64,000 nt of DNA from Gordius sp. MW1 (lineage: Eukaryota; Nematomorpha; Gordioida; Gordea; Gordiidae). The stretch's first letter is position 1. The number at the start of each line of letters is the position of its first letter. Under the pieces are notes generated by a model. That model searched no databases and was not told where the DNA came from. It saw only the letters and a list, made by a program, of their open reading frames with translations. The stretch covers positions 12,716,501 through 12,780,500 of the forward strand of contig OZ038528.1 in the NCBI GenBank assembly GCA_964036665.1, read 5' to 3'. Shown piece by piece: positions 1 through 64,000 of the stretch. The position numbers and the translations under genes are program-made.

Positions 1-1781
1 TTTCTTTAACTACATCCGTTTGCGGAAGATGTAGTGACACTCGTTGACTTTTCACATGATACGGGCGCCTACCATGCGCGTCGTTTACGGAAGTCCTAGC
101 GCTTTCATTAATACATTATTCTTAACTTTCATATAGCACTTGTATCAGGGGTGACGCTCGGCTATCCAGGCCTGACAGCCGTGTTGACGATGTGAGATAT
201 TTTTAATCTTTGAAATAAGTACTGAAGGTGGTATCAAACCTGCAAGCCCTTGCTTCAAAAAACATATACCCACTACGCCACCACTTATAAGTAAATAAAT
301 AATATACACCCTTAGATAAGGACAATACACATGTTAAAAGGCCCAAAATTATTTAAGACTCGTTTCTAGTGGTTTGTTATATATCTGGCAAAATAGGTTC
401 ATATACAAAAATTATTCTATTTTATACTAATAAGTATGTTTTATAGGAAAAAGGGGCGACGTTTTTAAGGCTCACCTCATTCTATGAATTAACACATTGT
501 AATTTGGAGCTAAAGCTCATTTGCTTGAAGGATGGCGTTAAAGTTCTGCACAAATGACTGAAACCAAAATCGACAGGTGGACAAATTACATTATAAAATT
601 TTTTTTGTAATGGGTACGGTATAGGCTATATTATAAATTTTTGAGTCTTGGGTTCAAGTATAAATATTAACCTCAAAATAATCACTTTCAAGTCAGAGTG
701 TGATTCCCTTTAAGAGACTCTAAAATATATTACATGATTGATCAGCCTAATTGTAATAATAATATACAAATAGCATATTTTGAAAAAAAATACATTAACT
801 TCAAATTAAAATGATGAGATTTTAAATTTTGGCAACTATCAGAAGAGTGAAGTGTATTGTTTCAATAATATTTGACATTGTATATAAATATAAAAAAATC
901 TACAATTTAATGAGAATGTTGGTCTTTTTGTGTCCATTGTTTTGAGCATCTACAAAAAAAATTATTATTTTTTCAATATCAACTAAAATTGACCCTCAAA
1001 TAATGTAAATTATTTATAACATGTGAATTCGACTATTAAGGGTAATATTCACCTATCTGTCTTTACGATTCCTTCTTAATAACCTCAGTGCTGCTGAAAT
1101 TTACTCCAATTTTTTTATTAGAGATGTAATCAGAACAATACGCTATCACCTAATATGCAAATAAGTAAATAAGGATGTAAAGAAGATTTGGTGTAGATGT
1201 TATTATTTTAACAGCCTTATAAACAATATTTATTATAGAACTTTTGATTATACAACATATATTTATGCCTAAATCAAGTTTATATTGCAAAAATTATTAA
1301 ATGGTTAGGTTAAAGAACTAAAATTTGCCTTATAGACTTATTTATTTACAATGCACTAGTTTTATTATAGCAAAATTTATATCAATTTATTTTAGTCTCA
1401 AGTAAAATGCAAAAATTTAATTGTTTAATGCTATAGCCTTAAAACAAAGCATTCTAATAATGTGGGCCATATTGAAATAAAATTTATGATTGCTAGGCTA
1501 TTTATGGGTTTTTAATACAAAAAAATGATTGATGTGCTAGAGAATATTATAAAATTGAATCTTTTATAAGCATGACTAGTTTAAACAATTATAATCTTTC
1601 TTGAGTCCTTATTTATTATCATATGTTTTTCATATTACTTCATAATCATGTTTTTATGTCCTTAATCCCAATGGAATATTTTAATGAAGAAATACAGTTG
1701 AGAGTTTAAATGATGCTTCACTAAACGTCCAACTCTAATTTCATTTAATTGTAATAAAAATGTTCAATGTCCCTGTTGCTT
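1..1781. other. AT-rich stretch, no recognised gene
   Basis: This lies downstream of the TMX1-like gene. I see no convincing gene. One weak candidate is a terminal exon on the plus strand at 447-557: a TTATAG acceptor is followed by 36 open codons and TGA, and an in-frame TAG lies immediately before the acceptor. No partner exon or family could be recognised. Confidence 0.4.
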
Positions 1782-2661
1782 TTAAAAAAGCTTCAAACAA
1801 TGGTTGTTATTTTGATTTATTATGCTTTTTAATAATTCATTTGTCTATGGCTTATTTGACAGACATTTTTAAATTTTTTTCTAAAGTTTATTAAATTAAT
1901 CTTAGTACTTACCAATCCAAGGAAGAGACCAAGAAATATTGTAATTACAATAAATAACCCGTATGATGCATATGTGGGTAGACCATATGTTTCAATCATA
2001 TAAACGTGCAATTCCTAATGTTTGTAGATAAAATAAATATTTAGTACCTGCAAGTGATAGGCAGCTTTAAATAATTTACCAATAATTGCCATACTATAAA
2101 AATAGTTAATAGTAAAGCTAAGCTTACTGAAAGGTGTTTGGTGATAGCCAGAATGATAAAGGCTTTGTATTTTTCCAAGATTGTAATTTAATATAGGATA
2201 TCATCTTGTCCTTATCATAGAGATAATTAGCTTTTCGGAAAGATCCATCCTTAACACTTATTTATAGCTTGATAAAATATTAATATAAATTACTGATAGA
2301 ATGTTGGAAGTGAAGTAATAAAAAATCGCCCACTTAATTCTGTATTGAGTTTAATATTATATTTAACTTATAAATTTACCAGGGTTATTTGTTACATCTA
2401 CTTGAGAAACATTTACTCCCAATTCATATGCCTCGTCAGCAAATTCTTGCCAATAATCTCCAACAGCTTTGCAAGCAGGACACCATTTAGCATAGCTTTT
2501 ATAACTTTAATAAAAAGACTAAAGACTATTTACAATTTGATCATCCACTCGCCTTTTAAAATTGTTTTCCAATCATTCTCGGTTAAATCTTTAGTTAAAG
2601 TTTGTGACTTATATAAAGTTAAATTAATAATAAAAATTAGAATGCTTATAAACAACGTCAT
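1782..2661 (-). CDS. TMX1: Thioredoxin-related transmembrane protein, TMX1-like, seven exons
   Basis: This is an ER membrane protein-disulfide oxidoreductase of the TMX1/TMX4 type. Exons (minus): 2661-2534, 2495-2380, 2339-2294, 2256-2128, 2093-2048, 2014-1913, and a less certain last exon 1844-1782. Phases agree across all joins and give about 209 residues; human TMX1 has 280. In order: a signal peptide from the Met at 2661, a thioredoxin fold beginning EWMIKFYAKWCPACK (active-site CPAC, as in TMX1), the cis-proline loop region RFFITSLPTFYH, and after the fold IETYGLPTYASYGLF leading into one membrane segment. The codon at the first join (TT|C) makes the Phe before YAKWCPAC. Introns 1-5 are only 38, 40, 37, 34 and 33 nt. 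The last intron (68 nt) and the C-terminal tail are inferred. An upstream in-frame Met at 2724 exists, but the signal peptide favours 2661. Confidence 0.9.
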
Positions 2662-2730
2662 TTGAATAGCAGACCGCAGATCAGGAGTAAATTTCTGGTT
2701 TGGGCCAAAAGAACTAATGATCAAATTCTA

Positions 2731-2744
2731 AAACCGTGGGCGCC
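2731..2744 (-). other. Primer-binding-site-like sequence
   Basis: Read on the minus strand, TTGGCGCCCACGG directly follows the LTR end (…ACTTAACA). This is the usual place and form of an LTR-retrotransposon primer binding site (TGGCGCCC-type). It shows that the LTR at 2745-3559 reads leftward and once served as a 5' LTR. No internal region follows: the TMX1-like start codon is about 70 bp further on. Confidence 0.6.
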
Positions 2745-3559
2745 AATGTTAAGTATCCAATTTACTACACGTTGATTATTTATTTTCGGATACGATCTTT
2801 ATTATAAATCAACTCAAATTCTTATACAGACGATGTTCGTAATCAGGATAATACCAAAAATAATATGCCTACCGATTTACAACATGTTTTTACGAGGGGA
2901 ATTAATTAGTAATTGAATGATGTTCGATGATGTGTGTTCTTTGTCTCTAGTAATAATTCCCCTCTTCACTGAGCCCTTGCGCCAGTTGTTACTCTCCCTT
3001 GCGTCCCTTACGTTATTCTTCTTAGACCCTCTTTGTCTCCAGCCTACTATCGTCTAGCATCTGGTAAATTCCCCTTGCATCTGACCGCTATCCCACCCCT
3101 CTCTCCTACACCACAGATATTTAAAACGTATATGACAGACGACATATACGACATCTCCTCTTTTTACTTCCTTTTCTTTTTCTCTTGCTGACCTTTTTCA
3201 CACCCTTTCGTTTGTTGACCTTTTCCGTACCGTTATAGCGCGCGATATGCAAAGCTACACTATAATCACATAATTTTAATTCGATACTAACACTTTCCGT
3301 TATACAAACAGCGACACAACTGCGCTATTTCACATTCAACACTACACATCCTTAGACAACTTCCCTCAATATTCACTAACGATACCCGATCAATGTGATA
3401 TCCATACATAACCCGAATGAGAGTTTACATACACCATACAACATATAAGACTATTAATATACAATAAACAATATTAACATACATGCTCTGATATACATCA
3501 CGACGTAACACACTATTTCACATACATCGTTATACATCTTACGGTTTTACATCGACAAA
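2745..3559 (-). repeat. LTR copy 1 (minus-oriented)
   Basis: This is the first of two near-identical direct copies of about 0.8 kb lying back to back. On the minus strand it starts TGTCGATGTAAAACCG and ends GGATACTTAACA, giving TG…CA ends, and it is followed by a PBS-like motif. It differs from copy 2 by scattered substitutions and by lacking a short duplication (GCGCCAGTTGTTA) seen in copy 2 near 3800. It lies 84 bp upstream of the TMX1-like start codon, in the same orientation. Confidence 0.75.
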
Positions 3560-4387
3560 AGTATCCAATTTACTACACGCTGATTATTAACTTTCGAATA
3601 CGATCTTTATTATAAATCAACTCAAATTCTTATATAGACGATGTTCGTAATCAGGATAATAACAAAAATAATATATCTCTCGATTTACAACATGTTTTTT
3701 TACGTGGGGAATTAATTTATAATTCTATGATGTTTGATGATGTGTGTTCTTTGTCTCTGATAATAATTCCCCTCTTCACTGAGCCCTTGCGCCAGTTGTT
3801 ATTCTCTGCGCCAGTTGTTACTCTCCCTTGCGTCCCTTACGTTATTCTTCTTAGACCCTCTTTGTCTCCAGCCTACTATCGTCTAGCATCTGGTAAATTC
3901 CCCTTGCATCTGACCGCTATCCCACCCCTCTCTCCTACACCACAGATATTTAAAACGTATATGACAGACGACATATACGACATCTCCTCTTTTTACTTCC
4001 TTTTCTTTTTCTCTTGCTGACCTTTTTCACACCCTTTCGTTTGTTGACCTTTTCCGTACCGTTATAGCGCGCGATATGCAAAGCTACACTATTATCACAT
4101 AATTTTAATTCGATACTAACACTTTCCGTTATACAAACAGCGACACAACTGCGCTATTTCACATTCAACACTACACATCCTTAGACAACTTCCCTCAATA
4201 TTCACTAACGATACCCGATCAATGTGATATCCATACATAACCCGAATGAGAGTTTACATACACCATAAAACATATAAGACTATTAATATACAATAAACAA
4301 TATTAACATACATGCTCTGATATACATCACGACGTAACACACTATTTCACATACATCGTTATACATCTTACGGTTTTACATCGACAA
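3560..4387 (-). repeat. LTR copy 2 (minus-oriented)
   Basis: This is the second direct copy of the LTR, joined to copy 1 with the terminal AACA of its minus-strand end missing (GGATACTT runs straight into TTGTCGATG). It lies at the 3' side of a gag-containing remnant at 4388-6312, so it is probably that element's 3' LTR. The small open frame at 3727-4020 is not supported as a gene. Confidence 0.75.
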
Positions 4388-4737
4388 CCACTACATCCTC
4401 ACGAACTGTGTGATATAAACATACACAGAAGGAGAACATTATAAACTCAAACATATAATAATATAAATATACAATAAAAATTATGTAAATAAAATATATA
4501 ATAAAAATATGTTAAAATTAATATAAAACGAAAATATTATACTCCATCCACATATAAGTAACTAATTACGAGAATATCAATACAACATCGAAGTAATACC
4601 CCCACACATCCATACAACAGGGGATTTACAGACAACAGAACTATTAATTTTATACATCGAAATACTACTAGATTAAACATATAATAACTCAACAATACTT
4701 CACTTCCCCTTCTATATTATATTTTTTATTTGTGTAT

Positions 4738-5056
4738 ATTTTTTTTTATTATTATTTTTTTTTTTTTTTTTTTATTATATTTTTTTTTTTTTTTAGGGAA
4801 TGAGTATACATAGAACACCAATATATATATCAATACAACAATATTAGTTCTTCCATTCTGCGATCATATTTAAAATGTTATATCCGAAGTTAACAATACA
4901 ATTCTTATGTAATAATTCTGTACATAATATCTTGCGACATCGCTAAAATGAGAAATATACATTACCTTATTTTTTTTTTTTTTTTTGTATATTTTTTTTA
5001 TTATTATTTTTTTTTTTTTTTTTTTTCGTATATATTTTTTTTTTTTTTTATAATAT
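4738..5056. repeat. Poly-T / TTATTA low-complexity tracts
   Basis: Two T-dominated tracts (about 4738-4795 and 4970-5052) with interspersed TTATTATTA and GTATATT motifs are separated by about 170 bp of ordinary sequence. The lysine-rich frame read through them on the other strand (4870-5106) is an artefact of composition. Confidence 0.8.
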
Positions 5057-5136
5057 AATGAATGAGAGATACGTAGGAAAGATTTAGATAAATGAATGAG
5101 AGACAAATAGGAAACAGTTAGGTAGAATAGAGTAAG

Positions 5137-6066
5137 CTAGCGGTAAAGTAAAATTAAAAATGATAGATATATAGATAGGAGATCATATAGTATGAAACAT
5201 AAATAATTTCCCCCCAACACTTTCTTTTTATGAAAGTGAAAAAATATGTAACCCTTATCATAAGTAACACAAGGCCTGCCATCTTCCGGACAGTCACCCT
5301 TCTTCTTACTCGCCCCTTTCCATCCCGCTATCCTACCATATACCGCTAATGTTTTGTTTGCAATAATTTTTATTGATCCCACAACTGTCTTTCTGCCGAC
5401 CCCCTTTTCCCATTTACAGGGTACACGCCATACTACAGTTACTCCGGGACCCTGACCTTCCCTAATATTGACTGGATTGTTGTTTCCCTTACTTTTTCCC
5501 CTTTTATTGCTCAGTGGCAAGCAACATATAGACATCCCTCTCCTCCCAAGGGTTAACACTCTAGCGACCATTTCCCACCCCTGTCGCTTATTAAGCATAA
5601 AACAATTCTTTTTCCTATATTTCCTAACTGCCCTCCCTACTGCACTTATGTATTTCACAAAATAAGAAAAACATATGCAACAGCACCTGCCCCTGCTATT
5701 AATAGTCCAATATATGACTAAAATCACCGCATTATACAGAACACCAATTAAATAAACACTTAACCACAACACGTTAAGACTCAAAATTTTAAAGGAACTA
5801 AGTAAATACGCCCCCAATTTATATGAACTTCTCCCAATCCTACCATATAAACGTAACTCCTGCTGCATACAATATATATATGTATCTATGACAAATTTAA
5901 ACACTTTAAATATAATTACGAATATCACATGCAATAAAATTTTACTATACCAAAAGAAACAACGAGTAATAAGTTTACAAAATCCTATGACCCGTCTTAT
6001 CCCATATCGGAGTACATCTATGACAAATTTAAACACTTTAAATATAATTAAGAATATCGCATGCAA
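5137..6066 (-). CDS. Unrecognised 309-codon open frame in an LTR element
   Basis: This is the longest single-exon frame outside the gypsy element. I do not recognise it. The N-terminal half is hydrophobic and contains the segment IFKVFKFVID twice, because the DNA there is a 132-bp direct repeat. The C-terminal half is basic, without an obvious catalytic motif. It sits between gag zinc knuckles and the LTR on the same strand, where pol or env would be in a complete element. It could be a chance frame in the 3' part of a non-autonomous element. Confidence 0.3.
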   Translation of the reverse strand: MHAIFLIIFKVFKFVIDVLRYGIRRVIGFCKLITRCFFWYSKILLHVIFVIIFKVFKFVIDTYIYCMQQELRLYGRIGRSSYKLGAYLLSSFKILSLNVLWLSVYLIGVLYNAVILVIYWTINSRGRCCCICFSYFVKYISAVGRAVRKYRKKNCFMLNKRQGWEMVARVLTLGRRGMSICCLPLSNKRGKSKGNNNPVNIREGQGPGVTVVWRVPCKWEKGVGRKTVVGSIKIIANKTLAVYGRIAGWKGASKKKGDCPEDGRPCVTYDKGYIFFHFHKKKVLGGNYLCFILYDLLSIYLSFLILLYR

Positions 6067-6147
6067 AAAAAATTTAATATATCGAATAAACGAGCGAAAA
6101 ATATCTTTACAATATACGGTGCTCCGTCTAACCCCATAACGGAGTAC
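5884..6147. repeat. 132-bp direct repeat, two copies
   Basis: ATCTATGACAAATTTAAACA begins at 5884 and again at 6016. The copies diverge moderately, each ending near CGGAGTACA. The repeat produces the duplicated hydrophobic segment in the overlapping minus-strand frame. Confidence 0.8.
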
Positions 6148-6165
6148 ACCCTGGCTCCTTAAAAG

Positions 6166-6312
6166 TCACGCTTGTGCACGCCTAGGGCATTCCCTCGCCC
6201 TATGCCCCTCCCCTCGACATAAGAAACATACCAACTCTTGATTATTTCCCGGACATGATCGTGTTTCATGCCCCATCTCTCCACATTTGTAGCATTTAGC
6301 TACCCAATTCCT
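6166..6312 (-). pseudogene. Retroelement Gag nucleocapsid C-terminus, two CCHC zinc knuckles
   Basis: A 48-codon frame ends at TGA and contains two CCHC knuckles in tandem: CYKCGEMGHETRSC, then after a 10-residue linker CFLCRGEGHRAREC. Both have the full C-x2-C-x4-H-x4-C spacing. The frame is closed on its 5' side by a TAA in a poly-A run, so only the nucleic-acid-binding tail of Gag remains. BEL/Pao, Copia or LINE ORF1 proteins could carry such a tail. The nearby same-strand LTRs favour an LTR element. Confidence 0.75.
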
Positions 6313-7139
6313 TTAAACTTTTTTTTTTTAGTCCGCTTCTGTTCAAAATATTGACGATCATAATATCGACAACCAATATATGTATATAATAAAATATATA
6401 GAATTATATATAAGCAATTTCTACATATTTATTATAATATATTAAACACTAAATTATATAATTAATAAATAAAAGTTATTTGGTATAGGGTGGTATATAA
6501 TTTTAAGTGTATAAAAGCAATTTATACATACTTAATATATCATAGCCAAGTATCAATTTAATTAAAAAGCAATAATGATGGAATTTCATGAATAGAAAGT
6601 GCAATCTGCGCAGTAATTTATTTACCTTGTATGTTTACATCTTTTAAGTAGTTAACACATCCCAAGAAAGATGGGTAAGTAAGAATAAATAAATTGACAG
6701 ATTTAGAACCATATTATAGGAATGATGACGATCAACACTTTCTTTTTTCATATTTTCATGTAGTTTTATAAATTAGTGCCAATAACAATTTTGTCTCAGT
6801 TTACACAAATTAATAATTTTTTTGAATAAAAAAATTAGTATTGAAGTTATGTGTTTCCATTATACGCAATCTTAAGAGGAGGGAGGTGAGTATGAATCAT
6901 TTATCGGAGTAACTAATATATGTTATTAACTTTGTCATTTCAGATTATGTGATGACTAATTTTCACTTCCACGCAAAATGTGGAAAGCTGGAAATACGGA
7001 AAACTAATCAAATGCATTGGCAATTTCGCAGAATATGTGTCAAACGAACTAAAACCAATATGCATGTTTTGACAATTTAGTACTTTATGTGTGATCACAA
7101 ATAGTTCATATGTATAATTATACGTACCAAGTCAAACGA
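6313..7139. other. AT-rich spacer, nothing recognised
   Basis: No gene, terminal repeat or homologous domain was seen. A segment near 7010-7110 (…TTTATGTGTGATCAC…) resembles sequence near 9950-9990, so it is probably part of a dispersed repeat. Confidence 0.5.
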
Positions 7140-7156
7140 TATAAAGACACTAAATA

Positions 7157-7258
7157 TAAAATCTCTAAAAATCTCTAAAAATAACTAAAAATCTCTAAAA
7201 ATCTCTAAAAATCTCTAAAAATAACTAAAAATCTCTAAAAATAACTAAAAACCCTAAA
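7157..7258. repeat. Decamer repeat ATCTCTAAAA / ATAACTAAAA
   Basis: About ten tandem copies of a 10-bp unit (AAATCTCTAA, alternating with AAATAACTAA) end just 15 bp before the start codon of the FLYWCH gene. It may lie in the promoter or 5' leader. Confidence 0.85.
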
Positions 7259-7273
7259 AACACCTATTGTAAT

Positions 7274-8653
7274 ATGAATCACGTTCATTTTACTCAATCC
7301 CAAAAAAGAAAACCAATTTTAGTTTATCAAAATCATCATTATACAAAGGTCAATAATGGGACAGATTCAAAATCTTACTACAGATGTAGGGTAAATGAAT
7401 GTGGTGGCAGAGGTTTCTATTCAGATGCAAGGTTTACAATGACACGTGCACATGACAATCTCCCACATAAAAGTATGTTAATATTAATTTTACTTATTAT
7501 ATTATAGAGTACCCTAATTATGGATTGATACCTTCAGATCTACCTATATCCCATTTGAGTAATTTAATTTAAAAACTTTTATCATCATTTCTTTAGACAG
7601 TGGATCCATACAAACATCCTACTTAAATGATGCAACAAATCTACCTATATCCCTTTTGAGTAATTTAATTAAAAAACTTTTATCATCATTTCTATAGACA
7701 GTGGATCTATACAAACATCTTACTTAAATGATGCAACAAATCTACCTATATCCCTTTTGAGTAATTTAATTAAAAAACTTTTATCATCATTTCTATAGAC
7801 AGTGGATCTATACAATCATCTTACTTAAATGATGCAACAAATCTACCTATATCCCATTTGAGTAATTTAATTTAAAAACTTATATCATCATTTCTATAGA
7901 CAGTGGATCTATACAATCATCTTATGATGCAACAAATCTACCTATATCCCTTTTGAGTAATTTAATTTAAAAACTTTTATCATCATTTTTTTAGACAGTG
8001 GATCTATACAATCATCTTACTTAAATGATGCAACAAATCTACCTATATCCCATTTGAGTAATTTAATTTAAAAACTTATATCATCATTTCTATAGACAGT
8101 GGATCCATACAATCATCTTACTTAAATGATGAACAAATCTACCTATATCCCTTTTGAGTAATTAAATTTAAAAACTTATATCATCATTTCTATAGACAGT
8201 GGATCTATGCAATCATCTTACTTAAATGATGCAACAAATCTACCTATATCCCTTTTGAGTAATTTAATTTAAAAACTTATATCATCATTTCTATAGACAG
8301 TGGATCCATACAATCATCTTACTTAAATGATGCAACAAATCTACCTATATCCCTTTTGAGTAATTTAATTAAAAAACTTTTATCATCATTTCTTTAGACA
8401 GTGGACCTATACAAACATCTTACTTAAATGATGCAACAAATCTACCTATATCCCATTTGAGTAATTTAATTTAAAAACTTATATCATCATTTCTATAGAC
8501 AGTGGATCTATACAATCATCTTATGATGCAACAAATCTACCTATATCCCATTTGAGTTATTTAATTTAAAAACTTATATCATAAATTCTATTGACAGTGT
8601 ATCCGTTTATATGTATTTACATTCTCATGAATCAATTACAACCATATAAATAA
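7274..8653 (+). CDS. FLYWCH-type zinc-finger gene A with an array of duplicated mini-exons
   Basis: Exon 1 (7274-7472) encodes one FLYWCH-like domain: basic N-terminus, KPILVYQNHHY, then YYRCRVNECGGRGF with the zinc-ligand pair CRVNEC, then H-D-N-L-P-H. The usual Trp of YWxC is Tyr. FLYWCH is a DNA/protein-binding fold seen in transcription factors and MULE transposases. Exon 2 (7508-7558) encodes YPNYG. Ten module exons follow: 7597-7659, 7698-7760, 7799-7861, 7900-7956, 7995-8057, 8096-8157, 8196-8258, 8297-8359, 8398-8460, 8499-8555. A candidate last exon is 8598-8653, with AATAAA at its stop. Introns are 35 nt, then 38 nt each, then 42. All module exons are phase 1-1. Each encodes a 21-aa repeat starting NSGSIQTSYL (19 aa in the two 57-nt exons). 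Module 8096-8157 has 62 nt and breaks frame unless skipped; without it the frame is open for 286 aa. Splicing is inferred. Confidence 0.65.
7537..8597 (+). repeat. 101-bp tandem array of exon+intron units
   Basis: Ten units, each a 63-nt exon (57 in two, 62 in one) plus a 38-nt intron beginning GTAATTTAAT and ending TTCTATAG or TTCTTTAG. The repeat starts in the middle of exon 2, whose second half (CTACCTATATCCCATTTGA) equals the end of each module. Copies differ at only a few positions, so expansion is recent or homogenised. The last intron has lost TATAG (TATTG) and the array then decays. Confidence 0.9.
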
Positions 8654-9319
8654 AATTTATTTCTAGTTTTTTATAAATTTTTATAGTAAGGTGTGTTTTT
8701 CATCTTAATTATTAATCACAATCTTATTAATAAATATTGCCAATTCTAGTTTAGGTTTAAGGAAATCAAATATCACTATCTTCAAGGATCTATTTGTAAA
8801 AAGAAATTAATAAAATAATTTTCTGTAAAATAAATGTTGCTTGCTTATTATGATTAGTCCTTGAAATAAAACTAAAAGATCATTTGATGTTTATTTACAA
8901 ACATAAACAATAAAATCTCAAAATAAAATTTATATGCCCAGTAATAAGAAAAGATCTCTCTATTTTTAATAAAACTTTAACAGACTAAATATTTACAATT
9001 CTTAACCTTAACTACATTTCCAATTCAATCAAAAATTATATCTAAGCCAATTTAAATTTTTTATTATATAATAAACTTTACTAATTTAAATAAACTAATA
9101 CAATTAGAGTTAGGCAATTATAATTAAATTAATTTTTTATGCTAAAGATTTATATTATAATATCCTTGCACCCTTTTTTTATATAATACCTTTTATACTA
9201 AAATATTGTCTATTATTTTATCTTTATTTTTATATTTTAAATATGTACCTAAATGCGGTACTATGAAACGTTTGACTTTATAACGTTTGACCCGGATTCA
9301 TAATTATATTAAGGTATTA
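8654..9319. other. AT-rich spacer downstream of FLYWCH gene A
   Basis: Nothing recognised beyond the poly-A signal at its start. Confidence 0.4.
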
Positions 9320-9324
9320 TATAT

Positions 9325-11310
9325 ATGTTAAACTCATCTATATATTTATAGGTATATAAGCATTAAATATATAAATTTACACTAATATAAGCACAATATA
9401 TGATTATTATTATAGATTAATACCTCTATACATAGCTACTTATGCAGACACTTTAATAAATATTATTTTTAGTTGATTTGTAAATACAAATAAGTTTGAA
9501 ATGTGTTGCTTTATTACTTGAAACTGAAAGAATCTATTTAAATCAGAATTTGCTAGCACTTCAAATGCAAAAACATAATTATATCAAGCTTTTTAATTGA
9601 AGGTAACTATCAAAAATAAAATGTTTAGCATTTTGAAAGCAAAAATTTAATTGTGTCAAGCAGCAATCATTTTTCACATATTTATATGTTGTTTGCTACC
9701 TGAGGGGATCTATCTAAATACAAATTCCTTAGCATTTTGAAAGCAAAAACCATATGTCAAGCAACAATAATTTTTCACAAACTTACAACCTTATGTTATA
9801 TCTTCAAGGGATCTATCTAAATCAAAATTTTTTAAAAGCAGAAACCTAATTATGTCAAGCAACAATCATTTTCACAAACTTATATGTTTTATATTACTTT
9901 AAGGAAAATATCTAAATCAAAATACTAAAACCAATTAAATGCTTTGACCATTTATCACCTTATGTGTGATCATAAATAATATTCACGTGTATAATTATAT
10001 TAAGATTTATACTCGTGTATATATTCTTAGGTATATAAGCATTAAATATATACATTTACACTTATATAAGCAAGTTATATGATTATAAATATAGATTTAT
10101 ATACTTACACCTATATAAAGACACTTTAATAAATAAATTGTAATACATGTATATGTACCTATTATATAAGATTTTTAATTGAAATGCACAAATAAGTTTG
10201 AAATATGTTGCTTTATTACTTGAAGAAATCTATCTAAATCAAAACTTGTTAGCATTTTAAAAACAAAAACTTAATTATGTCAAACTTATTAATTGAAGAT
10301 AACTATCTAATCAAAATATTTAGCATTTTAAAAGCAAAACCTAATTATGTCAAGCAACAATGATTTTTCACACACTTATATGCTGTTTTATTACTTGAAG
10401 AGAACTATCTAAATCAAAATTTTTAGGACTTTAAAAGCAAAAACCTAATTATGTCAAGCAACAATCATTTTTCACACACTTATATGCTGTTTTATTACTT
10501 GAAGAGAACTATCTAAATCAAAATTTTTAGGATTTTAAAAGCAAAAACCTAATTATGTCAAGCAACAATCATTTTTCACAAACTTATATGTTTTTAATTA
10601 CTTGAAGGGAACTATCTAAATTTAAATTTTTAGCATTTTAAAAGCAAAAGCCTAATTATGTCAAGCAACAATCATTTTTCACAGACTTATATGTTATTTT
10701 ATTACTTAAAAGGGAGACACCTTAAAAATTTTAGAATCTAGAAATTAAAAAAAACTTAACAGATGGTAAGTTCTGCCTATTTAATATAAAAAGCTGGGCA
10801 ATAAGAGAGGGACTTTATTTGGGATGATGCATGTCCCAATAGTATTTTGGAGACCCAAAAACTTTAAAATCTAAACATGAAAAACTAATTTACTAGATAG
10901 TAAGTTCTATATATACATATAATATATAGAGTACCTACATATATATAAGTAAATATGCATTGTACATAAATATTATTTAAAAGATTATTTATGTATATGT
11001 ATATATAAGCATAAATAAATTTGCATAGCAATATATATAGTGCCTATATGTACAAGTAAATATATATAATGAATAGAAATATTTATAGTATTTCAATACA
11101 CTATGGCTATTTTATAAAAAATATAAAAATAAATATAGTACTTTTAAACTATCCTTAATATAAATGTATATATAAATATAATACTCTAACATTATTATTC
11201 ATATTTTTATATATGTATATCTAAAATTATAATCATATATTGTGCTTATATAATTGTAAATGTATATCTTTAGTGTTTATATACTTAGGAATATATAGAT
11301 GGGTTTTTAT
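9325..11310. repeat. Inverted-repeat-flanked AT-rich unit
   Basis: About 95 bp at 9330-9420 (core TATATAAGCACAATATATGA on one arm) recurs as its reverse complement at 11200-11310 with roughly 80% identity by eye. A third, direct partial copy lies at about 9990-10110. The 2-kb interior holds the ~103-bp tandem repeat. No target-site duplication could be defined, so whether this is a transposon or a chance rearrangement is open. Confidence 0.5.
9600..10720. repeat. ~100-104-bp tandem repeat, seven or more copies
   Basis: The unit includes CAAGCAACAATCATTTTTCA followed by TTATTACTTGAAGGGAACTA. Copies lie near 9664, 9763, 9862 and, after an interrupting segment, at 10356, 10459, 10563 and 10665. 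All six frames have stops in every unit. Confidence 0.85.
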
Positions 11311-14300
11311 ATATGCAATAACGAGTTAATTATGGTATATAATAATGTATGTAATATACAGCACATATTTATATATATTGTATATATTTAATTATGTAAT
11401 TAACTCTTTTTAATTTGATATTTTAGATCATATATCTTGTTTGTAAGTACTTTCGTTATTATCGGTTTTCCACATTATGCGTCAGATTCCTAATTTTATA
11501 TAAAATTTTTGTCTATTTATTGTCATAATTGACTACTATATGTAGAAGATTCTATTCAGAAGTATAAATTTGTGTTTTGTTACTAAACATGGGATCTTTT
11601 ACTAGTGAAGTTATTGCCAAAATAAAATATTACAACAAAATTTTGCCCCTAGATCAAATATTTTCAAGGTGTAAGATAGGAAACACCCTGATAAAAATTA
11701 AAAATCATAAGGTACTCAGACCCTGTTGCTGCTCACCATAACTTTTACCTAAAGCCCAGTGGCTTCCCTTTTATATATTAGCTGATTATGCCAATAATAT
11801 GGAACGATAGTTTCGTTTATTAAAATATGTAAAGCGTTTACATTCAAATTGTAAATTTTTTTTGAGAAGATTGAAGATCTGTCAAAACAACTTTGTCAAC
11901 CAAGTCTAACTTAAAATTTTAGCAAAAATGTAAAAATTTAGTATTTTATAGAAATCTATTATGGCACTTAGCTTATGATACCAAATAAGCACATTGCAAT
12001 TCTCAAAGCACTTTGATATTTTTTAAAGTTTAAAATGCCATTAAGAGTAATGTAGCAATTTTTATTCTACATTCTCCGTTGTAAAGTTTAATAATGTGGT
12101 GTCTTTAATTTAAGTTTGTCAAATCTATAAGTGACTAAATTTTATCGAAAAAGGTTTTTCGAAATATCTTTAGGGTTGATATAGCATTGAGGTTTAGCCA
12201 TTTATTTCCATCATTTCGCGCCAACCTTGGATGGATGGTCCTTTTGTATCTGCAGAACTTAGAACCTTTACATAAAACGTAGTGGTAAATGTTCCATATT
12301 AAAAATTTTATCTCCGCTCTCCTGGTCAGTGTCACTATCATCGCTTATAAGAATTTCTATAAATAAATTAGAGATTTTAAGTTCTTATAAAAGTCTATAT
12401 TTTACGCATGTATCTAAAACGGTTTAAAAAATCAGGGGTAGAGGAGCAAGACTTAATTTTAGAAAGCTTTAAAACGCACGAATAAAATAATTACAGTGGT
12501 ATGTGTAAACAACATTTACAAGGTCAAAAAATAAGTAAATAACTTATTGTCCAAATATTCCGTTCCAAGTCACTTTTAGGTGGTACAAATTTAAAAGCTA
12601 GAAAATAAAAGAAACAATTATTCCAGAAAGTGCAAAAAATAAATTTCGTTAGTTTTTCCATGAGATTTTGTAGCTTGAGAGGGTCGAAAAATAAGAGAAT
12701 CATCAACCTTAAAATAGACTATCCTAAGGACGATAATTCCGGAAGAGATAAACGTTATGTGAGCCTATTTGGCAATATCTTCTTTCTTAATATCTATTTA
12801 TTAAATTAATATTAATCGATACTTTTTAAATAAACAGCACTTAAATGGCCATACTTGACGCGTTTAACCAAACTTTCAATTAGCAAAGCCAACTATAACA
12901 TAAGTGTGCGGCGATCTACATTTATAATGCCATTAAATACTCTGGCATTATAAACAATTTCTTTAAATCTTAAAATGTTGGACCTAAATACCATAATATT
13001 TAAATTGTAAAACCTTTTCACCATTTAATGGTACATATATATTGCCTTTAAAGAAATATTTTTTTGAAAGACTTTGACGAATGTTTCTATAGTGTTGGCC
13101 TTATTAACATTCCTACCCCTAAGTTAACATTTTTAATTTTCCCGTATGGCTCCATTTATAATTGATTTTAGGTTGGGCTAGTTTATGCATTATCTTGTGC
13201 TTTAGTTTGCCTCCAACCTGATAAATTAATTGTAATAAAATTTGTACAGTCTACTCTTGATTGCTGTTTACTTATTGTTTAAACCGGTTTTATTATAATC
13301 GTAAATTATGTAGCCCATATAAAACGAATATTTATTAAAAATAACTTTTTATAGGCGTTTAACGATGGATTTGTATGTTTTTAGGTATTATATGACCTTA
13401 TGAAGCCATTGTGTCAGGCTCTAGGATTAGCCTTGTAGTAGCTAGTGTTCGCTTTTGTTAACTTTTAAATCCAATATCTGAGAATAAATTTTTTTTATTA
13501 ATTTGAAGAAGTAAGATCTAAGAAAGATTTGACCTCATTCTTATTTATGATTTATTCCAATCGACGACCACGCTAGCCTTCTGGGCTGAGATAACCCAAG
13601 AACGTCACTTGTGCTACACAATATATGCTTTTGTAAAAGTTGGGCACCAATCCCCTGTGACGTTATGAGCACTATGTGGATTATTGTGAATCCCTTAATC
13701 TTAACCCTTTATCAATAAATTATTTATATCTATCACCATGTCCTCCATTCCTCCGAATTATTGGATCAATCGTTTTCTAAAAATGCTCCACAATTTGGCA
13801 AAAAAGGCATTCGGTTGATCCTCATTATGGAATAAAATTGTTGGGAAGTGACTCGTTTCCGATTTTAGTTGTGACTGATTATACGCATTGGCAAGGTAAA
13901 TAAATATGCCGCATTCTACTAATCAAATAGTCGATTTTGGCAAGGAGGTACATGTTATATGACCGTTAAGCGTTAGCCGATGCAGAGCCTAGAATTTGAA
14001 TCGACCTTTTGCACTGGCACAAACGGACTTGATCACAGCGTAAACTCGGAAGGATGATATTTTGCAATAGAGGAATGGAAACAAAAAAGCAAATAAAATA
14101 CCAACATCCCAAAGATAGAATGGTTATATAACTTAAGCTCTATGAGGAATCAACGAAAGATTAATCATGGCTTAAATGGCTTAATGACTCCAGTCATATG
14201 CGTCAAAAGGAAGTCAATATGGATGAAGAAGATTTCAGAACAATATAATATCGCGGGTATACATTTGTGGATAGAACGATGACCACTGATTATTCAATCC

Positions 14301-14636
14301 CTGCTATACAACAAAATATTTTCAAACTTAAAGATGCTTAAAAAATCTTAAGGAGTTCCCTTTCTAATCCTCAAATTTTTTGTCTCCCCCCCCCCCCAGT
14401 TTCTGCTATATGATATTTAATAATGACTTTCTATTTAATTTATTTAAAAATTGATTGTTTTAACTCATTTTTTTCTAATATCTTTAAATATTCATATTAA
14501 ATATAAAAAATGTGTGTTGTAAATTAATTAATATTACAAATCTTTGCATGCTTAAAAAGTGTAAAATATTAAATGGATTTTCTATAATGATCAAGGTCAT
14601 CAGTTGTTTAAAATAATAAAATCATTTTCAAATATA
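11311..14636. other. Long region without recognisable genes
   Basis: AT-rich to about 13.1 kb. From about 13.5 to 14.35 kb base composition is more even and looks like decayed coding or transposon sequence, but every frame is heavily interrupted and no domain could be read. A ten-C run lies at 14388-14397. The small frames at 12135-12341 and 12524-12706 have no supporting motif. Confidence 0.4.
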
Positions 14637-15835
14637 GGGGAAACCGGGGCTAGTCGTAGATAGGTGTATTTTTTCATAAAGTATGAAAAAAAAATTCTGT
14701 ATAGAAAAAATAAAATTAAAAATTTGTATAGAAGAAAAACGATTTTTCGGGGCTATTAGCCTTGAAAATTTTTTGTTTTTTGCACATAAAAATTTTTTGG
14801 CTTTATATTTTATATTAATTTAAGTTTTATCTAATAAAGGGATATTTTTTATATAAAAACCGTCTAATGAAATCTCTATTTTAATTGTTCATAAAAATAG
14901 GGGTCGGGGCTAGTCGGTGAGGGGCTAGTTCTAGCCATTTTTCATTGGGTCTCACAAATGACAAAATTTAAAAAAACAAAAAATTTGTTTATAATCCAAC
15001 TTAGTGGAATTTAGAATAGAAATAGACTATGATTATACTTAAGAAAACGAATTGCAAAATCTGTCATTTAAGTGTACTTAAGTCAGATTATAAATTTCAT
15101 TGTATAAATACGGTGGATTTGGATTGATAGCGTAGGTAGAGGGAAATGGAACGCAATATTTCGGACACTTATGGTCCATCTTCAGGAAAAAAAAAGGGAG
15201 AAGATGACAATCGCTATTGTTAATTTCTCGCTATAACCAGTTTTTGTAATTTTTTTTTTTTTGTATCTATATCATCGTTGTTATAATCACTTTACTTCAT
15301 TTTTATTTTTTGAGACTTCATCTTCTCCCTTTTTTTTTTCCTGAAGATGGACCATAAGTGTCCGAAATATTGCGTTCCATTTCCCTCTACCTACGCTATC
15401 AATCCAAATCCACAGTATTTATACAATGAAATTTATATAAACGGATTGAAAATTAAGTCAGATTGTCATTATGACCCTATTTTATTTGTATTATATAAAA
15501 TACAATCATATTACGTTTGCATTTTCTATGTTTTTTATAATGTAATCTTTTTATTGATTTGAGTTATCAACACTATAAAGAAGTGAAAACGTCAGGGTTA
15601 ATCTATCCCCTGAACAGAGCTATAACTAGATCCGGGCACTTTTTAAATTTCTAGGATTTTTGATTTTTTTAAACTCAGTTTATGAAAAACCTATAAACCC
15701 TTTTTCTCAATTTTTTTTCCTATAGTAGAAATAGACTATAAAAATGTGTTCCAATAAAAAAATTATAAAAAACTTTATTAGTTTTTTTAAAACGTGATTT
15801 AATTTTTTCAAGGCTATTTAGCCCTGGGTCTCCCC
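14637..15835 (+). mobile_element. TA-flanked MITE, family 'GGGGAGACCGGGG', copy 1
   Basis: Inverted ends GGGGAAACCGGGGCTA and, on the right, TTAGCCCTGGGTCTCCCC are flanked on both sides by TA (14635-36, 15836-37). This is the target duplication of Tc1/mariner-type DNA elements. Internal sequence is collinear, in reverse, with the copy at 16950-17776. No transposase is present. A foldback element at 15090-15452 is inserted in it. Confidence 0.8.
15090..15452. mobile_element. Foldback element with ~100-bp inverted arms inside a MITE
   Basis: Arms of about 100 bp (left starting ATAAATTTCATTGTATAAAT, passing GTAGAGGGAAATGGAACG and a purine run AAAAAAAAAGGGAGAAGATG) are mirrored on the right and separated by about 120 bp. 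The 12-bp sequence TTAAGTCAGATT occurs on both sides (15078-15089 and 15453-15464). The uninterrupted sister MITE at 16950-17776 has it once, which proves insertion. The right arm has about 16 extra bp before the duplication. The frame at 15347-15562 spans this and is not a gene. Confidence 0.75.
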
Positions 15836-16052
15836 TAGTTATATTCTTGGTTTAAATTCTGCTAGGTTCCTTTGTTAGCATAGTATAACCGTTAAAGTTG
15901 TAGAGGTTGGAGATTTGCATAAGCCGAAATTAGCAGTGCCTACATACAGGCAGCAAAACTTCAAAAGGGGCCGCATTAAACCCGCGTGAATTAAAATATA
16001 GGTTACAAAGAGCTCTTCTTAATTATACCTAAAAAGTTAAAATTTAACATAT

Positions 16053-16500
16053 TTGAAGATAAATAAAACTGTTTATGTTATCGGACTTTCTAGTTGTCTT
16101 TCTCTACTTAATGCACTCATTCATGACGTCGCTAGATGGAATTTACAAAACCTACATAACGAATTCTTTAAGTTTGGTAGCAATGACTTTCTATTAAACA
16201 TAACAGCCCATCTGACCTATAGTCCATATTTTATAAAATTAATTTAACACTCAGCTTTAATAAAATCTTTAAACTTATTGGTTTCATTTTTATATAAGTT
16301 TCAGAAGCGTCACCACAATGATTGCATATGAGCAAATAACAATTGCAAAAGGAACTTACATGATGAATTTGGATTATTGTTTTAAAATCATTAAGGGTAG
16401 TTTTTAGCAAGCTTCTTTCATCGTCTTCTTTAATTTTCGAATCTTTAGGTTTATAAAAGGCATTAATTAATGATAAACATCTATGTAAACTTTATAATTA
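16053..16500 (-). mobile_element. Decayed fragment related to the hAT at 19062-20252
   Basis: Patches match that element on the same strand, for example TTAAGTTTGGTAGCA and GGGTAGTTTTTAGCAAGCTTCTTTCAT, in the same order. No ends or intact coding remain. Confidence 0.4.
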
Positions 16501-16824
16501 ACTTTAGCTCTCTAAGACAACGAGATCTTTATAATGGGAAAAATTTGGATTAGAATGAGGAAACTTTTCAATCAGAAAGAAAAAACATATTAGATTGTTA
16601 CGGATCCATGTCCCACAATTATTTTATTTGTTCAATAAATCCAATCAGTTTTCCGGTCATGGAAAAATCAGGTAGCAACACTTATATATATTTAAAGGCA
16701 AATTTTCCAAGTGTAGCTTCCTCCTAAATAAACTCTAAGCCTACCTTTAAATTTGATCGTATGCAAAACGATTACAACAATGGGGTTATCTTCCAACCGA
16801 GAAAAATCATAGTGCACGAGAATA

Positions 16825-16949
16825 TGAAAAATTGAGTTGAGATCAAGTCGAGACAACAATTTTGACCTCGAGACGAGACGAAATTCTATTCGAGATCTCA
16901 GCTTAAAATTTTCTTTATATGGATAAAAGGTATAGACAGAATAGAGTTA
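16825..16949. mobile_element. Solo end fragment of the GAGAC hAT family
   Basis: GAGACAACAATTTTGACCTC, then CGAGACGAGACGAAATTCTA, then TTCGAGATCTCAGCTTAAAA match the subterminal region of the elements at 26867, 34053 and 61685. No second end lies nearby. Confidence 0.6.
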
Positions 16950-17776
16950 GGGGAGACCGGGGACTAAATAGCCATAAAAAATTAAATCGCGTTCTAAAAA
17001 AACTAATAAAGTTTTTTATAATTTTTTATTGGAATACATTTTTATAGTCTATGAAAAAGAGGCACTTATAGTTTTTCCATAAACTGAGTTTAAAGATATC
17101 AAAAATCCTAGAAATTTAAAAGTGCCCGGGGCTTGTTATAGCCCTGTTCAGGGGATAGATTAACCCTGGCGTTTTAACTTCTTATTAGCGTATGCTAACT
17201 CAAGTCAATAAAAATATTGTTACATTATAAAAAACATAGGAGATGCAAATGTGATATGATTGTATTTTATATCATACAAACGAAAAAGGGTCAAGATAAT
17301 AATCTGACTTAAGTGCAACTAAAAGACAGATTCTGCAATAGAAAAAAAGTTTTAGTCGTTTTTTAAAGTATAATCATAGTCTATTCTATTCCAAATTACA
17401 CTAAGTTGGGTTATTAAACAAATTTTGATCTTGTCATTTGTAAGCCACAATTAAAAATGGCTAGCACTTAAAAATTTAATCATTAGACGGTTTTTATATA
17501 AAAAATGTCCCTTTATAAGATAAAACTTAAATTAGTTCAAAATATACAGCCAAAAAAATGTTATGTGCAAAATACAAAATTTTGTCAAGGCTACTAATAG
17601 CCCCGAAATTCGTTTTTCTTCTATAAAAAATTTAAAATTTATTTTTTCCAAACAAATTTCTTTTATACCTTTTAAAAAATACACATATAGTTTAATTAAT
17701 TATATATCTTTATTATTTTAAAAAACAATTACAGAGATAATAGTAACCCCGGGCCACGCCTAGCCCCGGTCTCCCC
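16950..17776 (-). mobile_element. TA-flanked MITE, family 'GGGGAGACCGGGG', copy 2
   Basis: Perfect 13-bp ends GGGGAGACCGGGG … CCCCGGTCTCCCC are flanked by TA (16948-49 and 17777-78). It is the reverse-complement relative of 14637-15835, without the foldback insertion, and serves as its empty-site reference. No transposase. Confidence 0.85.
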
Positions 17777-17781
17777 TACAA

Positions 17782-18480
17782 TTATTATAGTGAAATATAT
17801 GTGATGATAATGAAGGAATCTTTATAGAATATATAATAGCATGGGCGTAGCCAGGTTTTAGATTAGGGGGGGGGGGGGGCAAAACGTTTAAAAGTTCAAT
17901 TAGAGGGGGGGGGGCAAAACATAATTTATTTTTATTTTTTAAGGTTTTTACATTGAAATTTTTTTCCACGTTATTTAGGGGGGGGCAGCCGCCCCCCCCC
18001 CTGTCTACGCCCATGTATAATAGTGTGATTTTAAAACTAAAAAGAATAAATGATAGCATATGAAGTTGATGATAATGTTAATATGATAGGCCGAGAATAA
18101 TAATTTATTTATTAGGAGCCACTTAGCTGGGGAGGGGCAAAAGAACAAAGGACGATTAAATATATAAAATAAATATAGAAAAATGGAATATATAGAATAG
18201 AATACTATGATTATAATGAGATGATGAATATGTGTAGTGTTAATAAAGAAATCTTTATTTAATAAATAATTGTGTAATTTAAAACTAAATAGAATAAATA
18301 ATAGCATATGATGACAATGGCAATATGATAGGCAGAGCCGGGGAGGGACGTTAATAAGAGAACAAAGGACGCTTAATTATATAAAAATTAATGTGGAAAA
18401 AAGAAATATATTGAATAGAATGCAATGATTAAAATGGGATGATAAATATATGTGATGATAATGTAGCAATAGGTTAGGGT
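17782..18480. repeat. Imperfect tandem repeat of GATGATAA-rich units
   Basis: Blocks containing GATGATAATG…AATCTTTAT…GTGTGATTTTAAAACTAAA…AATGATAGCATATGA…ATATGATAGGC occur near 17800-18100 (interrupted by a hAT MITE), 18220-18345 and partly at 18440-18475. No coding content. Confidence 0.6.
17840..18015. mobile_element. 176-bp hAT-type MITE
   Basis: Inverted ends CATGGGCGTAGCCAGG and CTGTCTACGCCCATG are flanked by an exact 8-bp duplication TATAATAG (17832-17839 and 18016-18023). The interior is dominated by long G and C homopolymer runs. It interrupts the surrounding tandem repeat. Confidence 0.9.
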
Positions 18481-19061
18481 CATCAAAAGAAAGGAAAATC
18501 TATATAGACCATGGCAAAAATTATATAGGGACGCAAAGAGAGCCGCAAAAAAGGCCGCTGCAATAGCGAAATGCCGCGTACACCGAGATGGCAAACAAAC
18601 TAGATCATAAAGGGGGCGATAGGCTTATGTACAAATTGGCCAAGACAAGGGAGAAGGAAAGTCGCGATGTCGGAGTTCTTAAATTAATCAAAAGCGAGAA
18701 TGGTCAAACCTTATTCAAGCCGAAGGAAGTGAGGGAAAGGATATTTTAGGAAACTTATGAATATTGCAATTGACAAAGATTCTCTTCCTGATATTGAGCC
18801 AAACATTAGTATGGTCGAACTCTTACAGGAGGATGAAGTTAGGACACAAATGAACAAGATGCAAAAAGGAAAAGCTAATGGCCGAGATGGAATACCTATG
18901 GAAGCATTGCTCGGATGTCGTGAAGGAGTCACCACCATGACGAACCTCCCTAACTTGGTTGAAGAGCAAATTCCTAATCAAGCACGATTATAGCCTTATT
19001 TAAAGGCAAAGGAGACCCGCAGCACTGTGGCAACTACAGAGGTATCAAGCTAACTTGCCAC

Positions 19062-20252
19062 TAGAGGTCTGCATGGGCCGAAATTTTAGGTTCAGGCCCG
19101 GCCCATACCCGCACAAATATTATTTTTTTGGCCCGCACCCGGCCCGCAAAAAAATCCCAAAAATTGCGCCGCATCAGGGTGACACAAGTAAAACAAGTCT
19201 AAGTTGTTTCATAATTATTTATTTGTATAAAAACTATTTTGTAGTGTTCATGAAATATTTTGCTATAGATAGCATATAAAATCGGTTTTAATTAAAAATG
19301 AATATCTATTTATGATCAGGCAATAATTTCGCTCTACTCTGTTCTATAGGGCGACCTGGCTTACTAAATGTGCTTTCTCTCGTAGCACTGTTGGCTGGAA
19401 TTAACAAAAACTGACTAGCTAACTTTGTTAAGTTTGGTAGCATAAGTTGATGTTCTTTCCATCAATAACATCTAGCTGAGTATCTTCAGGTTTAGATTTA
19501 ATATAAAGATATATCAATCTTTTCCGTTTCATCATCGTCCCAAATAGAAAATAGATAATTGCTTAGTGTTGCACACCTGAGCTGGATTATTCATAGTTGG
19601 ACGACTTATGCAAGAAGATCTATGAAAAAAGAGCCAGGATCTTCTTGAATAAATTTCTTTAAACATTATGTTACCGTAGTTTTTAAGAAGCTTCTTTCAT
19701 ATTCTGGTAGCATTTTTAACGTGCGAAAAAAAAAATAAATTAATATTTTATGATAAATATCGATATTAAAATTTGAAATTAGCATAGAGTGGGCTCTGAC
19801 TTCAATGTGTAGATCTTTAAGTCAACAGGATCATCATTACACGTGGGTAATGATGTATAAAAGAATAATATTTTATAGAGCGTTGCTGTCTTACCCGCTT
19901 CTAACTCGATGCTTGCCTTTTTAAAAGGTAACAGTATGTTAATTAATAGCATGATATATTTTATCGAAATGCCTCCAAGTTTTTCCATTAAATCTTTGTC
20001 AGTTAAAGAAATGACTATTTCATCATACATCTCATGCAAACTTTTTAACATAATTATTTTCAAATTCTACCAGATTGTTGTTTGGAAAATAAATTTTTTA
20101 TCATTAAGCTAATAAATTTTTTTGTTTCTATATTTTAATTGGAGTATATTGCTAAATGAATTTAAATTTTTTTTACTTTTTAAAGCCCGAGCCCGGCCCG
20201 CACTTTTTTTATTCCTCTATTTTAGGCCCGGCCCGGCCCATGCAGACCTCTA
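19062..20252 (-). mobile_element. hAT element with GGCCCGGCCC subterminal repeats
   Basis: Perfect 19-bp inverted ends TAGAGGTCTGCATGGGCCG are flanked by an exact 8-bp duplication CTTGCCAC (19054-19061, 20253-20260). Removing it and one duplication restores the LINE frame (…GIKLT|CHSLKLMERIL). The subterminal parts are rich in GCCCGGCCC. The interior has transposase remnants on the minus strand. Confidence 0.95.
19310..20063 (-). pseudogene. hAT transposase remnant
   Basis: The minus-strand frame at 19779-20063 (95 codons) and interrupted frames down to about 19310 resemble the C-terminal half of a hAT transposase. Near 19400-19320 the C-terminal dimerisation motif is legible: IPANSATRESTFS, followed by RAKLLPD. 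Several stops and shifts separate the parts, so it is inactive. Confidence 0.65.
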
Positions 20253-20668
20253 CTTGCCACTCCTTGAAGCTTATGGAGAGGATCTTAGTAACAAGGGTGA
20301 AAAACGAGGTGGAAATATCGGCTAACCAATTCGGATTTGTAGGCGGCAAATCCACAATCGATCCAATCTTTGCTAAGACAAATGATTAATAAATATGGTG
20401 AAAAGAGAAGAGACTTACATATGGTCTTTATCGACTTAAAGAAAGCTTATGACATTTTCCCTCGCGATTTAATATGGTGGTGCCCGAGAAAACAAAATAT
20501 CCATGACGCATATATACGGATAATGAAAAATATTTATGAAGCCTCAAACTCTTACATAAGGACGACAATTGGAGACTCTTCGAGGATTTGCTTTAAGTCC
20601 CTTTTTATTTAATATAATTATAGACACGATAACGAGAGACATTCAAAGGTCATCGCCATGCTATATGC

Positions 20669-20871
20669 TAGTGTTGTAAAAACGGCTGGGTTTTGTTTGG
20701 CTGACCTTTGATTTTAGTCGATTAAACATATACAGACCAAAGATTTTGGTCTATTTTTCTTAGTCGCATAAACAGATCTAAGATTTTTTGGTCAAACCTT
20801 TGGTCTGTTTATGTTTAGTTGACTAAAACCAAAGGTCGACCAAACTAAGCACAGCCGTTTTTACAACACTA
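20669..20871. mobile_element. 203-bp palindromic hAT-type MITE
   Basis: Ends TAGTGTTGTAAAAACGGCTG are mirrored on the right. The interior is nearly palindromic (repeated GACCAAAG/CTTTGGTC). Flanks CTATATGC (20661-20668) and GTATATGC (20872-20879) match at 7 of 8, a hAT-sized duplication. It sits immediately before the YADD codons of the LINE RT. Confidence 0.85.
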
Positions 20872-21071
20872 GTATATGCTATATGCCGATGATATAGTAC
20901 TATGCGAGAAAACAAAATAAAACATATTCGAAGAAGTCGAAAAGTGGTCAAAGCGCATAGCTGGATATGGTTTCAAGGTCAACGATCGAAAAACGGTTGA
21001 GAATGAAGGTTACAGGCAGCCCTTCGCTGGATGACATTTTAACGCAGTGGTTCTTAATCTTTTTATACACG

Positions 21072-21371
21072 TATGGGTTACCTTGGCAAATAAAATCTGA
21101 ATATAGCAACGCGATCATTGGTTACCTATGCAAAAAAACTTAACCTTTCTCTTTCAAGTATTCACGCAACCTATACATAAAAGTTAATACATTCAAATAG
21201 TTGAAGGTCTTGTAATTCACCGTTATTATAACCTCGACCAGTGTATATAAACGCGTTATTTTAACTAAAAAAACAATTCGTTCATTTCTTTCTGTTGTGT
21301 GCTTTAAATTGATATCTTGTCTAATAAAATAATATATTTATTAACAGTTTACAGGTATCCAAACCGAAACA
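21072..21371 (+). repeat. 5' LTR of gypsy element
   Basis: 300 bp, starting TATGGGTTACC and ending AACCGAAACA. It is nearly identical to the right LTR apart from a ~21-bp extra segment near 21142-21162. A 4-bp duplication CACG flanks the element (21068-71 and 25551-54). The right copy is preceded by TG, so the true start could be two bases earlier. Confidence 0.85.
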
Positions 21372-21372
21372 A

Positions 21373-22188
21373 ATGGTGACCCCAAGTACAAAAATGGAAA
21401 CACCACAGATGGATGATGACTCTAACGGGGAGAATACGTTATACCACAAGCTCCCCGCGTTTAATACGTTAAACCCACGTATTTGGTTTATTCAGATTGA
21501 ATCTCTGTTTAGAATTCGAAAAATTAAAAATGAATTCACAAAATTAGGTTACCTCATAGAAAACCTTCCACAGGAAGTGACGGCCGAAATTCCAGACTTA
21601 CTGGAAAACATACCGAACGAAGCCCCGTTTTCAAAAATGAAGGCAGCTATTATCGAACGCACATCCCGAAGAGATATGCAACGTCTGCACGACCTACTGA
21701 CAAACGTGGAACTCGGAGATCGATCCCCATCACAGCTGCTACGTTATATGAGAACCTTGTTAGGATCACATTCAATGGACGATACCATCCTTAAACAATT
21801 GTGGATGGACAAATTGCCAGCAACAATGACCGGTGTACTAGCAATTTTCGCGCCGGATCAAACACCCACAAAATTGGCAGAAACAGCAGATAAAATCGCA
21901 GCCACGTACCACGTAAGTCCCATAATTAATTCATTAAACCCAGATCTAAATAAAGAATTGGAAGAACTAAAAGAGCTCGTAAAAAACCTTAATGTCACAG
22001 TAGAAACACTAAAAAGGGATGTACAAAAAGTACGCTCACGTTCTTTTTCAAGACATCGATCTTACTCACGTCACACACGCGCAGCAAGGACAAACGAGCC
22101 TAACCTATACTGGTATCACAATCGTTTCCATGACAAGGCCACAAAATGCGTAGAACCTTGCACGTTCCACCAAAAAGATTCAAACTAA
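21373..22188 (+). CDS. gag: Gypsy Gag, CsRn1-type, intact frame
   Basis: 271 residues. The capsid region with LPAFNTLNPRIWFIQIE and QLLRYMRTLLG is typical of invertebrate gypsy Gag. An Arg/Ser-rich segment (SRSFSRHRSYSRHTR) precedes WYHNRFHDKATKCVEPC. In CsRn1 elements this tail is a CHCC zinc motif (CWYH…C..PC); here the first Cys is replaced by Tyr (YWYH), so metal binding is probably lost. The frame is open from the PBS-overlapping Met to the stop at 22186. Confidence 0.85.
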   Translation: MVTPSTKMETPQMDDDSNGENTLYHKLPAFNTLNPRIWFIQIESLFRIRKIKNEFTKLGYLIENLPQEVTAEIPDLLENIPNEAPFSKMKAAIIERTSRRDMQRLHDLLTNVELGDRSPSQLLRYMRTLLGSHSMDDTILKQLWMDKLPATMTGVLAIFAPDQTPTKLAETADKIAATYHVSPIINSLNPDLNKELEELKELVKNLNVTVETLKRDVQKVRSRSFSRHRSYSRHTRAARTNEPNLYWYHNRFHDKATKCVEPCTFHQKDSN

Positions 22189-22199
22189 TAGGCCGGCCA

Positions 22200-23304
22200 G
22201 CAAAAGCGACATCTGGCACCGGCCTAACAAGTCGCCTATTTTACATATATGATAATTCTTCAACTATGAATTTTTTAATTGACACAGGCGCAGAAATTAG
22301 CGTCATCCCAGCAACCAAACGCGAACGACTCAATTGGTCCAATATGCAGCTTCAAGCTGCAAATGCAAGCGTCATAAAAACGTTTGGGCAGAAATCGTTG
22401 ACGTTAGACCTAGGCCTAAAAAGGCCATATCAATGGAGCTTTACAATAGCTGACGTTAAATTTCCAATATTAGGAGCGGACTTCCTAAGTAAATTTAACT
22501 TTATAATCAATATTTCAAAGAAACAACTGATCGAAACACAAATTATGCCGGCCAAACAGATCGCAGTAAACTCCCAATTGGCTGTAGTAAATCCCCCGGA
22601 ATTCACTTGGTTAGTAAAAAAATTCCCCGCTGTGTTTAAAGCTACAGAATATACGCCAACGGCAAAACATAATACCCAACACCATTAAGAAACAAAAGGG
22701 CCGCTAGTATTCTCTAAACCCAGACGTTTGAATGCCGAAAAACTGAAGATAGCTAAAGGTGAATTCATGCACATGATGGATTTAGGCATCATCCGAACTT
22801 CAAATAGCAGCTGGGCTTCTCCTCTACACATGGCTCCAAAAAAGAACAATAAAGAGTGGTAACCATGCGGAGCGGGCCCTCAATGTCAAAACAATTCCCG
22901 ATCGTTACCCTCTACCACATATACATGACTTTTCACTTTCCTTGTCAGGTAAAAATATATTCACTAAACTGGATTTAGTTCGTGCTTATCACCAAATCCC
23001 AATGGCGCCAGAAGATATCCAAAAAACCGCCATCACAACCCCATTCGGTTTATTCGAATTCTTACGCATGCCTTTCGGTCTAAGAAATGCAGCACAAACG
23101 TTTCAAAGATTCATTGACCATGTTCTCAGGGGATTGGACCATACATTTACCTATTTGGACGACATATTGATAGCCAGTTCTTCACTTGCAGAACACAATG
23201 TACACGTTGAACAAGTAATACGACGACTTTTCGATAACGGGATTAATGTCAATATGCAAAAATGTAAATGGGGCGTAAAGGAAATTGAGTTCTACACATC
23301 GTGA
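22200..23304 (+). pseudogene. pol: Gypsy protease and reverse transcriptase, interrupted
   Basis: An aspartic protease with LIDTGAEISVIP (about 22277-22312) is followed by ILGADFL. The frame stops at 22686. RT then resumes, with another break near 22860: [31 protein letters not shown] and the catalytic YLDD at 23152-23163. The frame ends again at 23302, where the conserved sequence after EFYTS continues in another frame. Confidence 0.9.
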
Positions 23305-24041
23305 CGTCTAAAGGGTTAAAGCCTATACCCGATAAAATAGACACCATTGACAAATTTCCAACCCCAACTTCAATGACACAATTGAGAAGATTTATCGGCA
23401 TGATAAATTTTTACCGAAGGTTTATCCCTAAGTGTGCAGAGCTCCTCAAACCATTAACCGATCACCTCGACAATACCAAAAGTCCTATTGAGTTAACACA
23501 AGAAGCTAAAGACGCATTTATTCAAGCAAAACAAGCCCTTAAACAAATAACTAGTCTATCTCATTTAGACGAAAAAAACAAACTGTCGCTCACTACTGAT
23601 GCTTCCAACTTCGCAGTAGGAGGAGTTATACAACAACAAACATTAAACGATGATATACTACCACTTGCCTTCTATTCAAAAAAACTTTCACAAACGCAAA
23701 CACGCTACAGTACCTTCAGCCGAGAACTACTGGCCATTTACCTTATAATAAAACACTACAGCCATGTTCTCGAAGGACGCAATTTCACCGTATATACCGA
23801 CCACAAACCCTTAACTTATGCACTTAAGGCAAAGACGGACAAATACTCTCCTCGAGAAATACGTCAACTGGACTACATCTCGAAATTCACAGCGGACATC
23901 CAATACATCCGAGGTAGCACAAACATCGTGGCTGATACCCTGTCCCGTACAGACATCGACACAATCCAACTCCTTGCATCACAGTCATTACTGGAACTCA
24001 TATCTACGAGACAGAAGGTTGAAAATTACACAAATGACTAG
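23301..24041 (+). pseudogene. pol: Gypsy RT C-terminus and RNase H
   Basis: 246 open codons in one frame. RT thumb/connection (LRRFIGMINFYRRFIP), then RNase H with the Asp in LTTDASNFAVGGV, Glu in FSRELLAIY and Asp in YTDHKPLTYAL, then DYISKF…GSTNIVADTLSR. It is displaced by a frameshift from the preceding RT frame. Confidence 0.9.
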
Positions 24042-24169
24042 ACGAAATCTTTAATATTGGAACAATTCCCAATACCTGTTTCAAACCAAAAAATCATTTG
24101 TGATGTTTCTCAAACAACACCTTGACCTCTGGTACCTCCTACCTTACGACAAACAGTTTTCAATCAATA

Positions 24170-25242
24170 TCACGGATTATCACATCCCGGTATCCGTTCA
24201 ACACTGAAACGAATTGCGAAACGTTTTGTCTGGCCTAAAATGAACCATGACGTACGAAAATGGGCTCAACAATTTCTTAATTTTCAGGTCAGAAAAATAA
24301 ATAAACATGTTATTTCTACCCCAGGTACATTCAACCAACCTAATGCTCGATTCAGCCATGTCCACCTAGACATTGTTGGTCCGTTACCACCATCCAACGG
24401 TTATAACTACATTTTCACGGCCATAGACCGATACACCCGGTGGCCGATATCAATCCCTATAAAAGATACTTCAGCCGAAACCGTGGCTCGTACCTTTTTA
24501 ACACAATGGATAGCAAACTTCGGCGTACCAAGCACAATAACAACCGATAGAGGATCGCAGTTTCGTTCAACACTATTCCGACAATTTTCCCAGCTACTCG
24601 GTTATCATCATAAAATCACAACCGCCTACCATCCACAAGCTAATGGGCTGGTCGAACGCTTCCATCGTCAGCTAAAGAGTTCGATAATGGCAAAAGACAA
24701 CGCTAATAAATGGACCGAATTACTCCCATTGATACTACTAGGCATTAGAACGACGATCAAAGAAGACCTAGCTTGTTCTAGTTCCGAATTTACCAGGTGA
24801 TTTCATACAACATTCATCATACGACACCAATGCAACCGAGTTCGTACAAAGCCTTCGACACCATTTCGACAACGTACGTTTCTCACCACCACGTACGTCA
24901 AACACCAAACAACAAATCCCCGCCGATTTGTTTTCTACACCTTACATTTTTATCAGGACCGATAAAGTTCGAAAAAGCTTAATTCCTCTATACGAAGGCC
25001 CCTTCAAAGTTATTGACAGAAAAACCAAATATTTTGTGGTAAACAGAAATGGGAAACATGATAACATTTCTATAGATCGGTTGAAACCAGCATATACCGA
25101 ATCAGTCAACCCTATAGAACTCATAAAAGGTCCGACCATTCAAAACCAACCTTCCACCTCTAAAACTACCACAAAACATACAACAAAAGCAGGACGAAAA
25201 GTTCATTGGCCAGTTAAATTAGCCGAATACTTATATTTTTAG
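24170..25242 (+). pseudogene. pol: Gypsy integrase
   Basis: N-terminal zinc-binding region HPGIRSTLKRIAKRFVWPKM, but the expected C-x2-C pair reads FLNF, so both cysteines are lost. The DDE core is present: HLDIVGPLPP, TTDRGSQF and NGLVERFHRQLK. A stop at 24798 splits it. The C-terminal domain resumes at 24928 with LIPLYEGPFKVIDRK and SIDRLKPAY and ends at 25242. Confidence 0.85.
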
Positions 25243-25274
25243 CACTCCTTGCAAATAGGGGGGGGGGGGACTTG

Positions 25275-25550
25275 TATGGGTTACCTTGGCAAATAAAATC
25301 TGAATATAGCAACGCGACCATTGGTTACCTATGCAAAAAAACTCACGCAACCTATACATAAAAGTTAATACATTCAAATAGTTGAAGGTCTTGTAATACA
25401 CCGTTATTATAACCTCGACCAGTGTATATAAGCGTTATTTTAACTAAAAAAACAATTCGTTCATTTCTTTCTGTTGTGTGCTTTAAATTAATATCTTGTC
25501 TAATAAAATAATATATTTATTAACAGTTTACAGGTATCCAAACCGCAACA
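25275..25550 (+). repeat. 3' LTR of gypsy element
   Basis: 276 bp, starting TATGGGTTACC and ending AACCGCAACA, with CACG on its right. Near-identical to the left LTR. Confidence 0.85.
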
Positions 25551-25811
25551 CACGCGACCCCCCAAATATTTTATAATTTGTTTGCGGCCCCCCATTTTTT
25601 TTATAATAATTTATATTTGTTATATCATCTATAATATATTGATTTTCTATTATTTTTTCATTTTATTATATAATAAACATAAAACACAACTTTATTATTT
25701 CATTATCTATTTAAAATTTAAATAGATAATGAAATAATAATAACAGAAAAACTTCATAATTAAACATAAAAACAATGTTTAAATAAAAAATATATGCATT
25801 CGGAAATATAT

Positions 25812-26120
25812 TTAATGAGATTTCTGCTGCTGAACATCTTCAGCCAATTTGTTAATTCTTGGTTCAATTGATTGTAATGCTATCCTCATGCAGGAATCTA
25901 GTCGCAATCGATTGTGTTTTTTAGTTTTTATATCCACCATAGTTGAGAAGCCTTTTTCACACAAATATGTACTAGCGAAAGGCAGCAAATTTTGAATTGC
26001 TGCCGAAAATAATGGAGGATATTCTGCACGAATTTGTATCCAAAATTGCGGCAAACTTAGTTTTAAACAAAGATTTAAATTACAATCATTTATTAATTCT
26101 AATAATGAATCTAAAAGCAA
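25812..26120 (-). pseudogene. hAT transposase C-terminus, ZBED5/Charlie-like
   Basis: The frame ends in a region highly typical of ZBED5-related hAT transposases: FWIQIRAEYPPL, LLPFASTYLCEKGFSTM, KTKKHNRLRLD, then LAEDVQQQKSH. It lies on the minus strand between the gypsy element and the right hAT end, so the transposase was read leftward and was cut by the gypsy insertion. The N-terminal part is missing. Confidence 0.8.
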
Positions 26121-26866
26121 CGAGTTCGAATCCCCTGGTGAGTATTTTTTCTAAAGCTTTTCTGAATATTTTTATTTTATTCTAAAAAAATTTGGCGACC
26201 CCCCGGCAAACTTCTCGCGACCCCCTAGGGGGTCGCCACCCCCAGGTTAAGAATCACTGATCTAAAGTACCCAAAAGTAGACATGTTTACATACCTCTGC
26301 TCGGTGCTACATCAAGAGGGAGGTTGCGCAACAGAAGTCAATGCCCGGGTCCCAAAAGGATGGCTTAAATGGCGAAGTATATCCGGTGTAATGTGCGACA
26401 AGAAAATGCCAATATGTTTGAAGAGCAAAGCTTATAAATCCATCGTCAGATCGGTGTTACTCTATAAAGTGAAACATAAGCATTAAACACCAAGGAAGGA
26501 AAGCTATTACAAGCCACAAAGATGAGAATGGTACGGTGGAGCTTGGTGTATACTAAGCTCGACCATATGACGAATGACTTTCTCATGATAAAAATGGGTA
26601 TTTAACTTATGGCGGACATGATTAACGAAAATCGGCTAAAAAGTGGTATGGGCATATACTAAGAAGGGACGCGAATGACGTAAATCGAAAAGTACCATGG
26701 AGGTACCGGAGAAGAGAGAAAGAGGACGGACCCTATGTCACGTGGAAATATAGAAACTAAAACGATTAGTCAAGATATGGCACTCACCCGGTCAAAATGA
26801 AGAAACTTATCAAAGCAAACCCCACGACTGTGGGACCAAATTACTGATAAAGAAGAAGAAGAATGT

Positions 26867-28480
26867 AGGACGAGATCGAGACGAGAATTTTTACCTCGAG
26901 ACGAGACGAGACGAGATTTTATAGTCGAGATCTCGGCTTTTTATTTTTAACTATTGAGACTGAATTTAGCTAATTAAGAATTATTATTTTATTACATTTA
27001 CATTTAGGATATTAAATGCAAATTAATATGATTTTGATTGATACTAATTTACGCACCTATTTATCCGCTTTGTGCTAATTTCAAATTTGTAATATAATTT
27101 TATTCAATAGACAACATAGTATTAGTGGCCCTTAGGGTATATGAACAATTAATTATGTATTTTTTACTTATTTGCATAGCATTATCATACAATATAAGGT
27201 TTTAGACCTATAATGAGTTTATGCGCAGAAAGTTTATCATCCAACTCAAAAAAGAGCAAGCTTATCAAAAATTTGACAGTATCCAAGGATGAATCAAATA
27301 AAATGGGGAAGTGTAAATTGTGCTTTAAAGCACTAAGACTGATAGCAATACTTGAGTTCAGATCTTCAACGACATCTTAAACGTTACCATCATGAGGATT
27401 ACTATAACATTTACCCTACTAAGTTAATAAGGAATTAAACTGCCAAAAATTTTCAGCCATCCTAGATGCTTTAGAAAATCTAAGCATTTTGTAGCAATTA
27501 TATATCACACATATTCATTAAAAATGACTAAATAATTGTATATATTATATAATTAGTTGATTGAAAAATATAATAATCCCAATTTAGCAGCAATGGCTAG
27601 AGACTTTTTGAGCACTCCGGCAACCTCGGTGCCTGCCGAAAGATTATTTTCCAAGGCGTCTCTGACTATCGAAATCGTAATAGATTAACCCATGAATCTG
27701 TCAGGAGCTTGCTCACCTCAACAATTTTCGACCCATCACTTTCATAACATTTTACAATGTAGGCTTGGCAGATGCATTCAAATTCACTGAATTTTTTGCA
27801 AAATGCTACAATTTATCAATAAATTAAAAGATGTGAACATACGCTTTATAGTACGTAATTATTTTATGCGAAAATTAATAAAAAAAATGGATTAAGTTAA
27901 TACCTTCTTATGTATAATGGGATGTCACACTATAATAGAATTGTTTATTTTTATATTTAACAACTTGAAGTAAATTATATATGTGCATTTAACGTAAGAT
28001 CTCAAAACTTTTATGTTTTTCCACAATTAATGCCTATTTTATTGTATTTGCAATGTTCAGATATTTACTTTTTTTAAATAATAATGTTTTTAAAAGTTTA
28101 CTCTTGCATTTTCGTCATTATTTCAATGTTATTATATAAGATCTCATTAATTCATTATGTTAAAATATGATAATTTTATTACTCTTTATCCTTTAATTGA
28201 GCTTTAGCCAGGAAATAAATCGAGTCAAGTAGTATATAACACCTATATTAATGCTTCCTAAGGTTATCTAGCTTATGTTTTAAGGTTTGAGATAAAAAAT
28301 TGGTTCCATTATCACCAATTTATATCTTAAAAAATATGTTTGGTACAATTATTTTTAAAAGTCGAGACGAAACGAGAATTCTCGCCGAGACGAGACGAGA
28401 TCGAGATTTTTCTAGGCCGAGACGAGACGAGATCGAGATTTTAATAATCGCTCCCGAGACGAGACGAGATCGAAACACTG
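26867..28480 (+). mobile_element. hAT element with GAGAC-repeat ends, transposase-bearing copy
   Basis: Both ends carry runs of CGAGACGAGACGAGAT. The right end finishes CGAAACACTG, the family's TAGTGTTTCG end read in reverse with one change. The left end begins TAGGACGAGATCGAG, directly after the GAAGAAGAATG tail of the LINE, and seems shortened; no 8-bp duplication is evident. It contains hAT protein remnants and so identifies the family of the three related elements without coding at 34053, 41554 and 61685. Confidence 0.75.
27300..27745 (+). pseudogene. hAT transposase remnants: BED finger and dimerisation domain
   Basis: At 27312-27440 a BED-type zinc finger is readable across one frameshift: CKLCFKA, then SSDLQRHLKRYHHEDYYNIY. 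At 27576-27745 the hAT C-terminal domain reads PNLAAMARDFLSTPATSVPA followed by ERLFSKA, then after another shift NRLTHESVRSLLT. The catalytic middle is deleted. Confidence 0.8.
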
Positions 28481-28546
28481 TCCGTGTCCCTTCTTTATTA
28501 ATATATTTAAATACTAGAATAAGATTTGCAATTCAGGTCAGTTGTA

Positions 28547-29003
28547 TTATAATCATAGACTAAATAGACTGCTCATCAACGCACAAAATGTGTACCCTTT
28601 TTTCCACCATTTTGAAACGAGGATTGTAACGTTGTGAGCATATAGAAATTAGTAATTTTCGCAAATTAAATAATTTTAAAAAGGTAAATAAAAAAATATT
28701 AAAGTGGGTAGATATCAAAAGCAGCATTTTAAAACAAATATCATTTAAAAAAAAAGATTAAAAATGTAAAAACTGCGATTAAAGTTTGTTTAATAATATA
28801 GTGCCATCAATATTTTGTATAATATTAATTTATTGACGTTTTTTTAATTTATAAACTAGTGAGGAAGTTGAATTGACTGTTATAGGGCAAAATTACATGG
28901 TTAAAATACACCAAATACACTCTTCAAAATGGAGGAAAATTAGACACACAATTACCCATATGCAACATATGCCATGAGCAGTCTATCTAGTCTAAGATTA
29001 TAA
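28547..29003. mobile_element. TA-flanked MITE with ~30-bp inverted ends
   Basis: Left end TTATAATCATAGACTAAATA then GACTGCTCAT; the right end is its reverse complement with two or three changes (TCTTAGACTAGATAG). TA lies outside both ends (28545-46, 29004-05), as for Tc1/mariner-type insertions. No transposase is legible. Confidence 0.75.
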
Positions 29004-29989
29004 TAAACAGGGGAAAAAGCTGAAGTTTGGAAGCTACATAATGTACGCTGTGTGAAGATAATCTAATATATAAAATTCTCGTGAAACGGTGTGGGTTATT
29101 CAACTCCTCCGGAAAGGCTGGATCGATTTTATGAAAATTTCTGCGAATTATTGGTAAGTCTGAGTCTAGGTTTTAAACTATATTGGAAATCTCTAAGTCA
29201 TAAGACGGTCAAGTTATTTAGTTATATACGTTTTGACGTTTAATAAAATGCCAATCAAAAGCAACCTCATGACGTACTGCTTATCTATCGTGTTCTTTGA
29301 AAATTTGAATATACAGTTGTTCAAATTTTGAGTAAGTTTACTTTTATGGTGGTTAAGGATAGAACTCTATAACCCACATAATTGTGGGGTAATTAATAAT
29401 TAAATGTAGGATTATTTTTAATATAATTAAAAAAATTACTACAGATATATATATAAGCACATGAATAATCATGAAACTAAAATATAATTTATAAAAATTT
29501 CTTAAAAGATATCTTAAAAGAAAGATGTGCCTTTTGCCTAATAATAATGTAAGATAAAAAGACTAAATATCATCCAAAAATTGCAAATTTTTATTTGTTG
29601 CAGAGGGGCTGAAAATCAACTAATACAAAGCCTTTAACTCTAAAGATTTTTATCCCTTTGGTCGCTTCGTGTTTGGGCACCTTTGGTAAACAGGTTTTAC
29701 CTATTTTTAGTAGTTAGAAAGACGTTCTCCACCTCTCTGAACATCCACACCCTTTTTATTAAGTATGATTGCCAAAAATATTTTACATCGTTGGCGGATT
29801 TTTGGCAACTTTTGGAAGATCCTCTCGATTTTATATTAAAGTAGCTCATTTTTATTATTTGGTTCATTTCGTTTTTTATATTTTATGTATTTTGTTTATA
29901 TTGCCGCAACTATTTTTATACATATTCTAACTCCTCCCTCCCCTGAAACCTATCGTACATAAAATCCCTTACAATTCTAAGGATAGTGG

Positions 29990-30256
29990 ACTACGCCGAT
30001 TTGTAATCAACACACGTAGAGCAAACGACTAACAACGCCAACAAGTACATCGAGCATTTAAATCGGCTTCATTCCTTCGACTAGCATTCCAGTATGAGTC
30101 TGATGCCGAATATTACGCCCCCTTAAGTTGTGATTGCGACTATGTTGCACTTAAATATAAAAAGGAGTCAGCAGGTTGCGCATCAGGAAAAGTTCGACTA
30201 ACGGAGATTGAAACACCACCTGAACCATTGCACGACTTACTGTCGAACTTGACATA
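29990..30256 (+). pseudogene. Helitron Rep-helicase N-terminal region fragment
   Basis: A frame reading AFKSASFLRLAFQYESDAEY, then CDYVALKYKKESAGCASGKV and PPEPLHDLLSNLT corresponds to the conserved block just before the Rep domain in Helitron proteins (cysteine-rich, then GKV.L…PPEPL..LL). A stop follows and no Rep or helicase motifs remain. Confidence 0.7.
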
Positions 30257-30296
30257 ATGATATTAAATTAAGTAAGGAATTAAAAATTGATTAAAA

Positions 30297-30697
30297 AGCA
30301 TCGGCATTAAACACCAGGGAAGGAAAGCTTATAAAAGCCACTGAGAATTCTACGGTAAAGCCTGGAGTAAACTAAGCTCGACCATATGATGAATGACTTT
30401 CTCATGACAAAAATGAATATTCAACCTATGGCGAACATGATTAACAAAAATCGGTTAAGGTGGTATGAAGATATACTAAGGGGGACACGAATGACCTAAA
30501 TCGAAAAGTACTGGACATGAAGGTGCCGGAGAAAAGAGGAAGAGGACGACTCCGTGTCATGGAACAGGCAAGGCGATAAAGTTATGAAAACTAAAGAGTA
30601 GTCAAGACCTGGCACTCACCCGGTAAAGATGCAAGAAACTTATCAAAACAAACCCACGACCGCGGGACTAAATAACTGATAAAGAAGAAGAAGATTC
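30297..30697 (+). mobile_element. RTE-like LINE 3'-end fragment
   Basis: It matches the last ~400 bp of the LINE at 18480-26866 (CATTAAACACCAGGGAAGGA … GTGGGACC-like … CTGATAAAGAAGAAGAAG). 5' truncation is typical of LINE insertion. It is nested in the Helitron. Confidence 0.85.
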
Positions 30698-31559
30698 AAA
30701 TTAAGAGCTTCACCCCTGTACCCCGGCTGGGGCTGCCCTTCTAAACCTTACTCAAGGGGCTCCGCCCCTTAAACTCCTGTCTACTTGCTGTCTTTGTGTG
30801 GCCTTATTAAGCTCTTCTAAATTCGTATGGGAGCATAGGAAAATTAACGAAGGGCAAATTGAGGGTAGAGGGTCGGGCTACGTCTATAACGGTCCCTGTT
30901 GGCTTAAACTACACAATATATCAGCATGATAACAATGAGACCCTATTTCAATAAAGCTCGGTTGGCGGCCAATGATATACCTAAATTTCTAAGCTGATGT
31001 AAGCAAAATTGTTGTTTGCCCAAATAAGTGAAAAGCTGGGCGCGCTAAAATATGTTCAGGCGCAAAAATAAAACAGTTTTTCAGGGCGGGTTAGGGTTTT
31101 GATTGAAGTCCGAAAACGGCCATTTGCCAGAATCGTGGTTTTGCGGTAGGACCAAAAAAAGTTTTTAGCAGCTTTAATAAAAAGTTAACCTGTTGCAATT
31201 TACAAATTAAATAATTCTTTAGGCATGTATTAATTTATTTGACAGTATATTTATATAGGCAAAATGTGTAAAGCAGAGCAATAAAAAATTTGATGTTAAG
31301 TACTTTGCTTTATGTGTTTATATTTTGTATTTAGCGTGTTAATTCTTCCTACATTAAGTTCGTGAGTTATTTCCCATACCATAGGACAATTATATTTTAA
31401 TCGCTCATTATATGATCGAGGCATAACGATGAGTATGCACATCACTTATAGTATTTTTTAGAAATAATGTAAATAGCAAAACAACGTTTACGGGGTCAGC
31501 TAGTATTTATATAAGTTTTGTTTACTAATAACATATATACCTTGACCTTGTCAATTTTT

Positions 31560-31715
31560 ATACGCAGATGGTGTATGAGATGCATTGAATTGCGACCGCT
31601 TGGAATTCGATTAAGCCATTCTGAGTCTGATACCCTGTGCCCCTCCCTACAAGGACCTATGCCTCTACTGATGTGGGTTCAAATCTCGGCGAGGGCAAAT
31701 TTTTTTTTAAATTAA
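31560..31715 (+). mobile_element. SINE-like unit with a pol III B-box-like motif
   Basis: CCCTGTGCCCCTCCCTACAA, then CTACTGATGTGGGTTCAAAT, then CTCGGCGAGG and a T/A-rich tail. GGGTTCAAATC fits a B box (GGTTCRANNC). A diverged copy lies at 32340-32415 and an inverted one at about 35735-35860 with GGGGTTCGAACC. An A box is not clear, so this may instead be part of a larger repeat. Confidence 0.45.
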
Positions 31716-31739
31716 TAATAATAATATATTGTTCTTGTT

Positions 31740-32540
31740 AATACCATTGATAATATTGGCTTTTTCCCCGTCCGCTGGCTGCTGACCAATGGAAAAAAAT
31801 GATCACTGCTTAAAGTGTGAATCGAAATTTTTTTTTCTCGTTTTTTTTACTCTTATGTATTTATATTCTCTTTTACCGTGTCCTGGTTGCTGAACAATAG
31901 AAAAAATGACCATTAGCCAAAGTGTGAATCAAAATTTTTTTTTCGTTTTTTTACCTTTTATTATTTATAGACCGTCTCTTAGTACTGACCAATGGAAAAA
32001 AATGACCATTGGCTAAAGTGAGAATCGAAATACTTTTGCTTTTTTTTGACTCTTATGTATTTATAGACCGTCTCTTGGTACTGACCAATGGAAAAAAAAT
32101 GACCATTGGCCAAAGTGTGGTTGAAAAAGTTTCGATTTAGCACTGTAAAATTTTTAAGATATACTGACGCTGCCTGTGACATTTTGAGATGCGCGGTAGT
32201 AACAGGCAATAGCGGAGCTATAGCATGTCGCTGCTCATTGTGACATTTTAAGATGCGCGGTGGTAACAGGCAATAGGGAGCTATAGCATATCGCTGCTCA
32301 TTTTGTCGTAAGCCTATAATTAATTTATTGAGCACCTGTAACCTTGTGCCCCTTTACAAAGGCCTATACGTCTACTAATATGGGATCGAATCTTGGCGAA
32401 AGCAAGTTTTTTTTATTAACCTAACACTGATTGTTCTTGTTAATAACATTCGTAATATATGCTTTTTGGCCGTCCGCTGTCTACTGACCAAAGAAAAAAA
32501 ATGACCATTGGTCAAAGTGTAAATCAAAAAAAAAATTTGT
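31740..32540 (-). repeat. CCAATGG/CCATTGG palindrome array, inverted orientation
   Basis: Units of about 110-120 bp contain CTGACCAATGGAAAAAAATG followed by ACCATTGGCCAAAGTGTGAA and a T-run. At least five copies are present, interrupted by other sequence. They are reverse complements of the arrays at 34815-35430 and 37380-38260. Confidence 0.8.
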
Positions 32541-34052
32541 TTTTTTGACGCCTATTTTAATTGCTATTAATTTTTAATACCTGTTGTATTTCCCTCATTT
32601 AAACCTGTCAATTCATACCGTCACATGTAGTTTTTTATATTTTGCCCTTATAAATAGCGTGCATCTCTTTTGAATAGACTTTAGCAGTTTAATGGCGCTT
32701 TTCCTCGAATTAATGTAAATCAAATATTAATTGCTATGCAATTATGGGTTAAATTCTACACGATGCTCATATCGATTTGAACATAAATTGCATAACAAAT
32801 AAGCTTTGTTTATACGTAGTATAAAAGAGTAAAAATCGATGTGTACGAGGATTTAAAGCAGAGATATGTGGCACAGGCACTCTGCTTGGCTTAGCTGGGG
32901 TTTGGGGACGGAGCCCCCAGGAAATGGGGGGTTAGGGGGCGTAGCCCCAAGCAGGCTGGGAGCGAAGCTTCCAGTTACCATTCTCGCGGGGCTATGCATT
33001 AGCTTTCAGAGAGTTAAAGAGCACCAGTCATTCATGAGTAGACTCCCTATCAGCAGATGCGTTCATACTACGTTTACATGATGAGCGCATCTTCTGCTCC
33101 TATTGTAGCAGTGATTTGCCAGATTGCACTCATCCCCATATACATAAGAAGATGATGGCATATCATTATATATAGCAGGTGGTTGAGGTTTGCGAGAACC
33201 AAAATTATGCTTGTAAATATTTCTAGGGTTTCACCAAAAATTGTTTTTACTCTGTCGATCCAAGTTAGTCGAATGATCTGTTTACCTCAAAACAATTTAA
33301 GCTTAAATGTGACCTTATCTTACGTTTAAAACATCTAACATTTTTAAACAGATATATTATCTCAAACTTTCGAACTTTTTAATAGATGTAAAGGAAAATT
33401 ATTATAAACAAATTGTTACAAATATTAATTTATCGGCGCATATATAATTAAAGAAATGAGAGTGGTGTCACGGTTAAACATCTTAATTAAAATATTCAAT
33501 AATTATTATTTTCTTTAATTAATTTTTTTACTAACATGTAAAATGGTGCATTAGATAATTATGAGGAATATTTTACAAAGAACTTTATATATAATATGTA
33601 TAAAGTAATATGTACATATGTATATAAACCTAGACAAGTTGCAAAAAGAAATTAATAAACAAACATAAGCGGAAAATAAATAGCAATTGACAATAATTTT
33701 GCCGGGGTCAGACAAAGTCGAAGTAACAACGGTCATAAATAGTTTGCAGATAATTATTTAGCCAATTTGCGATTATCCGTTATAAAGCAACAACCGAGAC
33801 AAGTTCCCAAAAGAAATTTATAAATTAAGGTAATCAGTCGGGCCCAGAAACAATAAGAATTTGGACTCGAGCGAGGTCGAAAAAAATTAAGACAACCAGC
33901 AGTCATTAACTAGTCTATATGCAAAAGCAAAATAAAAGTTTTTTATAGAAGCATAATCCACAATCGTTAAAATTCCGTATACCACAGCAATTGTTAAAAA
34001 AAAGCAAGTAAAACAGTACAGGACAAGGCAGGAGCGACGACGGACGTACGGA
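32541..34052. other. No recognised gene; GC-rich patch and weak duplication
   Basis: A patch at 32870-33000 is unusually GC-rich (GGGGACGGAGCCCCC, GGGGGGTTAGGGGGCGTAGC), resembling a patch in the Helitron near 30760. A segment with ACAAGTTGCAAAAAGAAATT near 33630 recurs loosely near 33800. No frame is supported. Confidence 0.4.
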
Positions 34053-36841
34053 TAGTGATGCTGATAAACCGATAAAAATCTCGGTCTCGTCTCGGTATTT
34101 GAAAAATTGAGACGAGATCGAGACGAGATTTTATATTCGAGATTTCGGCTTAAAATTTTTTAATCCATCAGAATCATTTATAGTAAATTTAATTTCTATT
34201 TGGATAATTTCCATCTAGGATGCTAGAATAAATTAATATAATTGGGATTCCTTTAATAATAAATTTTTACACACTCAAACTAATTACTATATCCATGTAA
34301 AATTAATTTTAATAAATTTAGCTAGTTCAATAAAAGATGAGTGGCTTTAAGGGCCTGTAGATCATATTTTTATATTGAGCAATAATACAAAATTCGGGCC
34401 TTCGGCCCTCGTGAGAAGGGGGAGGGGAGAAGGGAAGGGGGGAAGGGGGGACCACTCATCTATACTTCGTATAAATGTATCATATTTGCTATGCAATTTA
34501 TGGGCGAGAAAGGTGGGAAGGGGCGAGAATGCCTATAGGGGGGTATTAAATGCCCAATGATTAATTAATTATTTATACAAATTTTCCATTTATAGGCAAA
34601 ATGTAATATAGGCAAAATGTAACATAGGCAAGGGTTAGGGTTAGATTTAGTGTTTGCATCTAGTTGCGTATTACATTAGTTTTTATGGCCTTTAGTGATT
34701 ATGGGTCTAACAAACATTATATTATAAAACATCACAATGTTAAGAATTTGCAGAATTGTTGGGAGAAATTTTTTGTTGAATTTGAACAATTTTTAATTAA
34801 AAAAATCAAAAATTTGGCCAATGGTCATTTTTTCTCCATTGGTCAGCACCAACAGATACTCTATAAGTCAATGATAGCCATAAAAACGGGAAAAAAAATT
34901 TGATGCTCACTTTGGCCAATGGTCATTTTTTTCCATTGGTCAGCAGCCAGCACACGGTAAAAATGGATATAAATTCATAAGAGTAAAAAAAAACGAAAAA
35001 AAAATTTTCGAATCACATTTTGGCCAATGGTCATTTTTTTCCATTGGTCAGCAGCCATGACACGGTAAAAGTGGATATAAATTCATAAGAGTCAAAAAAA
35101 ACGAAAAAAAAAATTTCGAATCACATTTTGGCCAATGGTCATTTTATTCCATTGGTCAGCAGCCAGCGGACGACCAAAAAGTTATAATAGCAATGGTAGG
35201 AACAGGAACAATCATAATAGTCAAAAAAAACGAAAAAAATAATTTCGATTCACATTTTGGCCAATGGTCATTTTTTCCATCGGTCAGGAGCCAGCCGACG
35301 TCCAAAAAGTCATAATAGCAATGGTAGTAACAGGAACAATCATAATAGTCAAAAAAAACGAAAAAATGAACTCGGATTCACATTTTGACCAATGGTCATT
35401 TTTTCATTGGTCAGCAGCCAGCGGACGGCCAAAAAGTCTTATTAGCTGCGAGAACTATCATTTTGACAAAAGACAACGTTTTATTGTTGCGATTAGTTTG
35501 TTGTATCGCACAATGATAGTAACAAGAACAATCATAAGAGTCAAAAAAACTCCAGGATTCTAACCCAAAAACTAGTTAAAATGCATAGCAATTAAAAGTA
35601 AACAACTTTTATTTATGTTTATTATATAATAAAATGAAACAATAATAGAACAAGCGGACGGCCAAAAAGTCATATTATCAATGGTAGTAACAGGAAAAAT
35701 ATATTAATTTAATTTAAAAAATAAAAATAAAAATTTGCTCTCTCCGGGAATCCATCGCCGGGGTTCGAACCCACATTAATAGAGGCATAGACTTTTGTAG
35801 GGGCACAGGGACCCATATCAGTATAGGCATAGGTTCTTGTAGTGGAGGGCATAGGGTAATTATAGCAATTAATATCAATGTTACCCAATTCAAAAACGAA
35901 TAGATATACTTATGCATTAATTTAACATAGCAATTAAAACCCGACCCCGCCCGAAAGCGAGGGAGATAGAGATGAGGAGTGGGGCACCTCTTATGCATTA
36001 ATTTTAAAAATAACACAGCGAGGGAGATAGAGATGAGGGGTGGGGCACCTCTTTCTCATGCATTAATTTAAAAAATCGATAACCTAATATACCCAATGCA
36101 AATAGATAGGGACGGACGGACGGACAACGGACGGACAACAAAAAACGAGCCCATAAATTGCATAGCAATTAATATGAATATATAAACATGAGTTCTGATG
36201 TAGTAAATATTACTAAAACATATTTATTTCGCAACAATTACGTTTAAATATTTTGAATCGTTAAATAAACAAAGCGTGCCTGCCAAACGTTTAATTTCGA
36301 GATCATCTTTTGCTAGTTGATGATTGAACTCATCATGGCACATCTCTAAAACTCTCAATAGCTACAAATCACATTATGTATTTGTTTTGCAATATTACCT
36401 TTCAAATTATAATGGTATGGTTGGTAGGTGTATATCTAATCTATTTAATTTCTCTTAAATGTTACGATTTGGCAAGACAATAATATATATGATCCTAAGG
36501 TTTTTTAAAAAATTAATATTTTAGCGAAATTATTTTGCATTAAAAAAACAAATATAAAATCTAAAAACGATAATAAAGTAGTACCCAAGCGACATTAATA
36601 ACATGTTCATAGAGTTGAAATGAAAAAATGGTTCGCCATTTTAAATTTCTTTATTTATATTATAATAAAAAAAAATAAGGACATTATAAAAAAATTTTAA
36701 GTAGAGACATGTCGAGAATTCTTGTCAAGACGAGACGAGACCGAGATTTTCCTAACCTGAGACGAGATTGAGATTCTTATAATCCCACCTGAGGTGAGAC
36801 GAGATTTTACTTTCGCCAGACGAGACGAGCTCGAAACACTA
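34053..36841. mobile_element. GAGAC hAT copy with a large internal insertion
   Basis: The left end is TAGTGATGCTGATAAACCGA then repeated CGAGACGAGAT. The right end is CGAGACGAGCTCGAAACACTA. Flanks CGTACGGA (34045-34052) and CGGACGGA (36842-36849) agree at 7 of 8. Most of the interior (34391-36175) is repeat block A, inserted between family-specific sequence. Confidence 0.75.
34391..36175 (+). repeat. Complex repeat block A
   Basis: In order: CGGGCCTTCGGCCCTCGTG with a GGGA/GGGGAAG-rich stretch; ATAGGCAAAATGTAA repeats and GGGTTAGGGTTAG; a frame of about 75 codons (34664-34903) that recurs in block B; then about six units of TTTGGCCAATGGTCATTTTT followed by CCATTGGTCAGCAGCCAG; an inverted SINE-like piece; (GGAC)n; and the end GAGCCCATAAATTGCATAGC. 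Collinear with block B. It looks like an uncharacterised mobile or segmentally duplicated element. No protein domain was recognised. Confidence 0.75.
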
Positions 36842-38354
36842 CGGACGGATAATTAAATTGCATAGCAATTAAGACTTATATATATTATCTAACACAGCTT
36901 TATTTGTACACATATATTTAATATAAATCGATTGTATATATGTAAAACTCGGGCCTTCGGCCCTCGTGGGAAGGGGGAGAAGGGAAGGGAAGGGAAGAGG
37001 GGAAGGGAAGGGGGGACGACTCATCTGTACTTCGTATAAATGTCTCATATTTGCTATGCAATTTATGGGCGAGAAAGGTGGGAAGGGGCGAGAATGCCTA
37101 TAGGGGGGTATTAAATGCCTAATGAATAATTAATTATTTATACAAATTTTCCATTATAGGCAAAATGTAATATAGGCAAAATGTAATATAGGCAAGGGTT
37201 AGGGTTGGATTTAGTGTTTGCATCTAGTTGCGTATTAGATTAGTTTTTATGGCCTTTAGTGATTATGGGTCTAACAAACATTATATTATAAAACAACACA
37301 ATGTTAAGAATTTGCAGAATTGTTGGGAGAAATTTTTTGTTGAATTTGAACAATTTTTAATTAAAAAAATCAAAAATTTGGCCAATGGTCACTTTTTCTC
37401 TATTGGTCAGTACCAACAGATACTCTATAAGTCAATGATAGCCAAAAAACGGAAAAAAAAATTTTGATGCTCACTTTGGCCAATGGTCATTTTTTTCCAT
37501 TGGTCAGCAGCCAGCACACGGTAAAAGTGGATATAAATTCATAAGAGTAAAAAAAACGAAAAAAAAATTTTCGAATCACATTTTGGCCAATGGTCATTTT
37601 TTTCCATTGGTCAGCAGCCAGGACACGGTAAAAGTGGATATAAATTCATAATAGTCAAAAAAAAAACGAAAAAAAAGTTTTCGAATCACATTTTGGCCAA
37701 TGGTCATTTTATTCCATTGGTCAGCAGCCAGCGGACGGCCAAAAAGTCATAATAGCAATGGTAGGAACAGGAACAATCATAATAGTCAAAAAAAACGAAA
37801 AAAATAATTTCGATTCACATTTTGGCCAATGGTCATTTTTTCAATCGGTCAGGAGCCGGCGGACGGCCAAAAAGTCATAATAGCAATGGTAGTAACAGGA
37901 ACAATCATAATAGTCAAAAAAAAAACGAAAAAATAAACTCGGATTTTGGCCAATGGTCATTTTTTCATTGGTCAGCAGCCAACGGACGGCCAAAAAGTCT
38001 TATTATCAATGATAGTAACAAGAACAATCATAAGAGTCAAAAAAAACTCCGGGATTCTAACCCAAAAACTAGTTAAATTGCATAGCAATTAAAAGTAAAC
38101 AACTTTTATTTATGTTTATTATATAACATTGGTCAGCAGCCAGCGGACGGCCAAAAAGTCATAATAGCAATGGTAGAAACAGGAACAATCATAATAGTAA
38201 AAAAAACGAAAAAAATAATTTCGATTCACATTTTGGCCAATGGTCATTTTTTTCATTGGTCAGCAGCCAGCGGACGGCCAAAAATTCTTATTATCAATGA
38301 TAGTAACAAGAACAATCATAAGAGTCAAAAAAACTCCGGGATTCTAACCCCAAA

Positions 38355-38594
38355 ACTAGTTAAATTGCATAGCAATTAAAAAGTAAACAACTTTTATTTA
38401 TGTTTATTATATAACTAGTTAAATTGCATAGCATTAAAAGTAAACAACTTTTATCTATGTTTATTATATAACAAAAACTAGTTAAATTGCATAGCAATTA
38501 AAAGTAAACAACTTTTATTTATGTTTATTATATAACTAGTTAAATTGCATAGCAATTAAAAGTAAACAACTTTTATTTATGTTTATTATATAAT
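38355..38594 (+). repeat. ~60-bp tandem repeat containing TTGCATAGCAA palindrome
   Basis: Four copies of ACTAGTTAAATTGCATAGCA with AACAACTTTTATTTATGTTT begin near 38355, 38414, 38478 and 38535. Single copies occur near 38068 and 35572. Confidence 0.85.
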
Positions 38595-38778
38595 AGAAAA
38601 TTTAACAAATCTTATATATAACACACCGAGGGAGATAGAGATGATGGGTGGGGCACCTCTTATGCATTAATTTAAAAAATAACACAGCGAGGGAGATAGA
38701 GATGAGGGTGGGGCACCTCTTTCTCATGCATTAATTTAAAAAATCGATAACCTAATATACCCAATGCAAATAGATAGT

Positions 38779-38821
38779 GACGGACGGACGGACGGACGGA
38801 CAGATGGACGGACGGACGGAC
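38779..38821 (+). repeat. (GGAC)n microsatellite
   Basis: About ten GGAC units with one GGACAGAT interruption. The same position in block A (36109-36138) has about seven. Confidence 0.9.
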
Positions 38822-39369
38822 AACAAAAAACGAGCCCATAAATTGCATGGCAATTAATATATCTATATTTACTCAACCGAGCCAGAAATACCTTGTAGTG
38901 GTGGCTGAGCTTGTGTAATCTCGTGATCCAAGAAGTTATACCTTTGGTAGCCGAATACAATTTTTGTGTTTGTTAGTGGTGGGGTCACCCTATTACCAAG
39001 GTTCTTGGTGAAGGGTCAGACTAAAATTTCTGGGCTTTTGAGGGAGTGATAGTGAAATGGAAGTGCTAGATTAAGCCTATCAATACGAGTCGTCTAAAGA
39101 AAATTTTAATTCACCAAAATGACGGCATCATAACGAATAGTAGGTAGTCAAGCGCCAAAATCTAACATAGTCCCGTCAGGCTTGGAAGGCCGAGACCATA
39201 CTCCCTCATTCCACATAAACCAAAATGTATACTACAACAAAAAAGCAGCATGAAAACGTTAAGGCGTCCCCCTCAAACGACGCGCGCATTCTTCGCCTGG
39301 AATGTGTGGGTATAAACGAAGGCTACCGCTATTTTAACAAACGGAAGCGGTTAAAGACGTTAGTTTGCG

Positions 39370-39944
39370 TAGGATAAAGTGGGTCATGGAATATTGGTAC
39401 AATGACTAGCAAGAGCGAATTGGCAGAGGTTCTAAGGTGGAGAACAATCGATATCCCCTGTATACAAGAGACCAAATGGAAGGGCCAAAAAGCAAAATAC
39501 ATAGGTGACGGATACAAATTATATATTTACGGCGCAGAAACGCATCGGAAGGGCGTCGGTACAGTGCTATCGGATGAATTTCAACAAACTGTCGTCGACG
39601 TTAAAAGAATAAATGGCAGAATTATGACGATACAGCTTTGTTATAATTGTACTACGATAAGCGTTATATCAGCATATGCTCCTCAAAGTGGATTTTCAGA
39701 GGCGGAAAATGATTGTTTTTGGATGGATCTCGAGAATATTCTATCCCAATTCGGTAAAGAGAGACTAATAATTATCGGAGCGGACCTCAATGGACACGTG
39801 GGCAAATCAGGAGGAGGATCCGAAAGAAATTACGGTGTTCGGGGTTACGGCCTAAGAAATGAAGCAGGTGCGGAAATTCTAAAAATGTCTCATGCTTCTG
39901 ATCCAGCAATAGAAAATACAAAAAGAGACAGGAACATCTTATAA
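39370..39944 (+). pseudogene. LINE apurinic-type endonuclease domain
   Basis: Just upstream of the Met at 39402 the frame reads GSWNIGTMTSKS. Then IDIPCIQETKWKGQKAKYIG (catalytic Glu), the TVLSDEF region, ISVISAYAPQSGFSEAEND, and LIIIGADLNGHVG (catalytic Asp/Asn). The final His-containing strand should lie after about 39940, where the frame is lost (IENTKRDRNIL, stop). This nicks target DNA in LINE retrotransposition. Confidence 0.85.
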
Positions 39945-40263
39945 CGTATAAAAGCGGTAGCCCTACCACTTAGATAGATTTCTTTCTCGTCAACAGAACG
40001 CACTTAAAATATGTTCAAAATGTTAAGGTAATACCGAATGAAATATTGGCCTGCCAACACAAGTTGTTGGTGGTGGACTTTATATTAAAGGACCTTAAAG
40101 GGCAAAAGGTACAAAGAGTAGCGGCTAGTATCCAATGGAGAAGACTAAAGAATAATATTTAACGTTTGGAAACAAGTAATTAAACATGCTGAATTTACCT
40201 CGTGCGAGGATCAATGGAGTGATATAGCTGGCACAATGCGAAAAGTAGGACGACAAATATTAG

Positions 40264-41553
40264 GTGAAAGCAAGCCCACTAAAAGAATTCTCAAGGAGAC
40301 GTGGTGGTGGAATGAAGAAGTGCAAAAATGTATCAAAGAAAAGAAGGTGCAAAGTTTGGTATAAAAGCAAGGATAGTAATGATAAGCAAGCTTACCAAGT
40401 AGCTAAAAGATCGGCTAAAAAATACGTAGCAAAAGCTAAAAACAAGGTGTACGACGATAGAAATGTAAAACTAAACTCAAAGGAAGGAGAAAAATTGATC
40501 TACAAAATCGCAAAGTCAAGGGCCCGAAATTCTAAAGATTACGTAGAATGCCGACTAATCAAGGGACAAAACGGAGAAATACTAACACGCGACAGCCACT
40601 ACAAAGGTGGTACGATTATTATAGGGATTTATCAATTTAAAAGGGGCCTGTAGTCGAAGACATTAACCAGGAGAATACAATAGGAGAATTTAACACAGCG
40701 GACTGGATCACGGAAACGGAAGTCAAAGTTGCTATGTGTAAACTAAAGACAGGATAAGCTTTCGGACCAGACAACATACCAATAGAAGGCATTAAAGCGT
40801 TGGTGCACAATTCCTCGCCAAACTTTCCAACAATATCTTGAAAACGGGTAAAATGCCTAAAGAGGAGTGATAGCTATATGATCCCGATATAAAAGATGAA
40901 AGAGGATATTCAGGATTGTAACAATTACATAGGGATAAAGTTTATGAGTCACACTTTCAATGTGTGTTAAAAAGTGATCGAAAAACGGCTTCAAGGTTTA
41001 GTTTAAATTCGAGATAACCAATTCGGATTTATGATGGAGAGGTCTACATCAGATGCCCTAAACAGTGTTAGAAGATTAATGGAACGGTTTAGAAAAAGGG
41101 AGGAGGATTTGCACATGTGTTTCATAGATCTAGAAAAAGCGTTTGATAAATTTCCTTGTACTTTAGTGTGGAAATGTCTTAAAGAAAACAATGCGCCAGA
41201 ATTATACGCCAGAGCAATAAAAAATATGTGCAAGGGAAATAAAGCATACATTAGAACAACGGTGGGAACTACAAAGGGTTTTACCATTAACACTAGAGTC
41301 CATAAAGGTTCAGCTCTTAGCCCCTTCCTATTCATAATGATAGGATATTATTACCAAGGATTTGGGCGAGGAAGCTCCTTAGGCAATGATCTTTGCAAAC
41401 GATATAATCCTCTCTGCCAAAAGTGAACAAGAATTGGCTAATACTGTAAATAGATGGGCAAATGCAATAGAAGAAAGTAGTCTCAGGGTAAATCGAATGA
41501 AAACAGAATACATGAAGACAAAGTTTAAATCAGATAAAAATCAGCTATGTGCA
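40264..41553 (+). pseudogene. LINE reverse transcriptase, N-terminal and palm part
   Basis: 40264-40653 is a Lys-rich linker with SRARNSKDYVECRLIKGQNG. After a broken stretch (AFGPDNIPIEGIKA near 40757), 41031-41426 reads RSTSDALNSVRRLMERF, then LHMCFIDLEKAFDKFPC (first catalytic Asp), then HKGSALSPFLF. The expected FADD box reads FANDIILSA after a frameshift near 41390, so a catalytic Asp is changed to Asn. Confidence 0.8.
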
Positions 41554-43001
41554 TAGGGTTTCGATCTCGTCTCGGTCTCGAAAACAAAATCTCGTCTCGT
41601 CTCGGGAGCGATTTTGAAATCTCGATCTCGTCTCGTCTCGGTCTAGAAAAATCTCGATCTCGTCTCGACTTTTTAAAATAAAATATATATGAAATAAAAA
41701 TTTCTCCTATTTTATTAAAATATTAAATATATGTTAAAAAATCCTAATGGCATTTTATATTTTTTGAAAAGCTTTAATACACAAACTTTTTAAAGATTTA
41801 GCGGGATACGACATCTCATTGACAATATTTTCTATATGAATTAATTCATATAGATAACATTTTCCATGGAAAGTGCAGACTAAAAAAACTCTAAATAAAT
41901 TTAAAGTATAGAAAATTAAATTTTATTGTTCTAGCAAATTATATCATTTTTATCAAATTAACTGGGTTTGTCAACTAAAAATAGACATAGAAAATTATAA
42001 GCTCGCTTTTAGTTAACTTAATTGCACAATTGAGCCAATAGAGATCCTTCTATAAATCAAAGTGCACATATTTAATTTTATGACAAAAATCATTATAGTC
42101 AAATTTGTATTCTAATTAATTACCTTCCAATCTAACTAACTTTGCCATTAAATAGTAATTTATCTTGTACAGTATAGGTTCGAGTATTTATTTTATATTG
42201 CACAATTATAGAAATTATAGTAAGTGCACCTGCCCACCCAGCATATAATGTGAAAAGTAATGCATATGACAGAACTATGTATTCACATAATGTCTTATTA
42301 AGTTTCAAAAATTTGGCAGGTATACTATTAGTTGAAGTATAAAAACTTCTAGAAAACTCATAATTTAAGATTTAATTTACTACGGTGTCATTAAATACTT
42401 TATTGTACTTTTCAAATCGTTAGGCGGGTGCTCAAAAATTTCGAGCCACCTTGGCTTAACTTGTTTAATTATTCAAACTGATTGACGACCAATTTATAAT
42501 TATCGCATTATGCAGGATGAGTAATTGCGAAATTCAAATTTTAGTATTATTCACTATTCCATCAGAACTCATTCTAAGCCTAACATTTTGTAATATTTAA
42601 TAATGCTATGAGTAAAAATATGCGATAAATATATTATAAAATTATTCACATCCTCTATGTCTAAGGGTCTACCATACTTAGGTAAATGATTGCCAAATAC
42701 ATTTTTTGCAAAAATATATAATATTTGTTACACTTAGAAATTTTTTAACATCAAATATATTCCATACATGTTGATCTACACTTAACAGTTTATATGTAAA
42801 TCATGCAGGTTAAAATACACGATAATTTAATAAAATCTAACGATCAATAAAAAGTCGAGATCTCGCCGGAAAAATCTCGTATCATCTCGTCTCGATATAA
42901 TTCTCGTCTTGATCTCGACTTCGTTTTTCAAATTCTCGTCTCGTCTCGATTTTTCGAGACGAGACGAGACCGAGATTTTTCTCGGTTTTTCCGCATCACT
43001 A
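41554..43001. mobile_element. GAGAC hAT MITE with 8-bp duplication
   Basis: Starts TAGGGTTTCGATCTCGTCTC and ends TTTTTCCGCATCACTA, flanked by an exact 8-bp TATGTGCA (41546-41553, 43002-43009). Both ends have several hundred bases of alternating CGAGAC/GTCTCG repeats. The interior is collinear with 61685-62832 (for example TTAGCGGGATACGACATCTC). No coding. Confidence 0.95.
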
Positions 43002-43009
43002 TATGTGCA

Positions 43010-43620
43010 TCCCTTATTTTAGGCGATTGGCAACTTACAAGCGTGAATTCCTTCAAATATTTAGGATCAACACTTCAATCGGATGGTGGAATGGATAAAG
43101 AAATCCAAGCAAGGATAAATTCTGGACGGCTCAAATGGAGAGACTTGGCAGGCCTTCTGTATGACAAAAACATCCCAAGAAAACTAAAAGGTGCATTGTT
43201 GTAAAAATCCATCATACAGCCAACAGTCCTGTATAGCTTGGAATCTTGGGATATACGTAAAAGGGAAGAGCAGCGTCTTGCGCCCATGGAGATGAGAATG
43301 CTAATATGGGTCCTAGGAGTAATAAAAAAGGAACAGCGAAATAAAGAAATAATCAGAAATTTGGGTACTACATCTATTACGACAAAGCTCCTTACAAACA
43401 GACTAAGATGGTATGGCCAGTCGAGAGATGGCACGATAGCTCAGTCGTAAGAAAATTTAGAAGATGAATTTTGTAGGAAAACGAAGGAGAGGAAGACCCA
43501 AGCTTACCTGGATCCATAAAATAAGGTACGATGAAAGTCCACAAGATAAAGTAAGATCTATGTAAATATAGAGACAAATGGAAACGAATGCTGAAAAGAT
43601 TGACCACCAGCCTAGGTAAT
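43010..43620 (+). pseudogene. LINE post-RT region, copy 2
   Basis: A readable stretch continues the interrupted LINE: VNSFKYLGSTLQSDGGMDKE, then INSGRLKWRDLAGLLYDKNI, then ESWDIRKREEQRLAPMEMRM and TTKLLTNRLRWYGQ. One in-frame TAA lies at 43202. This is the conserved RT thumb and C-terminal region of RTE-type LINEs. Confidence 0.8.
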
Positions 43621-43724
43621 TTTTTTTCGATAGCAGCTAAGATAATTTAATATATTAAAAATATTTTAAGACACAAAAGTTAAAGCAATACAAAATGATA
43701 AAAATACAATTACCTTTAGTAAGA

Positions 43725-43945
43725 CAATTAAGTTCATTTTTACCTTATATTCCATTTATTTCTTTGGTGTTTTCCTTTATAGCACTTCTTAAATCGCTTG
43801 AAAGATGGTTTAGAATTATCACAATGGTAACATAAGCGGCTCCATTTTTTGCTAATCTGGACACCATTTTTATCTAAGAAAGTAACTTTGAATAAATTAA
43901 TTATTTTGTTTACCGTTTTAGTGGGAACAAAATTTATGTTTTTTG
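43725..43945 (-). other. Small unrecognised open frame with Cys pair
   Basis: About 70 codons without an initial Met, ending at TAA. It contains VTFLDKNGVQISKKWSRLCY, then HCDNSKPSFKRFKKCYKGK. Cys-x2-Cys, a third Cys and basic residues suggest a decayed zinc-binding protein or an exon. I do not recognise it. Confidence 0.25.
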
Positions 43946-44144
43946 TAGTCCAAAAATTGAAAAATTAATGGCTAAGAACAGTAGTAACTTTTTTACTTTG
44001 AAAAAAAATATGGCCAAAAAGTCCCTAAGTTTGGATATCTCTATTTTTTTGTTTTAGGTTTTTTTATGCCAAATTTTCTATATTTATAGTTCCAACCTTA
44101 TTTTATATGATCTCATAAATTTTATGAAAAATAATGGGTTAAGT

Positions 44145-44350
44145 AACGATAAGCGAATTAATTTAATAATGGAATAAGTAGCGATAAGCGAATTAATGTA
44201 ATATTGGTATCAGTAGCGATAAGTATATTAATGAATAATGGGTTAAGTAGCTATAAGCGAATTAATGTATTATTGGTGTAAGTAGCGATAAGCGAATTAA
44301 TGTAATCTTGGTATAAGTAGCGATAAGTATATTAATGAATAATGAATTGA
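44145..44350 (+). repeat. ~36-bp tandem repeat
   Basis: Five or six units of GTAGCGATAAGCGAATTAAT followed by GTAATATTGGTATAA, with variants GATAAGTATATTAATGAATA. Confidence 0.85.
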
Positions 44351-44654
44351 TGAATTAAATGAATTTTAATGAATGGATTTATTGATTGAAAATGATGTAA
44401 GAGTATATTTCCGTGAATACCCGTCAAAGTCGCAGAATGATAAAAAAGTAGCAGAAAAAGTCGGGGGAGGGAAAATGCAAAGCGCGTAGACATTTAGAAT
44501 TATACGACAAAACAGCATATATTTAATTGTTATTTTCATGTCTTATTTCAATTGTCTCATTTTTTAGCAAGAAGAGAATAAGTATACAAAATATAGATTT
44601 TAATGCATATTTGATTAGTATTTAAAAAATCTTCAAGAAGTATTCTTACATCAA

Positions 44655-44925
44655 AGCTAATATGAGTAAAAATCATCAGACCTATTGAAGATGTAGAAAA
44701 ACTAAATGTGGCGGGAAAGGAATCCTTATGCCCGAAAATTTTTCAATAACTAAGGATCATACCCATCCACAAGTAAGCTTGCAAGTTAGTAGTTATTATA
44801 TACATCCTACAGGTAGTTCAAACATTACAAATGAATTCTTGGAACCTCCTATAAATCATGACCTACCAAATCTTGACATGCAACTCAGTATTTTTTGCAA
44901 CAAATGTTTTATGGGGAAGATATGA
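44655..44925 (+). pseudogene. Broken FLYWCH-type zinc-finger copy
   Basis: The frame reads TY-stop-RCRKTKCGGKGILMP, then ENFSITKDHTHPQ. The stop (TGA) stands where the family's Trp (TGG) would be, so this copy kept the canonical W position before losing it. Cys spacing and the final H-x-H fit genes A and B. GTAAGC after HTHPQ and an acceptor CTACAG 40 nt later resemble the short first intron of those genes. Upstream domain residues are not legible. Confidence 0.6.
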
Positions 44926-45159
44926 AGAGACAAATCTCCCAAGAACCAATAATCACATAGAAAAATTACACATAAGAAACTTGTAAAGGCTTCCCATCCC
45001 AATATTTATCAATTTATTGATTATCTCAAAAAGGCACAGAAAGAAACTAATTCAAATATCTATAAAATAAAGGAAAAACAATAAACCCAAAATCTAAGAA
45101 AGAAATCTACAAAGAATCTTGTATCAAAAATTTAAAAGAACATTATACTAACAGTGAAT

Positions 45160-45265
45160 TAACCCTAACCTAAACCCCTGACCTAAAACACTAATCCTTA
45201 CCTAAAACCCCAACCTAAAACACTAACCCTTACCTATAACCCCGACCTAAAACACTAACCCTCCT
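45160..45265 (+). repeat. Degenerate telomere-like CCCTAACCTAAAAC repeats
   Basis: About seven imperfect units of AACCCTAACCTAAAAC/CACTAACCCTTACCTAAA. Irregular spacing and isolation argue against a true telomere. Confidence 0.75.
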
Positions 45266-45275
45266 GACCAATCTA

Positions 45276-45955
45276 AGGCCAAAGCTAAAATTTATTTCCA
45301 AATTTGTAAATATCATATCCATGGAAGTATTAGTATTCAACATCAATCTAGTCACACCTGTAAAGTATTTCTCTTACTAAATTCATTAATATAATATAAA
45401 TTATGAATAAAAGTGAAGTACTGCATAATTATAGGTTAAAACTTAAATTCTAATTCATCATATCAATAAACAGATGTTAAGGCAAAACATTTTAATAAGT
45501 TTATCAAATGATCAGGCCAAAGCTCAAATTTATTTATAAATTTGTAAATATCATATCCATGGAAGTATTAGTATTCAACATCAATCTAGTCACACCTGTA
45601 AAGTATTTCTCTTAATAAATTCATTAATATAATATAAATAATGAATAAAAGTAAAGTACTGCATAATTATAGGTTAAAACTTAAATTCTAATTCATCATA
45701 TCATTAAACAGATGTTAAGGCAAAACATTTTAATAAGTTTATCAAATGATCAGGCCAAAGCTCAAATTTATTTCCAAATTTGTAAATATCATATCCATGG
45801 AAGTATAGTCTTCAACATCAATCTTGTCACACCTGTAAAGTATTTCTCTTAATAAATTCATATATAATATAAATTATGAATAAAAGTAAAGTACTGCTTA
45901 ATTATAGGTTAAAACTTAAATTCTAATTCATCATATCAATAAACAGCTGACCAAT
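45276..45955 (+). repeat. 238-bp tandem repeat, 2.9 copies
   Basis: Units start AGGCCAAAGCT at 45276, 45514 and 45752 and are about 95% identical by eye. The last is shorter. All frames contain stops. It lies downstream of the broken FLYWCH copy. Confidence 0.9.
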
Positions 45956-46754
45956 CTTGATCAGTTCTGACCAATTTGGCTGCTTTTTTTCTGCGACTTT
46001 GACCTGTTCCCTATTTCCGTTAATGGAGCAGCTGGTATTGACAATTTGCTACATCCATATTGTCAACTCGCATTTATATCCTACATGTTGCAAACGTTGA
46101 TTTTCACAGGGGTACGGGGATAGTTAGTTTTTTCCAATGCAAGAAAATTGTGTGTGTATTGATGTGTTTTCCTACAAAGTTTATTTATATTGACGCGGGT
46201 ATCCACAGTATGCGCAGGGGTGCGCCTATAGCCCATGCGTCATTAATTAATCACAAGAAATGAAGAATCCACAAGAACAGTGAATATAATAATTTGTAGC
46301 AATTATCATTATGTAGTTCTTCCTCTCTTAACGTCTCCGTTTTTGTGCAATCTATCTCTCAAAGAAAAGGAACTTTACAACTATTCTCGTCTCCACTAAA
46401 GGGTGGTACTGGTTCCATTTTATGTCAAATGCAATAAGCTTGACACCTCCATCCCTTACCCCTTAACCTAGCTTAATCAAATTAACCGGTATAAAGATTC
46501 AAAAACTTATCCTAATGAAAAACTAATCCTGTTTTATTCAAGTGTGGCGCTATAGTAGACTAAATTTCATTAGCTTCATTTTTAGATCCTTTGACTATTA
46601 TTTAGACTTATCATATGTATTGAATTGAATAATGCCCTAAATGCTCAATTGCTAATTACTCATCAGTTATACTCACCTATTCTTACCAGAACTCACCTAT
46701 TCACATCAGAACGCAGCTGATATTACCGTTTGTTTTTAATTTTTGAAGTGTAAA
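45956..46754. other. Spacer upstream of FLYWCH gene B
   Basis: No gene recognised. The frame at 46060-46263 has no motif support. Near 46640-46720, CACCTATTC-type repeats occur. Confidence 0.4.
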
Positions 46755-47499
46755 ATGTCTAATGTTAAATTTATATTATCCCAAAGAAAAAAACCTATTT
46801 TAGTTTATGAAAATTTTGAATACATTCTAGTCGATATTGGAAAAGATACGCGTGTTTATTATAAATGTCGATGTAGTAATTGTTCTGGAAGAGGTTTCTA
46901 CTTAAATGAAAATTTTACCTTAACCCATGAGCATGATATTATCCCACATAAAGGTAACTAATAATTATTTGCACTTATTTTATATATAGCTTATCCAAAC
47001 TATGGATGCATTGATGAACCTCAACAAATATTGAATATTTACAATACTGCTAGTAGGCCTCTTCAAACATTAGACAAGTAAGTTAGTTGAATACAAATTC
47101 ATCATTAACGTATTCTAGATGTATTTGGGATAGCAATGGAACAAAATAGGTGCAGTGCAATATCTACTTCCACCATTTTTACATCTCATAGTTGTAAGTT
47201 TAAGAAAAATATATTATAATTTGTATAGAATGTGTCTCTAGTCATCCTCAATTTGCTCATGCCTTGCCTTCCACCATTTTTACATCTCATAGTTGTAAGT
47301 TTAAGAAAAATATAATTTGTATAGATTGTGCCTCTAGTCATCCTCAATTTGCTCATGCCTTGCCTTCCACCATTTTTACATCTCATAGTTGTAAGTTAAC
47401 AAAAATATAATTTGTATAGATTGTGTCTCTAGTCATCCTCAATTTGCTCATGCCTTGCCTTCCACCATTTTTACATCCCATAGTTTGTGCCTTCATTAA
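46755..47499 (+). CDS. FLYWCH-type zinc-finger gene B with duplicated mini-exons
   Basis: Exon 1 (46755-46953) is 199 nt, the same length and phase as in gene A, and encodes LSQRKKPILVYENFEY, then YYKCRCSNCSGRGFYLNENF and HEHDIIPHK; Cys-x4-Cys and the terminal His pattern are kept, with Tyr for the usual Trp. Exon 2 (46990-47077) starts AYPNYG. Exon 3 is best read as 47150-47193; an earlier acceptor at 47118 leads to a stop. Module exons of 66 nt lie at 47229-47294 and 47325-47390, and the last exon is 47420-47499. Introns are 36, 72, 35, 30 and 29 nt. The module peptide begins YCVSSHPQFA and ends TIFTSHS. At 47229 the joined codon is TAA instead of TAT, so that module must be skipped, edited or null; skipping leaves 158 aa. 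AATAAA at 47578-47583. Confidence 0.65.
47168..47485 (+). repeat. 95-101-bp tandem array of exon+intron units in gene B
   Basis: Three full exon modules (66, 66 nt and the start of the last exon), each sharing TTCCACCATTTTTACATCTC and ATAGTT before the donor GTAAGTT and ending its intron in TTTGTATAG. Intron length falls from 35 to 30 to 29 nt by small deletions. Like gene A, the repeat begins inside the preceding exon. Confidence 0.9.
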
Positions 47500-47583
47500 T
47501 ATTCATAATTTACGTTGTGCTATTTGTAAACTCTATTTTTTTATGTTTTGATATTAAAAAGGATTGTTCTATTTTGCAATAAA

Positions 47584-48988
47584 GTTTTTAATTTATGTGA
47601 TTGTGTCCAATATATGTTATTGCTGATAATTTTCATCTAATGTTATAAATTATTACAGTTTGTAAGTTATAAGTAGAGCTGTTAAGTAACAAGTTATTGG
47701 AACTATTTCATTTTTTAAATGTAACAAACAAAAATAACTTTAATTTTATGGTTGATATAATAACAACATATTAAATAAAGTAGGAACTATAAATTTAGAA
47801 AATTTGGCTGGAAATTATCATTTGTAATATAAATTATCAAAGTTTAATTTCATCTAATAAAAGCCTATGCTAGATATAAATAGATTAAATGAATTATGAT
47901 CCCCTAAATTTATACTGAGATTCTTACATTACATATTAGACAAGAAGATTGCCTCATGGGGATGGGGTGGGTTTTCAAAATTTTTGGACTTATAATTTTT
48001 TATTAAACACTTTATGAACAATAATGGATGTGCTAAAGTAATGAATGTGAACCAACAGTTATTAATATTTAACCATGAGGACCTATTTATTTATGATATA
48101 TGGAGGTAATATATCTTGATATCACCTCAAGGTATAATTATAAAATGAATATGAGATGTTTAATTAAGATGTGTAATAATAGAACATTTGAATGTATTAG
48201 GTTAAGGTGGCATGATCTTATTTGCAAGCTACATGATCATACATATATTCTAGATGTAATTGAGTAAGAACTAAAAGTAGGAATTTCATTATCACCTTCA
48301 TCACATATCTATTTGTCAGAAGCAATTGATAGTATTTGTTTACAAACCTTTATATTGCTTTCCATAAGTAAAAAGATGTCATTTGTATATCAAAATTAGA
48401 TCACAAAACAAATCTAGACTATTACCATTCGTTAATTGTTTAAGTCTCATTCTATCCAATAAGAATATAAACTTATTGTACATATAAATAGATTAGGTAA
48501 ATTTTATTCCCCAAATTAAAATTGAACTTCTTAATAGATTTTACGCTAGATAAGTAAATCTAAATTAACTTTTTATAATATAAAAAAACTATGACTGATG
48601 ACTCATTATTTTATTGTAAAATTTGCATTACAATTTTACACTCATTTCACTTTTTATAGGATAAAAAATGTATGAAAGATGATTTATTCAATATTTATTT
48701 ACTCATTCTCAAAACAAACTTTTTATGATCACAAATAATACAATCAAAGCCTAGGTGAGTAAATCTAAAACCGTTTCTTATTATGTTATAATATTATACT
48801 CTTACACCTATACTTACTTATATTATAACTTTAAATAAGGTTTTATAAAAAACACTATTTTTAATTATTGAAAAAATGTTGTATTTATTTTATATGACTT
48901 TTATTTCATGTGGTTTATAATTTTAATATGTACCAAAATGCGTTATTTGAAGCATTTGAGCAGTTAGCAATTGAGTAGGATTCGAATA
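47584..48988. other. AT-rich intergenic stretch before SART1
   Basis: No coding or terminal repeats recognised. It would contain the promoter and 5' UTR of the SART1 homologue. Confidence 0.4.
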
Positions 48989-51900
48989 ATGCATGATCAA
49001 AGCAAAAAGGAACACAAAGAAAAGAAAAAACATAAACACAAAAGACATAAAGGTGATCACGTTCATGAGATCAACAAAGAATCAAAGGACCATACTGAAA
49101 GTGGGAATTTTACTCAGATACAACATGTAGAATCTCTTGGTATTCAAGATTCAAAGTATATAAATATATATAATTATTTATTATTATTTATTTTTATGTA
49201 AATATTTATTAATAAGTAAGGTTCGATTGTTTTAAATATTAAAGAGAAAGGGAATTTATGTTTTGGGCCACATGTTTTAGTAAAATACTTGTTTGTAGAT
49301 ATTTCTATATTTTTCAAAATCTATATAGCAAATTGAGAGAGCAATTAGGATTGGCACCATTAAAAGTAGATTCTAAAAATTTTGAAGAAAGGAAAGATGG
49401 TATACTAAATTACTATTTGTATACAATATATTAGGCAACAAGCAATATACTATACAAGGGCAAACATTTGTACATTTGCCCCCTACCAATATGAGTAAAA
49501 TCAAATCTGCTAAATTACTTGAAGAAAAGCTACATCTCAGAAAAGAAAAAAGAAAAATTGAGGATAGGTTAAAGTAATTAATTATTTGCTTTTCTTAAAC
49601 CTGATAGGCATTTTAAAACATTAGGGGAAAGTGATGAGGATGATAGTGCCATAAGTTGGGTTAAAAAAACAAGGCAGATGGAGAAAGAAAAGGAATTAGC
49701 AGCAAAGAAGGCTAAAATGCTTGAGGAATTGGACGAAGAATTTGGAATAGGAACACTTGTTGATGCACATGTTTTAAATGATCAGCAATTGATTAATAAA
49801 GTAACTAGTTATTGATTAGATTTGAGACATCTACCTATTTTGATATCTCACTTTCAAAATCCATTTTTTTATTTCCTTACCTTTTAAGAATTTATTTCTA
49901 AATTCATTATGTTGTGATTTTTTATTTTTTTTTGTCATATTATTGATTAAATACAAAATAGGTATAATTTCCTCATATACCAGCATAAAGTATAGATTGG
50001 TCCTAAGTAACAAAATTTTGTTATTAGATATAATAGTTCAATGTGTCCCTACAAAAATCAAACTTGTTTTTATTAATTGCTTAATTATAAAATTAAATTT
50101 ATGATTTTTAAGTTTTTCCCATAGACTTTTCAGGTTCATGAAATCATTACATTTAATTTGACAATACAGAAAATGAACATATTGTAGTTTAAAATAAAAA
50201 GGTAAAAATCAAAAAGGTGAAAATTTGTGGGGCATGGCTGACATTATTTGTTAGAAAAGTGCTGATGTCATAATATGTTTTTTAATCAATATGAAAATAG
50301 TAAATTCAAACACCTAGTAAATTGTCCTTATAATAACGATGGGCACATAGACCTGTTTTAAAAAATCCTCTATTTTTTCTGTGTAATAAAAAGTTGATTT
50401 TTATTGCCATTTTATTAACTTTTTTATTAATCTTATCTGTTTGTCTTCATTTTTTTATATTTATAAAAAATGTGTCAAAACCTTAAAAACTAATTTTGGT
50501 CCAATTGTGATAAGCATTGAAGTTTTCAATTTTAGAACCTATGTTATTTAATATAAAACTTATGTATTAAGTTTTTCCTTGTCAAGATTATAATTAAAAA
50601 GGGAAGCGGGGTGGTATCTTTATGCGAATTTATAAATGTTAAAATTTTATTTTCAATGGGCCGGGCCTAAAGGGCCGATCTTGCTAGGGTGTCTGGTCTA
50701 AAGGGCGTGAAAAGAGTAAGGAGGGGCCCGAGCGGACCTTAAAGTTTTCCGAACGGGCACGGACGGGCCTGAAGTGTATAAAAGAAGTTATGTACGAACT
50801 CGAGCGGGCTGCTGATCTCCTGAAAAGGGCCTGTTGCACATCCCTAATGTCAATACCACCGTGGCTATTTTCATTTATCATGTCCGCTATAGGTTGAATA
50901 CTCAAGCCCTGTGAAGTCATTTATCGTATGGTCGAGGTTTGTGTACTTCAGGCTCCAGCATATCATTCTCATCTCTGTGGCTTGTATCAGCTTTTCTCCC
51001 CTAGCATTAAATGCCAATGTTGCATTCCGTTAAAGTAACATCTGTCTTGCGATAGATTTGAAAGCACGGCTCTTTAACTATTGTCCCACATTTCGATATT
51101 CTTTGCCACTTAAGCCATCTTTTTCGAACCCGTGCATTGACATCCTTTGCACAACCTCCTTTTAATATAGCATCGAATCGAGGTTTGTCTATTTTTACCT
51201 TCATCATTTTGTCATCCAGCGAAGGAGTTCCTGTCACTCGTCTCAATATTAACCGTTTTCGATTAAGACTTTTCTTGCTAACCGTTTCGATAACGTCTAA
51301 TATAGTTTTTGCTTTTGTATCTTCTCCCATAGTACTATATTATCTGCTTATAGCATACTTGTTATCATATTCATAACAGAGGTCAGGTAAAGGTCTCATC
51401 CTATTACTAAACTCCCCACTCCCTGCTCTGCCTGAATTTTTTTTTTAATTTTGAGCAACAAAAATATTTTAATTTCGAATTTTTTGGATAAGAACTAGGA
51501 TTAATATATAATCAAATAAAAAGTGACAAAATAATAGATTTTTCAACAAATGTCATTGAGCCCGAATTGCCCGAATCTTATTATGGTGTTTGCCCGAAGA
51601 TCTAAATTAACGACAGATTCCCGGACGGGCAGCGGGCCGGGCTTTTCTGATCTCTGATTAATAATTATTTATCAGAGATCAATGAGCAAAAAGATTAGAG
51701 CAGATTCTTGATTTAATCCAATTTCAGCTGGAAGCTTTTCGACTCTCACTGACAGGAATTTGAGGCTTTATAAATATATTTCATAATCAAACAAATGCAT
51801 CCGGAATATTCTGTCCTATCCATCCCCAACATATCTAATCAAAAGGCACCGCATTATGCCTTTTTCCAAGTCGATAAAGACCTAGATTTCTTTTCCTCAT

Positions 51901-54900
51901 TTCCATTATTTGTCGCATTGTGTATTTACCGGCCATAAATCTCACCAAAATCATTTTCATGAGTTTAAAGGAGTGGCAAATTAGTTTGATAACTTTGTAA
52001 TTGCTACGCTTATAAGGATCAACTTTACCTTTTAATATGGGCATGATTGTGCTTGCTCCCTATCGATTGGGAAGTTGACCTTCTGTCAATATCTTTAAGA
52101 GGTTTGTCATTGTCGTGACTCCTTTATCACAACCTATTATCCACATCTGGTCCATTATAATTTTTCTTTGTGTGCATACTATCATTTATACTCTAACTTC
52201 ATCCTCCTGAAAAAGGTTGATCATATTTTTGTTTAGCTGGAAGGCGATCTTTGTCATTTGCAACATTCATAAGTTCCTCATTCTATTCCCTTTTTTATCA
52301 CTCATCTCGGCTTGAATAAGGTTCGACTCTCCTTATTTTTGACTATTCTAAGGTGCCTGACACCTTGACTTTCCTTAATCGGCATGCATAAGACTGTCGT
52401 CCCCTTTATTAAGCAGATCTCGATGTAACCGGCACTATTTGCTATTGCAACGACCGCAGATTTCTTGGCCTCTTAAATATCTTTATAATTCTCCGACTTT
52501 TTAAATTTATGGCATCGTCTATGAATTATATAACCAGTTAGTTTCATTTGTTTCCTTTGGTCTGTTCTATAATCTGTTCTGTATCGCCATTTCCTTTATG
52601 TCCGCAATGTTACATTCCGTTTCCACTTCATGACACCCAAAAATGTGGAGACTCTAGATTTTATAGCTTGGACCTATCTTTTAACACTTCCCATTTAATT
52701 AAGGTTCATATACCCTTTCCAAAAATATTCATTTTTCGAGATCTATAACAGAGGTCAGATATGTTTAGATTTTTCTGCCCGAACCCGGCCCGGTTTGAAT
52801 TTATAGCTTAATTGCCCGCTCGAACCCTTCTTAGTGTCCGCCCGACTAAGCCCGAATGAGTAGAGCGACCTGAACTGCCCCTCCCTAAATGATGGTATTT
52901 TAATTTTTGACAATTGCTTGACTCGGCCCACGGGCAGCGGACAGGCCTGGGTCGAAGTTTTCTGTTCTCTGAACTATAATAAGTGGACGATGTTGCCTGA
53001 CGATTTCTTGTCTCATTTGTGCAATCTTTAATTATCCATAAATCCTTTAACCGTATCAGCAGTCAATTTTACTGAAATGCTTTCCTTCCACTTCTATAGG
53101 CCACCATATGTCTTTGCCTTTTGCAAAATAAGTGTTGCTATATTTTGATGTTTCTATGCTCTTTAGGCCACGACCGTACCCTCCATGATTTCGTTTATAG
53201 CTTGATCGTTTTCCACGTGGACGTTAAATTCCCCCTTAATAATTAGCTTTTTCACCTGTCGTTTTTCTTATATCTTCTTTTCCAATAAATTTTTCACAAA
53301 TTCCCACTGACATTTTTTTGCTTCTATGTTTCGAAAATTATCATTTTGCACATATCATAATTTTGTTATGTGCAACACTATCAAACATTAAATGATGATT
53401 GATAGGATTTAAACTACACTTAATTTAGGAGTCGATCAAGAATATTTAATTATAAAATTATAGGTGTTAACAATAAATATTTTATTTTTTTTAAAAAGCA
53501 CATTAGTTAATACGATAAAAATATGCAAAGGTACTTATTTATTTTTATCGTAATTAAAAAATAATAGTTTTAATTTATATTTTTATAATATTTTACAATT
53601 TTTCTGTAACTTCATCTTCTGACTATTAAATTTTGCATAGTTGAATTTTCAAAGCGCGATAAAAACTTCTTATTAATTTTAATTAACTTAACGAATTTTA
53701 TGTCAACATTAATTCTGCATTGAGGTATTTACCTTCTAATTTATTTTTGTTTGACATTTATGGTCCTATTAAGGTTTTAAATAACATTTAAATGTAATTT
53801 TTCAATGATGTATATATTTTAAATTTCTTAATTAATTTTATAAATTAAAATTATTTTTATAATTAGGGTTATACTTCAGAAAATCTTAAAGGACTTGAAA
53901 TACAACATTCTTTAGATGCCTTTGAAAGGGGAAGGTCAGTTATTTTGACATTGGCAGATCAAGGTAAAATTTGTTTAAAAATAATATGGTTTATTATCTT
54001 TTTTAGACCAGCTCTATTTTGGTAGGGGACCGGGGCTATCTCCCATTAAAAATCAAAAAAGGCCTAGGCAAAAATTTGTGACCGATTTTTATATATTTTT
54101 TCTACAAAAATGTTCTTGACTACAATGTTCATTAGAGAGAAAAATATTATAGCATCACAGTTGATACATTTTTTATTGCAGGGTTTCAAAAATAGACAAC
54201 TCGTTGTTTTTCAAATTAGGCTAAGGTGAGATGTCTTATTTAAAGTCAAAAATATATTAATAACTTAAGTGCATGTGCCTAAATTGCTATAATATAAGAA
54301 ACTTATAGTTTTATAAAATTTTATATAAAAATTTTTAATAAGATAAATGTGAACTTATATTCATTCGTTCAACGATTTCCCTTTATCGGATGTTATTTTT
54401 TTAGTTAAAAGAATATGATGTCTTTTTTGTTTACAGGATACAGAGTTAGTTTTTTGATAGCAATTATGCACCTTGCTTAATTACTGAATGGGTAAAAGTC
54501 GGTAGGCCCAAGGTAATCATTTCACTTTATGTTGGGTTAAAAGATCACTGAATTTTTCAAAATTTTATATTTGCAGAAAAATCTTATGAAAACTTAATCT
54601 TTTTCAAATAATATTTGTTAAAAGTTAAGGGAACACGTTTGAGTAATTACAAAATTGAAAAATTTAAATAGGGTTGCTTTAACCGCGAAAATTCTTATTT
54701 TCTGCTTAAAATCTTTGTGATAAGGTTTTTTGGCCCAAATCTGCCTCAATAAGTACATTTATGATTCAAATTTGAGGTTAAAATAAATATAAATGATAAA
54801 ATTGGTTCAGAGGACGTGTATGAACCCGGTAAACATATAGCCCCGGACCCTACTATTTTACATAATTGGGATTATAAATATCTCGCATTCAAAAATCCTA

Positions 54901-57900
54901 CTCCCTATCTAAACCTATGTTTAGTTTTCTAAATTTTATCTTAAATATTTATAAACTCGATTTTTTTTGAATTGTCTTTATGACACATTTTCTAAATAAG
55001 CATTTAAGTGTATTGAATGATTTTAAAAAAACGACCTGGCATCTTATGTCTTTATATTATTTAAAGAAGCCATGCCTAATATCTGTATTGCGGTCTTTTG
55101 AAAATATGTCCTTATTTTTTATATTGGATAGGGCCAAAATTTTGGCAATATTTATGCTTAAGATTTTTTACTTAGAGATTTAAACCAAACGTCATATTTC
55201 TTCAGACTTGTTTCTTAAATCTGCCTGATTTTGCAATTAAATGGCTAGTCTGAATCTTATTAAGTTTCCGCCCGACAATGCTCAGATTGAGCTGCTCGGC
55301 TCGGAATGTTATATTTGCCCGTTCGATTAATAGGACTTTAATTTATTTTGGCCTAATATTTATAAATAAGCATTACTACAAAACATGATTGAATCTTGAT
55401 GTTACTTTTATATTTATGATTTAAATATAGCAATCAAAATTATAGAAAATAATCAGGGGACTAAACTACGATTAACAGATATTATATGTTAAAAGGAAAA
55501 AAAATAATTATCTATAGCCTAATTTAATATTAAATGAAAACAAAAAAATTTAAGTTTAAAAATAGCATTCAGTCCCAATTGCCCGATCTTCTTAAAATGC
55601 ACGCCGAGCCCGCCCACAAATTTAATACTTCCCTCTGTGGGTTGGGCTTTTCTAATCTCTGATTTAAACCCATAACAGTTAATTGAAGCTAAACATAAGA
55701 AAGCTTGCTAGGAACCAAACTAGGTGACATAGTTTTTGAAATATTAGTGGATCAACTTGAATAAGTTAAAATTACAGATAACCCATCCATATATTGCAGA
55801 TTTGAACTAAAAGGTTATTACCTAAATACGGTTTTAATTTTTTTTATTAAAATGTATATGTAATGATTTTACAACAGTTTTGATTTCATGAATATTAGAC
55901 TGTGTTCATCCCAGCCTCTTAATTCCGTGTTTCAATTGTTTCTTGGGATTTTTTTTAATTGCAAACTTCATGTTCAAAATATTTCAGCTTTTTCGCTAAA
56001 CAACTTTAATTGCATTGCATCTTCTTTGAAGATATACTTAAGGAGATGGAAGAAGGAGCAAACGATACGCATGCCATTTTGCAAAATGTTAACATGCTTG
56101 ATCAAGAAAAAGCTGAAATGAATATAAAGTTGCGTAAGACTAGACCAGACTATAAACCCTACGATGATGGAATGTTTGTTGAAGGCGCTGAATTGGTAAT
56201 AATTTGTTTAAGTAATAGAGTCGAGCTATTTATTTTATTTTGATTGTTAGCCAATTGACAAATCAGTTCTGGACAAGTATGATGAAGAAATTGGCGGGGC
56301 TGCAAAGAAGGAGTCGTTTGTATTGGGTAAGTTTTATAACTATATTGTTTATTATATAGAAATACGAGGCAAATAATAAGAATCGCTTTAATTACTATTA
56401 AATTTCTAGGACAATTATTTTAAGATCAGTAAAAATTAATTTATGATTTGTGACTTTAATTTAGGTCTTTTATTTGCTAATGTCAATTTGTATTAATCCT
56501 TATCTAGTTTAAAAATGTATCGCATTGATGGAGGTTAGTTATAATCACGCGCCATCAAGGTCACAATCATTTATTAAATCTTTACTACTTTTATAGGTGA
56601 TGATGGATATGTTGACGTTATCAATATGAACAGAGTGAAGCAAGAAAGTATCGACAAATTTAAAAAAGAACGGAATATCGTGAGTTTTTACATTTGTCCA
56701 TCCATAATAGATAAATTACACCCTCTGACTTAATTTAGCAAGATTTGCAAACTGCGCCATTGACCGTTGCAAGAGAATATTTTACTCACGAGGAATTGGT
56801 AATGTACCATTACTTGCATGTAAACTATTTAAAATGTTATTAGGCTTCGTTTAAAAAATCGAAAAAGAAAAACAAAAAATATAGGCCTAAAGATTCGACT
56901 ACAGAAAATACTGATACTTTAGAGTAAGATTTTTATTAATAATTTATAAAAGAAATGATAACGTAGAAATAATGGCGAGACCATAATGGAAAGATCAGAT
57001 GGCGATTCCCATCAGGGACGTAAGTTTAAATATGTTAAAAATGCCAGATTTTCGTGTAGTTTGGGGTTCGGGCTCATGGTTATATTTTTTAATATTAGGG
57101 CCAATGGATTCCGAACAATTGTTAGACGTTATCAAATTGGAAGAGGAAAACAGTCAATTGGAATTGGAAGAAGTCATTAAAAAGGCGCGTAAAAAAGCTA
57201 ATGAAACAAAAACCAAGGGACCCGATAAGGTTGTGATACTTAGCGTAATTCTTAAATGTATACAATATAGGTAGTTGAATTAATGCAAAAATGTGTCACT
57301 GAAACAACTGATACATCAGATGCGAATCAATCTATAACCCTAAATACAACGTCTGAGTTTTGCCGCGCGCTAGGCAAAATTCCAACTTACGGAACTTCTG
57401 GAAATCGAGAAAATAATCCTGGGGAAATTTTAGTACATTAAATTATATTTTTTGCATTTAGGTTTTTTAGTCCACAATACATAGTGTGAAGTGATAGTTT
57501 ATTTTTAATTTGAACTTCATACACATTGTAGATGATATCTTATTTATACAATTCAAATAAATTTATTAGTAAAAATCGTTGGTATAAACTAATTAGTTTC
57601 ATAAATTGCCCTTTTCATAAATCATACTTAAACTTGGCGATTAAATTTTATACACGCAATTTTTCTTACTCTCGCGTCGGGTACTAAAAGTTGAAACACG
57701 TTTGGGAGGAATTCTGTTTACGCTTTCGGGTTGGGTTGGGTTGAAAATTTAAGCCATCGGGTCGGGCTCGGGTTGAAAAATCGACTTTGTAGGTCTCTAC
57801 TTGCCCCCCCCCCCAATATTTGTATTTTTTTATAAATTTACAAGCGTATTTATAAATTCAGTACTCTAACTTCTTTTACTGCGATATAATAAATTGTCGT

Positions 57901-59733
57901 AATAAGATTTTATATAAAAAGATGGTAGCCTCGTGCTTTTTAAATAAGGATTAATCTCTTTGCTTTGTGACAGCTAAGCACACCTCATTTATTTTAATAG
58001 GATATATTTATGTCTTTTTATTCATCTAGGCAAATATTTCCTTTCTATATGCGTATTTATGTGTGTTAATTGTTTTGTGTATATAAATTTGGTTAAATTA
58101 TTTCAACTATATTGTTGTAAAACCTTCATCTCCCCCTGGAGTGTTAACAATTAAATTTTAATTTACATTGCAGGAATTTGAAGGGCATTCGGATTCTGAT
58201 GCTTCCATGGACGAAGAAATTGTACAAAATGACGGCATAGAAACAAAACCTCAGAAATCGAATCGTGGCTCACAGCAAACAGACTCAATAACTCAGGAAC
58301 CTAATATCGAAAAGGGATTGGCTACTGCTTTGAATTTGGTTATAGCCAAAGGTTCGATTTATATACTAATTTAATTTTTTTTCTTTGTTTTATTATTAAG
58401 TTGACATAAATTGTAATAGTAGGCAAGCATGTGTCACTTAGTATTTATAATGTATTAAATTGATAATATAAATTCTTTTCAAATAGTCTAGGTATGTTTT
58501 AATTTCTAGGTTACGTTGATAAAGAAATCAAAGATGCCGAAATGAGCGCTGAATATTTAGATCTTAAGTCTAAACGATTTATGGTGGAAGATAAACATTT
58601 TGATATTGATGATAAACATTCACGGAGAGATCGATATTCAACTGGTCTTTTGTCCGAATTTAAAGTGATAACCGATAATATTTTATATTTGATTGCTAAT
58701 ATTAATTTATTAGATTTGTTTTTTTGTATTGTATTGCAATTTAATGTGTTAAAATAGGAAAAGAAAGATTATCGGCCTGATATCAAATTGGATTATATAG
58801 ATGATCAAGGCAGGGTATTAAATACAAAAGAAGCGTTTCGTTACATGTCTCATAAGTTTCATGGGAAAGGCTCGGGCAAAAACAAAATAGAAAAACGCAC
58901 TAAGAAGCTTGTCGAAGAACGGGTAAAGGAGTCCAAATTCTGACGCTGCTTTTTAAATATTTCTAATTTTTATTGTATAACCTATATATGTCACTTGGTG
59001 AGTTAGGGCAGACGAAGGGAGCATGAAAATAATAAGTTGATTCAAGTTGAATCCAATGCGGAAAATTTATCTTAGAACTTGCTTTGGGAAAATTAAACAA
59101 TTTAGTCCAAGCTTTATATAATTTCCGTTTTAATGTTAATATAATCGTTCTTTTTTAATAATATGATCCTTGACGATAATTTAAATAGCTAAATAAGAAT
59201 TGTCCTCTTAACAAGTAAAGAATTAATTGACATTAATTTAAACAATCTGTCCCAATTGGCTTTTCCCCTCATGTTTTATCTTGATGTGGCTTAAGTATTT
59301 ATTGCTGTTAGAATAATTTATTTTTATTTTGCTGTGCTCTTCTTTCCTTTAATTTCTTATACCATTTGTTATCCACATTGAAAGTGAGCCCATAAATTGC
59401 ATAACAATCGTTATATAGGCCATCTATTGCATCGTTCGATAGTTTTCGTTTAATATTTAATATTATTTCAGCACATTTTAAATTTCAAGTTATAAATTTT
59501 TTAACTAATAAAGAGCATTTGGTCAATTTTCTTCCCTTTTTTTAACTGACACTTACAATAATAATTTTGTTTACTATTTTTTTCAAATAACTTTATTATT
59601 TAAATAATTCTGTTAGATGCTACATCAAATTAAATCGTCTGATACTCCACTCAATACTGTCAATAAGTTATGGGACAAGCAAAAAGAAGTCAAAACACCC
59701 TACCTTGTTTTAAGTGGAAAAAACGCTCATTAA
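48989..59733 (+). CDS. SART1: SART1/Snu66 homologue, U4/U6.U5 tri-snRNP protein, 17 exons
   Basis: Snu66/SART1 joins the tri-snRNP and is needed for spliceosome assembly. Exons: 48989-49155, 49329-49399, 49435-49573, 49608-49800, 53867-53963, 56032-56195, 56251-56326, 56597-56679, 56739-56798, 56844-56923, 56967-57019, 57099-57229, 57271-57432, 58174-58351, 58510-58664, 58758-58922, 59617-59733. All phases match, giving 696 aa (human 800). Start at the ATG 48989, followed by the Lys/His-rich N-terminus ([11 protein letters not shown]). Family blocks: [146 protein letters not shown]. Eight introns are 34-59 nt; introns 4 (4066 nt) and 5 (2068 nt) are loaded with transposons. Intron 12 uses a weak GTTGTG donor. 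Confidence 0.95.
50645..50840. mobile_element. GC-rich hAT end fragment in SART1 intron 4
   Basis: GGGCCGGGCCTAAAGGGCC, ACGGACGGGCCTGAAG, ending GGGCCTGTTGCACATCCCTA, whose reverse TAGGGATGTGCAACAGGCCC is a typical hAT end. The left end and target duplication are not clear. It interrupts the 3' part of the LINE at 50838-53330. Confidence 0.55.
51377..51656. mobile_element. hAT MITE, CAGAGGTCAG family, in SART1 intron 4
   Basis: Ends CAGAGGTCAGGTAAAG and CGGGCTTTTCTGATCTCTG. Flanks ATTCATAA (51369-51376) and ATTAATAA (51657-51664) match 7 of 8. Interior has GGACGGGCAGCGGGCCGGGC and TGCCCGAA motifs. Confidence 0.8.
52749..52971. mobile_element. hAT MITE, CAGAGGTCAG family, second copy
   Basis: 223 bp. 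Left CAGAGGTCAGATATG, right AAGTTTTCTGTTCTCTG. Flanks ATCTATAA (52741-52748) and AACTATAA (52972-52979) match 7 of 8. Interior GCCCGAACCCGGCCCGG. Confidence 0.8.
54025..54850. mobile_element. TA-flanked MITE, 'GGGGAGACCGGGG' family, copy 3
   Basis: Ends GGGGACCGGGGCTAT and ATAGCCCCGGACCC, flanked by TA (54023-24, 54851-52). It lies in SART1 intron 5. The ends match those at 14637 and 16950; the interior is more diverged. Confidence 0.75.
55186..55661. mobile_element. hAT MITE, CAGAGGTCAG family, third copy, exact 8-bp duplication
   Basis: Flanked by exact ATTTAAAC (55178-55185, 55662-55669). The right end GGGCTTTTCTAATCTCTG matches the family; the left CAAACGTCAT is a mutated CAGAGGTCAG. In SART1 intron 5. 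Confidence 0.8.
57700..57800. mobile_element. hAT end fragment in SART1 intron 13
   Basis: GGGTTGGGTTGGGTTG, CGGGTCGGGCTCGGGTTG and the end TTGTAGGTCTCTA, whose reverse TAGAGACCTACA resembles the TAGAGGTCTGCATGG end of the element at 19062. No left partner was found. Confidence 0.5.
59383..59432 (+). repeat. Dispersed motif GAGCCCATAAATTGCATA in SART1 intron 16
   Basis: GAGCCCATAAATTGCATAAC equals the terminal motif of blocks A and B (36147-36175, 38830-38857) with one or two changes, so it marks the end of an old copy of that element. Confidence 0.55.
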
Positions 59734-59823
59734 ATGAGTGACCATGAAAAAAATGTATTTTTTCATGAGAATGTATTTACTTGATATATTTAATGTATAA
59801 ATTAAATCTAAAGCCAGGATAAT

Positions 59824-59829
59824 AATAAA
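59824..59829 (+). promoter_or_regulatory. Poly-A signal of SART1
   Basis: AATAAA 91 nt after the stop codon is the first canonical signal in the 3' UTR. Confidence 0.6.
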
Positions 59830-60624
59830 TCTTGATTTTAAAACGTCGAACATTTTGTTAGTATGGAGAACAAACACTAATGCCCCGCTATTTTTAAATT
59901 AGAGTTCTAAAAGTGTTGCGCTCATTATCTGTGACTCACCTGACTCAAATCTTTATACTAGGCTTGGTTCGAATAAAATCTCCAGACAAATTTTTAAATT
60001 TATCTAAAATTTAATGAGTGTTTCAAATTAATACTTGTAAAATTGTTATGCTGGTGCTACTGTTCAAAATATTTGTAATTCTATTAATGAGCGTCAATTA
60101 TATAACATACTATTACATTTGTTGGTTTGTTTCCTCTGTGTACAGCTCCAAAAAGAAGAAAAAGCTCATTTTCGCAACTTTGAACTCATTTATTAAAAAA
60201 AAATTAATATATTCGCCACAAAGAACTCTAATAAAAATATGCTAACCGTTTTCTGGTTGATTTCACAAGACCATTATTTGTTGACTAGTGTTATTTGTCA
60301 AACACAAGGTGTATATTTCTCTTGGCAAATATTATAAATTAAGCTTTTTATTCCGATATATTACTTTTTATAAATTACATAATTAACTATAAATTCTCCT
60401 CTTCTCTTTTATCAGTTATTTGGTCCCACAGTCGTGGGGTAGTTTCTTCCATCTTGACCGGGTGAATGCCATATCTTAACTAATCTCTTTTGTTTTCATT
60501 ACTTTATCGACTTGCCCTTTCCACGTGACACGGGGTCGTCCTCTTCCTCTCCTTCCCGGTACCTTCCATTTCCAGTACTTTTCGATTTACGTCATTCGTG
60601 TCTCTTCACCTTAGCCGATTTTCG

Positions 60625-61023
60625 TTAATCATGTCCGCCAAAGTTTAAATACTTATTTTTTCTTACGATGGATTTGTAAGCTTTGTTCTTCAACCATATT
60701 GGCATTTTCTTGTCGCACATTACACCGGATATACTTCGCCATTTAAGCCATCCTTTTTTGGATCCGATCCGTGCATTGACTTTCGTTGCGCAACCTCCCA
60801 CTTGATGTAGCATCGAGCCGAGGTATTTAAACCTGTCTACTTTTGGGTACTTTAGATGGTCATGCAGCGAAGGGCTGCCTGTACCTTTCATTTCCATGTA
60901 TACCGTTTTTCGATCGTTGACCTTTAAACCAAATCCAGCTAAGCGCTTTGACCACTTTTCGGCTTCTTCCAATACTTTCTCCCTTCCTTCCTCGCATAGT
61001 AGTATATTATCGGCATATAGCAT
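60625..61023 (-). pseudogene. LINE copy 3 RT, YADD-box to thumb
   Basis: A 132-codon frame starts MLYADNILLCEEGREKVLEE: the catalytic YADD reads YADN. Then LAGFGLKVNDRKTVYMEMKG, DRFKYLGSMLHQ and KGWLKWRSISGVMCDKKMPI. Confidence 0.85.
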
Positions 61024-61439
61024 ACACCATGGCGATGGATTTTGAACTCTCGTTATCGTCTCTATAATTATATTAAATAAAAAAGGACTTAAAGCAGATC
61101 CTTGATGTAATCCAATTTTTACCCGAAAAGGTTAAGAGTCACCAACTGTCGTCCTAAAGCAAGAGTTTGAGGCTTCATAAATATTTTTCATAAGCCGTAT
61201 ATATGGGTCAGGGATATTTTGTTTCCTTAGGCCACCATATTAAATCGCGGGGGACCGTGTCATAAGCTTTTTCCAAGACGATAAAGACCATACGGTCTTT
61301 CCTCTTTTCACCATACTTATCCATCATTTGTCTTAGTGCGGATTGGGTCGATTGTGGATTTGCCGGTCACAAATCCGTTAGCCGATATTTTTACCTCGTT
61401 TTCAGACTTGCCTTTTTATGAGCTTAAAGGAGTGGCAAG

Positions 61440-61684
61440 TTAGCTTGATACCTCTGTAATTGTCACGGTCCTGAGGTCTTCTTTGCCTTTGAATAAGAGT
61501 ATAACCGTGCTTAATCTCCATTGATTAGGAATTCGCTCTTCTACCAATATCTTGTTAAAGAGGTTTGTCATGGTGGTGACTCCTTCTTCACGACATCCGA
61601 GCAATGCTTCCACTGGTATTCCATCTGGGCCATTTGCTTTTCTTTTTTTCAACTTGTTCATTTGTGCCCTTACTTCATCCTGCT
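61440..61684 (-). pseudogene. LINE copy 3 RT, N-terminal fingers
   Basis: The frame reads KRKANGPDGIPVEALLGCRE, then TTMTNLFNKILVEERIPNQW and STVILLFKGKEDLR, the conserved start of RTE-type RT. A frameshift separates it from the palm. Its 5' side is cut by the hAT insertion. Confidence 0.85.
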
Positions 61685-62832
61685 TAGTGTTTCGATCTCG
61701 TCTCGTCTCGGTCTCGAATACAAAATCTCGTCTCGTCTCGGGAGCGATTAGGAAAATCTCGATCTCGTCTCGTCTCGGTCTAGAAAAATCTCGGTCTCGT
61801 CTCGTCTCGACGAGAATTCTCGTCTCGTCTCGACTTTTAAAAAAAAATATATACGGAATAAAAATTTCTCCTATTTTATTAAAAATATAAATAAGTGTTC
61901 AAAAATCCAAATGGCAAATTTTATATTTTTGGAAAAACTTTAATACACAAACTTTTTAAAGATTTAGCGGGACACGACATCTCATTGACAATATAAAGAT
62001 ATGAATTAACTCATAAAGATAACATTTTCTATAAAAAGTGCAGACTAAAAAAACTATAAATAAATTTGAAATATAAAAGATTAAATTTTATTGTTCTAGC
62101 AAATTATAATATTTGCATCAAATTCACTGTGTCTGTCAACTATAAATGGACTTCGAAAATTATAAGTTCGCTTATAGTTGATATAGTTGCATAAGTGAGC
62201 AAAATGAGACCCTTTATTAACCTTTGCTAATGATTCAAAGTAGACCTTAACATATTTAAGGCAAACGTTTAAGTCCATTAATATAACCATCATCAGTTAT
62301 AGCCCATAGTGTTTATTGCATGTTTATGCGAGTGACATTTAATGATGTTATTATTATTTATAGAATTGATAACTAGTTGCAGAAATTAAAACGTTGTAAA
62401 ACAACAATAAAAGCAGCATTTTTATAGAATTAAGAACATAAGGTTTTAAACTTTAAATTAAAGAGTACGTATTTAAATGTATGACAAAAATCAACCATAC
62501 TTAGGTAAATGATTGCCAAATTTTATTTTTTTTGCAAAAATATATAATATTTACTACACTTGTGAATTTTTTTAATATTAAATATATTCCATACATATTG
62601 ATTTACACTTAATACCTTAAATGTAAATTAAAATACACAATAATTTACTAAAATCTAACGATCAATAAAAAGTCGAGATCTCGCCGAGAAAATCTCGTAT
62701 CGTCTCGTCTCGACATCAAAATTCTCGTCTCGATCTCGACTCCATTTTTCAAATTCTCGTCTCGTCTCGTCTCGGTTTTTCGAGACGAGACGAGACGAGA
62801 CCGAGATTTTTCTCGGTTTTTCCGCATCACTA
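61685..62832. mobile_element. GAGAC hAT MITE with exact 8-bp duplication
   Basis: Starts TAGTGTTTCGATCTCGTCTC and ends TTTTTCCGCATCACTA, flanked by ATCCTGCT on both sides (61677-61684, 62833-62840). Excision restores the LINE frame around LRTQMNK. 1148 bp, collinear with 41554-43001 but about 300 bp shorter. Confidence 0.95.
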
Positions 62833-63069
62833 ATCCTGCTGAAAGAGTTCGACCATACTTATGCTTGGCGCAATTTTGGGAAGGGAATCCTTGTCATTTG
62901 CAATATTCATATGTTTCCTAAAATATCCTTTCCATCACTTCTTTCGGCTTGAATAAGGTTTGACCTATCTCGTTTTTGACTATTTTAAGAACTCCGACAT
63001 CGCGACTTTTCTTCTCCCTTATCTTGGCCAATTTGTACATAAACCTATGGCCCCTTTATGACTTACCAT

Positions 63070-63990
63070 CTAGGTGTACGCGGTATTCTTCGCCATTGCA
63101 ACGGCCCTCTTTGCGTTCCTATACTCTTGATAATCCTCCGATTTTTTTGATTTATGCCACCGTCTATATAGATTTTTCTTTCTTTCGATAAAATCCCTAA
63201 CCGATTGATCCCACCACCATAGTTCCCTATTCATAGCCTTGCCTCCTTTGGTCTGTCCTAGCACACGAATCGCTGTTCCCTTAATGTCCCTAGATAGCGT
63301 CTTCTGATCGTCCTGCAACTTCCTTGCACCCAAGAGTTAGGAGGCATTTTTATGGTATTCTTCCTTCGTCGGCGTATTTTTTAAACTTTCGTATCGATTT
63401 GAGGTTCATATGTCTTTCTTCTTTCGGGAAATACTCTTCTGTCAAGATATATAACAAGGATACGATGTTGCCTGGCGATTTCTTTTCCCGGTATTACTTT
63501 GCAATCCTTGATACTCCACCTTTCGCCGTATAAGCAAATAGTCAATTTGATTGAAATGCTTCCCACTTCTATAGGTCACAATATGATCTTTGCGTTTTTG
63601 AAAATAGTTGTTAACGATCGCCATGTCATATGTTTGGGATACTTTGAGAAATTTTTCCCCTTCTTTTTCTTCAGACAATGCTTATAGCCTCCATGATTGC
63701 GTTCATATCCGAAACGCTCTTTACCTACGTGAGCGTTGAAATCTGCCCCAATAATTAGCCTTTCTTCCTGTCGGATTCCTTGTATTTATTTTTTCAATAA
63801 TCGAAGAATGTGTCTTTCTCTGATTCCATACACCCAATTTGGGGAGCATACGCGCACCGTTACGGTTAAAAGGCCCCCTTAATCTGCAATCTTCACCCAC
63901 ATGCCTGTCGGAACAACGCTTGACTTCCACCACCTTGCCCTTGAACTTCGCTTAGAACGATATGACCTCGTTTCGACGATTTGGTGAGCC
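63070..63990 (-). pseudogene. LINE copy 3 endonuclease and linker
   Basis: Frames at 63933-63721, 63678-63442 and 63333-63070 together cover the endonuclease C-terminal half (SAYAPQLG-like, IIGADF, HIVTYRSGKHFNQIDYLLIR) and the linker before RT (DIKGTAIRVLGQTKGGKAMN, ELWWWDQSV). Frameshifts separate them. Confidence 0.8.
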
Positions 63991-64000
63991 ACTGTAGAAA

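Follow-up and report, generated by a model that had tools for sequence, protein, structure and literature searches.

The two FLYWCH-type genes of the window (the whole 64,000-nucleotide stretch analysed), designated A and B, are very likely internally deleted, non-autonomous copies of Phantom-like MULE transposons, the intact gene of which would encode a FLYWCH head, a linker made of repeated exons, a second FLYWCH domain (FLYWCH2), and a DDE transposase. We regard them as transposase-deleted because the full-length relatives L042, L051, and L052 share their heads or modules and carry a transposase. The assignment draws on what was observed of the element ends and their target-site duplications, on the dispersal of the copies, on relatives of full length with splice models that stay in frame, on the variable number of units, and on one head swap. 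The repeated modules, which the preliminary description had taken for C-termini diversified by a multigene system, would instead form a variable-length exon array in the N-terminal linker of a transposase whose catalytic part the window copies have lost; a transposon thus takes the place of a candidate host diversification system. As far as can be judged from sequence, what is new here would be that a MULE transposase carries a second FLYWCH domain in its N-terminal part together with a frame-preserving exon minisatellite, the latter expanded differently in several subfamilies.

Element B spans 2,348 bp of the forward strand (46636–48983), its limits being those of homology with other B-type copies, and is bordered at both ends by the same 9-bp target-site duplication, GAATAATGC (46627–46635 and 48984–48992). 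Its termini are inverted repeats, CCTAAATGCTCAATTGCTAATTACTCA... and ...TGAGCAGTTAGCAATTGAGTAGGATTC, which as read by eye are imperfect and only ~20 bp long; MULE terminal repeats are often longer, and short ones are also on record, according to passages of PMC6446971. The related element A (2,177 bp, 7123–9299, forward strand) has its own perfect 9-bp duplication, ATAATTATA (7114–7122 and 9300–9308). When the ten-kilobase surroundings of 18 B-type copies are compared with the window copy, the homology starts no more than 15 bp from position 46636 in 15 of them and stops no more than 10 bp from position 48983 in 17. Direct duplications of 8–10 bp flank 9 of the 15 B-type copies with both ends recognised (window copy included), a count that leaves out 7 of 22 sequences (L041, L043, L047–L050, and element A) and whose members are not all independent, as L031 and L032 have flanks in common. 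These two copies show a flanking duplication of 5 bp, and L033, L034, L035, and L045 show none. The lengths found in A, B, and the nine copies lie within the 8–11 bp expected of MULEs. In the control, one of 210 mismatched flank pairs shared at least 7 bp; the single long match, of 13 bp, joins the left flank of L046 and the right flank of L038, both of which lie in similar sequence. Element B directly precedes an ORF (48984–49156), the ATG of which overlaps the right target-site duplication and which we take to resemble SART1/Snu66. Insertion at the start of a gene fits the genic bias of MULEs described in a passage of PMC6446971.

Within element B, the layout previously described was confirmed. 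A 199-nt head exon encoding a FLYWCH-type zinc finger (46755–46953) is followed by exon 2, which starts with YPNYG (46990–47077), by exon 3, the 3′ part of which is a first, partial module copy (47119–47193), and by 66-nt phase-1 modules at 47229–47294, 47325–47390, and 47420–47499, all on the forward strand; the last of these has no donor site and runs into a TAA at 47497–47499. The introns from exon 3 onward measure 35, 30, and 29 nt and are bounded by GT and AG. Gene A agrees with gene B in its 199-nt head exon (7274–7472), which likewise ends in phase 1, and in the YPNYG start of exon 2, but departs from it in its modules: the array (7597–8555, forward strand) consists of 10 units, seven of which have a 63-nt rather than a 66-nt exon, with 38-nt introns. 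Tandem Repeats Finder reports 10.7 copies of 101 bp at 7538–8603 in A and 3.3 copies of ~95 bp at 47167–47485 in B, and the array start falls within the preceding exon in both, as had been noted. The module peptides, NSGSIQTSYLNDATNLPISLL in A and YCVSSHPQFAHALPSTIFTSHS in B, indeed bear no obvious similarity by eye.

Neither window copy reads through, a failure that in the case of B had gone unmentioned. A TAA spans the first module junction of B (T at 47193, AA at 47229–47230), and exon 2 carries a 2-nt deletion, measuring 88 nt against the 90 nt found in 15 of the 20 B-type copies with a recognised exon 2, so that the frame, if spliced normally, meets a stop within exon 3. Gene A is interrupted by a 1-nt deletion in its 6th module (8096), and its 4th and 10th modules carry 6-nt deletions. 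Following the array of A, a short stretch resembling a transposase C-terminus (8590–8640, forward strand; tblastn 71% over 17 aa, E=8.8e-6) appears to be the scar of the internal deletion. The broken copy at 44655, which the preliminary description had grouped with A and B in a possible multigene system, includes what seems to be a decayed MULE transposase end (44909–45075, forward strand), recognised by weak tblastn matches in two frames (48% over 21 aa and 44% over 34 aa, E=2e-4).

The nature of the missing part becomes apparent in L042 (contig C7), which measures 6,146 bp between the same ends as B and has a 9–10-bp duplication. Its splice model keeps one frame from the head through eight modules (seven of 66 or 63 nt and a last one of 72 nt) and, by way of a further exon of 63 nt, on into FLYWCH2 and the transposase. 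With the next exon added by hand, this model matches FLYWCH in two stretches and the MULE transposase domain PF10551 at 41.5 bits (cut-off 27.6); L042 thus has the DDE transposase typical of MULEs, which the window copies lack, and the FLYWCH next to a transposase that is typical of Phantom. On the basis of its domains, the FLYWCH being the indicator, membership in the Phantom group is suggested. The nearest relatives found for the L042 transposase are a Mytilus MULE-domain protein and a Tetranychus FLYWCH/MULE protein; D181 and D247 are invariant between L042, these two, and two unnamed proteins, and four of the five aligned transposases contain the NNHLEG motif, including its expected E, the fifth being truncated. 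The transposase model of L042 depends on one intron whose donor (GTTTTT) is weak, and the final ~34 residues are encoded in a different frame of the genomic sequence; L042 may therefore not be fully intact.

Two further relatives were followed up to FLYWCH2. L051 (C1) has a head 98% identical to that of A, ten 63-nt modules and a last one of 69 nt, the link exon, and FLYWCH2, and we consider it a probable full-length relative of gene A, built on the same plan as L042 with a different module. Its link exon, SIVDAEILMDVVQLIQSTQQ, is of the same kind as that of L042, SIRDAEILVDVVERIQSSQQ. L052 (C3) combines a foreign head, 47% identical to that of B, with nine B-type modules, and its transposase place is 95% identical to that of L042; by eye, the change from foreign to B-type sequence falls within the intron that precedes the first module. 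The zinc finger is hence not the constant part of the system, as had been proposed. Spliced by hand, L051 and L052 are both open from the head through the link exon into FLYWCH2, with GT-AG at every intron and phase 1 at every junction. A further type is represented by L049 (C1), the transposase of which is 69% identical to that of L042; its 117-bp units are open even without splicing, and its link exon holds a stop. Transposase exons give dN/dS ratios of 0.20–0.26 in three comparisons among L042, L051, and L052, over short overlaps; L049 was left out since its stretch holds stops (ratios 0.32 to L051 and 0.12 to L052, none computable to L042). For the link exon, the ratio is 0.33 between L042 and L051 and 1.42 between L042 and the decayed L049.

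Among 18 B-type loci, only L042 has a same-strand transposase within 8 kb downstream; L050 has one on the other strand. Seen from the transposase, a head lies on the same strand no more than 4 kb upstream at 20 of the best 50 of 151 matches and at 17 of the 27 places whose identity to the L042 transposase reaches 60% or more. Random placement gave a mean of 0.06 and a maximum of 2 in 1000 trials, the test comparing the best 50 of 151 transposase matches with 170 head places among the matches listed. The remaining 10 of the 27 close places, with no listed head within 4 kb, may be truncated copies, may have heads too divergent to be listed, or may belong to headless subfamilies.

The heads score on either side of the PF04500 cut-off of 23.6 bits: head A lies above it (27.1 bits) and head B just below (22.4 bits, E=1.4e-4). 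C38, C43, H60, and H65 (gene A numbering) are invariant in six heads, and the predicted structure is an all-beta model with a pLDDT of 78.8. The best match of the head in a profile search of the PDB, human FLYWCH1 (2rpr, E=0.081), is not significant, and a single-sequence search of the PDB with the head returned nothing useful. Across the 211.8-Mb, 12-contig assembly, the 66-aa head of A recurs identically at seven places on four contigs (counting the window copy; 150 of 485 candidates were scored); for the head exon of B, three of the 150 scored matches among 561 candidates encode an identical protein, again including the window copy. Between subfamilies, head exons show dN/dS of 0.24–0.56, which indicates that the heads are constrained; the window B head compared with L042 gives 1.44, from few changes. 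At some gene-A-type loci, two or three head exons stand in a row upstream of a transposase (C3:4205092/4205634, C5:17763715/17764762, and C8:32373224/32374472/32374910). The FLYWCH finger itself may thus also have been multiplied at these loci.

Three kinds of array unit were distinguished, with exon plus intron lengths of 63+38 nt (A), 66+35 nt (B), and 63+54 nt (L048/L049 type), all with open, whole-codon exons. The amplification of different exons behind a FLYWCH head, noted in the preliminary description, does recur in these three types, and a 118-bp array stands directly before a more distant transposase. The B and L048/L049 units, however, have their 3′ edge and donor in common, ACATCTCATAGTTGTRAGT, and are therefore not fully independent, so the expansions do not all appear to have started from wholly unrelated sequence. 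The 118-bp array, coding-compatible and of 12.6 copies, lies beside a B element in an inverted duplicate (L031/L032, C8:31.16 and 31.24 Mb); next to L031, it is situated 0.3 kb upstream of a transposase place of only 46% identity.

These arrays could alternatively be non-coding minisatellites in a large first intron of the transposase gene, their apparent exons being coincidental, a reading we consider unlikely. It is favored by the fact that the exons are known here from splice models, and by the presence of several other ~100-bp minisatellites in the window. When the other window arrays with periods of 75–140 bp were parsed cyclically, however, none of 14 strand cases (from 8 arrays, both strands being reported for 6) yielded an open GT-AG exon unit, whereas the sense strands of the A, B, and L048/L049 types all did and the antisense strands of window A and B did not. 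The separation is less clean outside the window, where three arrays not known to belong to the family parse as open on one strand each (the 82-bp and 109-bp arrays of L034 and the 115-bp array of L035), as does, with another split, the antisense strand of the B-type arrays in L041, L045, and L046. The 109-bp array (L034, 124–873) and the 115-bp array (L035, 4696–5343) adjoin B elements and are coding-compatible; no convincing FLYWCH head was found near either.

The substitutions within modules give this non-coding reading some further room. In non-autonomous B copies, where 61 of 70 units have a 66-nt exon and introns range from 27 to 35 nt, we counted 16 nonsynonymous and 3 synonymous changes and 1 stop, which against 146:44:5 possible changes gives no sign of constraint and looks neutral (the count leaves out L040, L042, L050, and L052). 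Nonsynonymous and synonymous changes in the modules of L042, L051, and L052 (3 and 3, 2 and 1, and 1 and 0, respectively) are too few to prove coding. Against coincidence stand the complete openness of L051 and L052 across all their modules and phase-1 GT-AG junctions, and the constant link exon, which has no start codon at its beginning and needs an upstream partner.

Somewhat less probable still is that head and array form a separate second protein, of the mudrB or VANC anti-silencing type, with the array DNA as its binding target. MULEs with a second ORF are described in passages of PMC6446971, and VANC targets are often tandem repeats that differ between related elements (PMC5735166, in part); modules here similarly differ between subfamilies while the head is conserved. 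Predicted splicing, however, keeps a single frame through the start of the transposase, continuing from the array into the link exon and FLYWCH2 in three full-length elements. The foreign head that precedes B-type repeats in L052 weakens strict head–repeat co-evolution of the VANC kind.

A shortened form of the P element, KP, represses transposition, and shortened copies here might likewise make a FLYWCH-only repressor. Module number among B-type copies varies from 1 to 8, and 8 of the 27 that were parsed have a frame open from head to last module under a strict pattern, although one of these is the full-length L042 and another, L008, lacks one acceptor. Nine of the 27 nevertheless have a stop inside the head and others have frame changes; ten of the 19 non-open copies lack a recognised exon 2 or exon 3, which means that the strict pattern alone does not prove each of them broken. 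Taken with the lack of constraint seen in the modules of non-autonomous copies, for which this candidate was rejected, a KP-like role is very improbable. A host FLYWCH gene family with tandem exons diversifying its C-termini, suggested by open head exons and by modules that differ between A and B, is scarcely tenable and was ruled out: the elements have terminal repeats and target-site duplications, near-identical copies are dispersed over the assembly, relatives carry a transposase, and the frame is broken in both A and B. The comparison previously drawn with mod(mdg4) does not apply.

If A and B are deleted MULE copies, as we propose, the intact gene would run from a FLYWCH head exon of ~199 nt through small phase-1 exons with introns of ~35–40 nt to a constant 63-nt link exon, FLYWCH2, and the DDE transposase, with the head and FLYWCH2 acting as two DNA-binding fingers of one transposase. 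The array would grow and shrink via slippage or unequal exchange. Because each unit pairs a whole-codon exon with an intron bordered in phase 1, units can be gained or lost without a frameshift, and the array could thereby act as a length-variable linker between the two fingers. Shortened copies keep both ends and were thus probably moved in trans by intact relatives; once moved by transposase made elsewhere, they would decay. We find it doubtful that the phase-1 micro-intron array is, beyond this, an adaptive recombination platform, in which all introns would be interchangeable and crossovers at any point would both tune finger spacing and swap different FLYWCH heads onto one transposase body with the frame kept; L052 would then be an example caught in the act.

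Among the closest known parallels is the Phantom/Muta group of arthropods, which, as described in parts of PMC5225508 for Muta1 of Aedes aegypti, also has FLYWCH before a DDE transposase, 8–9-bp duplications, and many non-autonomous derivatives. In Muta1 a single FLYWCH occupies residues 24–92 of 504, there are two exons, and repeats of 12 bp are nested within terminal repeats of 145 bp (PMC5225508). The elements here differ in carrying FLYWCH twice, in their short termini, and in the ~100-bp exon array that lies within the gene. Rehavkus likewise combines 9-bp duplications with a minisatellite, and aphid Phantom elements have minisatellites too; according to PMC6446971, these lie either ahead of the 3′ terminal repeat, as in Rehavkus, which also encodes a PHD finger, or beyond the transposase ORF. 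Here the array lies 5′ of the transposase, and the L042 model has no PHD match at E<=1; membership in Rehavkus was ruled out on these two grounds. Tm1 of root-knot nematodes resembles the present elements in its Phantom-like transposase, mostly 9-bp duplications, and variable tandem repeats, but those repeats are mostly ~14 bp long and lie in the terminal repeats (PMC3169594, in part). The Arabidopsis VANDAL elements are MULEs with a sequence-specific protein, VANC, and target tandem repeats that vary between relatives (PMC5735166, in part); VANC is a separate protein directed at those repeats as its targets, whereas in our splice models the array is in frame with the transposase.

A search of 5.8 billion proteins with the head plus linker (residues 1–140 of the L042 model), which needs shared 5-residue words, gave 29 candidates, none at E<=0.01; the two-FLYWCH arrangement thus gained no support from proteins elsewhere. 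No exon array within a transposase gene or between two FLYWCH fingers came to light in the titles, abstracts, and passages of the open-licence literature, although one may have been reported elsewhere; in the text of a 2026 survey of arthropod MULEs available to a term search, the words "intron" and "tandem" do not occur (PMC13359780).

The transposon described here would show that tiny introns can make of a minisatellite a frame-safe, length-variable protein linker. If the predicted splicing holds, the B-type copies examined, with 1 to 8 modules, offer a natural series for the effects of linker length and head identity on transposase targeting, and the same series bears on the exchange of DNA-binding domains between transposases. 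Gene finders may label such copies as host FLYWCH genes. Other repeats in the window include what we take, by motif, to be a broken LTR retrotransposon with gag, protease, reverse transcriptase, and integrase-like frames (21328–25242), and, presumably, endonuclease and reverse-transcriptase remnants of non-LTR retrotransposons (39378–43600 and 60625–61900, also by motif). A large minisatellite block occupies positions 34882–38415, its units having AATTTCGAATCACATTTTGGCCAATGGTCA-like sequence in common.
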